From a virus, in IMG/VR virus record IMGVR_UViG_3300027865_000023, positions 1-35,291 of that record: a stretch of DNA of 35,291 bases; one strand, 5' to 3'. This document shows positions 1-35,291 of the stretch, one piece after another. How positions within the stretch are numbered: the first letter of the stretch is position 1; each line of letters begins with the position of its first letter. The translations under genes and the position numbers were made by a program. The notes under the pieces were generated by a model. That model had not been told where the DNA came from. It saw only the letters and a program-made list of their open reading frames with translations, and searched no databases.

Positions 1-91
1 CTCCATATATTTTAGATGCAGATTCTGATTCAGAAAATCCCAGCAAGCTGAATATCACAATCATTAAAACTATAAACATCTTTTTGAACAT
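1..91 (-). CDS. Partial gene for a protein with a signal peptide or N-terminal membrane anchor
   Basis: This is the 5' end of a leftward gene cut by the window edge. It starts at an ATG at position 91, three bases after the stop of the LamG gene, with a purine-rich stretch upstream. The 30 visible residues begin with two lysines within the first four positions, followed by a hydrophobic run (FIVLMIVIFSLLGF) and then a polar Ser/Glu-rich stretch. That is the layout of a Sec signal peptide or a single N-terminal anchor. No lipobox cysteine is visible. The function cannot be read from this fragment. Its place after the LamG gene suggests another late structural or host-contact protein. Confidence 0.55.
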   Translation of the reverse strand, partial: MFKKMFIVLMIVIFSLLGFSESESASKIYG

Positions 92-94
92 TTT

Positions 95-793
95 TTATAA
101 CCCTGCCTCGTATAAGTTTTTAACTTCAGTTGCGCTTAAAGCCCGAGTGAAAATCATCGCTGAATCTATTAGTCCATCATTATTACCTATTACTAAATCT
201 ACTCCAGTAGGTGCAGTCATATTCCTTGCATTGTTATTTGTAACATGAGTGCTCTCTACTCCATTTACAAAGAACCTTGCTCCAGAAGAAGTATGCCTTT
301 GGACTACAAGATGTGTCCAAACTCCATCTACTACAGCAGTACCTGCTTCTGCAAAATCACCACCACCACCATTAAAAGTGTAAAAAGTGGCTACCCCATC
401 ACCGTTAAGATAAAGAAGATAACCTGCTGCCATCCAAGTTGACTTATCAACTAAACCGGAATTTGGGGCGGGGGTTGTTTCAGGTTTTAACCACATAGCT
501 ATAGTCATCAGTTCGGTTGTGCAATCACAGGCGGCAGCAACTCCACAATTTACTACATCCGAGTTGTCCTTTTCAAAATCCAGAGCCATTCCATTCCTAC
601 CCTTTCCTACCCATGTTGCACCAGTTATAGTGCCATGATTACCATTGCCACTTAAATCCCTCAGTGTTGCACCAGCTTTTTCAAATGTGTAATATGCTTT
701 CAATGCAGGGTCACATAAGATAGGATGCAAGTATGGCTTCATCAAACCTTTTGCCCTTGGAGCTACTATTGTAGGGACAGTTAAAACTTCCAT
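95..793 (-). CDS. LamG / concanavalin A-like jelly-roll protein, probable virion surface protein
   Basis: This 232-residue protein carries a LamG-like (concanavalin A-like lectin/glucanase) fold. The signature is the DLSGNGNHGTITGATW stretch near residues 47-62, then LDFEKDNSDVVNCG, the MTIAMWLKPE strand, WTHLVVQR, GARFFVNGVE and a final ALSATEVKNLYEAGL. This order is typical of LamG_3 domains in phage tail, head-fibre and bacterial surface proteins, which usually bind carbohydrate. The first 30 residues are a short N-terminal extension that may dock the protein to the virion. The ATG at 793 has an AGGGAGTAAG-type ribosome site and follows the 124-aa gene by six bases. The fold is well supported. 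The virion location is inferred from its place downstream of the major capsid gene. Confidence 0.8.
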   Translation of the reverse strand: MEVLTVPTIVAPRAKGLMKPYLHPILCDPALKAYYTFEKAGATLRDLSGNGNHGTITGATWVGKGRNGMALDFEKDNSDVVNCGVAAACDCTTELMTIAMWLKPETTPAPNSGLVDKSTWMAAGYLLYLNGDGVATFYTFNGGGGDFAEAGTAVVDGVWTHLVVQRHTSSGARFFVNGVESTHVTNNNARNMTAPTGVDLVIGNNDGLIDSAMIFTRALSATEVKNLYEAGL

Positions 794-799
794 GTATTC

Positions 800-1174
800 T
801 TACTCCCTTCTGGTAACTTTTATGGTTGCATCTAATCTTGCACCAGTATTTAAATCAACATATATCTTCCACCAGATTGAACCACAGTTAACAAAATATG
901 ACACCACCGCACCTGCTTCAAAATTCTGTTCTGCTCCCCTAAGAAGTTTATATGTTCCGTCCTCTGTATCGCAGGTCATTATATTTACATCCCAATCCTC
1001 CGCTGTGCTTAAAACCGCTGTGGAGTCCACCGATATTTCTACGGGGGATTGTGCCTGACCCATATATATTGATGTATCATTGTCGTCAACTTTTCCAGAC
1101 CCACTAACCCCTGTATATGTCAATGTTGCAATCTTATTGGCAAAAACTACATTCCCGCCATCTATCTTAGGCAT
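800..1174 (-). CDS. Small structural protein of unknown function
   Basis: This 124-residue protein is Val/Thr/Asp-rich and predicted to be mostly beta. It has no membrane segment and no family motif I can name. The beta-rich composition and its place between the major capsid gene and the LamG gene suggest a head-completion, decoration or tail-attachment protein. The start is the ATG at 1174 behind a strong AAAGGAG site. A terminator hairpin lies between the capsid gene and this gene, about 68 bp upstream, so expression needs read-through or a promoter in the 1175-1241 gap. I see no convincing promoter there. Confidence 0.55.
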   Translation of the reverse strand: MPKIDGGNVVFANKIATLTYTGVSGSGKVDDNDTSIYMGQAQSPVEISVDSTAVLSTAEDWDVNIMTCDTEDGTYKLLRGAEQNFEAGAVVSYFVNCGSIWWKIYVDLNTGARLDATIKVTRRE

Positions 1175-1241
1175 GTTATTCTCCTTTTAAACTTAAATGT
1201 TACTTGGGTATTTTTTTTAAACACACAGCGTTTGTATGCTT

Positions 1242-1272
1242 AAAAAAAAGGGGGGTAGAATCACCCCCCCCC
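1242..1272 (-). terminator. Rho-independent terminator after the major capsid gene
   Basis: Read leftward, a G-run (complement of the C-run at 1264-1272) pairs with a C-run (complement of the G-run at 1250-1255) across a loop of about 8 nt. A tract of eight T (1242-1249) follows at once. It lies about 25 bp past the capsid stop codon. The long homopolymers could also hide length errors in the assembly. Confidence 0.85.
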
Positions 1273-1297
1273 TTAGAGTTGTTATGCTAAAGTCAGA

Positions 1298-2425
1298 TTA
1301 GCCTGTGCAATCTAACTGCTTGACTGCATCTCTGAATATGCAACTGAAGAAAATCGTAGTTGTCATATACATCTGCTCGACCTGACGAGAGATGACCCTC
1401 TGAGTTTCAGTCAAATCCATACCAGCGTATGTGTATGCCTGCATAGCATACCTCTTATCAACTGCGAGAATTTTATTCGCCATGATAGAGCTGTGCACGG
1501 TTATCAGGGGATTCGGCATCCTTAACCCTGACTGCGGGTTGGGAGCTCCACCTGTCTGCCCTGTGGAGATAAGGGTATATAACCACAATGGCATGGTGTT
1601 TGAAGCTGTCTGCACGTTCATCAGCCTTGCATAGCCAGCCTGTGTTGTTACACAGGTAATCGGACTATATGGAAGCATAGCCAAAAGCCATTCAATCCAT
1701 GCAGTGTATGTGATGTCGGCAATTGTTGAGTTGCCAGTAACACCACCATAACTGGAAAGGCTGTCATCTGAGAGCAGTGAACCTTCAACGGAAGTCCCGT
1801 CACCCTGAATCAGCACTTCTATTGCATCAGAAATATCGTCTATAGAATTCTGCTGGACGATACCTGCAATAGCAGTCTGTAAAACGGGGAGAGATACCTG
1901 CTGGATGAATTCATAACTCCATTCCAGACCGATACCTTTTTTCGTTCCACGTGCTGTTTTATCACTCCATGTGAGTGTGGTGCGGGGGATTTCTGCTGCT
2001 TCCGCCACGTCTTTCTTCCGCTTCTGGGCGGCCGTCTGAGTAATATACAGATTTCTGACAACTGTTCCAGTAGCTATGTTCTGAATCGAAGAAACTATGT
2101 CCTGAAGATTTGTTGTGGTTGTATCAACAAGCGCTACCCTTGCAGCCCTGTTAAGGAACTCAGGGAATAGCACGGTGTTGTCATCAGATGTGAAAAACAG
2201 TCTCCCCTGTCCTGCGGGGATGCCTGCCTTGGGATTACCATTTACGTTAATCCCCTGTTTTTTTAAGACTCTCTCAAAAGCATCAAGCTTATCTTCGGGT
2301 TCTGTAGGTGACATTGTTTCAAGTAACTGAGAAAGTGTCATGCCATTATCCGCAGCTTGCGAATACAGTCTTGGAGTAAGCTTAAGTTCTTTAAGGTCTT
2401 TAGTAAGAACCTTTATCTCGTTCAT
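1298..2425 (-). CDS. Major capsid protein
   Basis: This protein has 375 residues from the ATG at 2425, which follows an AAGGAGG site with 6-7 nt spacing. A TTG one codon upstream is less likely to be the start. It is called the major capsid protein from gene order (TerL, portal, protease/scaffold, decoration-like protein, this gene), a size usual for HK97-fold capsid proteins, and composition. Residues 1-85 or so are charged and may be a delta-like domain. They are followed by a long Thr/Ile/Ser-rich region, with IEVLIQGDG near the middle. The C-terminal third contains the kind of strand-rich segment seen in HK97-fold proteins (ILAVDKRYAMQAYTYAGM). Terminators flank the gene on both sides, which fits control as a separate high-level unit. 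No single diagnostic motif exists, so a structure prediction would be the test. Confidence 0.75.
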   Translation of the reverse strand: MNEIKVLTKDLKELKLTPRLYSQAADNGMTLSQLLETMSPTEPEDKLDAFERVLKKQGINVNGNPKAGIPAGQGRLFFTSDDNTVLFPEFLNRAARVALVDTTTTNLQDIVSSIQNIATGTVVRNLYITQTAAQKRKKDVAEAAEIPRTTLTWSDKTARGTKKGIGLEWSYEFIQQVSLPVLQTAIAGIVQQNSIDDISDAIEVLIQGDGTSVEGSLLSDDSLSSYGGVTGNSTIADITYTAWIEWLLAMLPYSPITCVTTQAGYARLMNVQTASNTMPLWLYTLISTGQTGGAPNPQSGLRMPNPLITVHSSIMANKILAVDKRYAMQAYTYAGMDLTETQRVISRQVEQMYMTTTIFFSCIFRDAVKQLDCTG

Positions 2426-2448
2426 CAATTTCCTCCTTGTTGGAATAT

Positions 2449-2481
2449 AAAAAAGCTTCCCGAAACACAGAGAAGCTTTTT
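2449..2481 (-). terminator. Terminator hairpin between decoration-like and capsid genes
   Basis: Read leftward, the sequence AAAAAGCTTC pairs with GAAGCTTTTTT across a loop of about 10 nt, and the T-run ends the right arm. A's on the other side make it potentially bidirectional. It sits only about 10-15 nt upstream of the capsid Shine-Dalgarno sequence, leaving no room for a promoter between them. Confidence 0.8.
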
Positions 2482-2504
2482 ATTGTTACGTTAAATTGTT
2501 AAAC

Positions 2505-2897
2505 TTATTTAAGTCTGAAACTACAGGTTGTGCCCGATGTGGTAACATTTACAACAACAACAGAAACACCAGAACCATCACCTGTTTTTACTTTTGCACC
2601 ACTGTCTCCTGCACCTGCTGCATAAAGGTCAGTATCGCCCAATGTCGGAGCTGTTCCAGAATAAGTAACATTCTCAAAATAACCCCTGTCCTGCACTGTG
2701 CAAAGACCTGAAGAAGAAGCAGCGGCTGAAATCTGGTCGACTCTGCCTATGAACTTATCATCTTCGGCAGCCTGGACAACAGTATCAGAAACTGTTATTT
2801 TGACGAACCTGTTTTCGTCACTTCCTCTTGTGAAAGCTGACTTGAAACTTGTGTAATGAGCATCGAGCCCCTTATATCCTACGCTTGCTGATGGCAT
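2505..2897 (-). CDS. Probable head decoration or stabilisation protein
   Basis: This 130-residue protein is Ala/Gly/Ser/Thr/Val-rich with almost no predicted helix. It resembles small phage head-decoration proteins in size, composition and position, just before the major capsid gene in transcription order. The segments KFIGRVDQISAAASSSGLCTVQDRGYFENV and DLYAAGAGDSGAKVKTG (only partly quotable as motifs) resemble the pattern 'property value, then switch to x' found in DUF2190-type capsid proteins. I cannot confirm that family without a profile search. The start is the ATG at 2897 behind AAGGAGG. Terminators lie on both sides. Confidence 0.6.
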   Translation of the reverse strand: MPSASVGYKGLDAHYTSFKSAFTRGSDENRFVKITVSDTVVQAAEDDKFIGRVDQISAAASSSGLCTVQDRGYFENVTYSGTAPTLGDTDLYAAGAGDSGAKVKTGDGSGVSVVVVNVTTSGTTCSFRLK

Positions 2898-2915
2898 ATT
2901 GCCTCCTTGTTAAAT

Positions 2916-2945
2916 AAAAAACCCGACTTTGGAATCCTCGGGTTT
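2916..2945 (-). terminator. Terminator hairpin between protease/scaffold and decoration-like genes
   Basis: Read leftward, AAACCCGA pairs perfectly with TCGGGTTT over eight base pairs with an 11-nt loop, and it ends in a T-run. It lies about 30 nt past the protease/scaffold stop. Only about 6 nt separate it from the Shine-Dalgarno sequence of the next gene. Confidence 0.85.
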
Positions 2946-2975
2946 CTATGTTTTGGTTAATGGTTTAGTTTGGAA

Positions 2976-3506
2976 TTACAGACGTCTCATAGTGTAAAGC
3001 TCATCATTGTCACGGTGAGTGTATACTTTCTTATCCTTATCATCTCCACCTTTGCTGTGCTGACCAAGTTCTTTCTTCGAAAGCTCTTCCGTCATCAGCT
3101 CGATTTCGGCTTTAAGGAATTTTATTTTTTCATTATCGTTCAATGCTTTTAATGAAGTATCTTTCACTTCCCTGTCCCACTTATCGCCATGCAAAGAAAC
3201 ACCACACTTATGATACTCGGCGGTTTTCCCCTCTATATGGGCTGCACCTATCTGAACCAGTTCTTTGTTTTCATCAGCCTCAGCATTGAGATTGGCAAAA
3301 CTCTTTACGAGTTCCCCATGTTCTTTAGTGAGCTTCTCCATTTCTTCTGTTACTGTCTCATTGTCCTTTGTAAGCTCTTCAATGGTTGTTGAGAATGAGT
3401 CCTTTTCATTTACAACTTCCGCAAGTGCTGTTTCATGTTCTGTTTTCAAAACATATTCTTCAGCCAGTTCTTTTTTAAACTTGGCTTTTACATCTTTAAA
3501 TGTCAT
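2976..3506 (-). CDS. Nested in-frame scaffold protein from an internal start
   Basis: Inside the protease/scaffold gene an ATG at 3506 (Met238) is preceded by a perfect AGGAGG with about 6 nt spacing, stronger than most start sites in this window. Translation from it would give a 176-residue protein, mostly coiled coil, lacking the protease domain. It shares the frame and C-terminus of the long form. This is the arrangement of lambda C and Nu3, where the scaffold is made separately in excess. The ribosome site and the domain boundary are seen directly. Independent expression is inferred. Confidence 0.6.
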   Translation of the reverse strand: MTFKDVKAKFKKELAEEYVLKTEHETALAEVVNEKDSFSTTIEELTKDNETVTEEMEKLTKEHGELVKSFANLNAEADENKELVQIGAAHIEGKTAEYHKCGVSLHGDKWDREVKDTSLKALNDNEKIKFLKAEIELMTEELSKKELGQHSKGGDDKDKKVYTHRDNDELYTMRRL

Positions 3507-4217
3507 GTCTTCCTCCTGTTGTAGACTTTCAAAAAGATTTATTGGCACAGTGAGCTTATGGCTCAATTCGCCAGAAAGTCCAGTTTTTTTAAGTTTTTTC
3601 CAGTTAAGTGTGGCTGTGTCTTTTTTCCTGCCTCTTGACATCTTACCTTTAAATTTAGCACCCGGAAGTGCTCCCTTCCAAACTCCAGAAATTTCACCAG
3701 CAAGATGTGCATTTTCTATGGTGCATGTAGACATCTTACCTTCATATTCAACACCCGGAATGTGAGGACACTCAGGGTCTCTTATATCTAAATCACACAT
3801 GTCACACATGGGGTCTCCATCTTCCCATGATACTGACACATCAGTTAAATGCCCCGCCTCAAAAGCTTTTATAATATCATCAGTAGTCTGTCCACCAGAA
3901 TCTAAGCCCTTAAGCATATAAACTGGAGCTTCAACTACATACCCTTCCAGTACCTTTCCAAGACTTCCACCTAACCACGTCCCCATAGGGATGCCCGCAC
4001 TGTGGTTTATAAGGAACTTCTGGGGGTTCTCCATATCGTTAAGGTCGTTCACAAAGTTATGCAAGCTGGTAGCCCCGAGAAAATAACTATATTGAGTTAT
4101 CATAAAGTCATTAGCTACAGTAGCATCAAGCATGTAAATATCCTCTGCCTGCAATTCCTTCTTCGATAAGTATTTGTTTATGTAATTAAGTTCTGATTCA
4201 TTCGGTTCTCTTACCAT
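2976..4217 (-). CDS. Prohead protease fused to capsid scaffold
   Basis: This 413-residue protein has two parts. Residues from about 50 to 190 look like a phage prohead serine protease (herpesvirus assemblin-like fold). A conserved-type histidine sits in INHSAGIPMGTW (His72), and a serine motif sits in LTDVSVSWEDGD (Ser118/Ser120). The later EISGVWKGALPGAKF matches the strand that usually follows. A small Cys cluster (C128, C131, C140) next to the serine motif is unusual. Residues 238-345 are highly charged and predicted to form a long coiled coil, as in scaffolds. The start ATG at 4217 directly abuts the stop of the glycosyltransferase gene and uses CAGGAGG within that gene's end. A second in-frame start lies at 3506. 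Confidence 0.75.
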   Translation of the reverse strand: MVREPNESELNYINKYLSKKELQAEDIYMLDATVANDFMITQYSYFLGATSLHNFVNDLNDMENPQKFLINHSAGIPMGTWLGGSLGKVLEGYVVEAPVYMLKGLDSGGQTTDDIIKAFEAGHLTDVSVSWEDGDPMCDMCDLDIRDPECPHIPGVEYEGKMSTCTIENAHLAGEISGVWKGALPGAKFKGKMSRGRKKDTATLNWKKLKKTGLSGELSHKLTVPINLFESLQQEEDMTFKDVKAKFKKELAEEYVLKTEHETALAEVVNEKDSFSTTIEELTKDNETVTEEMEKLTKEHGELVKSFANLNAEADENKELVQIGAAHIEGKTAEYHKCGVSLHGDKWDREVKDTSLKALNDNEKIKFLKAEIELMTEELSKKELGQHSKGGDDKDKKVYTHRDNDELYTMRRL

Positions 4218-6269
4218 CTATCCCTCCTGTAATAATTCTACTATTGCTTTTTTTACGTCTTCATATTTGATAGTATCTATACACGGTCTTTGACATCTTG
4301 CGTTACCATGACACGGACTTATGAAAGGACAGTTCCTTATCCAATCTGGAGTAATAACTACACCTTTAGTTTTAGGACTCGCTGTTGCTCTCGGAGATGC
4401 ACAGGAAAAAATTGCAACCTGTGGAGTCCCCAATGCGCTTGCACAGTGGTGGGGAAAACTGTCAACACCTGTGAATAACCTTGCATGGGCAATCACCCAT
4501 GCTGTTTCACGGAATGAAAGTTTACCCTTTAAATCTATGGCATCTTTCACTGCCAAATCACCCTTACTGCCTATCTGGACAATCGGCATCTTTATATCTT
4601 CGAATACTTCATCATAATATCTGTAAATTCTATAAGGATGCCCACCAGTAGTGTGAACTACGATATAGTCCTCTGGCAATTCAATGTCTTTAGGTTTCTC
4701 ACACTGAATACTCACATCTTCGGGCTCTACCCCGCATATAACAGGATAAAGCTCTGCCAGAGATAAATCCCCTGTTCCCCAATTACCATTTTTAATTTTA
4801 TCTATATGGGGTTTGTAAACAAACGGATAAGCCGCTAATAGATTTCCATTCCAAGGAATAAGTTTGTCTATATAGGGATTCCCCCTTAAAATATCCATAT
4901 ACATAGGGTGAGTCATATAGTGAAGCTCAAGCCCCTTATGCTTTTCTTTTAAACCCTTTAAACACTGAGTCGAAAGAAGAATGTCCCCTGCTGTTTCATA
5001 CTGTGCAAAAAGAAACGCCTTACTCGGGTCGACAGCTCGGAAACTTGTAGTTGCCATATCGTCAAGCTCCTTGAAAGCTTCACTCCACATCCTACATATA
5101 ACTTCTTTCTTAAAATTAGCTGCTGCGTATTTCCGTGCTTCTTGGGTTTTTTGTTTGTCTTTAAGATTACTTATCTCCAACAGCTTGCTCGCTATATCGT
5201 CCGTATTAAGCACGTTATATAAACCAGTCGAATCAAAGTCGGCTTTATCTTCAGTGGTCTTTATCTGCCAAGTAAAATCTTTATATTCTTCCGACATAGC
5301 AATGTTTTCGGGCATCAAAACTGGAACACCAGAAAGCATCGCCTCCGTTATAGGTAAACCCCAAGCCTCAGACCATGAAGTATTCAAAAGAACATCAAGT
5401 GATGCTATTAATTTTTTATAATCAGCGAGTGACAATCCTATGCGTGGTTTAAACCCACGTATATGGACAACATTGCCTACTATATCCAGTTCTTCAATAG
5501 CTCTTAAAATTTGCACCCCAACTTCACTGTGAATATATAAAATAGCATCAGGCTTTGACTTTAAAAGTTTTTTGAATCCCACAAGTGCTGACATCATATT
5601 CTTTCTCGGATTTTTGGCAGCACCTACATAGCCGACAATAAATCTATCTTTGAATATGTTGAAATAATCATTCCTGAATTGAATCCTGTCAAATGGATTT
5701 AATTCGCTAAAAACGCTTTCAACCCCATGCGGGATTATTTTTACATCCTTATCAACATGTTTTTGGATTTTGTCTTTACCATATTGATTGGGAGTTATAA
5801 CTATGTCTGCCTGCTGGACAAGCCTTAAATATTCGGGATAAGTCTTACCATCCACAGTGTAATAGCAGATAATCTGGAAATCCTTTCCACCCCGTTTGGC
5901 AAGCTCCTGCTTTAGAAGAGCGATTTTATCCCCGAGCGGACTGGTCAAATACATATCCTGATAAACAAAAAGGATATCATACAGCCCCGTCATTAGTTGC
6001 TCTATCACAACATCAATCCCGCTACATTGTGTATGGTTTCCCTTCAAAATGCTTCTGAATTCGCCGCTTACCTGTTCGATTTCCTTTGGATTAAAAATAG
6101 GCAGAATCCTGTAAGGGAGTTGGTGTCGCTCACCGTGATAATCTTTACCAATAATACTTATATTATATTTGTCAGTTTTGTAAAGGCAGTCTAAAATTAA
6201 ACTTGCCTGTCTACCGAAACCACTTGCTACCGTAGGGCTTGAACACCATGCTAATATCTGTTTTTTCAA
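4218..6269 (-). CDS. Two-domain glycosyltransferase: GT4-like N-terminus and GT9-like C-terminus
   Basis: This 683-residue fusion has two domains. Residues 1-402 form a GT-B glycosyltransferase of the GT4 type, with an SSPTVASGFGR N-terminus, VGYVGAAKNPRKN and the family E-x7-E motif in EAWGLPITE (about 301-309). Residues 417-683 form a GT9 (heptosyltransferase-like) domain with FAQYETAGDILLSTQCLKGLK at its start and TGVDSFPHHCASALGTP near 600-616. It also has a Cys-rich tail (CPFISPCHGNARCQRPC). The start is a TTG at 6269 with GGAGAGG upstream. It sits between portal and protease, inside the head-assembly module, and its stop abuts the protease ATG. That suggests co-expression with virion proteins and perhaps virion glycosylation. 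Domain calls are good, but donor and acceptor are unknown. Confidence 0.85.
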   Translation of the reverse strand: MKKQILAWCSSPTVASGFGRQASLILDCLYKTDKYNISIIGKDYHGERHQLPYRILPIFNPKEIEQVSGEFRSILKGNHTQCSGIDVVIEQLMTGLYDILFVYQDMYLTSPLGDKIALLKQELAKRGGKDFQIICYYTVDGKTYPEYLRLVQQADIVITPNQYGKDKIQKHVDKDVKIIPHGVESVFSELNPFDRIQFRNDYFNIFKDRFIVGYVGAAKNPRKNMMSALVGFKKLLKSKPDAILYIHSEVGVQILRAIEELDIVGNVVHIRGFKPRIGLSLADYKKLIASLDVLLNTSWSEAWGLPITEAMLSGVPVLMPENIAMSEEYKDFTWQIKTTEDKADFDSTGLYNVLNTDDIASKLLEISNLKDKQKTQEARKYAAANFKKEVICRMWSEAFKELDDMATTSFRAVDPSKAFLFAQYETAGDILLSTQCLKGLKEKHKGLELHYMTHPMYMDILRGNPYIDKLIPWNGNLLAAYPFVYKPHIDKIKNGNWGTGDLSLAELYPVICGVEPEDVSIQCEKPKDIELPEDYIVVHTTGGHPYRIYRYYDEVFEDIKMPIVQIGSKGDLAVKDAIDLKGKLSFRETAWVIAHARLFTGVDSFPHHCASALGTPQVAIFSCASPRATASPKTKGVVITPDWIRNCPFISPCHGNARCQRPCIDTIKYEDVKKAIVELLQEG

Positions 6270-6300
6270 AGAACCTCTCCTTTTGTCTTATGACTTTGGT

Positions 6301-6423
6301 TTAATCAATATATTCGCAGATTTCCCTGTTCCAGCATCGCCTGCAATATTTAGGATAATCCAGACACTTGATTTCCCGTTTATTATTTGACGATTTATTT
6401 TTGTCCCGCTTCTTTTTTCCCAC
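6301..6423 (-). CDS. Cys-rich basic microprotein (40 aa)
   Basis: This small gene starts with a GTG at 6423, with GAAGG about 8 nt upstream, and stops 31 nt before the glycosyltransferase start. The first half is very basic. The second half carries four cysteines at positions 20, 27, 30 and 36 (pattern C-x6-C-x2-C-x5-C), suggesting a tiny zinc-binding fold. It overlaps the preceding small gene by 29 nt. There is no known function. The Cys pattern and ribosome site are the only support. Confidence 0.45.
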   Translation of the reverse strand: MGKKKRDKNKSSNNKREIKCLDYPKYCRRCWNREICEYID

Positions 6424-6550
6424 TCAATTTACCTTCAGAAACCTTCTCTATCTTTTGAATAATCTCCACTTTATTGAGAAGTTTTTTAATCCTCTTTATC
6501 CTTTCGGGGTCTTGAAGTCCCTTCCTTGTTTTTTTATTTCCCTCTACCAC
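6395..6550 (-). CDS. Small charged protein overlapping the portal gene end
   Basis: This is an open frame of about 51 residues from a GTG at 6550, rich in Lys and Glu, with a predicted helix (ERIKRIKKLLNKVEIIQKIEKV). It overlaps the portal 3' end by 17 nt in another frame and fills the space before the Cys-rich microprotein. The upstream ribosome site is weak and the true start is uncertain. The frame stays open farther upstream inside the portal gene. Coding is plausible but not proven, and the function is unknown. Confidence 0.35.
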   Translation of the reverse strand: MVEGNKKTRKGLQDPERIKRIKKLLNKVEIIQKIEKVSEGKLSGKKEAGQK

Positions 6551-7994
6551 TTCTTCTATCCCTATTGGTTTCAGAACGCTTATCTTCCTTCTCGTCTTCA
6601 GCCGATGAAGGTCTCTCTGGCTCATTAGGCTTGTTACCCACAATGCGTTCTTCTGCTATATCATCAGGAGCTTTACCTTTCAGCTCGAGCAGTGTCCTTA
6701 TAAGTGTCTGTTTTTCCTCAAGCCCTATTGACTGCTCATTAAAAGCTAATGCAATATTGGAAAGTGTCACCGCTTTCCACTGAGCCATTTCCTCGTCTGT
6801 TCTAAGCTCTGGCTTTTTAAATTTAAAATCTACAGTGGCAATAATACCGTGCTCATATCTTAATATCATTTCGAAAGCTCTCCCATAGAGCTTCTCGACT
6901 ATTTTTTGGAAGCCACCGATTATCTTTATATATAGAACCATTTCAGCGGATGTGAAACCTTCAGAACCACCACCAAATTTTTTACTTAAAAGAACAGAGA
7001 ATGTCTTTAGCCCGTTTGCTATCTGGTTGTCAATAACATCGAGCAAAGGCTTTGGGTTAAACATAGCGCCTTGACCAGTTCTTATTTGTTCCACTTCCAT
7101 TGAATCGGTGTGGACAATATTTGCATCTGGCTCTATATTTTCATAATCAGCCCTTATTTCACTTAAGACATTTGTTACATAATCTCTTTTCTCTATCGGA
7201 CTTCTGACAGAGGGGGGCAGGTTTTTAGAAATCGCTTCCTCGAGTACCTTAAAGCCAAGCCTGTCCCATCCGTTAACATGGATAGCTCGCTGTAAGTCCT
7301 GCATGACCATAGCTTTAAATAAGATGGGCTGGATTGCCGAGGAAATCTGTTCCTCTCCATACGGGTCATCACCCATAGGGTCAACGGGTATATAAATTAC
7401 ATTTGCATAATCAAGGACTACCTGCTTCCCATCCTGATGCTGTTGCGGGACATAACGCCCGTCTTTATTACGGGCAAATGTTAAACTCCAAGGGTCTATA
7501 TAATGCAGAGTGTCCGCAGACATCTTTTCGTCAAAAACTATTTCAGCAGCAACAGCTCCCTTAAACAGGGCGTCAAGGGCAAGTTTAGAAGCAAGGCTGT
7601 TAATGTCTTTAGGTAAAGAAAAACCTTCTTCGCTTGGCTGCCCTAATCTTGAAAGTGTTTTCAAGAGTAGTTCCCTTGCGTTCTTGTTTATTTCGGTATT
7701 CTTTTTCTTTACGACAATACTGTGTCCACTTTCAAAAGTCCTTAGAAATGTGGTAATGGCAGAAGATGTTTCTGGAGAAATAGCCCTGATAACCTTGATA
7801 ATATTCTCATGGGTATAAGACCTTATCTCAGTCAGGTCTTTATTCTGATAATCCCTAAATTTTCTGCCGATTAAAGATATAGGCGCTACAGCAGAGAATG
7901 AATCATCAGCCCGACTTCGCCTGCCTGTCACGACAAGGCTGCCACTCTGGTTCTTTTTTCTGAAACGATTTATAAGTCCTGTAAAGAATCCCAA
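6534..7994 (-). CDS. Portal protein
   Basis: This 486-residue protein forms the dodecameric ring at the capsid vertex through which DNA is packaged. It lies directly after the terminase large subunit, the usual place. The sequence fits the phage portal family: an N-terminal basic segment, ITTFLRTFESGHSIVVKK, LHYIDPWSLTFARNKDGRYVPQ (wing region), VIYIPVDPMGDDPYGEEQISSAIQPILFK (stem entry), and a C-terminal EEKQTLIRTLLELKGKAPDD crown segment. The tail is charged and disordered. The start is a TTG at 7994 behind TTAGGAG with 6 nt spacing. The gap to TerL is 18 nt. Confidence 0.85.
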   Translation of the reverse strand: MGFFTGLINRFRKKNQSGSLVVTGRRSRADDSFSAVAPISLIGRKFRDYQNKDLTEIRSYTHENIIKVIRAISPETSSAITTFLRTFESGHSIVVKKKNTEINKNARELLLKTLSRLGQPSEEGFSLPKDINSLASKLALDALFKGAVAAEIVFDEKMSADTLHYIDPWSLTFARNKDGRYVPQQHQDGKQVVLDYANVIYIPVDPMGDDPYGEEQISSAIQPILFKAMVMQDLQRAIHVNGWDRLGFKVLEEAISKNLPPSVRSPIEKRDYVTNVLSEIRADYENIEPDANIVHTDSMEVEQIRTGQGAMFNPKPLLDVIDNQIANGLKTFSVLLSKKFGGGSEGFTSAEMVLYIKIIGGFQKIVEKLYGRAFEMILRYEHGIIATVDFKFKKPELRTDEEMAQWKAVTLSNIALAFNEQSIGLEEKQTLIRTLLELKGKAPDDIAEERIVGNKPNEPERPSSAEDEKEDKRSETNRDRRSGRGK

Positions 7995-8012
7995 TAAAAA
8001 CTCCTAATTGTG

Positions 8013-9905
8013 TTATCCACCGATTTTTAGACCAACTAAACTTAGACACCCTATTCGGGTATCCTTTGGATTTATTACTGAATATATTTCAAGTGCCTGA
8101 GACGCATATTTGCCAGCCTGACAGTAATGGTCAGGTTTGTTACCGAGCTTAAAATACCTGACCCCTAAGTGTCCCCTATTGATACCGTCCTTGCCAATAT
8201 TGTCACTTTCAGATTCCTTATGAACCGCAAGGTGGTGCTTAACAAAAATATCTAATACCCCACCATCGTCTTTCGCATATTCCCAATAGTGGGATTTGAT
8301 AGCATCAAAATAACTTTCCAAAACAAGATGCTTATTTTCCTTGACCATCTTAATAACATTTTCATCTTCGTCCTTGAGCTCAACCTTGAGCCTGTCAATT
8401 TGACTGCCTGAAGAATGATTCCTCCAGACTATATCTATAAATTCTAACGCTAAGTTATCAGCAAGCGCAGCATTGGGCAGCCTGTCAATCACTACAACTT
8501 TAGGCTTCCAGTATTCAATAAGTTTGCTTATCCTGCCCTTTCTAACATCGAGCCGATTATCCTTCACCTTTTCAACTCGGCTGAAGGCATCCATATCTTT
8601 GCTGTGCTCACAGTAGACCATCTGCCCTACGCCAACAGGATTTATGTCCGTCCTTGAATCTGGCTTGAGCCTTACAATTGTTATATAGCTTCCTTGGTCA
8701 ATCCCCATAACGTGTATATAATCTTCATCATACACACCCCATCGAAGGTCAGGGTTTATGTTGCTATATAAATCGTCTGCAACAATTTGAATTAAAGAAT
8801 CCCGGTATGGCTGACCGAGGGCAAAATTATGGAAGTCTTTTGTAGAGTGCCGATAGTCGGTATCTCTTGCCGAAAGCACCCTTGCTGCTGTGTTGTGCAA
8901 AGTAGCGAACGGAAAGCGGTATCCCCTTATTCCACTACCATTCTTAGTTCTATCTGGATATTTAGCAACCCACTCTGAATTGTGTGTTTTGTGCGGGTCG
9001 TTCCTATCCCATTTCCCTATCTCATGGAAATTAAGTTTTTCCTTACAGCTAAGACACATCCAATAAGGCTCTTCTGCTGGTTTTTTATCACCCTTCTCAT
9101 AAAAATGAGCCATAGAATCGGGGTAAATAACCTGCTGCCAATGATGACAGCGAGTGCACTTAATCATCCATTCGTGCTGGTCAGACAGCTCGAATTTACC
9201 ACTTATTAAAAAACCATCTTCCTCTGGTATAGTCGGAGTTCCATATCCGATATATAAGCCAGTGTGATACTTGTTCTTAAATACCTGCGCTTTCTTTAGA
9301 CGTGCATAAAGCATGTCCCTGATAGTGAGGTTCTTACCTTGGTCATATTCATCAACCGCCACTATCTCCGCAGGTATTGATTGGACTTTGGCTTCAGAAC
9401 CCCGCCCCATTGAATATAAAAAAGAGCCATGAAACGACAACAACGACAAGGATTCGCTTTGCCCCGTCTTAACAGCTTCCATTAAAGTCGGAGATTCACG
9501 GACTGCTTTAGTCTGCACCCTGTCTTTTACAAAATCCCTTACATCGTTCTCATTGGGGAACGAATAAATTCCCCTGATACCGAGAACACATTTTTCTTCC
9601 TCGCTCCCCTCTTCCTGATAATAAAAAGGCGTCAGGGAATATTTCATTAGAATAGCGAGAACCTTCCGCATCATGGTTTCGGTAGCACCGACCTGAGCAG
9701 CTTTTAAAATAAACTGTCTCGGGTAAACATCTTCAACTGGCTGGATACAGTATTCGTAACCCTGAAATGAAAAGGGCTCTCCGTTCAAAAAGGTGTTGTC
9801 ACATATCCACTCTACTAAACTTACGCCTGTATCAATATCTACTGACTTGTGAAACTTATATAACGACTGTTGAATGTCAGGATGCAGGGTTTCTAAAAAT
9901 TCCAT
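8013..9905 (-). CDS. terL: Terminase large subunit, GpA type
   Basis: This 630-residue protein is the ATP-driven packaging motor and nuclease. The ATPase shows a Walker A variant KAAQVGATE at 68-76, characteristic of the GpA family, and Walker B IVAVDE at 181-186. A zinc ribbon follows with C250, C253, C284 and C287. The nuclease domain has MGIDQGS (Asp403) and VVIDRLPN (Asp474), consistent with an RNase H-like two-metal centre. Length is normal for the family. The ATG at 9905 lies inside the end of the TerS-like gene, with an overlap of 29 nt, so the two are translationally coupled. The GpA type suggests lambda-like cos packaging, though I cannot see a cos site. Confidence 0.93.
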   Translation of the reverse strand: MEFLETLHPDIQQSLYKFHKSVDIDTGVSLVEWICDNTFLNGEPFSFQGYEYCIQPVEDVYPRQFILKAAQVGATETMMRKVLAILMKYSLTPFYYQEEGSEEEKCVLGIRGIYSFPNENDVRDFVKDRVQTKAVRESPTLMEAVKTGQSESLSLLSFHGSFLYSMGRGSEAKVQSIPAEIVAVDEYDQGKNLTIRDMLYARLKKAQVFKNKYHTGLYIGYGTPTIPEEDGFLISGKFELSDQHEWMIKCTRCHHWQQVIYPDSMAHFYEKGDKKPAEEPYWMCLSCKEKLNFHEIGKWDRNDPHKTHNSEWVAKYPDRTKNGSGIRGYRFPFATLHNTAARVLSARDTDYRHSTKDFHNFALGQPYRDSLIQIVADDLYSNINPDLRWGVYDEDYIHVMGIDQGSYITIVRLKPDSRTDINPVGVGQMVYCEHSKDMDAFSRVEKVKDNRLDVRKGRISKLIEYWKPKVVVIDRLPNAALADNLALEFIDIVWRNHSSGSQIDRLKVELKDEDENVIKMVKENKHLVLESYFDAIKSHYWEYAKDDGGVLDIFVKHHLAVHKESESDNIGKDGINRGHLGVRYFKLGNKPDHYCQAGKYASQALEIYSVINPKDTRIGCLSLVGLKIGG

Positions 9906-10611
9906 CTTCTAAAGCTCTTTTGAAAAGGGGTCTAATATCAACGAGTACCCTTTCAGCTTCCCCCTTCTCTTTTATTTGTTTTACCGCATCCCTCAACGCT
10001 TCCCTATTAAGCCTGTTAACGCTTTCAATCAGCACCTGAGTTATCCAGCTAATCATATTGTCAAGCTGTTTTTTCTTTTCTAAGGTCTGTTTGGAAAGTG
10101 TTTCGGAAGAGCGCCTGTTTATCTCTTTTTCTAAATCTATTCTGTCGTGTGCACTCAGTCCTTTTTGGTCTCTTAGTTTCAAAAGAGACTGCATCGAGTC
10201 ACCCGATATTTCCTCGGGGTCGACCTCTTCGCCTTCCGCTACCCTTCTGCCGACAACGGTTTGATGTGAAGCTGGTGGTTCACCCCTTTGAACCCTGCCC
10301 CTTATGGCTTCCTGAGTAACACCGACAAGGGCTGCAAGTTCCGAAAGAGTGAAAGCACCTTTCTTATTTAAATACCAATAAACATCATTGGGAAACTGGT
10401 CTGATTTTAGTTTCTTGGCTTTCTGTTTTTTACTTAGGACAGTAAGAATATCGAGGTCAGCTTCGTCATCGCTGTAATGCTTTTTGAGGTCGGTGAGCAT
10501 CTTCTCGACCCGATGAAGCTTTTCATCGTCAACAGAGCCATTCGCCTGATAATGAAGATTGAGTTCATTGAAGGCAAAGAAAGTGTTGCTAATATCATCT
10601 TTTAAGGACAT
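9877..10611 (-). CDS. Probable terminase small subunit
   Basis: This 244-residue protein has a central helix-turn-helix: AFTLSELAALVGVTQEAIRGRVQRGEPP, around residues 91-118 (described rather than fully quoted in the family sense). It resembles the DNA-recognition domain of small terminases. The flanks are charged helices, with a long helical C-terminus (DNMISWITQVLIESVNRLNREAL) that could form the oligomer. It sits immediately upstream of TerL and overlaps it by 29 nt, the standard position. The start ATG at 10611 has little Shine-Dalgarno sequence. The role is inferred from the HTH plus position, and sequence similarity to a specific TerS family is not established here. Confidence 0.7.
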   Translation of the reverse strand: MSLKDDISNTFFAFNELNLHYQANGSVDDEKLHRVEKMLTDLKKHYSDDEADLDILTVLSKKQKAKKLKSDQFPNDVYWYLNKKGAFTLSELAALVGVTQEAIRGRVQRGEPPASHQTVVGRRVAEGEEVDPEEISGDSMQSLLKLRDQKGLSAHDRIDLEKEINRRSSETLSKQTLEKKKQLDNMISWITQVLIESVNRLNREALRDAVKQIKEKGEAERVLVDIRPLFKRALEDGIFRNPAS

Positions 10612-10617
10612 AAATTA

Positions 10618-10815
10618 TTAAGGGATAATGGTAGAAATATGGTCTAACTCAATCCGCCAGCGCTTACATGTGGAACTGACTAAACTGTTGAAGGTTTTTT
10701 CCATAGCAGATTTTGAGCTGTAGGCTTCGGAACTCATTATAATATTTCCGTTTTCTGCCATAATCCGCATACGCCACTTTTTATTTTTGTCTTCGAAAAG
10801 CTCTATGTAATACAT
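10618..10815 (-). CDS. DUF1508 (YegP-like) protein
   Basis: This 65-residue protein matches the DUF1508 repeat closely: an aromatic start strand, KWRMRIMAENGNIIMSSEAY, then YSSKSAMEKTFNSL. The family folds into a small alpha/beta unit found singly or in tandem in bacteria, with no settled function. This is a single-repeat version. It lies 6 nt upstream of the TerS-like gene and overlaps the preceding Cys-rich microprotein by 13 nt. Confidence 0.85.
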   Translation of the reverse strand: MYYIELFEDKNKKWRMRIMAENGNIIMSSEAYSSKSAMEKTFNSLVSSTCKRWRIELDHISTIIP

Positions 10816-10940
10816 CCGTTAAGCACACATCCCTTCTTGGTATCACAATTTGTGATTTCATATGTCCCGTATATGAAATCCCTATTTGGACAGCCAAAAC
10901 ATACCTTAGTCCCTGCCAATGAACAATAACAATTTGTCAT
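10803..10940 (-). CDS. Cys-rich microprotein (45 aa)
   Basis: An ATG at 10940 opens a 45-codon frame ending within the start of the DUF1508 gene. It has seven cysteines (positions 4, 6, 14, 17, 32, 38 and 43), including CFGCP, a pattern for a small metal-binding or disulfide fold. Four bases separate its ATG from the stop of the next upstream microprotein. The function is unknown. Coding is supported by the Cys density and by the start-stop coupling on both sides. Confidence 0.55.
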   Translation of the reverse strand: MTNCYCSLAGTKVCFGCPNRDFIYGTYEITNCDTKKGCVLNGCIT

Positions 10941-10944
10941 TTAA

Positions 10945-11097
10945 TTACCTCAATATATAAGGGTATAGCTCAAGATGAAACACCATCTTACATTTAGAAC
11001 ATGTTAGAAAAATCTTGTGCAGTTCTTCCCGACTGAAAGATATTTCAAAGAGAGTGTTACCTACACATTCCTTTGCCCTGCACATTACTGTCTTCAC
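10945..11097 (-). CDS. Zinc-ribbon-like microprotein (50 aa)
   Basis: This 50-codon frame begins at a GTG at 11097 that overlaps the preceding TGA stop. An ATG at 11085 (46 aa) is an alternative start. Two pairs, C6-x4-C11 and C33-x2-C36, separated by about 22 residues with hydrophobic strands (TLFEISFS, KMVFHLEL) between and after them, look like a one-domain zinc ribbon. No specific family is recognised. Tight coupling to both neighbours supports translation. Confidence 0.55.
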   Translation of the reverse strand: MKTVMCRAKECVGNTLFEISFSREELHKIFLTCSKCKMVFHLELYPYILR

Positions 11098-11402
11098 TGA
11101 TAATATTCCCTGTCCAGTAAGCCACGATTTTTAAATGCTGTATAAGCCAACTGGTCAAGAATTTTGTGTTCCTTGTTCATCGGGGTTTTAAACCCCCACA
11201 GGTAAATATCGCTATACTTCCCCAACAGCACCTTGCCCCACTTCCCCATTTGCTTTAAAGCAATTTCACAATCACAAATAAAGATATGGGCATCCTCAAG
11301 GGTCTTACCCCTACCTTCTTTCTTGTAAGGGTTAGCTCCCCTGATGAAGCCGACTGCTGCTTTTGACTCGAGATACCTTGATATTACAGTTTGTAATGTC
11401 AT
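11094..11402 (-). CDS. Hypothetical protein (102 aa)
   Basis: This soluble, basic 102-residue alpha/beta protein has no motif I recognise. It contains IFICDCEIALKQMGKWG and the aromatic run KYSDIYLWGF. The start at 11402 lacks a clear ribosome site but lies 12 nt after a perfect 12-bp palindrome. It is the first gene after a 150-bp gap, so it may head the transcript leading into the packaging genes. Its stop overlaps the start of the zinc-ribbon microprotein. Confidence 0.55.
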   Translation of the reverse strand: MTLQTVISRYLESKAAVGFIRGANPYKKEGRGKTLEDAHIFICDCEIALKQMGKWGKVLLGKYSDIYLWGFKTPMNKEHKILDQLAYTAFKNRGLLDREYYQ

Positions 11403-11413
11403 AATATTAAAAA

Positions 11414-11425
11414 GGTAGCGCTACC
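11414..11425. promoter_or_regulatory. Perfect 12-bp palindrome, possible operator
   Basis: GGTAGCGCTACC is fully self-complementary and lies 12 bp upstream of the start codon at 11402, in the largest gap between the late packaging genes and the preceding block. A T-run follows it leftward. It could bind a dimeric regulator or form a weak hairpin. I do not see a good -35/-10 pair around it. The gap also holds a second dyad (ATCCGAAAC-TTCGGAT region, 11460-11482) with T's on the wrong side for a leftward terminator. Confidence 0.35.
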
Positions 11426-11553
11426 CGATTAAAATCAAATCTTTTTCCTGCTGTTTTTTTTCAATCCGAAACTTCGGATGAAGAAGGTGGGCAGATTTGT
11501 TTGCCCTTCTACTTAAGGTGGAAGTTATTATAAGAAATGATAAGAAGGCGGGG

Positions 11554-11769
11554 TTAAAGCTTTATTGCAGCTTTCATTATTACCTTAATAGCCTCAGCAT
11601 AATGGTATCTTACGGTTTGAGGATGTAACTTCATTTTTTTTGCTATAGCAACAAAAGCTTTACCTTTTAAAATTTTCTCAATAAGTATTTTTTTCTGTTT
11701 TCTATTTAATGTTGATAAGTTAAGACTCTCAAATTCCAGTTCTGGTAATTTCCTCTTTTTCTTCTTCAC
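11554..11769 (-). CDS. Sigma-70 region 4-like helix-turn-helix protein
   Basis: This protein has 71 residues: a basic N-terminus, then LNRKQKKILIEKILKGKAF, VAIAKKMKLHPQTVRYHYAEAI. The pattern of helix, turn and recognition helix (AIAKKMKLHPQTVRYHY) matches region 4 of sigma factors and LuxR/ArpU-like DNA-binding domains. Such small proteins in phages often switch on late genes, and this one sits just ahead of the gap before the packaging module. It starts at a GTG (11769) embedded in the preceding gene, overlapping it by 41 nt in another frame. Confidence 0.65.
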   Translation of the reverse strand: MKKKKRKLPELEFESLNLSTLNRKQKKILIEKILKGKAFVAIAKKMKLHPQTVRYHYAEAIKVIMKAAIKL

Positions 11770-11908
11770 TTAAATCTCCCATTGATATATCTTCATTTCT
11801 TACAGAAACATAATCTTGGTTAACGTAATTTTCAGCTTCTTCACACAATTCGATGCATGTAGTATATTTAATACATTTAGGACAATGTAACTTCTTTACC
11901 TTTTTCAT
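11729..11908 (-). CDS. Cys-rich microprotein (59 aa)
   Basis: An ATG at 11908 opens 59 codons. Four cysteines at 9, 12, 18 and 22 (HCPKC...TTCIELC) form a compact metal-binding pattern, followed by an acidic tail. It overlaps the coiled-coil gene upstream by 32 nt and the HTH gene downstream by 41 nt, each in a different frame. The pairing with a region 4-like HTH gene suggests the two may act together in regulation, but this is inference. Confidence 0.55.
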   Translation of the reverse strand: MKKVKKLHCPKCIKYTTCIELCEEAENYVNQDYVSVRNEDISMGDLSEEEKEEITRTGI

Positions 11909-12497
11909 GGTGCTCCTGTTCCGCTGGTCTCAGACCCCCTTTGAGTTCTTCGAGCCCACCAAATAATCTTTTTATTTTTCTCTTCTTTCTGTCAATCCTC
12001 GACTGAGCACTTCCTTTTTCTTTGTCAAACTCTCCCTTCCGCCTTGAATGAAAAAAGGACAGATTGAGCTTCCCTTCTGCCTCGACCCTTCTGGTTACAG
12101 CACGTTTAGTTTTCAGAGCATTTAATCTGAGCAATTTCCATATCCTTACTCGTTCCAGCCTTAATTCCCTTTCATCCTCAAGGGTCTTTTCGTATATAGA
12201 TGTGAATTTGGCTTTAAGTTGTGCAGCCTTATTCTCGAAAGCCTTACCAGTCCATTTTAAATATGTGATTCTTTTATTAAGCCTTTTTATATCTTCTTTT
12301 AAATCTTCATTCGCCAGCCTGTAACCGTAAGCCCTGCAATAGCGGGCACTCCTTACCAGTGGGCACATCCACGTACCAGAATGACACACATATCTCTTGT
12401 TGAACACTAACCACTTACAGGGGTTACTTTCGTTGATAGTCAGGCAGAGCTTTATAGGTCTTTGGGGCTTCTTAACACGCTTAATCTTCTGAAACAT
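11877..12497 (-). CDS. Cys-rich and coiled-coil hypothetical protein
   Basis: This 206-residue protein has an N-terminal region with five cysteines (18, 27, 38, 45 and 54), likely metal-binding or disulfide-bonded. Residues 62-185 are very charged and predicted to be one long coiled coil (LKEDIKRLNKRITYLKW onward). The family is unknown. It overlaps the membrane-protein gene upstream by 17 nt and the microprotein downstream by 32 nt. It might bridge a membrane partner and another complex, but nothing in the sequence proves it. Confidence 0.55.
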   Translation of the reverse strand: MFQKIKRVKKPQRPIKLCLTINESNPCKWLVFNKRYVCHSGTWMCPLVRSARYCRAYGYRLANEDLKEDIKRLNKRITYLKWTGKAFENKAAQLKAKFTSIYEKTLEDERELRLERVRIWKLLRLNALKTKRAVTRRVEAEGKLNLSFFHSRRKGEFDKEKGSAQSRIDRKKRKIKRLFGGLEELKGGLRPAEQEHHEKGKEVTLS

Positions 12498-12708
12498 ATT
12501 TCTTTTTCAAGGCTTCTTGGTTTTCTTTTATTGAGATGTCAAGACCAGAAAGCCACATTCTCATAAAACTTACGACAACGAACATACCAGCTACTTGCAG
12601 AAAGGTAATTGTTATCGGAAAAACATAATTTAAGATTGCCTGCATCATCCAAATAATTATAACGAGAACTATTATGGAAAATATTGTCGGCATGGGTTTA
12701 GTCTTCAT
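12481..12708 (-). CDS. Small membrane protein with two transmembrane segments
   Basis: This protein has 75 residues. Two hydrophobic stretches (about 8-27, IFSIIVLVIIIWMMQAIL; and about 31-53, ITITFLQVAGMFVVVSFM) are separated by a short loop and followed by a charged tail of about 20 residues. It starts by ATGA overlap with the TSCPD gene. In a phage this size and topology can mean a holin-like, superinfection or membrane-docking role. No lysis enzyme is visible nearby, so I leave the function open. Confidence 0.6.
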   Translation of the reverse strand: MKTKPMPTIFSIIVLVIIIWMMQAILNYVFPITITFLQVAGMFVVVSFMRMWLSGLDISIKENQEALKKKYVSED

Positions 12709-13073
12709 TTCTTTTCTCCTTCAGGTGGCTCTCCGAGCCCCTGTCCTTCTAACACCCTTGCGATACCATCAGCACAAGAGAGGGCATGTTTTGTTGTGTC
12801 TTTTTGCCAATCTATTGCCTGCCCACACATAGTCCCTTTCATTATCTTTATGATTTTTCTTAAGGTATCTTCTCCCTTAGAACTATCCTGTATAGCTATC
12901 GAGATAACTTCAGCCCATGCTTCCATCTGCACCCTGATACAGCTCCCGTTCCTGCCCGCTGTGGCTTTCAGACCTGTTATCGTATCTGGCTTAAGGGCGT
13001 TCCCCTTATGCGTTATAGTTAGATTTAATTTGCCACATCCTATCTTTTTTTCTACTGTGATACTTTTTGACAT
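12705..13073 (-). CDS. Stand-alone TSCPD-domain protein
   Basis: This 122-residue protein resembles the TSCPD domain found at the C-terminus of adenosylcobalamin-dependent class II ribonucleotide reductases. The similarity runs through LTITHKGNALKPDTITG, then GRNGSCIRVQMEAWAEVISIAIQ, TLRKIIKIMKGTMCGQ and the terminal SCADGIARVLE, which corresponds to the SCPDAIARAL-like signature. Cysteines at C49, C88 and C104 or nearby may bind metal. No reductase catalytic domain is present in the window. Such single-domain versions occur in phages and bacteria without a known role. Neighbours overlap on both sides. Confidence 0.7.
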   Translation of the reverse strand: MSKSITVEKKIGCGKLNLTITHKGNALKPDTITGLKATAGRNGSCIRVQMEAWAEVISIAIQDSSKGEDTLRKIIKIMKGTMCGQAIDWQKDTTKHALSCADGIARVLEGQGLGEPPEGEKK

Positions 13074-13240
13074 TTAATCTCCCGTTCCTTAGCCAAATAA
13101 CCCGCTAAAAATATTTCCTCATAATGCCCGTCATGCAATTTATATACTGAGTGTTTACCAAATACAAACCAGTTCTTTTTCTTATATACCCGGAAAGCCT
13201 TCTGGCAGCCCTTGGGCATCCTGTCGAAATATAGTCCCAT
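13052..13240 (-). CDS. Hypothetical protein (62 aa)
   Basis: This basic protein of 62 residues is rich in aromatic residues (NWFVFGKHSVYKLHDGHYEEIFLAGYLA) with two cysteines. The family is unknown. Its start (TAATG) overlaps the exonuclease stop, and its end overlaps the TSCPD gene start by 22 nt, so it is translated as part of that chain if at all. Confidence 0.5.
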   Translation of the reverse strand: MGLYFDRMPKGCQKAFRVYKKKNWFVFGKHSVYKLHDGHYEEIFLAGYLAKEREIKCQKVSQ

Positions 13241-14757
13241 TATTTGACTTCCGTATGAGTACCATCTTTATATGCTCTCCTTTCATCACACCATGAACCA
13301 CAATCTTTACACTGATACCTTTGATACTTACGAACCCTTGTGTAAGCAAACCCGTTTTTTCTCAGGTTAGGACTACCACATACAGGGTTTGGGCAACACA
13401 GCCCATCCCTAAATAGCCCTGCATTAAGAGGATTGTTCTTAACATAGGGCATCAGTTTCTCGAACACAAAATACAGAGCGTCTATATCTCCCCTGTTATA
13501 AACAGCCATCCTCTTGAGTGCCTTTTCGTCTCCTTCCCAACACTTGAGCCATAAATCAGAGGGGTTTGTTATCTTCCCTTTATGCCCTAAATACTTAGCT
13601 ATGAAATTAAGTTTGTTAGAGGCAAAATTAAAATGCTTACTCGCAATCTTCTTTGTGTCTAAGCTGATGATTTTAGGCAGTGGTGGCAAGTCGTGTGCAA
13701 TCATTCTTGAGGTAAGGACTGGTAAATCAAATTTAGAATTGTGAGAGGGGAAACCCTCCATTATATATGTTTGGGTTGATGTGCTTAATTCCACAATGTC
13801 TTGCATACCTAAAATCTGTACCTTCTTAATTGTTTCCCACTTCTTTGTTTGCATAGCCCCAATATCAGCGATATCAAGTTTGGGCATTAACCTCTCGGGT
13901 CTTATTGTCCCCAAAAATCTCAACTCTTCATCTTTCCCCCCTCTTAAATAAATTCTATGCACACTTTTGTCTGTCATCTTACTGGGATTAAATCCCCTGA
14001 GTTTAAGTTGTTGTAATGTCATTTTTAGTGCCTCGTTATTTTTCTGTGCCATACCAACCCGGATGGTTTTACCATGTAATGTGTTTTTTATACTCAAATG
14101 CCCTTCACCATCAAAAAAAACAGCTAAATAACCAGCGCCAAAAGAACTGTCTGTACTCCACACATCAAGAACCCTCGATACTTTATCACCCGCTTGCAAT
14201 TCCCCTGCCTGTTTCCACTTCAAATTATTATGAACCTTTTTATTGGATGACATAAGCAGCGGATGCCCAGCCGAACATGTTATAACCCTATCGTGAAAAA
14301 ATATTCTTACTACTGGTTGTTTGGATTCACCTACATGGGTAACAATACTGTTTTCATATTTCCTGCGATACCCTGAACCAACAACATTGGCGTTAAAACC
14401 AGCCAATTTATCACCCACCTTTAGCGAACCTGCGTTAACCCACCTTAAGCCACTTGTTAATATCTTCTGGTCTGGGGTCGGACAACCATAGTGAGCCACA
14501 TGAGCGTCAGCCCCGCTTAAAATCTTGTGCATTTCTTTCACCACATGGTAATCATCATGGTTGTTTCTTTTAAACCTCTTATAGTCATCTAAGATACTTG
14601 TTGTGTGTGTTTTGCTCTCACCATACCAACGATATGAAGCACAATAAATATGTCTATGTGTTATTACATTTTCAGCAGGTATGTTCTGCTTATACAAACC
14701 AAACGATAAAACCAAGTTATGACTTGTCTCCAAGTCCCATAATAATATTTTTGGCAA
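13240..14757 (-). CDS. DEDDy exonuclease (RNase H-like, YprB type) interrupted by an intein
   Basis: The start is a TTG at 14757 behind a perfect AAGGAG. A longer GTG frame from 14814 would overlap the upstream gene and lacks that site. The primary product has 505 residues. The spliced exonuclease (about 256 aa) has Exo I in LLWDLETS, Exo II rebuilt across the splice junction (VAHYG joined to SKFDLPVL), and Exo III YNRGD. This makes a 3'-5' exonuclease of the DnaQ/YprB RNase H-like family, likely in phage DNA repair or replication. A C-terminal zinc ribbon follows (C-x4-C ... YQCKDCGSWC), resembling ribbons of transposases. An intein lies at residues 92-340. The exonuclease should be inactive until splicing. 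Confidence 0.88.
   Translation of the reverse strand: MPKILLWDLETSHNLVLSFGLYKQNIPAENVITHRHIYCASYRWYGESKTHTTSILDDYKRFKRNNHDDYHVVKEMHKILSGADAHVAHYGCPTPDQKILTSGLRWVNAGSLKVGDKLAGFNANVVGSGYRRKYENSIVTHVGESKQPVVRIFFHDRVITCSAGHPLLMSSNKKVHNNLKWKQAGELQAGDKVSRVLDVWSTDSSFGAGYLAVFFDGEGHLSIKNTLHGKTIRVGMAQKNNEALKMTLQQLKLRGFNPSKMTDKSVHRIYLRGGKDEELRFLGTIRPERLMPKLDIADIGAMQTKKWETIKKVQILGMQDIVELSTSTQTYIMEGFPSHNSKFDLPVLTSRMIAHDLPPLPKIISLDTKKIASKHFNFASNKLNFIAKYLGHKGKITNPSDLWLKCWEGDEKALKRMAVYNRGDIDALYFVFEKLMPYVKNNPLNAGLFRDGLCCPNPVCGSPNLRKNGFAYTRVRKYQRYQCKDCGSWCDERRAYKDGTHTEVK
13738..14484 (-). other. Intein with a LAGLIDADG-type homing endonuclease domain (249 aa)
   Basis: This in-frame insertion begins with Cys and ends with His-Asn, followed by Ser as the +1 extein residue. 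That is the chemistry of a class 1 intein. Block A is CPTPDQKILTSGLRWVNAG with LKVGDKL. Block B is RVITCSAGHPLLM. Blocks F and G are IVELSTSTQTYIMEGFPSHN. A LAGLIDADG-like motif, YLAVFFDGEGHLSI, lies in the middle, and a second, weaker one may be present. The remaining exonuclease joins cleanly when the insertion is removed. The size fits a bifunctional intein of near-minimal length. Confidence 0.9.
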
Positions 14758-14767
14758 TATGTTCTCC

Positions 14768-15061
14768 TTATCCAGCCCCTTTTTTTTCCTTCTGTTTTTG
14801 TTTCCACAGTTCACGCTTCTGTTTATTCAAAATCTTTGCCAGCTCTGGTCTTGCCCACGTGATTGCTCGATTCTCTATATCTATAACCTGTTCCACAGGA
14901 CACATCCTCACAATAGGTTTCTCGCCAGTCCTGACCGCCATAAGGTGAGAATCTTTAGGTTCTATTTTTATCCTGTGATGCTTTCTATATTCAGCTATTT
15001 CTTCTTTCGTGCCGTATTTATAATCTCCGCAAAGTTTGCAGTAAAAACTGTAATGACTCAT
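14768..15061 (-). CDS. Hypothetical protein with an N-terminal Cys pair (97 aa)
   Basis: This 97-residue protein begins with FYCKLCGDYKYGTKEE, a C-x2-C knuckle, then HH at 28-29 that could complete a zinc site (C2H2-like). The last 30 residues form a very basic helix (ILNKQKRELWKQKQKEKK). The family is unknown, and nucleic-acid binding is plausible from the charge. The ATG at 15061 has AAGG upstream. Its 3' end supplies the AAGGAG site of the exonuclease gene. Confidence 0.55.
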   Translation of the reverse strand: MSHYSFYCKLCGDYKYGTKEEIAEYRKHHRIKIEPKDSHLMAVRTGEKPIVRMCPVEQVIDIENRAITWARPELAKILNKQKRELWKQKQKEKKGAG

Positions 15062-15070
15062 AATGATGCC

Positions 15071-15424
15071 TTACCCCTTAACAAGTTCCCGTAGGGGCAA
15101 TAAAATCCCCTTCGCTTGGTCAAAATCTCCACCCCTTATATCCCTCTTGGAATTTAAATATTTTCTACAGAGATTTTTCAATGTTTCTACTTTAATTAAA
15201 AAAATATTTTCGTTAGTTATAACAAATCCCCACCAACTTGCATGGGTTGTCGCAATCCCCGAAGGTTTACCCCTATCACTATATTCAATAAATAAATTAC
15301 CCGTCTGTGTGGCTTGTAGGTCGGCCTTAATCTCTATTTTCTTATTTTCCAAAATGCTTGCTAAATATTTCTCCCCTACTTGTCCCACCTTAAGGTCAAA
15401 TTTAAAATCAGAATTAAATTTCAT
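15071..15424 (-). CDS. PD-(D/E)XK-like nuclease (117 aa)
   Basis: This protein has 117 residues. The stretch around residues 20-65 matches small phage PD-(D/E)XK nucleases: YLASILENKKIEIKADLQA, then TGNLFIEYSDRGKPSGIATT and HASWW. Candidate metal and catalytic residues are Glu31/Lys33/Asp35 and Glu47. Such proteins may act as resolvases or repair nucleases. The start at 15424 lies only about 11 nt beyond the T-run of a terminator and has a weak ribosome site (TATGGGAA), so its expression is unusual. Confidence 0.6.
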   Translation of the reverse strand: MKFNSDFKFDLKVGQVGEKYLASILENKKIEIKADLQATQTGNLFIEYSDRGKPSGIATTHASWWGFVITNENIFLIKVETLKNLCRKYLNSKRDIRGGDFDQAKGILLPLRELVKG

Positions 15425-15434
15425 TTCCCATAAT

Positions 15435-15479
15435 AAAAAAAGCCCCGTTACCCCCTTTCATCAGCAAGTAACAGAGCCT
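15435..15479 (-). terminator. Rho-independent terminator closing the accessory island
   Basis: Read leftward, AGGCTCTGTTAC pairs with GTAACGGGGCTT over 12 bp (including three G-U pairs), with a 16-nt loop and a run of seven T. It lies 33 bp past the methyltransferase stop and just ahead of the nuclease start at 15424, without room for a promoter between them. Confidence 0.8.
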
Positions 15480-15511
15480 ACCCCTCAATAAGCTTTTTTT
15501 GTTATTTCGTA

Positions 15512-16147
15512 TTACATGCTTTTTAGTTTCCAGTAACCGTTTGCAATCGGATAATGTTCAGCATAATTTTCTTTCATCCCTTTAACCCTATGGCAAAAAT
15601 CAGTTACCTCCCATCCGTTGCTTACAAAAACCTGCCCCCACCAGTCCTCGTTCTCCCTGATAATATGAGAGCTGTCCATTTCATAGTTAGGTGCTCTATA
15701 TTCATTATTGTCAGCAAGAGGAATGACGCAAAACATCTTATCCCCCTTAAATGACAGCTTCCTTAACAGGTCGCTTATTTCTTCGTGGGAGATATGCTCG
15801 AAAACATCCTTTGATATTATCCAGTCAAAAAACATGTTTTTAGGCAGGTCTCTAAAAACAAGCTCCCCAACTTCAGGGTCTAAATTAGTGAGACAATATG
15901 TGGAGTTTTCTACCCCCCACGCCTGCCTGTGCAACCAGCGCAGTCCCTTAACAATAAAACCCTTTCCACATCCGAAGTCAAGTATCCTCATCCCCCTTGT
16001 TAATTCTAAGTGGTCTATGAAAGCCATACAGAACGGTAATGTCTTAGACGGTATCCACCTGTAATTCTGATAGCAGGACTTGCCCGTTTCTATCCCGTGC
16101 TCGTAATAGTCTTCATCATACAGTTCTTTAATTATCCGCTTAATCAT
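15512..16147 (-). CDS. Class I SAM-dependent methyltransferase
   Basis: This 211-residue protein is a Rossmann-fold methyltransferase. Motif I is ILDFGCGKG (about 55-63), the acidic strand-2 end lies in AWGVEN, motif IV is DWIISKDVFEHISHEE, and post-motif strands follow (MFCVIPLADN). This resembles Methyltransf_11/23 enzymes that act on small molecules or glycans rather than DNA MTases, since no DPPY or PC motif is present. The substrate is unknown. Its neighbours in the island hint at a glycan or nucleotide. It overlaps the upstream gene by 8 nt and is the last gene before a terminator. Confidence 0.82.
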   Translation of the reverse strand: MIKRIIKELYDEDYYEHGIETGKSCYQNYRWIPSKTLPFCMAFIDHLELTRGMRILDFGCGKGFIVKGLRWLHRQAWGVENSTYCLTNLDPEVGELVFRDLPKNMFFDWIISKDVFEHISHEEISDLLRKLSFKGDKMFCVIPLADNNEYRAPNYEMDSSHIIRENEDWWGQVFVSNGWEVTDFCHRVKGMKENYAEHYPIANGYWKLKSM

Positions 16148-16520
16148 CTACTTTGCGCTCCTTATAATCTGGCAAATCGTTTAGTTCTGGCGGTAAGATA
16201 CCAAGTGCAATTAATTCCTGCTGGTGCATAATAGCACCTATGTTCCAAAAAGCATGTCCCCAATGGTCTTCATCGGTCAGCCCTTGCATGGCTTGTAGAA
16301 TATGCCTTATGGCTGAATCAACATAGCGAGACATAGGCATCCCTTTTTCCCAATTGCGGTCATCATATTTCTTTGCTCCACGCTCCATTATGTCTGCATA
16401 GCGCTTGAGAGCAAAGATGCTCATTAAGTCGTGCCTGCCCTTTCCTTCCCTTATGTCTCTCACAGCACCACTGCTATGCTGCTCTCTCTTCCCACTGTCT
16501 TTTAATTTAAAACATTTCAT
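16140..16520 (-). CDS. dATP/dGTP diphosphohydrolase-like protein (DUF5664 type)
   Basis: This protein has 126 residues from the ATG at 16520 (MKCFK), which has GAGGGG 7-8 nt upstream. A longer frame would lie inside the previous gene. The core GKGRHDLMSIFALKRYADIMERGAKKYDDRNWEKGMP, YVDSAIRHILQAMQG and EDHWGHAFWNIGAIMHQQE (spread over residues 26-105) matches the MazG-like phage family of dATP/dGTP diphosphohydrolases. The conserved Glu/Asp and His residues are metal ligands in that family. In some phages this enzyme removes dGTP or dATP to favour a modified base. No PurZ-like gene is visible here, so nucleotide-pool trimming is the safe reading. Confidence 0.72.
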   Translation of the reverse strand: MKCFKLKDSGKREQHSSGAVRDIREGKGRHDLMSIFALKRYADIMERGAKKYDDRNWEKGMPMSRYVDSAIRHILQAMQGLTDEDHWGHAFWNIGAIMHQQELIALGILPPELNDLPDYKERKVDD

Positions 16521-16875
16521 ACATAAACCCCTCTGCTTTAAAATAATATTGACCATCACTATATTCACGTAAATAAATAACGGGGATTCTAAGCTCGTTT
16601 GCTGTTGCTATTTCTTTTTGTGTCCCCACAGAACTCTCGCTGTCGGGACAGACAAATACCACATCACATGCTTTAAGGAATGGCTGACTATTATTAAAGT
16701 AATCTCCATAATTAAAGTCTCCGTTCACCAGCCCCTCTAAAAAATCCATACAAGGGATATAGACTGCATACCCTATCCCACGCACATATCTGGCACATTT
16801 TATCATCTGGTGCATATTCTTAATGTAACCCACCGCATCGGCATTTAATTTCCCCGCAATATAAGCTTTTTGCAT
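16507..16875 (-). CDS. Nucleoside 2-deoxyribosyltransferase-like (DUF4406-type) protein
   Basis: This protein has 122 residues and a Rossmann-like fold. It starts KAYIAGKLN, has a helix with the YVRGIGYAVYIPCMDF edge, then FLKACDVVFVCPDSESSVGTQKEIATANELRIPVIYL. The ACD-VVFV...S-x-G-x-x-x-E-x-x-x-A pattern is the active-site signature of the 2-deoxyribosyltransferase/DUF4406 family, with Glu of TQKEIA as the candidate nucleophile. Members cleave or exchange the base of deoxynucleosides or deoxynucleotides. The ATG at 16875 follows TAGGAG. Its end overlaps the diphosphohydrolase-like gene by 14 nt, so both may act on deoxynucleotide pools. Confidence 0.72.
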   Translation of the reverse strand: MQKAYIAGKLNADAVGYIKNMHQMIKCARYVRGIGYAVYIPCMDFLEGLVNGDFNYGDYFNNSQPFLKACDVVFVCPDSESSVGTQKEIATANELRIPVIYLREYSDGQYYFKAEGFMYEMF

Positions 16876-16883
16876 TTTATCTC

Positions 16884-17816
16884 CTATAGAAATTCCTCAC
16901 AGTCCTGTGTATTCCTAATGTAATCCAACTCCTGATTGTTCTCTGTGAACACACAATCTGCACATTTTGTGCCATCAAGGGGCGCTATCTCTCCACTGTA
17001 TATCTTGCGGGCATCTGACCAGTGATACCACCTATATTTGGGATTAAACTGTCTGTCAGCATCATCATTAAGCACAGTGGAAGAACACGGATAAACATAG
17101 CCATCAGCATTTAAAAATGGTTTGATATACCCTACTAAGCAATTTTTATAGACAGCCTTGGTTTTTCTTTGGTAGAATAATGGAGCTCCTATATAACTGA
17201 CAATTTCCGCTATCTTCCTGTGTTTACTTTCAATTTCCCCAATACAATTAGGGACAACCCTCACATATTTAACATTGTGTTTTATAGCAAGGTCTCTTAC
17301 TTCCCATAGAGTCCGGATTGTGCTGTCTCCGTCATAATCAAAACAGTATGAAAAACCAAGATGCGCATCCTTGTGGAGTTTAGGGATAAAAATCTCTTTC
17401 CCATAATCAAGGCTATTGGCTGATATGCGTAACCATGAAAGTGTTTCTGGATTTTTCAGCTTTTCGAGTAACGTCCCGTTGGTAATTAAACCTATCTGGA
17501 GACGAAGAATATATGCGTAATAAACAATTTCATTTATATACGGATGAAGCATAGGTTCTCCACCACCCGTTATTTCTACAGTCTTAGTGCCTAAATCCCT
17601 AAATAGTTTCAAGGCATGTAAAATGTCATCTGCTGGGAGTTCTTCCTTGCTATCTCTTTGGGCAACAGAACAGAAAGCACATTTGAGATTACATTTGTTA
17701 GTTACCGCCAACTGTAAACTGTGCGGTCTGGCTTTGCCACTATGTAATAGCCTGATTAAATCTGGATGCCTTAAAATCTTTTTACCAGTAGACGTATAAG
17801 TGTGAACCTTACTCAT
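16884..17816 (-). CDS. Radical SAM protein with a C-terminal SPASM-like Cys cluster
   Basis: This protein has 310 residues. The radical SAM C-x3-C-x2-C motif is CNLKCAFC (Cys42, Cys46, Cys49). It is followed by TVEITGGGEPMLHP, the SAM-binding GGE motif, and LQIGLITNGTLL. The C-terminal part has CLVGYIKPFLNADGYVYPCSS and CADCVF plus a late Cys (DCEEFL), the layout of a SPASM or twitch domain binding an auxiliary cluster. The reaction is unknown. SPASM enzymes modify peptides, sugars or cofactors. It is not the short QueE type of 7-deazaguanine pathways. The start at 17816 follows AAGGGG. No obvious peptide substrate lies next to it, though small genes at 17.8-18.2 kb could be checked. Confidence 0.88.
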   Translation of the reverse strand: MSKVHTYTSTGKKILRHPDLIRLLHSGKARPHSLQLAVTNKCNLKCAFCSVAQRDSKEELPADDILHALKLFRDLGTKTVEITGGGEPMLHPYINEIVYYAYILRLQIGLITNGTLLEKLKNPETLSWLRISANSLDYGKEIFIPKLHKDAHLGFSYCFDYDGDSTIRTLWEVRDLAIKHNVKYVRVVPNCIGEIESKHRKIAEIVSYIGAPLFYQRKTKAVYKNCLVGYIKPFLNADGYVYPCSSTVLNDDADRQFNPKYRWYHWSDARKIYSGEIAPLDGTKCADCVFTENNQELDYIRNTQDCEEFL

Positions 17817-17834
17817 TTGTCCCCTTTGAGCCCT

Positions 17835-17966
17835 TTATTGGAAAATTTTCCACAATACAACAAATACCCATGTAATAGGATTTATTAGGAGAAAACCAAT
17901 TGCTATCCCAGCTACCAATAGTGAAAATAAGAACATCACAACAAATACTTCAAACAAGTCCTTCAT
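17835..17966 (-). CDS. Small membrane protein (43 aa)
   Basis: An ATG at 17966 with ATAGGGG upstream opens 43 codons, nearly all hydrophobic. Two segments (VFVVMFLFSLLVAGIAIGF and ITWVFVVLWKIF) are joined by an INP turn, giving one long or two short transmembrane helices. It overlaps the preceding gene by 17 nt. A perfect 14-bp palindrome, TGGAAAATTTTCCA, spans its last codons (17839-17852). The function is unknown. Confidence 0.55.
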   Translation of the reverse strand: MKDLFEVFVVMFLFSLLVAGIAIGFLLINPITWVFVVLWKIFQ

Positions 17967-18153
17967 TTTTTCCCCTATCCAATGCGACTAAATGCTTCAC
18001 ATAGCTATCAATAAAAGACCGCCTTTCCACTGTGAAGTTCCTCAGTATGATGAAAATATTCTCCCCTAATGTTTTTTCATCTGAGACGCCAGCTTCAATC
18101 CAACATAGGAAGTCTCCACAAATTTCGCATCTGCCTTTATCAATGTTTGTCAA
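17950..18153 (-). CDS. Hypothetical protein with Cys knuckle (67 aa)
   Basis: This 67-residue protein starts at a TTG (18153) with CAGG six bases upstream. It begins with CEICGDFLC (C9, C12, C17), a small metal-binding pattern, followed by a soluble helical part (FIDSYVKHLVALDRG). The family is unknown. It directly follows the broken sulfotransferase copy, whose end it overlaps by 14 nt. Confidence 0.45.
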   Translation of the reverse strand: MTNIDKGRCEICGDFLCWIEAGVSDEKTLGENIFIILRNFTVERRSFIDSYVKHLVALDRGKNEGLV

Positions 18154-18357
18154 TTTTTACCTGCCCTAAACGGATATTGTCACCTAAATTTCTAAAAGCT
18201 TCATGGGCATACGGGTATCTCATAGCAAACTCCGCCTGCTCTGCTTCTGTTGATATATTTTTAATCCTGCTTTCATCAAAAACGTGACGTGCTTCTTCGT
18301 TCCATATCAAACCTAACCTTGCTACCACTTCTTTTATCCTGTAAGGTTCTTTATATG
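18140..18357 (-). pseudogene. C-terminal remnant of a second sulfotransferase gene
   Basis: The frame encodes SYKEPYRIKEVVARLGLIW ... FDESRIKNISTEAEQAEFA, which matches the C-terminal 70 or so residues of the intact sulfotransferase at 19095-19868 (there SYKEPYRIKEVVAKLGLTW ... FDESRIKNISTEAEKEEFA). No start or catalytic P-loop part is present. The frame opens just after a TAG, and the only possible start is a GTG at 18328. The matching DNA begins inside the last codons of the ParB-like gene, which reads it in another frame. This is best seen as the leftover of a duplicated or recombined gene. Translation from the GTG as a short protein of 62 aa cannot be excluded. Confidence 0.75.
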
Positions 18358-18358
18358 A
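18167..18358. repeat. Diverged direct repeat, copy B (partner at 19117-19295)
   Basis: This segment aligns with 19117-19295 in the same orientation. A 37-bp block at its right end (18322-18358 against 19259-19295) differs by one base. The rest is clearly similar but diverged (I judge around three quarters identical by eye). The sharp end of similarity at 18358 marks a recombination junction, and the ParB-like coding frame crosses that junction. Confidence 0.8.
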
Positions 18359-19095
18359 TCCTCCGTTCTAAATGGATACTGTTTATCTTGTGGACAGGTA
18401 AGCGCTATAGCTTCTGACACCACATAGACGGGGATAAGCTTTTTCTTCATTGCCTCATATGCCATATACCTTTTATATCCGTCCCGCCTTTGGAAGAAAA
18501 TATCGCTATCCTTTTTTGTCACCAGTATCGGCTCTATCTGGTATCCCTGTTCTATTTTACTTTTCATCCACTCAACACCCGCCTGATGCTCTTTATAGTC
18601 GGCTTCTAAATGTTCTTGTGAATACCCCTCTAAACCCAACCAGCCCTCTTTTGTGGGGAAGTGGATATGGTCGTAAGGATTAACACTTGCCAGTGGGAGC
18701 ATTGTCTCTCTAAGTTTAACAGACAATGAGTCTTTAAACATACAAGCCATTTTAATAAATTCTGACATCTTTAACTCTAAACGTATATCCCCATAATGAA
18801 AATGGATACTACCATTCTCCTGCTCTTCTATTTTCCACTGTTGCTTGAAGATTGTATCTTCGGTAATTTTAGTAAGACACAAAACTGTATCTTCCTCTGC
18901 CAATCTTCCACTCCATCCAGTCCCCGCCTTGACCACAGCTCCCCCAAAATTCACAAACTGTTTCGGGGTCATTAAGATTCTACAGTCTCTCCAATGTAGG
19001 TGGATAGCTTCAGAAACCTCTATCCTTAAATCATCACGGAAATGAGGTTGCTCTTTGGTATTAACTGATGCGAGTATTTCTTTAACGTCTCCCAC
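18334..19095 (-). CDS. ParB/Srx-like domain protein
   Basis: This protein has 253 residues from a GTG at 19095 with GGAGAGGAGG just upstream. The GTG shares its first base with the sulfotransferase stop. The C-terminal part carries a ParB-like pattern: YQIEPILVTKKDSDIFFQRRDGYKRYMAYEAMKKKLIPVYVV, with DGYKRYMAY standing for the family's DGxxRxxA box. The N-terminal 150 residues have repeated beta-type elements (IEVSEAIHLHWRDCRILMTPKQF and a similar GSIHFHYGDIRLELKMSEF, seen as two related halves) of unknown family. ParB-like domains can act as CTP- or ATP-using switches or kinase-like enzymes. Its last nine residues are encoded by duplicated sulfotransferase DNA read out of frame. Confidence 0.7.
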   Translation of the reverse strand: MGDVKEILASVNTKEQPHFRDDLRIEVSEAIHLHWRDCRILMTPKQFVNFGGAVVKAGTGWSGRLAEEDTVLCLTKITEDTIFKQQWKIEEQENGSIHFHYGDIRLELKMSEFIKMACMFKDSLSVKLRETMLPLASVNPYDHIHFPTKEGWLGLEGYSQEHLEADYKEHQAGVEWMKSKIEQGYQIEPILVTKKDSDIFFQRRDGYKRYMAYEAMKKKLIPVYVVSEAIALTCPQDKQYPFRTEDHIKNLTG

Positions 19096-19868
19096 TATAC
19101 CTCCTCTCCGCACAAAGCCCTTAAGTTTCCAAAAGTGGAGTGGGCTTCGGGATATGTTGTGGCAAATTCTTCCTTCTCCGCTTCTGTCGATATATTTTTT
19201 ATCCTACTTTCGTCAAAAATCCGTTCCGCTTCCCCAGTCCATGTCAAGCCCAACTTAGCTACCACTTCCTTTATCCTGTAAGGTTCTTTATATGAATCGG
19301 GAAACATAATCACCTGTGCTCCCCTTTCACTTAATAGATATTTAGTTGTATGAAAACTTTCTTTGTAATATTTTAATATTCTTTCTATATTCCAAGTAGG
19401 GTCATTAGAAGTGCTTTTCATAATATCAATCGGATGTCTTAACGAAGTAATAATTTTTACATCTGGAAAATTTTCCAGCAAGAGCAGTCCTAAATATTTC
19501 CAGACAGAATCATGTACCAAATGAACATTTTTGAAACCAAAGAAATGCCACCCATGTTTTGTAGCTTCTTCATTGTAAGATTTTAAAAATCTATCAAAAT
19601 TTTCAACATGATTCTTTCTGTATTGTGAATGATGATAATCTTTATTATAATATGGGTTTCCAAATTCTTGCGCTAAGTGCATTTCATTTGTAATTGTGCA
19701 TAAACCCCAATTTTCCCTAATCTCTCCAGCGGGGCAAGTGTAACCACAAGAGTTATTCCCCAACTCCATACCACAAGCATGTAAAATTCTCAAGAGAAGC
19801 CTTGAGCCTGTATGCCAGTGACTTAGAATCGCTATAGGTGTTTGTTTTGGCAGGGATAAATTATCCAT
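19095..19868 (-). CDS. Sulfotransferase-like protein
   Basis: This 257-residue protein resembles PAPS-dependent sulfotransferases. The 5'-phosphosulfate loop candidate is SHWHTGSRLLLRIL (16-29), where the usual GTxRSGTT-like loop is changed but keeps the Gly-Ser pair. The 3'-phosphate site candidate is IITSLRHPIDIMKS, the typical 'xRxPxd' segment. Later, VIMFPDSYKEPYRIKEVVAKLGL and a terminal FDESRIKN match the usual C-terminal region. It would move sulfate from PAPS to a sugar or other hydroxyl. Its 14 neighbours include fucose and glycosyl transfer genes, so a glycan acceptor is likely. The ATG at 19868 overlaps the methyltransferase end by 8 nt. Confidence 0.78.
   Translation of the reverse strand: MDNLSLPKQTPIAILSHWHTGSRLLLRILHACGMELGNNSCGYTCPAGEIRENWGLCTITNEMHLAQEFGNPYYNKDYHHSQYRKNHVENFDRFLKSYNEEATKHGWHFFGFKNVHLVHDSVWKYLGLLLLENFPDVKIITSLRHPIDIMKSTSNDPTWNIERILKYYKESFHTTKYLLSERGAQVIMFPDSYKEPYRIKEVVAKLGLTWTGEAERIFDESRIKNISTEAEKEEFATTYPEAHSTFGNLRALCGEEV
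19117..19295. repeat. Diverged direct repeat, copy A (within the intact sulfotransferase)
   Basis: This is the intact partner of the segment at 18167-18358. It covers the codons for the C-terminal third of the sulfotransferase. The 37-bp block 19259-19295 is the best-conserved part. Confidence 0.8.
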
Positions 19869-20454
19869 CTACAATCTCCTTTTGAGCAATTATTAAAAAA
19901 CCATTGCTACGTTCCCATTGCGATTTATCAGCAACTTCAATTCTGAAATCCGACCTTTCCTCTAAAGCGTCTCTTACTTGAAGCAAAGTAAATCCAGTAG
20001 TTTTCATTCCATTTGCTTTATAATTCCCACTATCATAATCCAAGTATGGTGTGTTAAAAATAATCAACCCCTCAGAATTAAGGTGATTGCAGAGGAAACC
20101 AACAAAACCATCCAGCTCTTCATATAAAACATGATGTAAAACATACCAAAAATGGATTATGTCGTATTTCTCAGGGAAAATATCAGAGTAACTATTAATT
20201 AAATGTCTATTTTTTATTTTTTTATGCACCAACGCATTTAGGGCTCTTGCTGATATATCGGCAAGGGCATACTCCTTCACAATATCTATAACCGCCCTCA
20301 TTTGTCTTCCTTCTCCAGCGCCAATTTCTAAAACTTTTTTATCCCTAAAGATTTCAATATGCTTTTCAAAGGGGACTTTTACACTGTCTCCTTGTTTATA
20401 TTCTATATATCTCGTATCCCAATAACTGCTTCTCTCGTTTAAATCTTTTAACAT
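19861..20454 (-). CDS. Class I SAM-dependent methyltransferase
   Basis: This protein has 197 residues. Motif I is VLEIGAGEG (41-49), the acidic residue after strand 2 is in YALADIS, motif IV is [13 protein letters not shown], and [17 protein letters not shown] follows. This is a compact Methyltransf_11/25-like enzyme, without a target-recognition domain or DNA-MTase motif. It sits between GDP-fucose synthase and the sulfotransferase with short overlaps to both, which suggests methylation of the same sugar or glycan. The substrate is not proven. The start ATG at 20454 uses AGGGAG inside the fucose-synthase end. Confidence 0.8.
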
Positions 20455-21404
20455 TTTTGCTCCCTTCGCATACTTTTATACCACCTGACTGTTTTTTCTA
20501 ATCCTTCCCTAAGCTCTGTTTTTGCATTAAAACCAAACTCTTCCTGAGCTCTTGAAACATCAAGACATCTTCGTGGCTGACCGTCAGGCTTTGACAAATC
20601 CCATGTTACATCCCCATAAAATCCTGTAAGTTTAGCAATAAATCCCGCAAGGTCTTTTATAGACACCTCAAATCCAGACCCTATATTGACTGGCTCACCT
20701 TTATTGTATTTTTCAGTTGCAAGCACTATCCCTTCAGCAGCATCTTCTACATACAAAAATTCCCTTGTTGGTTTCCCTGTCCCCCAAATAGTTACTTTTG
20801 GATGAAACGGGTTCTCTTGAATGGCATTAATAAACTTTTTAATTAAAGCTGGGATTACATGGGAAGTGTCAGGGTCGAAATTATCTCCTATGCCATATAA
20901 ATTAACAGGCAAAAGATATATCGAGTTAAAATTGTGTTGCTTTCTATATGCCTGAGACTGAACAAGAAGCATTTTCTTTGCAAGCCCGTATGGAGCATTT
21001 GTTTCTTCTGGATAGCCATCCCATATATCCTTCTCTTTAAAGGGTATCGGGCAAAACTTAGGGTATGCGCATATCGTCCCGATAGCAACAAACTTTTCTA
21101 CGCCAAAATGATAGGCTAAATCCATTGTCTGTATCCCCATAACAAGGTTATCGTAGAAGAAACTGGCAGGGTATTCGCTGTTAGCTTTTATTCCACCGAC
21201 AACCGCCGCAAGATGAATAACAATATCGGGCAGAAATTCATAAAACATTTGCCCACATTCTTCTTTGTCGGTGAGGTCATACTTCTCACTGCTCGGGGCT
21301 ACGATGTTTTTACATCCACGCTCTTTGAGCTTTTTAACCACATAAGAACCCAAAAAACCGTTTCCGCCAGTTACTAAAACTGTTTTATTGTCCCAAAATT
21401 CCAT
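20448..21404 (-). CDS. fcl: GDP-L-fucose synthase
   Basis: This 318-residue protein belongs to the short-chain dehydrogenase superfamily and is close to bacterial Fcl/WcaG. NADPH is bound by TGGNGFLGS. The catalytic Ser is in [15 protein letters not shown]-type segments and the Tyr-x3-Lys pair is in APYGLAKKM. The family segment [23 protein letters not shown] (quoted in parts) and [13 protein letters not shown] are strongly diagnostic. It converts GDP-4-keto-6-deoxymannose to GDP-L-fucose by epimerisation and reduction. It directly follows the dehydratase gene (1-bp gap), giving the full two-step route from GDP-mannose. Length is normal and catalytic residues appear intact. Confidence 0.93.
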
Positions 21405-21405
21405 A

Positions 21406-22461
21406 TTACACCTTAAGTTTGTCGCAGTCGCTTTCGACCATTATCTCGCATAAGGCACGAAAAGTTACCTTCGGAGACCAATTAAGCCCTATCCTTGCTT
21501 TTGTAATATCAGCCTGAAGAACATCAACCTCAATAGGTCTAAAATATCTTGGGTCTATTTCTATAATAGTGTCCCCCTCTTTTACTGGACACTTATCCCG
21601 AGATACAAATTCAATAACTCCTTTTTCTTTTAAACCACTATTCCGCCACTCTATGCCGATACCGACATAATGAAACGCATATTCTACAAATTCCCTCACA
21701 GAATGGCTTTGTCCTGTGCCAATCACATAATCTTCAGGTTTATCCTGCTGTAACATCGTCCACATACATTCCACATACTCGGGGGCATATCCCCAATCTC
21801 TTTTAGCGTCCAGATTCCCGAGGAAAAGCCTTTGCTCTTTACCTGCAAGAATATTTGCCAGAGCCCGTGTAATCTTTCTTGTCACAAAGGTTTCCCCTCT
21901 CCTTGGAGATTCGTGGTTAAAAAGAATACCGTTACAGGCAAACATGTTATACCCATTCCGATAATTGACAGTCGTCCAGAAAGCATATGTCTTAGCAACA
22001 GCATAGGGGCTTCGGGGTGAAAAGGGCGTATCTTCGCTCTGCGGTGGTTGGGCAGAACCGAACATCTCTGACGAAGATGCCTGATAAAATTTTGTTTTTA
22101 TCCCACTTCTCCTGATGGCTTCAAGAAGCCTTGTTGTGCCAAGCGCTGTTATATCGCCAGTATATTCTGGAATATCGAAGCTAACCCTTACATGGCTCTG
22201 AGCACCAAGATGATAAACTTCGTCTGGTTCAATGTTGTAAATTATGTTGGTTAACTGTCCTGCGTCGGCAAGGTCTCCATAATGAAGAAATAATTTTGCA
22301 TCAGGGGCATGAGAGTCTACATATATATGGTTAATCCTACTGGTATTAAAAGTGCTCGCCCTTCTTATAAGACCATGAACAGCATAGCCCTTGGACAGAA
22401 GCAGTTCTGCTAAATAAGAACCGTCCTGTCCAGTAATACCAGTTATAAGTGCTTTTTTCAT
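21406..22461 (-). CDS. gmd: GDP-mannose 4,6-dehydratase
   Basis: This protein has 351 residues from the ATG at 22461 (MKKALITG). A longer in-frame start inside the previous gene is less likely. The NAD(P) motif is [15 protein letters not shown], followed by [11 protein letters not shown]. The catalytic region is [10 protein letters not shown] with Tyr-x3-Lys in [10 protein letters not shown], then [16 protein letters not shown], all hallmarks of Gmd. It makes GDP-4-keto-6-deoxymannose, the substrate of the next gene product. Length and motifs are complete, so activity is expected. It follows the glycosyltransferase-like gene with 1-bp spacing and weak Shine-Dalgarno sequence, suggesting coupled translation. 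Confidence 0.95.
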
Positions 22462-22462
22462 C

Positions 22463-23698
22463 TTATCTATTGTCCCGTACCTTATCAAGAATATGATTTA
22501 TTAAAAAAACAGACAATTTATGCTGGTTGCCCTTTATCCATTTTCCATAAAGCTCAAAGCAGTTAGAGGATATATATTCATATTGCTCTTTTGTTATGTT
22601 AGTGGCATCTTTTAAATCAGAGAAATCTTCACTAAATGTAAGATAGTGTTCCCCATCTTTCATTTCAGGGAAGAACGACTGGTCGTTAATCCTTCTTGGG
22701 TAAAGGTTTATTGTCTTCATAGCGGCAGCTTCCCAGAAACGGGGCGGTGCAAGAATAGAGAAAGCCCATTTATAGTCACAATAAAATAAATATTGTTTGA
22801 GTATATTGTAGAGATTCGCATCAGCAAGTGGGCTTGAATTTAGAGCCCCCTCAAGTAAGCCTAAATTGATATCCCCATGATGTTTTTTAAAAATCTCTGC
22901 TGCTTCGTAGAAAAACGGGACACACTGGTTATTCCAGTGAGCCTTACCAGTTGTCTGTCCATTGAAATAGTCATCTGGTATAGGACTTGGTATTCTACAA
23001 GATGTTTTGCTCCCCCTATAGTGAGCAAGAGACATACCCCCATGTTCTTTCCATATCTTTCTACAGTCATCACAATACTGATGGACATAGTGCGTGGTAA
23101 AAAAACAGGAAAATTCATCAACCAAATGATGCTTTAAAAAATGCAGATACATTATAAATCTCTGATAGTGATGCCCGCCACGCACAAGGCATAGCTTCTT
23201 TCTACCTTCCCATGTTAAAGAGGGCACTATGTCGGGGTCTCGCCACATTACGTAGGGCAAAGAATGTAATCGCCCACTATTTTTAATAGTAGAATATGTC
23301 TGCCAGTGTTCATCTGAACAGAAAGGTCGTAGTCTCTTGGTAATGTGCATATTATTATCAATATACATTTCGTCAGAACTTTGAACCTCTTGGATGCCTG
23401 CCACTTTAAAGATTAAATCTATATCTAATATTTCCTTGGACTGTCCATACATGCTGTCAAAAGATGAATGGTCGTTAATATCAAAAGAGCATATAGTGTT
23501 ACCATTGTTTTTAAGCTGTGATATTGTCACTGGAGTCAAGCGTATGCCATCAACCAAAACAATGGAATTCTTAACAGCCCGCAAGTCCGCAGCAATTTCA
23601 ATCGGCGTTGTAGTCCCTTGCGAGTAATTAAGCAATGACATAAAATAAACCTGTTCCAGATAAATATTGACTGGCTTGAACATTACTATTTTTTTCAT
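22463..23698 (-). CDS. Glycosyltransferase-like protein, GT-B type (CgeB/Glyco_trans_1-like)
   Basis: This protein has 411 residues. The C-terminal part has [17 protein letters not shown], then [19 protein letters not shown], the pattern of nucleotide-sugar-binding domains in CgeB-like and spore-coat glycosyltransferases (E of RFWEAAA, then EHYLTFSED). The N-terminal half is poorly conserved, with a CDDC motif ([11 protein letters not shown]) that is unusual. The donor could well be GDP-fucose from the two following genes, since the three genes overlap or nearly abut. The family call is moderate and donor and acceptor are inferred from context only. Confidence 0.65.
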
Positions 23699-24228
23699 TT
23701 CACCGCCTCGATATTTAAGCTCATTAATATACCTTCGTCTTTATCCATATGGGGCAAATATGCCTGTGAATAATCATCATATTTAGAGTGCTCGGTTTTT
23801 CTCCAGTCCCATTCCCTGATGGTCTGGAAACCTACAACCTTTAAGCACTTAATCAGATACTCCCTGTCAAAAATAATATGGTGTGTATCAATCTGTATTT
23901 TTTGTCCGCCATACATTAAACCAAGGACTTGCTCTAATTCTCCAGTGCTCTGATAGTATCGGCAGATAGCTTTAAAATCGGGGACAGCCAACCTTAAGAT
24001 TCCATTATGGATAAGCAGGTCTCTCCAGTGGGTAAGGACAGCGTATGTCATGTTTCTGTTGAAATGCTCGAGCACATGGCTTGCGTAGATTAATCTGAAC
24101 GATGCTCTTGGATATGGAATAGTCATGGCACTACTGTATAAATCCACTTTGTTATCTGAGAAAATATCCAGATTAATCCAGTCGGGCAAATAGTTCTTCC
24201 CTGCTCCGATATGAAGCTTATCTATCAT
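23695..24228 (-). CDS. Class I methyltransferase-like protein (177 aa)
   Basis: The protein begins KLHIGAGKNYLPDWINLDIFSDN, the classic start of small methyltransferases encoded in glycan clusters (G-x-G loop at 6-10 and acidic strand-2 end at Asp21). FRLIYASHVLEHF is motif IV and NGILRLAVPDFKAIC follows. It has 177 residues, so it lacks an N-terminal substrate domain. Some such proteins are predicted to bind SAM without a known acceptor. ATGA overlaps occur at both ends. The call is strong for the fold and weak for the substrate. Confidence 0.78.
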   Translation of the reverse strand: MIDKLHIGAGKNYLPDWINLDIFSDNKVDLYSSAMTIPYPRASFRLIYASHVLEHFNRNMTYAVLTHWRDLLIHNGILRLAVPDFKAICRYYQSTGELEQVLGLMYGGQKIQIDTHHIIFDREYLIKCLKVVGFQTIREWDWRKTEHSKYDDYSQAYLPHMDKDEGILMSLNIEAVK

Positions 24229-24467
24229 TTAGCTTTTTTCTTTTTCTTAGCTATGGTTTTTCTTTTGACGGGGGCTGGACACAATACTTTGTCAAATGCC
24301 TCTTTCATACAGAAATGACAGGCGGTATAAACCCCCCTTATATTCCATAAGGCTACTGTTGCCCCGCAGTAATCACATTTACAGCCCTCTGGTGCACCCG
24401 CAGTCCACTTCGAGGGATGATTCAACAGCCACTTAATATTTGACCACCAACGCTTTAAGGTCTCCAT
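24225..24467 (-). CDS. Small zinc-ribbon protein (80 aa)
   Basis: This protein has 80 residues. An N-terminal Trp-rich segment (RWWSNIKWLLNHPSKW) is followed by CKCDYCGATVALW and, 15 residues on, CHFC. This gives the CxC-x2-C ... C-x2-C pattern of a zinc ribbon. The tail is very Lys-rich. The function is unknown, and it may bind nucleic acid. The ATG at 24467 follows AGGAGA. It overlaps the methyltransferase-like gene by ATGA. Confidence 0.55.
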   Translation of the reverse strand: METLKRWWSNIKWLLNHPSKWTAGAPEGCKCDYCGATVALWNIRGVYTACHFCMKEAFDKVLCPAPVKRKTIAKKKKKAK

Positions 24468-24477
24468 TTTATTTCTC

Positions 24478-24723
24478 CTATGGTATAGATTGTTTGCTAT
24501 TGATAGCTTTTAATAAACATTTAATACTGCAAAAATCTGTTATATCATTCTGCCATCCGACTGAGTGCATGTAACTTTCAGCCATTCCCTTTTTCTTGAA
24601 ACGTGGCTCATTAAGCCATACCCGTAATTGTCCACTTAATTGCAACCAATTTTCTTTTCTTTGTTGTCTTTCTTTTATTGCTTGTTTTTTACAAATATTA
24701 CATAAAGTTATTTCTTTTTTCAT
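24478..24723 (-). CDS. Small Cys-rich protein (81 aa)
   Basis: This protein has 81 residues from an ATG at 24723 that overlaps the glycosyltransferase stop (ATGA). The CNICKK pair near the N-terminus and the FCSIKC pair near residue 66 flank a basic helical middle. Four cysteines in two C-x2/3-C pairs suggest a split zinc site, like treble-clef or HNH-type structural sites, but without nuclease residues I can identify. The function is unknown. Confidence 0.5.
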   Translation of the reverse strand: MKKEITLCNICKKQAIKERQQRKENWLQLSGQLRVWLNEPRFKKKGMAESYMHSVGWQNDITDFCSIKCLLKAINSKQSIP

Positions 24724-25508
24724 TCGCTTTCCACCTTCCAATATTTTAAATACTCTTCACTCTCTTCTGATGCTTTCATACTCTTTTTCTTTTTATACCA
24801 CTCCTGCCAATGCGGGGATGACATGGCATGTCCGACTTTAGCCTCGTTAATATATGTATCCTTAAACTGTTGGTCTACTTGCCAAAGCTCTTCACACATA
24901 CCCGCAATGGATTTTAATCTTGCTTCGGTCTTAAGAAAACCAAAATGCCTGATGACTGGACTGCCCATATGAAGAAGCGGATTCTGGAAACCGCTTGGTC
25001 TCTCATGCACCATGCGCTCAAACCCCACATTCGGCAAGTTCCTAAAAAACCTCGGTTGCCAGTCGGGATGACTTCCAAGATTAGCTATCTGCTCTTCAGC
25101 GGACGGTTTAGTGAGTAACCCCCCGTCACGGGTCTCGACTATAGACATATCAAATGCTCTATAATGCTGTCTCGGAAGCCAGATTAAATCATGGTTTGAT
25201 TCACACATCATCCCAAATTTCTTGACATCCGCTGGCAGTATCCGCTCGTCACCGTCAAGAATCAAAACCCATTTGCTTCTGGCTAAATGAGCTGTCAGGG
25301 TACGCATTCCACCATATCCGCCTACAAACATGGGATGTGTTATCTGATAAACCCTTGCCCCCAAAGACCTGCAAATTTCTATAGTACTATCCGTGCTCCC
25401 ACTATCAACAACTACCCACTCGTTAATAACGCTTTTAACACAGTTGTAAACTGCTTCTGCGTTTTTTTCTTCGTCTTTAAAATTACAGCATAGTGTTATG
25501 GTTGACAT
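24720..25508 (-). CDS. Family 2 glycosyltransferase (GT-A)
   Basis: This protein has 262 residues. It is a GT-A enzyme: N-terminal LCCNFKDEEKNAEAVYNC, then EWVVVDSGSTDSTIEICRSLGARVY, and the metal-binding LILDGDERI (DGDE as the DxD motif), all as in the WaaE/KdtX-type branch of GT2. The late RFFRNLPNVGFERMVHERP is also typical of that branch. It would add a sugar to a glycan chain. It heads the glycan part of the island (in transcription order), ahead of the methyltransferases and fucose genes. The start is the ATG at 25508, next to the preceding stop. Confidence 0.87.
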   Translation of the reverse strand: MSTITLCCNFKDEEKNAEAVYNCVKSVINEWVVVDSGSTDSTIEICRSLGARVYQITHPMFVGGYGGMRTLTAHLARSKWVLILDGDERILPADVKKFGMMCESNHDLIWLPRQHYRAFDMSIVETRDGGLLTKPSAEEQIANLGSHPDWQPRFFRNLPNVGFERMVHERPSGFQNPLLHMGSPVIRHFGFLKTEARLKSIAGMCEELWQVDQQFKDTYINEAKVGHAMSSPHWQEWYKKKKSMKASEESEEYLKYWKVESE

Positions 25509-25765
25509 TATTCTCCCTTTAAATGTCGGAGATAAGTATAGGGTAACTGGCTATAGTCTGCGACTTCATAGGTCACACCCTTAATAACTTCCTTGGATTT
25601 AATTCCAATCAATATACTTCTAATGTTAAAATTTATCCTGACATCATCTGTTAATTCAATTCCCTCTGGCAAATCTAACAACTCCTGTAATTTCCGAAAC
25701 GGGATTTGGAGTAAACCCCTATATTCATTCCCCCCCAAGGTCGACCCCCACTGCATTAGATTCAT
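25508..25765 (-). CDS. Hypothetical protein (85 aa)
   Basis: This 85-residue alpha/beta protein has no motif I know (IPFRKLQELLDLPEGIELTDDVRIN, then IRSILIGIKSKEV). The start is uncertain. An ATG at 25765 lies inside the preceding gene by 41 nt and has little ribosome site, and an in-frame TTG nearer its stop is possible. The function is unknown. Confidence 0.45.
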   Translation of the reverse strand: MNLMQWGSTLGGNEYRGLLQIPFRKLQELLDLPEGIELTDDVRINFNIRSILIGIKSKEVIKGVTYEVADYSQLPYTYLRHLKGE

Positions 25766-25985
25766 CTTTTAATGCCTTAGTCATCTTTATCCTCCCCTTG
25801 GAAAGTTTAAATTTCTTCTTTTTTTCTACCTTACCCTTGTTCTCTCTGATTTCCTTATTGCGCTCCTTGTTTTTCTTTTTGTTCTCAGCAGTGCGTTCTG
25901 CCTGCTTTTTATATTTACCTGTTTGTTTGTTGTGATATGAGCGCCTGAGTTTTTTCCCGCTTCCGCCTGTTGCTAATTTACTCAT
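25725..25985 (-). CDS. Very basic, low-complexity protein (86 aa)
   Basis: This protein has 86 residues with about a third Lys/Arg and long runs of Lys, Glu and Asn (residues 20-65). It is probably one charged helix or disordered. It may bind nucleic acid or neutralise charge. The ATG at 25985 follows a good AAGGAG and overlaps the metallopeptidase stop (TAATG). No family could be assigned. Confidence 0.5.
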   Translation of the reverse strand: MSKLATGGSGKKLRRSYHNKQTGKYKKQAERTAENKKKNKERNKEIRENKGKVEKKKKFKLSKGRIKMTKALKDESNAVGVDLGGE

Positions 25986-26290
25986 TATGTCTCCTTGTCA
26001 AACTCCATTGTTGTTAGTGCCTGATATAATAATTCGCCCATAGTAGAAACAAATCTCTCATTATTATCTAATTCATCCTCACTCATAAAATGTAGTGCCC
26101 AATGGACTAACTCATGGCAAAAAGCATATTCTATTTGAGTCTGTGGTCTATGACTCCTTACTTTTTGTAGTAATATTTTCCCCTCTCTATATTTAACTAA
26201 CCCTATGCAATCCTCTCTATCTGTGAGTTCATCCACAAAAACAACTTCTACTGTATGCCCTAACATTTTAAATCTATTTGGTATTTTCAA
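25985..26290 (-). CDS. Zinc metallopeptidase-like protein (HELVH motif)
   Basis: This protein has 101 residues. HELVH at 59-63 with a later NNERFV (Glu78 as possible third ligand) gives an HExxH...E zinc site, as in ImmA/IrrE and SprT-like peptidases. The strand before it (KILLQKV) and the helix around AFCHELVHWALH fit the minimal fold. In phages such proteins can cut regulators (ImmA type), but here no repressor partner lies adjacent. The start is a TTG at 26290. An internal ATG at 26266 is less likely. Confidence 0.65.
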   Translation of the reverse strand: MKIPNRFKMLGHTVEVVFVDELTDREDCIGLVKYREGKILLQKVRSHRPQTQIEYAFCHELVHWALHFMSEDELDNNERFVSTMGELLYQALTTMEFDKET

Positions 26291-26562
26291 ATAAGGTCTA
26301 TCTCCTTAAATAGTTTTTGCCATATTTCCCTATGAGCTAAAACCCCATTGATTTCAAACATATTATCTGGTAAACCAAGGTAAATCCGCACTTTTTCATC
26401 ACAACATCCACATTTAACCAAAACAGATGCGCTTTCTTTTTGCTTGCCCTTTTTCCAATAAAATCGGGGGACAGGACAACCATGTGTCGAATCTTTAGAA
26501 GGTTGCATCCCAATTTTCTTATTGTTTAGTATCTTGTCTATTTTTCTGGACATTTTACTCAT
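26287..26562 (-). CDS. Hypothetical protein with CxC-x2-C site (91 aa)
   Basis: This protein has 91 residues, with a basic N-terminus, then HGCPVPRFYW, and VLVKCGCCDEKVRIYL. Cysteines at 29, 50, 52 and 53 may form a metal site. The C-terminal part is a helix (REIWQKLFKEI). The family is unknown. The ATG at 26562 uses CAAGG upstream. The stop overlaps the peptidase start. Confidence 0.5.
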   Translation of the reverse strand: MSKMSRKIDKILNNKKIGMQPSKDSTHGCPVPRFYWKKGKQKESASVLVKCGCCDEKVRIYLGLPDNMFEINGVLAHREIWQKLFKEIDLI

Positions 26563-26580
26563 TACCTTGAGCGAATTTAC

Positions 26581-26730
26581 TCAATCGAATATTTCAAATC
26601 TCTTATCCCAAATTGTTTTATCTACTCTTCTTATATGCCCAAGCAACCCGCTATACAGAATAAATTTGTGCTCGGCTTCCTTTATTTCTTCTTCGGTAAA
26701 TTTCTGTTCTTTTGGTCTCTTATCTTCCAT
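26581..26730 (-). CDS. Small charged protein (49 aa)
   Basis: An ATG at 26730 gives 49 codons, charged and helical (EQKFTEEEIKEAEHKFILY), with an Ile/Trp-containing end. It overlaps the small membrane gene before it by 49 nt and precedes the next gene by 18 nt. No function is known. Coding is supported by codon composition like its neighbours and by filling an otherwise empty gap. Confidence 0.45.
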   Translation of the reverse strand: MEDKRPKEQKFTEEEIKEAEHKFILYSGLLGHIRRVDKTIWDKRFEIFD

Positions 26731-26807
26731 TGCTTATTCTTCCTTTCTGCTAATAATATTCCTAAAACCAAACCTAATAAAAATATAAACAGATTAACTA
26801 CTTCCAT
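26682..26807 (-). CDS. Small membrane protein (41 aa)
   Basis: The ATG at 26807 overlaps the nuclease stop by 10 nt. It has one hydrophobic helix (VVNLFIFLLGLVLGILLA) and then a basic tail of about 20 residues (positive-inside), so a single-pass membrane protein is likely. The role is unknown. The coupling to the nuclease gene supports translation. Confidence 0.45.
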   Translation of the reverse strand: MEVVNLFIFLLGLVLGILLAERKNKQWKIRDQKNRNLPKKK

Positions 26808-27229
26808 AATTTATATTGCCCACATATTTTTTCCACACCTTCCAAAATATCATCTGCGCTTCTTGCGACCACAACTTTACAGCCCTGCTCTTCCAGCTCA
26901 CCTAAAAATTTCTCTTGGTAAGGTGAAAGCTTACCCTTTTCTGTCTTCACTTCAATAGGCAGGAATAAAACCATCGCACCCTCTTTTTCGAGAATATTAT
27001 AAATCCGCTCTATTAACATATCTGATGTGCCCATATAGTGTGTGCTCACTTCATCTGTTACCATTTTTTTAAACTCGGATTCTTTTATCTTTCTGACTGC
27101 CATTAAATCGGGGATGCCTTTTTCACAGCCGAGCATTTGCAGATTATTCCAGACCCTAAAATTAAGCACTCTCAATATCTGTTTCACATCCCGCTTAATC
27201 ATCCCTTCGGGAGTCAGCTTTCTTTGCAT
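26798..27229 (-). CDS. VRR-NUC domain nuclease
   Basis: This protein has 143 residues. An N-terminal helix is followed by the first catalytic segment GIPDLMAV (the family's GxPD motif, Asp being a metal ligand), and later LPIEVKTEKGKLSPYQEKFL (Glu and Lys of the EVK motif, then SPYQ). This is the PD-(D/E)XK-type virus-type replication-repair nuclease domain found in many phages, plasmids and FAN1. It lies between helicase genes and small proteins in the replication module. It could process branched or replication intermediates. Motif order and spacing are right, although the insert between them is longer than in many phage members. Confidence 0.82.
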   Translation of the reverse strand: MQRKLTPEGMIKRDVKQILRVLNFRVWNNLQMLGCEKGIPDLMAVRKIKESEFKKMVTDEVSTHYMGTSDMLIERIYNILEKEGAMVLFLPIEVKTEKGKLSPYQEKFLGELEEQGCKVVVARSADDILEGVEKICGQYKLWK

Positions 27230-27230
27230 G

Positions 27231-27479
27231 TCACTTCCAACCTTCCACTTCAGCCTTCTTAATCACTGCCTTAACTAAACCCCAAGCCCCCGATTTTTTA
27301 CGTGGAAAATCTTTAAGATACACATGGCATATCTTAGATAAATCCTCACTATAAAAGACTGCTGTATAGTTGCCTTTTTCTGGAGAACCTGTCATGTCGT
27401 TAGCAATAACGCCATAACCCAATCTTCTTCTTTTTTCCTCGTTCCCATGCGGGAGCAGGTTAATAACCACTTCCACCAT
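27231..27479 (-). CDS. Hypothetical protein next to the helicase (82 aa)
   Basis: This protein has 82 residues, alpha/beta, with HVYLKDFPRKKSGAWGLVKAVIK near the end. It overlaps the end of the DnaB-like gene by 20 nt and stops one base before the VRR-NUC gene begins. No family is recognised. Its position suggests a replication accessory role, which is inference. Confidence 0.5.
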   Translation of the reverse strand: MVEVVINLLPHGNEEKRRRLGYGVIANDMTGSPEKGNYTAVFYSEDLSKICHVYLKDFPRKKSGAWGLVKAVIKKAEVEGWK

Positions 27480-28776
27480 ATTCTTCTCCCTGAGCTAATG
27501 ACTTAAACCTTGTGTATTCTGGTTGCCATTGCATCTTTACTGCGCCTGTTTTCATATGTCTACCCTTGGCGAAAATACACTCTGCCTCGTTAGTGTTGTC
27601 GATATCTTTTTTGTAATAAGCGTCCCTGTAGAGAAAAATCACACTGTCAGCATCCTGCTCTATCCCCCCCGACTCCCTTAAGTCCGAAAGGAAAGGTCTC
27701 TTATCGTCCCTTGCTTCGCAACCACGGTTTAATTGAGCAAGACAAATAACCGCCACGTCATACTCTTTCGCAATCTGCTTCATTGTTTTGCTGATTTCTG
27801 CCACTTCCACTTCTCGACTTCTATTTTTCTGTGCAGGGGTAATTAACTGGAGATAATCAATAGCCACAAGTTTAATCCCGTAATCTTCAACCATACCTTC
27901 GACATATTGCATAATGCGGTCAATTGTAATAACCCCGTCAAAGCAGTAATATATCGGGAGCTCCGCCAGCTTGCGAGTAGCCTGAACGAAATCCTCACCA
28001 TAATCTTTTATAAACCCCTGATTTAAAGAAAGAGAGGGGATTTTACCAATATCGGATAAATGCCTTATCCCAATTTCAGTGCGTCCCATTTCAAGCTCAA
28101 ACACCCCAACTGGATGACCAGCCTTTGCAACATTAAGCACAATGTTCCCCATAAAAGCACTTTTCCCCATGCCCGGACGACCTGCGACTATAATTAAATT
28201 GGTCTTCTTTATCCCGCCCATTGCTTTATCAACATCGTGGAAACCAGTAGGCATACCAACTATATGATTAGGGCTCTTTGAAATTTCTTCGACATATGTA
28301 GAAGTTTCTGTGGCAAGTTCCCTCGCAGTTATAACTCCACCTACCGTTCGGGTTTCTTTTAATCCTGCCCTGACAAAAGCCTTAAGCTTATCCACATCAG
28401 CATCTTCAATGTTAGAGATTACATCTATCGCTGACCGCATAAGGGCTCTTCTTTGCGACTTCTCTTTAACAATGCCAGCATGAGTTTTAATCTGTGCCGA
28501 AGTCGGCATTGTATTTGTGATAGATGATAGATATGTAGCTCCGCCAATTTCTCCGATATTACCTTCTTTAGTCAGTAGGTCTGTCATCGTTAGTAAGTCT
28601 ATTGTCTCCCGCCTGCTTTTAAGCACCTGCATAGCCCTGTATATTTTCTGGTGAGCAGTTTTATAAAAATCATCGGGTGTAAGACCAATTTTTTTAAATG
28701 ATTTATCATCAATTAAAATAGCGCCTAACACACTCGATTCTGCATCCAAGCTGTGCGGTGGTATTTTCCCATTCAT
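27460..28776 (-). CDS. dnaB: DnaB-like replicative helicase
   Basis: This protein has 438 residues. Residues 1-110 are a DnaB N-terminal domain (PHSLDAESSVLGAILID, FYKTAHQKIYRAM). Residues 170-430 are a RecA-like ATPase: GMPTGFHDVDKAMGGIK, Walker A GRPGMGKS at 199-206, Walker B VAIDYLQLI, and the arginine-finger region LSDLRESGGIEQDADSVIFLYRD (Ser/Arg). It is the complete, normal-length helicase that unwinds the fork 5'-3'. It follows the replisome-organiser-like gene and a 61-aa gene, in the order seen in many siphoviruses. No intein is present in it. Overlaps are ATGA-like upstream and 20 nt downstream. Confidence 0.95.
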   Translation of the reverse strand: MNGKIPPHSLDAESSVLGAILIDDKSFKKIGLTPDDFYKTAHQKIYRAMQVLKSRRETIDLLTMTDLLTKEGNIGEIGGATYLSSITNTMPTSAQIKTHAGIVKEKSQRRALMRSAIDVISNIEDADVDKLKAFVRAGLKETRTVGGVITARELATETSTYVEEISKSPNHIVGMPTGFHDVDKAMGGIKKTNLIIVAGRPGMGKSAFMGNIVLNVAKAGHPVGVFELEMGRTEIGIRHLSDIGKIPSLSLNQGFIKDYGEDFVQATRKLAELPIYYCFDGVITIDRIMQYVEGMVEDYGIKLVAIDYLQLITPAQKNRSREVEVAEISKTMKQIAKEYDVAVICLAQLNRGCEARDDKRPFLSDLRESGGIEQDADSVIFLYRDAYYKKDIDNTNEAECIFAKGRHMKTGAVKMQWQPEYTRFKSLAQGEEYGGSGY

Positions 28777-28958
28777 TTAGCCCCCTGAACATAATCAGGA
28801 ATCTTTAAGTCATACAGGGTTAACACTTTATTTAAATTGTTTATTTTTCTTTCATCGCCAGAAGCTAAAATGTGAGTCGCAATATTCAGCTTAGAGCATA
28901 TGCGGTCTGTGCACTTAAAACAAAACTCTGAAAATTTCACTTCACATGTTTTTGTCAT
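28773..28958 (-). CDS. Small Cys-containing protein (61 aa)
   Basis: This protein has 61 residues. The N-terminal part has FCFKCTDRIC and an earlier Cys (C5, C13, C16, C21), a compact metal-binding pattern. A helix with NNLNKVLTLYDL follows. It sits between the replisome-organiser-like gene and the helicase with ATGA overlaps on both sides. It might be a helicase-loading or regulatory factor by position only. Confidence 0.5.
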   Translation of the reverse strand: MTKTCEVKFSEFCFKCTDRICSKLNIATHILASGDERKINNLNKVLTLYDLKIPDYVQGAK

Positions 28959-29611
28959 TTCGCCCTCGCATTTATATCAGCTTCAGTTAAATATTCATGG
29001 TAAGGTGGTTTTTCGGTTTGTTTCCCAACATCTACTTTTTTAATCCAGTTGTTTATAAAAAGTATAAAATTCTTGACAGCTTTTATATCACGCCATTGCT
29101 TCATCTTTTGGAATTCGCCAACAATATCAACATTGGGATATCCCTGTTTGAGTGACCCCACAAATGTTGTGTCGGCTTCAGCTTCCTCAATCGTTTTATA
29201 AGCATACCCAGTTTCTTTGCGCCCTTTTTTATTGTGAGCACTCCCATTACCGTAAATTTTCCTGTAACGCTTCCATATTGTTTTCAGTTTTAGTGGATTA
29301 GATGAATGGTATTTTCTGGTTAAATAATCCCCTGCAAAATCAACCCAATCATGGACTTTCAGGTCTTTGTCTATAAAGCTACCCGTCAATGCCTTTAACA
29401 ACTCCCCCCCTTCGCCTTCCCATTCTGCTCCTGCTTCGATGATATCGACCTTAAACTTCGACAAATCACCATCTTCCGCATATTTCAAAGTCCATATCCA
29501 GAGACACGTTAGATGCCCGATTAGCTGTGCCTTTGACACTTGCAAGTCTCTACAGACTAACGTAATTTTCGGATGCCCCGATAGTTCGGGCATTATTTTT
29601 ATCCACGCCAT
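28955..29611 (-). CDS. Replisome-organiser / DnaD-like replication initiation protein
   Basis: This protein has 218 residues. The first 110 form a winged-helix replication domain: MAWIKIMPELSGHPKITLV, then LQVSKAQLIGHLTCLWIW, DLSKFKVDIIEAGAEW, and DKDLKVHDWVDFAGDYLTRK. This follows the 'phage replisome organiser N-terminal' style. The remainder is a basic helical tail with WRDIKAVKNFILFINNWIKK that may bind the helicase. It lies two genes upstream of the DnaB-like helicase and one gene downstream of SSB, as expected for an initiator or helicase loader. Start ATG at 29611. Confidence 0.75.
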   Translation of the reverse strand: MAWIKIMPELSGHPKITLVCRDLQVSKAQLIGHLTCLWIWTLKYAEDGDLSKFKVDIIEAGAEWEGEGGELLKALTGSFIDKDLKVHDWVDFAGDYLTRKYHSSNPLKLKTIWKRYRKIYGNGSAHNKKGRKETGYAYKTIEEAEADTTFVGSLKQGYPNVDIVGEFQKMKQWRDIKAVKNFILFINNWIKKVDVGKQTEKPPYHEYLTEADINARAK

Positions 29612-29632
29612 ATATCCACCCCCTTTAGAGGT

Positions 29633-30010
29633 TTAGAATGGTTCTGCTTCCGTTTTTTCTTCTGGTGGTGTTTCGGCGCTCAAGTCTTCGTCTTTCTTTT
29701 TAGACTTAACAAACCTAAAGTCCCCCACACTGATTTTTGTTTTTTCCCTCTTGTTCCCCTCTTTATCTTCCCACGTTGATTGCGTTAACCGACCAGTGAC
29801 ATGAATAGCATCGCCCTTCTTGAAATATTCTGCTATAGTTTCGGCAGTCTTCCCCCAAGCCACACAACCTATAAACGACACATCTTCCTTGTCTTTATAT
29901 CTAAAATTTGTTGCTACCGTAAATTCGACTACGGGGCTTCCGTTGTCTCTGTATCTTAGTTCGGGGTCACGGACAAGATGCCCCGCCTGAATCGCTAATG
30001 AAAAATTCAT
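29633..30010 (-). CDS. ssb: Single-stranded DNA-binding protein
   Basis: This protein has 125 residues from the ATG at 30010, with GGAGAATAAT in front. A longer frame reaching 30175 overlaps its neighbour and is not needed. The OB fold shows GHLVRDPELRYRDNGSPVVEFTVATN (as the first half), then FIGCVAWGKTAETIAEYFKKGDAIHVTGRL and TKISVGDFRFV, all classic SSB motifs. The tail ends in an acidic stretch with PF at the end (EAEPF), the interaction tip of bacterial SSBs. It coats ssDNA at the phage replication fork. Its position is next to the other replication genes. Confidence 0.93.
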   Translation of the reverse strand: MNFSLAIQAGHLVRDPELRYRDNGSPVVEFTVATNFRYKDKEDVSFIGCVAWGKTAETIAEYFKKGDAIHVTGRLTQSTWEDKEGNKREKTKISVGDFRFVKSKKKDEDLSAETPPEEKTEAEPF

Positions 30011-30011
30011 A

Positions 30012-30269
30012 TTATTCTCCTTTCTTTCCTTTATGTAGCCCACTGCTTGGTGCAGGTGGCATAAACCCATGAGCTTTAACAAGCTCCATAGCTTGTGATG
30101 TGGAAAACCCCTCTTTTTCAAGGGATTGTTTATAAGACCAACAAAGCTTTGCTTGAAGTCCAGTAAATTCTCCAATAAAAGCTAAATCGTCCTTAAACTG
30201 TTGTATCGTTACCCTGTTCTGTGCTTCACGTATTGAACGATTTGCAAATTCATTATTTTCCCTCGGCAT
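30012..30269 (-). CDS. Hypothetical protein (85 aa)
   Basis: This protein has 85 residues from the ATG at 30269 (MPRENNEF), which overlaps the preceding gene by 17 nt. It is helical, with FIGEFTGLQAKLCWSYKQSLEKEGFSTSQAMELVKAHGF, a pattern often seen in small phage proteins next to SSB. No known motif is present. It stops 1 base before the SSB start. A longer reading from 30407 is possible but lies wholly within the previous gene. Confidence 0.55.
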   Translation of the reverse strand: MPRENNEFANRSIREAQNRVTIQQFKDDLAFIGEFTGLQAKLCWSYKQSLEKEGFSTSQAMELVKAHGFMPPAPSSGLHKGKKGE

Positions 30270-30603
30270 TATCGTCCCCTTTTTCTGTAGTTTTGGCTTG
30301 TTCATCCGCCATCCATACCAGTTCTTTTTCCAAGCTGTCTTCATAGACTTTCTTTGCATAAGAAAGGAAAATAGCATAAGCCACTTCCTTTTGAGCATCT
30401 TCCGCAAAATTTATTCCCTTAGTCATGCGCTGTTTCTGTTCATCTGAAATTAGCCAGTAGTCTTGGTTTTGAAGATGCATCACCGTTTTCCAAATATCAT
30501 CAAATCTCACAGAAGCTTTCACGGGTCTTTCCATTTCTGTGCTATCAGGATTAAATTTACTTGACTCGTTCTGGTATATTTTGAGGATTTTTACTTTGAA
30601 CAT
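30253..30603 (-). CDS. Hypothetical protein in the replication module (116 aa)
   Basis: This protein has 116 residues, soluble and helical, with an acidic tail. Its N-terminal strand (FKVKILKIYQN) and FDDIWKTVMHLQNQDYW, then FAEDAQKEVAYAIFLSYAKKVY are visible. I cannot name the family. It overlaps the next gene in frame shift and abuts the 111-aa gene (stop shared with ATG region). Its function is likely tied to recombination or replication by location only. Confidence 0.5.
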   Translation of the reverse strand: MFKVKILKIYQNESSKFNPDSTEMERPVKASVRFDDIWKTVMHLQNQDYWLISDEQKQRMTKGINFAEDAQKEVAYAIFLSYAKKVYEDSLEKELVWMADEQAKTTEKGDDNAEGK

Positions 30604-30938
30604 TATTTTTCCTTTTTCTTGCCTTTTTCATCGGGGTCTTCGACATCGACATCGCAGATATGAATATCTTTTATGCCATATTTTGTCTTGGTATCTTTCT
30701 TCACCCCCCTATAAATCAACCTACAGTAATCCCCCGCCACAACTTCTGCCATCGCATTGTTGAGAACAGTGAAACCATAGACCGCATACTCACTACCTTC
30801 ATCGTCAGTAAAATGATGATGAAGCTGTTTTCCAAACTTACCGTCAACCTCTTCACTTTTGATAAACGTGCCAGTGTGAGGCACATCTTTCTCCTTTGTA
30901 ATATCAATTTTTCTAATCCCTATCCTTCTCCAAGCCAT
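30603..30938 (-). CDS. Hypothetical beta-rich protein, possible OB-like fold (111 aa)
   Basis: This protein has 111 residues. Alternating strands (KQLHHHFTDDEGSEYAVYGFTVLNNAMAEVVAGDYCRLIYRGVK) and GIKDIHICDVDV with a Lys-rich tail look like a small beta-barrel. Such genes beside SSB and a RecB-like nuclease are often ssDNA-binding or annealing accessories. This is a structural guess, not a family match. It overlaps the nuclease end by 26 nt. Confidence 0.45.
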   Translation of the reverse strand: MAWRRIGIRKIDITKEKDVPHTGTFIKSEEVDGKFGKQLHHHFTDDEGSEYAVYGFTVLNNAMAEVVAGDYCRLIYRGVKKDTKTKYGIKDIHICDVDVEDPDEKGKKKEK

Positions 30939-31749
30939 CTTGCCCCCCCATATTAAGTTTTATTGTTGTGGGCATTTTAAATACCCTCGGTGTTAGATTT
31001 TTGTTTTCGGCAGACCAAAGCTTCCTGCTCGGCAGGAAACCTTCTTTGAAATCCTCCCTCATTTCCTCTCTTGTAGAAAAGTTCATCTTCCACCCCTGCG
31101 CTGTTTGAGCCTGAGTGTGCAGAACAAAAGCACCTTCGACTTTAATGCCATGAAGCTCTTCCGTACTGTTTACGTAATCCGACAACTGGTAACGATGTAT
31201 GCTCCCTGTCGCCTTACCAGTTTTTATATCGCCTATGTAATTGCCCTCTTTGATTGTTATTTGTTTTGCAAGTCCGATATTGTAAGTCCCGCCCTTGATA
31301 AACCAAGGCAGGTCAAGCGTCCCTGCGCTAAAATGTTTAATCGAATACACGGTAGTCTCGGGCTCAAAGAAGGGGGTGGGTCTTATCTCGTTGAAACATT
31401 TTGCAAAACGTAAAACTTGTATCCATTCGTCCTGAGTGAAATCACTTGCCGAAAGCGTTTTGCCTAATTGGAGTTTATAATCTCCTTCGTGTATCCTTGA
31501 GCCCGATTCCGCCGCTTTTGCTGATACAAAATCTGCTTTCTCATTACCTAAATCCCCACGCCAGTGGTTTAGCCAACGCTGATTAACAATGCCAAGGACA
31601 GTTGTCGTTGACGGTATATAAACAAACCGCTCCTTGCCCTCTTTGTATATTGTTGCATTATGGCTTTTCTTTAAAGCGGTTGCCTGTTTAGCGCTTACTG
31701 GTATTTTGTAGAAGCGACTGTCGAAATATTCTACTGTTTCATATTTCAT
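30913..31749 (-). CDS. RecB-like PD-(D/E)XK exonuclease
   Basis: This protein has 278 residues. Motifs of RecB-type (Cas4/lambda-exonuclease-like) nucleases are visible: GSRIHEGDYKL (the His of the iron-less start motif), SAGTLDLPWF (Asp), GDIKTGKATG (D-x-K), and HRYQLSDYVNSTE (the QxxxY motif). It would resect DNA ends for recombination or help process concatemers. A domain of about 60 residues after the nuclease core is unassigned. It has no helicase partner nearby. The ATG at 31749 follows TAAGGGC. It overlaps the OB-like gene at its end. Confidence 0.82.
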   Translation of the reverse strand: MKYETVEYFDSRFYKIPVSAKQATALKKSHNATIYKEGKERFVYIPSTTTVLGIVNQRWLNHWRGDLGNEKADFVSAKAAESGSRIHEGDYKLQLGKTLSASDFTQDEWIQVLRFAKCFNEIRPTPFFEPETTVYSIKHFSAGTLDLPWFIKGGTYNIGLAKQITIKEGNYIGDIKTGKATGSIHRYQLSDYVNSTEELHGIKVEGAFVLHTQAQTAQGWKMNFSTREEMREDFKEGFLPSRKLWSAENKNLTPRVFKMPTTIKLNMGGQDGLEKDRD

Positions 31750-31759
31750 TTACATGCCC

Positions 31760-31882
31760 TTATAAGTCAGCGTGTTCATCCCTGTATTTAATTTCCTCGA
31801 TAGCGTTCTGGTATATCTCGTCAGGGTCTTCCGATAACCACTGGCTGTGTGCATATGCTATCTGGTCATAAAGGTTATCCAT
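31760..31882 (-). CDS. Small acidic protein (40 aa)
   Basis: An ATG at 31882 with GGGAGAG about 11 nt upstream opens 40 codons (MDNLYDQIAYAHSQWLSED...). It is acidic, helical and soluble, ending 10 bp before the nuclease start. No family is known. Small acidic proteins of this size can be nuclease or nucleoid inhibitors, but that is not shown here. Confidence 0.5.
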   Translation of the reverse strand: MDNLYDQIAYAHSQWLSEDPDEIYQNAIEEIKYRDEHADL

Positions 31883-31885
31883 TTT

Positions 31886-32232
31886 TAAAAACTCTCCCAA
31901 ACGGGAAGCCTAAAAAGTTTCTGGATGAAAAAGAAAGAAACGTAACTTGTTTCAGGGCATTCTCTCAGCTTTACGCCTTCGAGTTCCGACCTTACTCCCT
32001 TGACTCTTGCGCTCTTAACGGTTTTAAGCCTTGTTGACTTGACGCTTAAACCTTGAGCCTTTAAAGTAGTTATCCACCAATTTGTTCTGACTCGTAAGTG
32101 GCAGAACATAAGGTTGATAGGCTGACTTATACAGTCAATTAATGTGTCATCATATCGCTGATTACTTGCGCTTTCTTTTGCCAGTTTTTATCTCCGCTTG
32201 TAGAGTTTTAGGTTTATAGAACACTACACTTA
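31886..32232. other. Gene-poor gap with DnaA-box-like site and imperfect repeats
   Basis: This 347-bp stretch holds no gene I trust. Read on the plus strand it contains TTATCCACC at 32070-32078, one base from the DnaA box consensus. On the minus strand it shows three related units, AAGCGCAAGTAATCAGCG, GAGCGCAAGAGTCAAGG and AAGCGTCAAGTCAACAAGG, that look like weak iterons. A hairpin with GGGAGAG sits at its left end (31883-31905). It may be a replication origin near the replication genes, or simply a leader. A 74-codon open frame on the minus strand covers part of it, with no ribosome site and poor composition. Confidence 0.3.
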
Positions 32233-32742
32233 CTATGTTTGTAATTCAGTTACTGCATTAACGACTTCGAGTTTAGAGTCAATAGTGGAAGGTTCGTTAT
32301 CGTAAATCTCCACCTTTTCGTCCCTTGTCTTCGGGTCATAGCATCTGACAATTTTAATTTCTTTTAACTCGCCAGTGGACTCCTTATGGCTTGTTTCCCT
32401 TAAACCCCTGTCTGTAAGTCCCTTCCACGCATTTCTCTCGTCGTTTGCTAAATCCCTGCGCCTGTGTATCCACTCAGCAATGGACTTCTCAACGCCTTTG
32501 CCATTAAGATTAATTGTGACCATAGTATTGATATTGGTTTTCTGGATTGTGATACGCAGATTCAGCACTTCCTTTAACACATCGCTATGCGCCTGTAGCC
32601 AGTCCTGCACCTGACGCTTTTGATTCTCATAGACAGCAGTTTCGGTGGAAAGATAAGCTGAGTGATGTTTAATTTTATCCCTTAAATCCTCTGCTTTTTT
32701 CTGCAACTCTTTGATTTTTTTAAGACCCTCGATTATTTTCAT
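32233..32742 (-). CDS. DIP1984-like coiled-coil protein
   Basis: This protein has 169 residues. It begins with a helical coiled coil (IKELQKKAEDLRDKIKHH), then ISIQ-type helices, TNINTMVTINLNGKGVEKSIAEWIHRRRDLANDERNAW and a final beta segment. The pairing of an N-terminal coil with 'INxTN...G.s..eal..Rd.L' is that of the DIP1984/DUF6847 family, whose function is unknown. The ATG at 32742 follows AAAGGGGGA, and ATGA overlaps the preceding gene. It lies between Cys-rich microproteins and the gap, in the early region. Confidence 0.6.
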   Translation of the reverse strand: MKIIEGLKKIKELQKKAEDLRDKIKHHSAYLSTETAVYENQKRQVQDWLQAHSDVLKEVLNLRITIQKTNINTMVTINLNGKGVEKSIAEWIHRRRDLANDERNAWKGLTDRGLRETSHKESTGELKEIKIVRCYDPKTRDEKVEIYDNEPSTIDSKLEVVNAVTELQT

Positions 32743-32972
32743 GCTTTCCCCCTTTCGAGACTGACGTTAAAATATGGTTTACGGTATCTGACTCTAATCG
32801 GCTTCATTGCACCGACTATTCTTTCGTTGACTGTTCCACGATAGCAGTCTTCACAAGCGACATACCTACAATGTCCATTTGCCATTTTATAGCTCTGCCT
32901 TTTAACGCAAAACAGTCTTTCAATGTTCGCAGAGAGCGATTTACATCTAAATGTCTCTTTGCCCCTATTCAT
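32739..32972 (-). CDS. Cys-rich protein (77 aa)
   Basis: This protein has 77 residues with cysteines at 9, 22, 35, 40 and 43 and HCRYVACEDCYRG in the middle. It is basic overall (more Arg/Lys than Asp/Glu) with a zinc-binding look. It could bind nucleic acid. No family could be named. It overlaps both neighbours by 4-8 nt. Confidence 0.5.
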   Translation of the reverse strand: MNRGKETFRCKSLSANIERLFCVKRQSYKMANGHCRYVACEDCYRGTVNERIVGAMKPIRVRYRKPYFNVSLERGKA

Positions 32973-33225
32973 TTCCTTTTACCGAGCCAAGCTTCATGTT
33001 TTTATTAAGGTAATCAATCACCCACAGGTCTTTACCTCTCTTAGAGGCAGGCGAAAGCATAATGCCCTCTGAGGTTGTAAATGTTTTTTTCTGGCAGATT
33101 AAAAGTTTAGTTTCTGCTGAAAGTGTTGGGGTTTCACCCCTTCTGTCTTCAAATGCAAACAACCAAAACAGCCCCAAAGCAATTACACCAGCAAAAAAGC
33201 CTATCCATAAATCTCTTCCTTTCAT
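32965..33225 (-). CDS. Single-pass membrane protein (86 aa)
   Basis: This protein has 86 residues. A hydrophobic helix (LWIGFFAGVIALGLFWLFAF, residues 6-25) follows MKGRD, giving an N-in anchor with the 60-residue soluble part outside or in the periplasm. The rest has a lone Cys and a strand-rich segment (GKDLWVIDYLNK). The ATG at 33225 follows GGGGG. The role could be host-membrane or superinfection related, judging by its early position; this is inference. Confidence 0.55.
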   Translation of the reverse strand: MKGRDLWIGFFAGVIALGLFWLFAFEDRRGETPTLSAETKLLICQKKTFTTSEGIMLSPASKRGKDLWVIDYLNKNMKLGSVKGNE

Positions 33226-33226
33226 A

Positions 33227-33475
33227 TTAGCCCCCTTTTTTTATTACTTCTTCGATTCCACAACCTTCTTCATCTTCCCACTTCTGCCAAGCATCACCGA
33301 CATCCATTTGTAATTCGAAGGAACTCTCAATCCCCTGCTCTATGTCTTCCGCCATCAGTCCCCGAGCTAAGGTTTTAGCCTGTCCTACAGAGTCGCACAT
33401 CAGTTCCCTATGCTTAAGGACAGGTGAAAAAGTACCCTCGATATGTCTATTGTGTATAAGCTTAAACTTATCCAT
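33227..33475 (-). CDS. Hypothetical acidic protein (82 aa)
   Basis: This protein has 82 residues, acidic C-terminus, helical (SVGQAKTLARGLMAEDIEQGIESSFELQM). The start at 33475 follows GCAGGA. No known motif. It lies between the Cys-rich 87-aa gene and the membrane protein in the early operon, with a 1-bp gap to the next gene. Confidence 0.5.
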   Translation of the reverse strand: MDKFKLIHNRHIEGTFSPVLKHRELMCDSVGQAKTLARGLMAEDIEQGIESSFELQMDVGDAWQKWEDEEGCGIEEVIKKGG

Positions 33476-33731
33476 TCCTGCATATCCTTTTTACAACTGG
33501 ATAAGTCCAATCGTCTATATATCCCATACAGTTCTGGGCAGTTTCCCACATTTTAAAGACACCTTTTTTAGTAAATGTTGAATTACAGAAAACCCTATCT
33601 TCTTCCTTTTCCACGTATTTCATAAACCCTTCCTTGCATCTAAAAACCAGACCTTCATAATCATACTCTCCGTCTACTTTCTTTAATGTGCCCCGCATGT
33701 TATAACAGCTCTCGCAAGTTTTCTTTGCCAT
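33468..33731 (-). CDS. Cys-rich protein (87 aa)
   Basis: This protein has 87 residues with cysteines at 6, 9, 32, 49, 68 and 84, starting KKTCESCYNMRGT. It is soluble, with YDDWTY-like aromatic patches, and a zinc site is likely. The ATG at 33731 has AAAGGGGG before it. It is the second gene downstream of the promoter cassette at 33985-34013. The function is unknown. Confidence 0.55.
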   Translation of the reverse strand: MAKKTCESCYNMRGTLKKVDGEYDYEGLVFRCKEGFMKYVEKEEDRVFCNSTFTKKGVFKMWETAQNCMGYIDDWTYPVVKRICRNG

Positions 33732-33746
33732 GCTACCCCCTTTGGT

Positions 33747-33899
33747 TTATCCGTTCCATTCAAGTGTGAGTTTTACTTTCTTTTTCGGTGATGGAGATAT
33801 AAGATTTTCTTTTTCAAGCGCCCTTTCAATAAGCAAACACCCCTCGCAAATTTCGGGCGTTAAATGAAAATCTTTAATCACAATTTTTATTTTTGCCAT
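33747..33899 (-). CDS. Small protein with CEGC motif (50 aa)
   Basis: An ATG at 33899 opens 50 codons (MAKIKIVIKDFHLTPEICEGC...). It has one C-x2-C pair (C18, C21) and a basic end. It is the first gene after the repeated leftward promoter: the -10 box is 86 bp upstream, giving a leader of about 78 nt. The ribosome site is weak. No family is known. Confidence 0.55.
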   Translation of the reverse strand: MAKIKIVIKDFHLTPEICEGCLLIERALEKENLISPSPKKKVKLTLEWNG

Positions 33900-33974
33900 T
33901 TAATAGTCTTTTATATATCCCAATGAGCTTTTGCTTTTATTAATTTCCCGTTTTGACGCTCTTTAAGCTTTCTA

Positions 33975-34019
33975 AGCTGAAATTACTATAAATCATTATA
34001 ATAACAATGTCAAGCAAAA
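33975..34019 (-). repeat. 45-bp perfect direct repeat, copy 1 (promoter cassette)
   Basis: This 45-bp block is identical base for base to 34960-35004, about 985 bp away. The right half of the plus strand reads ...ACAATGTCAAGCAAAA. The block contains a complete leftward promoter and ends near its expected start point. Copy 1 overlaps the last bases of the HTH gene (stop at 34010) and drives the gene at 33899 and those beyond. Confidence 0.95.
33985..34013 (-). promoter_or_regulatory. Sigma-70-type leftward promoter (copy 1)
   Basis: Read leftward: -35 TTGACA (34008-34013), 17-bp spacer, -10 TATAGT (33985-33990), so 6/6 and 5/6 matches to consensus with ideal spacing. TTTTGC precedes the -35 box and TTGT follows it. 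The start point should lie near 33977-33979. It serves the small-gene operon from 33899 leftward. Confidence 0.85.
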
Positions 34020-34162
34020 TGTTCCATAATATCGCTTAAGAAAAACCTTCTTGGTCGGCAGAACGCTTTCATAGCTCCTGCGTGTTTATTGACCCACCAC
34101 TTTGAATAACCCCTATCAAGGAAATATTTATCTGTAACAATTTTTTCCTCGTCAAATATCAT
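34010..34162 (-). CDS. AlpA/excisionase-like helix-turn-helix protein (50 aa)
   Basis: This protein has 50 residues from an ATG at 34162 that overlaps the preceding stop (ATGA). The segment IVTDKYFLDRGYSKWWVNKH ... CRPRRFFLSDIMEHF follows the pattern of MerR-like HTH_17/excisionase domains, where R-x-R-F-F-L-S-D-I matches the common 'rrwrf.reDie.w' wing and helix. Proteins of this type act as excisionase or transcription factor. No integrase is in the window. The upstream start (34195) is possible but less likely. Confidence 0.6.
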   Translation of the reverse strand: MIFDEEKIVTDKYFLDRGYSKWWVNKHAGAMKAFCRPRRFFLSDIMEHFA

Positions 34163-34260
34163 AAAAACAGTATCCCTAATATAATTATTGCCCAAAGAAC
34201 AAACCCTACTATTAAACCGTAAACCATCCCCCGAGCAGGAGCTAATTTATCTTCCTTCAT
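34159..34260 (-). CDS. Very small membrane protein (33 aa)
   Basis: An ATG at 34260 opens 33 codons: a short polar start (MKEDKLAPARG) and a single hydrophobic helix (VYGLIVGFVLWAIIILGILFL). It overlaps the CII-like gene by 14 nt and the HTH gene by ATGA. It resembles small phage membrane peptides in shape only. Confidence 0.5.
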   Translation of the reverse strand: MKEDKLAPARGMVYGLIVGFVLWAIIILGILFL

Positions 34261-34651
34261 CCTGTCCCCCATTACCAAGTAACAGCTTTATGGTTTCCCT
34301 AAGTATCTCGATACGCTTTTCCTTTTCCTGAGTCCCGAAACCCAACAAAATCCGCATGGATTCTATAAGCGTGTTTAAATCTGGTTCAAGTCTTAGCTCC
34401 TTCAAGTTCAGCGATAGCCTGAAAGCACCCTTGAGAATCTCGACAACCCTGACCGTCTCACCAGTTGGATAGATTTGACAGCCCGAGTAAGCAAGCATCA
34501 TATGTATCTCTTTTTCAGCCCACCCCGTGTGACCATTTATCCGCTTAGATAACTCCGATGCGTTTAACCCTAAAACGGACGCCAGCACCTCCTGACTGCC
34601 TGCTTTATAAATTGCCCTTTGGACTAATTCAAATAAATTCATACCCTTCAT
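34247..34651 (-). CDS. CII-like transcriptional regulator
   Basis: This protein has 134 residues from an ATG at 34651 with AAGGGGG in front (an ATG three codons on is also possible). The N-terminal 60 residues hold an HTH: FELVQRAIYKAG SQEVLASVLGLNASELSKRINGHTGWAEKEIHMMLAY, similar in layout to phage CII proteins (HTH of 'tEktAeavGvdkSqiSRw' style). A leucine-rich helical C-terminal part (LKELRLEPDLNTLIESMRILLGF) may tetramerise it. It is the first gene after the control region and promoters whose -35 boxes are flanked in a CII-site-like way. An alternative reading is a general phage repressor or activator HTH. Confidence 0.55.
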   Translation of the reverse strand: MKGMNLFELVQRAIYKAGSQEVLASVLGLNASELSKRINGHTGWAEKEIHMMLAYSGCQIYPTGETVRVVEILKGAFRLSLNLKELRLEPDLNTLIESMRILLGFGTQEKEKRIEILRETIKLLLGNGGQDEGR

Positions 34652-34871
34652 GCCCTACCCCCTTGTTTGTTTTATTTGCCTCCAGCCAGTAAAAGAAATT
34701 TACAGAAATTTAATTTTCTTCCACTTTCTCCCTAAAAATGGTAAAAAAATATACATACCCCCGCTACATCCCCCACTGATGATTGGGGCGATAAAGGGTT
34801 TTAGGGAACATAACGAGGGTAAGACAAAAATTCGGTTCAGACTTATAGTTTTAGTATATTTCATTTTGCTA
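34652..34871. other. Leader between the control promoters and the CII-like gene
   Basis: These 220 bp lie between the nearest promoter and the first start codon. Read leftward they contain a small hairpin, CCCCA-loop-TGGGG, around 34775-34795 and a T-rich stretch some 20 nt later (34742-34752), spaced too far apart to be a clear terminator. A 54-codon frame (34700-34864) lacks a ribosome site. It may be an attenuator or simply a long leader. Confidence 0.3.
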
Positions 34872-34878
34872 TAATTTT

Positions 34879-34907
34879 ATGTTAACACACCTAAATATCA
34901 ATGTCAA
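34879..34907 (-). promoter_or_regulatory. Leftward promoter (related third copy)
   Basis: Read leftward: -35 TTGACA (34902-34907), 17-bp spacer, -10 TAACAT (34879-34884; 4/6). The block TTTTTGCTTGACATTG around the -35 box is identical to that of the 45-bp repeat at 34960-35004, but spacer and -10 differ. It is the promoter closest to the CII-like gene. Confidence 0.65.
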
Positions 34908-34959
34908 GCAAAAAGTGAATCCTGTAAATATTAAAACGATTACCTTTAAAAAACTATGT

Positions 34960-35004
34960 AGCTGAAATTACTATAAATCATTATAATAACAATGTCAAGC
35001 AAAA
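34960..35004 (-). repeat. 45-bp perfect direct repeat, copy 2 (promoter cassette)
   Basis: This block is identical to 33975-34019. It lies upstream of the CII-like regulator and contains a full leftward promoter. Confidence 0.95.
34970..34998 (-). promoter_or_regulatory. Sigma-70-type leftward promoter (copy 2)
   Basis: Read leftward: -35 TTGACA (34993-34998), 17-bp spacer, -10 TATAGT (34970-34975). Together with the promoter at 34879-34907 it would drive the regulator gene and the early operon. Flanking TTGC before and TTGT after the -35 box are the same as in copy 1. Confidence 0.85.
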
Positions 35005-35083
35005 AGTTATTAAAACTGTATAAAGCCGAATGACATGTTAGGCATTTCTGTATATATCTTTTCAAAAGACTAATATGGTATAA

Positions 35084-35107
35084 ATCATATGATAAAAATC
35101 ATATGAT
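35084..35107. repeat. Tandem 10-bp palindromes, possible operator
   Basis: ATCATATGAT is a perfect palindrome present twice (35084-35093 and 35098-35107) with a period of 14 bp. It lies between the leftward promoter (copy 2) and the rightward promoter, the usual place for regulator binding in a phage switch. The repressor is not identified. Confidence 0.5.
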
Positions 35108-35225
35108 AAAAATAATCGAAGGGATAAAATGAGAATATGCAGGCTATAGATATTAATAAAATCATGGGGGAAAACCCTGACCAACACTTAATAATCACCC
35201 GCCTTTTTTTTCACCCACCTTTTGC

Positions 35226-35254
35226 TTGACTATGTTATTGAATAGTGCTATCTT
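35226..35254 (+). promoter_or_regulatory. Rightward sigma-70-type promoter
   Basis: TTGACT at 35226-35231, 17-bp spacer, TATCTT at 35249-35254 with TG one base before the -10 box (extended -10). The sequence TTTTGC just before the -35 box matches the leftward promoters, in opposite orientation. It points off the right edge, so divergent genes, perhaps a repressor or integrase, are expected there. Confidence 0.6.
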
Positions 35255-35291
35255 TTATTAATAGCTAAACACCTATAGGCTTATATGCTAT

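Follow-up and report, generated by a model that had tools for sequence, protein, structure and literature searches.

In a viral sequence from the IMG/VR collection (record IMGVR_UViG_3300027865_000023; its 35,291 bases, possibly a fragment of a larger genome, are called the window here), the gene for a predicted DEDDy 3'-5' exonuclease is interrupted within its Exo II motif. Sequence comparison and structure prediction support reading the interrupting segment as an intein of class 1 that contains a LAGLIDADG domain and is presumably removed by protein splicing. Related inteins recur at the same Exo II point in other genes of uncultured phages, both in small exonucleases and in family-A DNA polymerases. 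The features of the gene are collected in Table 1.

Table 1. Features of the intein-interrupted exonuclease gene (window coordinates)
Feature	Position	Strand	Basis or remark
Shine-Dalgarno sequence AAGGAG	14764..14769	-	six bases ahead of TTG
Precursor gene, intein-interrupted exonuclease	13240..14757	-	505 aa from TTG start
N-extein, ends ...VAHYG	14485..14757	-	aligns with intein-free homologues
Exo I motif D-L-E	14728..14736	-	D and E invariant in homologues
Exo II first half VAHYG, Tyr for usual Asn	14485..14499	-	homologue comparison
Intein CPTPDQ...GFPSHN, 249 aa, Cys1, His248-Asn249	13738..14484	-	sequence, relatives, predicted fold
Intein block B VITCSAGHPLLM (Ser71, invariant His74)	14251..14286	-	alignment of inteins
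Single LAGLIDADG endonuclease unit	13861..14148	-	predicted helix-strand-strand-helix-strand-strand-helix
LAGLIDADG motif GYLAVFFDGEG, candidate catalytic Glu127	14101..14133	-	72 of 73 inteins have Glu, one has Asp
C-extein and stop codon	13240..13737	-	sequence
Exo II second half S(+1)-K-F-D with catalytic Asp	13726..13737	-	homologues; profile match
Exo III Y-N-R-G-D (DEDDy type)	13486..13500	-	all 84 homologues have this Y and D
C-terminal zinc ribbon	13297..13386	-	common to intein-free homologues

The interrupted gene and its exonuclease

A sequence-only reading of the window had placed a 249-residue insert exactly between VAHYG and SKFDLPVL, and our analysis returned the same ends, with Ser as the next residue. 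Once the insert is removed, the remaining 256 residues match PHROG 403, the phage DNA polymerase exonuclease subunit, with E=5.5e-63, and the score against PF13482, 23.3 bits for the precursor, becomes 37.7 (cut-off 22). The spliced protein is matched by 1,515 INPHARED records, 1,507 of which cover at least 80% of it in one place, continuously, and the best 80 loci in IMG/VR also match it without the insert, at up to 44% identity. These are the intein-free homologues across the insertion site that the earlier reading had proposed to look for. An AlphaFold2 model of the precursor is of moderate quality (pLDDT 80, pTM 0.60), with the intein well folded and the exonuclease halves less so.

The four acids of the active site (Exo I DxE, Asp of Exo II, Exo III YxxxD), like the Tyr, do not vary among the 83 or 84 homologues that cover them; together with the PHROG 403 and PF13482 profiles, these motifs support the extein as a predicted DEDDy 3'-5' exonuclease. 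A profile built from four members gave a weak PDB match (E=0.039) to DNA polymerase delta, which puts the insertion site at the Exo II region of that polymerase (GYNTTNFDIPYL). The split of Exo II in a DEDDy exonuclease is thus borne out, the catalytic Asp lying beyond the insert and the motifs agreeing with those of homologues; in one detail the motif departs from the usual form, with Tyr in place of the Exo II Asn. Because Tyr also occupies this position in 8 of 84 intein-free homologues, it is a subgroup feature, and we rejected the idea that it is an adaptation to the intein. At the +1 position, where an intein requires Cys, Ser or Thr, 58 of the 84 intein-free homologues have Asp and four have Ser.

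The zinc ribbon at the C-terminus (NCBIfam IS1/IS1595 Zn domain, E=4.6e-6, slightly below the cut-off) had been described as transposase-like. It is present, but intein-free homologues carry it as well, so it is a family trait that is not special to the intein-bearing gene, and a link to transposases was rejected.

As for the start of the gene, an upstream GTG at 14814 would give a longer product (13240-14814, 524 aa). The TTG chosen in the earlier reading is the more likely start, because AAGGAG lies six bases upstream of it. On the minus strand of the window, AAGGAG followed by TTG four to nine bases on occurs 8 times against 3.1 expected, always on the coding strand, and several window genes may use TTG starts.

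Other features of the window are noted here as observations in their own right. A gene for a TSCPD-domain protein (12705-13073, minus strand) lies just downstream of the exonuclease gene; this domain is usually tied to ribonucleotide reductase. Two adjoining nucleotide-sugar epimerase genes (20448-22488, minus strand), with a sulfotransferase-like gene (19095-19868) and glycosyltransferase genes (4218-6269 and 24720-25508) near them, possibly form a sugar-modification module. A direct repeat of 174 bases, 76% identical and 937 bases apart, occupies 18185-18358 and 19122-19295. At 33975-35269, close to where the record ends, AT-rich repeats around CAATGTCAAGCAAAAAGT, some direct and some inverted, are possibly control sites.

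The insert as a class 1 intein

The sequence-only reading had made the identification depend on Pfam Hint and LAGLIDADG profiles, a test that misfires here: the matches were PT-HINT at E=0.088 and LAGLIDADG_3 at E=0.13, both sub-threshold. Across Pfam and NCBIfam, profiles gave sub-threshold or partial matches only, and when the intein sequence was searched against the PDB, only chance matches came back. What decides the question is the relatives of the insert and its predicted fold.

In a translated search, the intein was matched from end to end in 137 phage records, all of them Mycobacterium or Gordonia phages, the best at about 34% identity and E about 1e-29; the exteins listed for these matches are terminase-like and portal proteins. 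A scan of IMG/VR returned 152 relatives, and among the best 80 of these, which were taken forward, the exteins were varied (terminases, HD-domain-like proteins and polymerases, most of them judged by flanking residues). In one locus, L169, a terminase-like ORF has an apparent second, different intein near the P-loop in its N-terminal part, ending ...THN/SKISAAV, where the slash marks the junction.

In an alignment of 73 inteins, no row departs from Cys1 or His74, and position 71 is always Ser or Thr; every sequence that extends to the C-terminus has both His248 and Asn249. AlphaFold2 predicted a Hint domain with a LAGLIDADG unit (pLDDT 96, pTM 0.91); two alignments with misplaced half-extein rows (A6 and A7) were excluded from the input to structure prediction. 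When the predicted structure was compared with the PDB by Foldseek, the top matches were PI-PfuI, archaeal VMA inteins and DnaB mini-inteins, with I-CreI further down, and the 45 matches at E <= 0.001 were inteins or related Hint domains (Hedgehog, BIL). Homology to inteins, the key residues and the predicted fold together identify the insert as a class 1-type intein in which an endonuclease unit is nested. The class 1 assignment made earlier from Cys1, the terminal His-Asn and the +1 Ser agrees with termini, relatives and predicted fold alike.

The same evidence bears on two other explanations of the insert. An ordinary extra domain, retained in the mature nuclease, would also keep the frame open, and nothing more speaks for it; we consider it very improbable, because homologues do without the insert, its predicted Hint fold comes with intact terminal splicing residues, and its relatives sit in unrelated proteins. 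Removal of the insert as RNA seems more improbable still: some group I introns likewise hold an in-frame homing-endonuclease domain, but here the frame is open across both junctions and a Hint fold with splicing residues is predicted.

A single LAGLIDADG unit

The LAGLIDADG-type motif seen in the earlier reading is there, and only one was found. The predicted endonuclease unit resembles one half of I-CreI in the AlphaFold2 model. By a simple motif scan, a second D-G-E-G-like string occurs in 1 of 73 inteins, at a position close to the N-terminus and not within the endonuclease. The loci that we numbered L090-L198 make up a large subfamily of phage inteins of about 250-280 aa with one LAGLIDADG motif, in many unrelated host genes. 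LAGLIDADG enzymes with one motif are homodimers that act on partly palindromic sites (PMC3943268); across 74 empty sites, made by joining the flanks by script, no palindromic symmetry appeared at a consistent offset.

This lack of symmetry and the single unit would both fit a true intein whose endonuclease is dead or merely structural, inherited with its gene and no longer homing. So would the loss of the endonuclease from one intein at the Exo II site (L170, described below) and the G+C content of the intein, which at 40.0% equals that of the window (39.8%) and hence gives no sign of recent arrival. We nevertheless regard this explanation as doubtful, for 72 of the 73 inteins retain the candidate catalytic Glu, set in a near-invariant motif, as selection for activity would give, and the scattering of carriers among relatives that mostly lack an intein is what mobility would produce. 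A homing endonuclease that probably still cuts is our preferred reading. No pair was found in which the same gene occurs with and without the intein at close identity.

Recurrence at the Exo II point

Related inteins occupy the same Exo II point in nine non-redundant IMG/VR genes besides that of the window, a count that is a lower bound set by short search patterns. The cases were gathered by reading the flanks of relatives, by a junction pattern search and by a junction alignment search, and redundant copies were merged (L185=L172, L182=L174, L177=L175, L178=L094=L173, and L181 with its near copy L180). Seven are small exonucleases of the RNase_H_2 type (L149, L170, L185, L182, L177, L179 and L181), and two are family-A DNA polymerases (L178 and L176). 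The assignment rests on Pfam matches to RNase_H_2 (PF13482) for the four small proteins tested and to DNA_pol_A (PF00476) for both polymerases, whose exonuclease motifs were recognised by eye, DxE preceding the insertion point and YxxxD following it. The contig of L149 ends within the intein, L179 has two extra residues ahead of the Asp, and the L170 intein, of 178 aa, has kept its ends with the endonuclease deleted. In a further gene, L147, whose spliced protein matches PHROG 403 with E=8.5e-9, the intein is shifted one residue on. In L176, one ORF (3131-6931) combines a uracil-DNA glycosylase domain with the family-A DNA polymerase, the intein lying in the exonuclease domain.

Since the nine further genes encode two kinds of enzyme and share one insertion point, we regard Exo II as a recurrent landing site. 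The exonuclease had been called an uncommon home for an intein; this stands for sequenced phages, as no insert-bearing exonuclease was seen among the 1,515 matching INPHARED records, but not for uncultured phages, where the site recurs. Other searches were less productive. A scan of viral contigs with the unaligned precursor gave no match; the junction pattern AH[NY]G/C..P[DE] gave two chance matches only, and no second case with the exact N-terminal junction; and a scan of genome contigs, by junction alignment and strict patterns, brought up two relatives, both in genes other than exonucleases.

A tree built from 75 inteins places nine Exo II inteins (those of the window, L149, L176, L177, L178, L179, L181, L182 and L185) on one side of a branch with moderate support (SH-aLRT 86, unstarred), and the L147 intein falls outside this group. 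Within it, the window intein joins the two polymerase inteins (support 80), so that its nearest relatives by tree are same-point inteins in a different enzyme. When two long-branch rows and L170 were added, the Exo II label required four changes on the tree, against a shuffled mean of 10.6. The clustering of the Exo II inteins would be compatible with a single origin. One could go further and imagine an intein lineage specialised on the Exo II coding sequence, moving between non-orthologous genes (phage exonucleases and the proofreading domains of polymerases) and, by interrupting the active site, letting the speed of splicing set the level of the phage proofreading nuclease; this we offer as speculation, and we think it quite unlikely as a whole.

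Two intein-free relatives of the exonuclease gene, in phages XAJ24 (2528-2917 in L002) and KZY1 (2514-3002 in L003), have directly upstream a free-standing gene annotated as endonuclease VII or homing endonuclease. The exonuclease gene may thus attract more than one kind of homing element.

Proposed mechanism

What we observed is the homology to inteins, the fold predicted for the insert, its key residues and its place of insertion, together with homologues that lack it and the recurrence of the site; the account that follows, which extends these observations to splicing, DNA cutting, precursor silence and homing, is the explanation that we hold with high confidence overall. The gene would be translated as a single precursor of 505 aa. 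Its Hint domain most likely runs class 1 splicing, by an acyl shift at Cys1, transfer to Ser+1 and cyclisation of Asn249, the last probably assisted by His74 and His248. Joining VAHYG to SKFDLP would then yield the DEDDy 3'-5' exonuclease of 256 aa. In the unspliced protein, the Exo II Asp would be separated from the rest of the active-site strand, and for this reason the precursor is probably inactive; judging by where the intein sits, it is reasonable to infer that nuclease activity requires splicing. Intein-free copies of the Exo II coding sequence are probably cut by the nested LAGLIDADG domain, after which repair would copy the intein in. Homing of this kind would account for the related inteins at the same point of exonucleases and polymerase proofreading domains.

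It is tempting to see in an insertion within an active-site motif a conditional switch of nuclease activity, with splicing governed, for example, by redox through Cys1 or by binding of DNA or a partner. Splicing is known to be conditional in other inteins, those of RadA (PMC5790916) and mycobacterial DnaB (PMC6195587). However, no regulatory feature was seen in the window intein, and inteins usually, indeed by default, insert at conserved functional sites (PMC2814812, PMC5050341), so we give such a switch little credence. If the precursor proves silent, the gene would be a naturally occurring case of a nuclease turned from off to on by splicing.

Significance and comparison with known systems

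The intein itself is an otherwise ordinary mobile element of a known kind, and it is its Exo II site that appears to be unreported in the open-access literature searched. There, we found no report of an intein in a DEDD/DnaQ exonuclease or at Exo II, which is weak evidence. With the cases described here, DEDD exonucleases would join the list of intein homes, and Exo II would be a recurrent insertion point common to different enzyme families. With a shared site, one can test whether a single lineage of endonuclease is able to track a motif through genes that are not orthologous. Moreover, some seventy phage inteins share this conserved endonuclease with one motif, which makes it of interest how an enzyme of half the usual size, housed in an intein, would cut DNA.

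Among known proteins, the PHROG 403 exonucleases of Xanthomonas phage XAJ24 and Bacteroides phage DAC15 share 34-37% identity with the window exonuclease, with the same DEDDy motifs and zinc ribbon, and, unlike the window gene, they are without an intein. The family-A DNA polymerase of Klebsiella phage ZCKP1, which surfaced in the fold search, likewise has an intein in a replication protein with an exonuclease domain. We considered it as a prior Exo II case and rejected it: its intein interrupts ...SHY/CWRY in the polymerase domain, whereas its Exo II motif (AHNGINYD) is intact.

Well-studied intein endonucleases have two LAGLIDADG helices, blocks C and E (PMC8966425, PMC5050341). PI-SceI, PI-PfuI and the VMA inteins combine a Hint domain with a nested LAGLIDADG endonuclease (PMC8966425), as the window intein is predicted to do, but their endonucleases have two motifs, in contrast to the one of the window's intein family. 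The portal-protein intein of Gordonia phages (for example Neoevie) belongs to the same intein subfamily, at 29% identity over the full length, and differs from that of the window in extein and site. Closest is the intein of the terminase-like Pham3880 of cluster C1 mycobacteriophages, a group that Kelley et al. 2016 described as inteins (PMC5050341) and with which we equated the QBert gene by phage cluster and annotation. It matches from end to end at about 34% identity and shares Cys1, His-Asn, the +1 Ser and a single LAGLIDADG motif; its host gene encodes a packaging-related protein, whereas that of the window encodes an exonuclease.

Follow-up and report, generated by a model that had tools for sequence, protein, structure and literature searches.

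The control region at the right end of this virus record contains a 45 bp block which carries a complete sigma70-type promoter and is present in two exact direct copies (P1 and P2), 985 bp apart. Judging from its sequence and setting, the block is probably a real, functional early promoter that was recently duplicated. The explanation which best accounts for the whole of the observations, and which we consider reasonably probable, is that of a duplicated early promoter with a core common to four sites and read by one regulator. The block would be a sigma70-type early phage promoter present twice: P2, with a related promoter (P3) 91 bp downstream, would start a leftward three-gene regulatory module encoding a Cro-type HTH protein, a small membrane-type protein, and an Xis-like HTH protein, while P1, presumably a recent copy of P2 placed at the end of the module on the Xis-like stop codon, would restart transcription of the small-gene/replication operon and match P2 in strength and timing. 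The core at P1 to P3 and at a divergent promoter (P4) most likely also binds one phage regulator, which is predicted to switch the module together with the replication genes and the divergent unit. The preliminary description of this DNA had suggested either recent duplication or common control; both are favored here, but control by the CII-like protein that it named is not.

The window analyzed is the whole virus record of 35,291 bases, which is classed as a virus record, linear or fragment, so that its right end, where the repeat is situated, is probably cut. No exact direct repeat in the window is longer than the 45 bp block, the runner-up measuring 26 bp, and gapless extension gives 48 identical positions out of 49 (33975-34023 and 34960-35008). 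The identity over 45 bp is far outside chance expectation, with the longest exact repeat in each of 40 order-2 Markov simulations measuring 14-18 bp. The two identical blocks had been reported at these same positions and the exact match was confirmed at both; a search of the rest of the record, in line with the check that had been proposed, returned no further copy with up to three mismatches. No homology was detected between the 200 bp flanks of P1 and P2 (262/300 and 113/300 shuffles scored equally high). That the assembly itself produced the repeat is conceivable for a metagenomic-type virus sequence, but the two direct copies have four unique flanks with genes intact across both, and a misassembly at a direct repeat of this short length should as a rule delete or chain the unit, without making unique flanks; we therefore regard the chance of such an artefact as negligible.

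Both copies read, on the minus strand, TTTTGC TTGACA, a 17 bp spacer, TATAGT, and AATTTCAGCT (Table 1). The preliminary description had the hexamers and the spacing right: each block scores 11/12 as a sigma70-type TTGACA-17-TATAGT promoter, and P1 and P2 have the top two scores of this type in the window. It had treated P3 as a third copy sharing the -35 block only, which does not hold, as P3 is a complete promoter (hexamer score 10/12) whose own -10 is preceded by TG. The rightward site P4 does share TTTTGCTTGAC, as had been noted, but the likeness is not limited to those bases, since 18/20 bases of the core described below match at 35220. No unusual structure was found in the leader RNA expected from P2 or P1 (z of -0.67 and 0.34, respectively), and there were no Rfam matches across the window.

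Table 1. Promoters, genes, and candidate operators of the control region, with positions in the window.
Feature	Position	Strand	Details
P1, block copy 1	33975..34019	-	-35 TTGACA 34013-34008; -10 TATAGT 33990-33985; expected start ~33978
P2, block copy 2	34960..35004	-	-35 34998-34993; -10 34975-34970; expected start ~34963
P3, related complete promoter	34879..34913	-	TTGACA-17-TAACAT with TG; 19/20 core bases
P4, divergent promoter	35220..35254	+	TTGACT-17-TATCTT with TG; 18/20 core bases; gene off contig
134-aa HTH protein	34247..34651	-	Cro-type (DUF739-like, below cut-off); previously named CII-like
Small ORF	34159..34278	-	Hydrophobic/membrane-type by eye; overlaps its neighbors; no NCBIfam match
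Small HTH ORF	34010..34195	-	Xis/MerR-like by eye; stop inside the P1 -35
50-aa gene	33747..33899	-	First of the small-gene operon after P1
14 bp tandem repeat	35073..35113	.	Palindromes ATCATATGAT; candidate operators

The sizeable genes that could be assigned by visual inspection of the listed ORFs are all on the minus strand. The expected starts of P2 and P3 lie ~310 and ~220 bases ahead of the 134-aa HTH gene; one block thus precedes this gene as previously stated, ~310 bp upstream of its ATG, but P3 intervenes and is the nearest promoter of the gene. The membrane-type ORF and then the Xis-like HTH ORF follow in overlapping order, and the latter had no match in Pfam, PHROGs, or NCBIfam. 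The other block had been placed inside the end of an HTH gene ahead of the small-gene operon, which is correct, although only the final 10 bases of the Xis-like gene (34010-34019) overlap P1, with the TGA stop inside the -35 hexamer. The expected start of P1 is ~79 bases ahead of the next gene, which heads a small-gene and replication operon including an exonuclease (PHROG 298) and genes which on visual inspection look to be of SSB and DnaB type.

A 20 bp core, which runs from TTTTGC into mid-spacer and therefore lies over the -35, has 0, 0, 1, and 2 mismatches at P1 to P4, where P1 and P2 served for its derivation and P3 and P4 as the test. Matches with fewer than four mismatches are confined to these four promoter sites, all inside 34000-35239, and the next-best position in the window has four. 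The best core match in each of 30 order-3 Markov simulations had 4-6 mismatches, with none under four. Retention of the core in two sites which are otherwise diverged suggests a shared binding site; should the core prove to be an operator, the logic of regulation in this phage could be read from four sites. The core is asymmetric, without a clear dyad by eye, which is atypical of the site of an HTH dimer. The ATCATATGAT array between P2 and P4 has a more typical operator shape; its likeness to the cassette was equaled by 10/500 shuffles in one of six comparisons, uncorrected, and we make no claim of such a likeness. A core 19-mer occurs at three loci in the viral contigs, which we take as chance: in one the site adjoins a long ORF (L094), in another it is within a long ORF (L095), and the third (L096) has shorter ORFs whose residues are those of the second.

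We also considered whether the core is simply the promoter style of the host. It should be noted that the host was guessed from one mobile sugar gene (GMD), the best matches of which were Nitrospirae at 75%, with a Scalindua fragment (76%) and Anammoxibacter (73%) as competitors, so that the comparison genomes may be the wrong ones. In 10 genomes picked in this way there is an enrichment of GCTTGACA-17-TATAAT (up to one mismatch), with 68 occurrences against 13 for the reversed pattern, and a C before TTGACA is common. Ahead of a perfect TTGACA-17-TATAAT, TTTTGC was found at none of 38 sites in six of the 10 candidate host-type genomes, a set restricted to sites whose sixth base ahead of the -35 is A or T; by eye, TTGC directly precedes the -35 in one of these and GC in four. 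This appears to indicate that the core is more than generic promoter context in those genomes, a comparison which, with the host uncertain, is supportive only.

The shared core could arise by common descent alone, without a regulator. According to this account local recombination or template switching produced a second copy of a strong promoter, the identity of P1 and P2 reflects youth, the core reflects older rounds of copying, and no shared regulator exists. We consider this possible, if doubtful. The identity includes the end of the spacer and the bases after the -10, i.e., positions of no known function, for which recent copying of P2 to P1 would account, P1 and P2 lie between unrelated flanks, and the window has a second local duplication, a diverged 3' gene copy with 26 exact bases 937 bp apart. 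P2 and P3 share 18 exact bases (at 34990 and 34899) and P1 differs within this stretch, which makes P2 the likely parent of P1; in the simplest order P3 and P2 would have come first and P2 would then have been copied to P1. What neutral decay does not lead one to expect is that P3 and P4, diverged elsewhere, still match the core at 19 and 18 of its 20 positions. The repeat itself, hexamers and spacing of promoter grade, the core at four sites, and the layout of the operons are visible in the sequence; that each of the four sites starts transcripts, that P2 was copied to P1, and that a regulator of either sign acts on them is what we infer. The fullest form of the idea, a phage switch of a new type, seems to us unlikely: one regulator would read the asymmetric 20 bp site (TTTTGCTTGACWWTGWTATT), built on the -35, at each of the four control-region promoters and compete there with RNA polymerase at both divergent units and at the internal replication promoter, the regulated module being bracketed by the copied promoter and losable in one recombination step.

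The direct repeats bracket the regulatory module exactly and the Xis-like HTH gene ends in one of them, an arrangement which might be expected if the 985 bp unit (P3 plus the three regulatory genes) came in, or is lost, between the repeats, recombination between P1 and P2 deleting the unit and leaving one promoter before the replication operon. We nevertheless hold this to be highly improbable: no recombinase was seen beside the unit, no record free of the module was found, and deletion is possible between any direct repeats. Local copying of a promoter is a simple route by which phage operons can be rewired, and an identical promoter pair in two contexts should help to identify the regulator in a lineage without close relatives in the collections searched.

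The naming of the 134-aa HTH protein as CII-like invites a comparison with lambda pRE, where that protein, or another, would bind TTGC-N6-TTGY around the -35 and activate all of the sites. A CII site is given as TTGCN6TTGC/T in an excerpt of PMC2629481, the pRE record of HK542 reads TTGC-GAGTAC-TTGT with the middle six bases as the -35 and a 17 bp spacer, and P1 and P2 contain TTGC-TTGACA-TTGT; as far as this excerpt describes the site, its geometry is formally present. P1 and P2 match all of the motif, and P3 and P4 match seven of its eight letters. But the -35 is already consensus in P1 to P3 (TTGACA, 6/6), and the protein is not CII by the comparisons given below. Lambda promoters activated by CII have a poor -35 which needs the activator. 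The pRE of HK542 opposes cII, whereas three of the sites here point along the direction of the HTH gene. The motif occurs in the window three times against 3.4 expected, and the same flanks were found at promoters of at least 20 viral contigs, as was a scrambled control (also at least 20). Among the loci listed, 5/20 motif sites and 3/21 control sites were in long ORFs; none of the 20 motif loci had a second similar site, compared with 2/20 for the control. Motif and control behave alike and the test thus does not discriminate. Given the perfect -35, the ordinary motif frequency, the non-discriminating flanks, and a protein other than CII, we do not call these CII promoters and consider activation of this type improbable.

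The protein itself argues against the CII-like label and with it against control by CII. It had no match to Pfam Phage_CII (PF05269), where lambda CII itself scores 1.1e-48, and no BLASTP similarity to lambda CII, and hhalign against a seven-member CII profile gave a probability of 5.2%. Its best family was DUF739 (PF05339; E 4e-4, 20.9 bits against a cut-off of 27), and within the aligned part it is 30% identical to a Cro-like DUF739 protein from Streptococcus phage 115. By these profile and alignment comparisons it is nearer to Cro-type DUF739 proteins than to CII. The predicted structure had a mean pLDDT of 41.9 and was set aside.

Relatives of the region were sought in several collections. 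None of the viral contigs contained a 32-mer taken from the block, searched as an exact match; the HTH protein, exonuclease, and terminase identified no relatives in viral contigs, nor did the terminase in genome contigs, and a blastn query with 33900-35291 matched none of 50,697 phage records. The DnaB search produced three distant loci (39, 32, and 32% identity), in which no shared promoter was seen when strong sigma70 sites were screened and TTTTGCTTGAC was absent. A description of the block was not found in the literature searched, which is no proof of its absence in print. The closest known kind is that of the Streptomyces phage phiC31, the early region of which has near-identical short elements, mostly intergenic, comprising eight good copies of an CCGGGTTGCCGACTCCCTTAC-like element, besides a poor ninth match, and another eight elements with CCTACTCACGTGAGTAGG-like cores. 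These repeated elements are promoter-like and palindromic, and act as lytic promoters and repressor operators. Here P1 and P2 are identical over 45 bp, P3 and P4 have the core in common with them, and P1 and P2 stand before different groups of genes; the phiC31 copies are more numerous, extend over ~15 kb, and have a phage-specific sequence, in contrast to two exact and two partial copies in 1.3 kb with sigma70 hexamers. The present case is a new example of an already known phenomenon, repeated early promoters, and is fairly ordinary phage gene control.

Two other systems were rejected as models. The stoperators of Cluster A mycobacteriophages, as portrayed in the available portion of PMC6550527, are likewise short asymmetric sites in one orientation with at least one at an early lytic promoter; according to the same portion there are 20 to 30 operators or stoperators genome-wide, most of them away from promoters, while here only four core sites are present, all at promoters within 34000-35239. 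Putative mobile promoters (Matus-Garcia 2012, as cited in a passage of PMC8049555) resemble the block in that a short promoter is copied without its gene. Mobile promoters are characterized by copies in many loci or genomes, unlike this single local copy in one phage, with two copies in its own record, the 32-mer of the block in none of the viral contigs, and the core 19-mer in only the three loci taken as chance.

Some further features of the record were observed. Behind the gene at 18334-19113 comes a diverged second copy of the sulfotransferase-like gene's 3' end, with an exact 26 bp shared between 18160-18360 and 19120-19300 on the minus strand. An exonuclease-like protein (RNase_H_2; 13240-14814, minus strand) is apparently split by an intein, as suggested by a weak match to an intein-bearing profile (residues 105-359) together with, as judged by eye, a Cys opening the insert and an HN/S junction closing it. 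Finally, 16884-25508 (minus strand) appears by eye to be a sugar/small-molecule cluster with GDP-mannose dehydratase, fucose-synthetase-like, glycosyltransferase, methyltransferase, and radical SAM genes.
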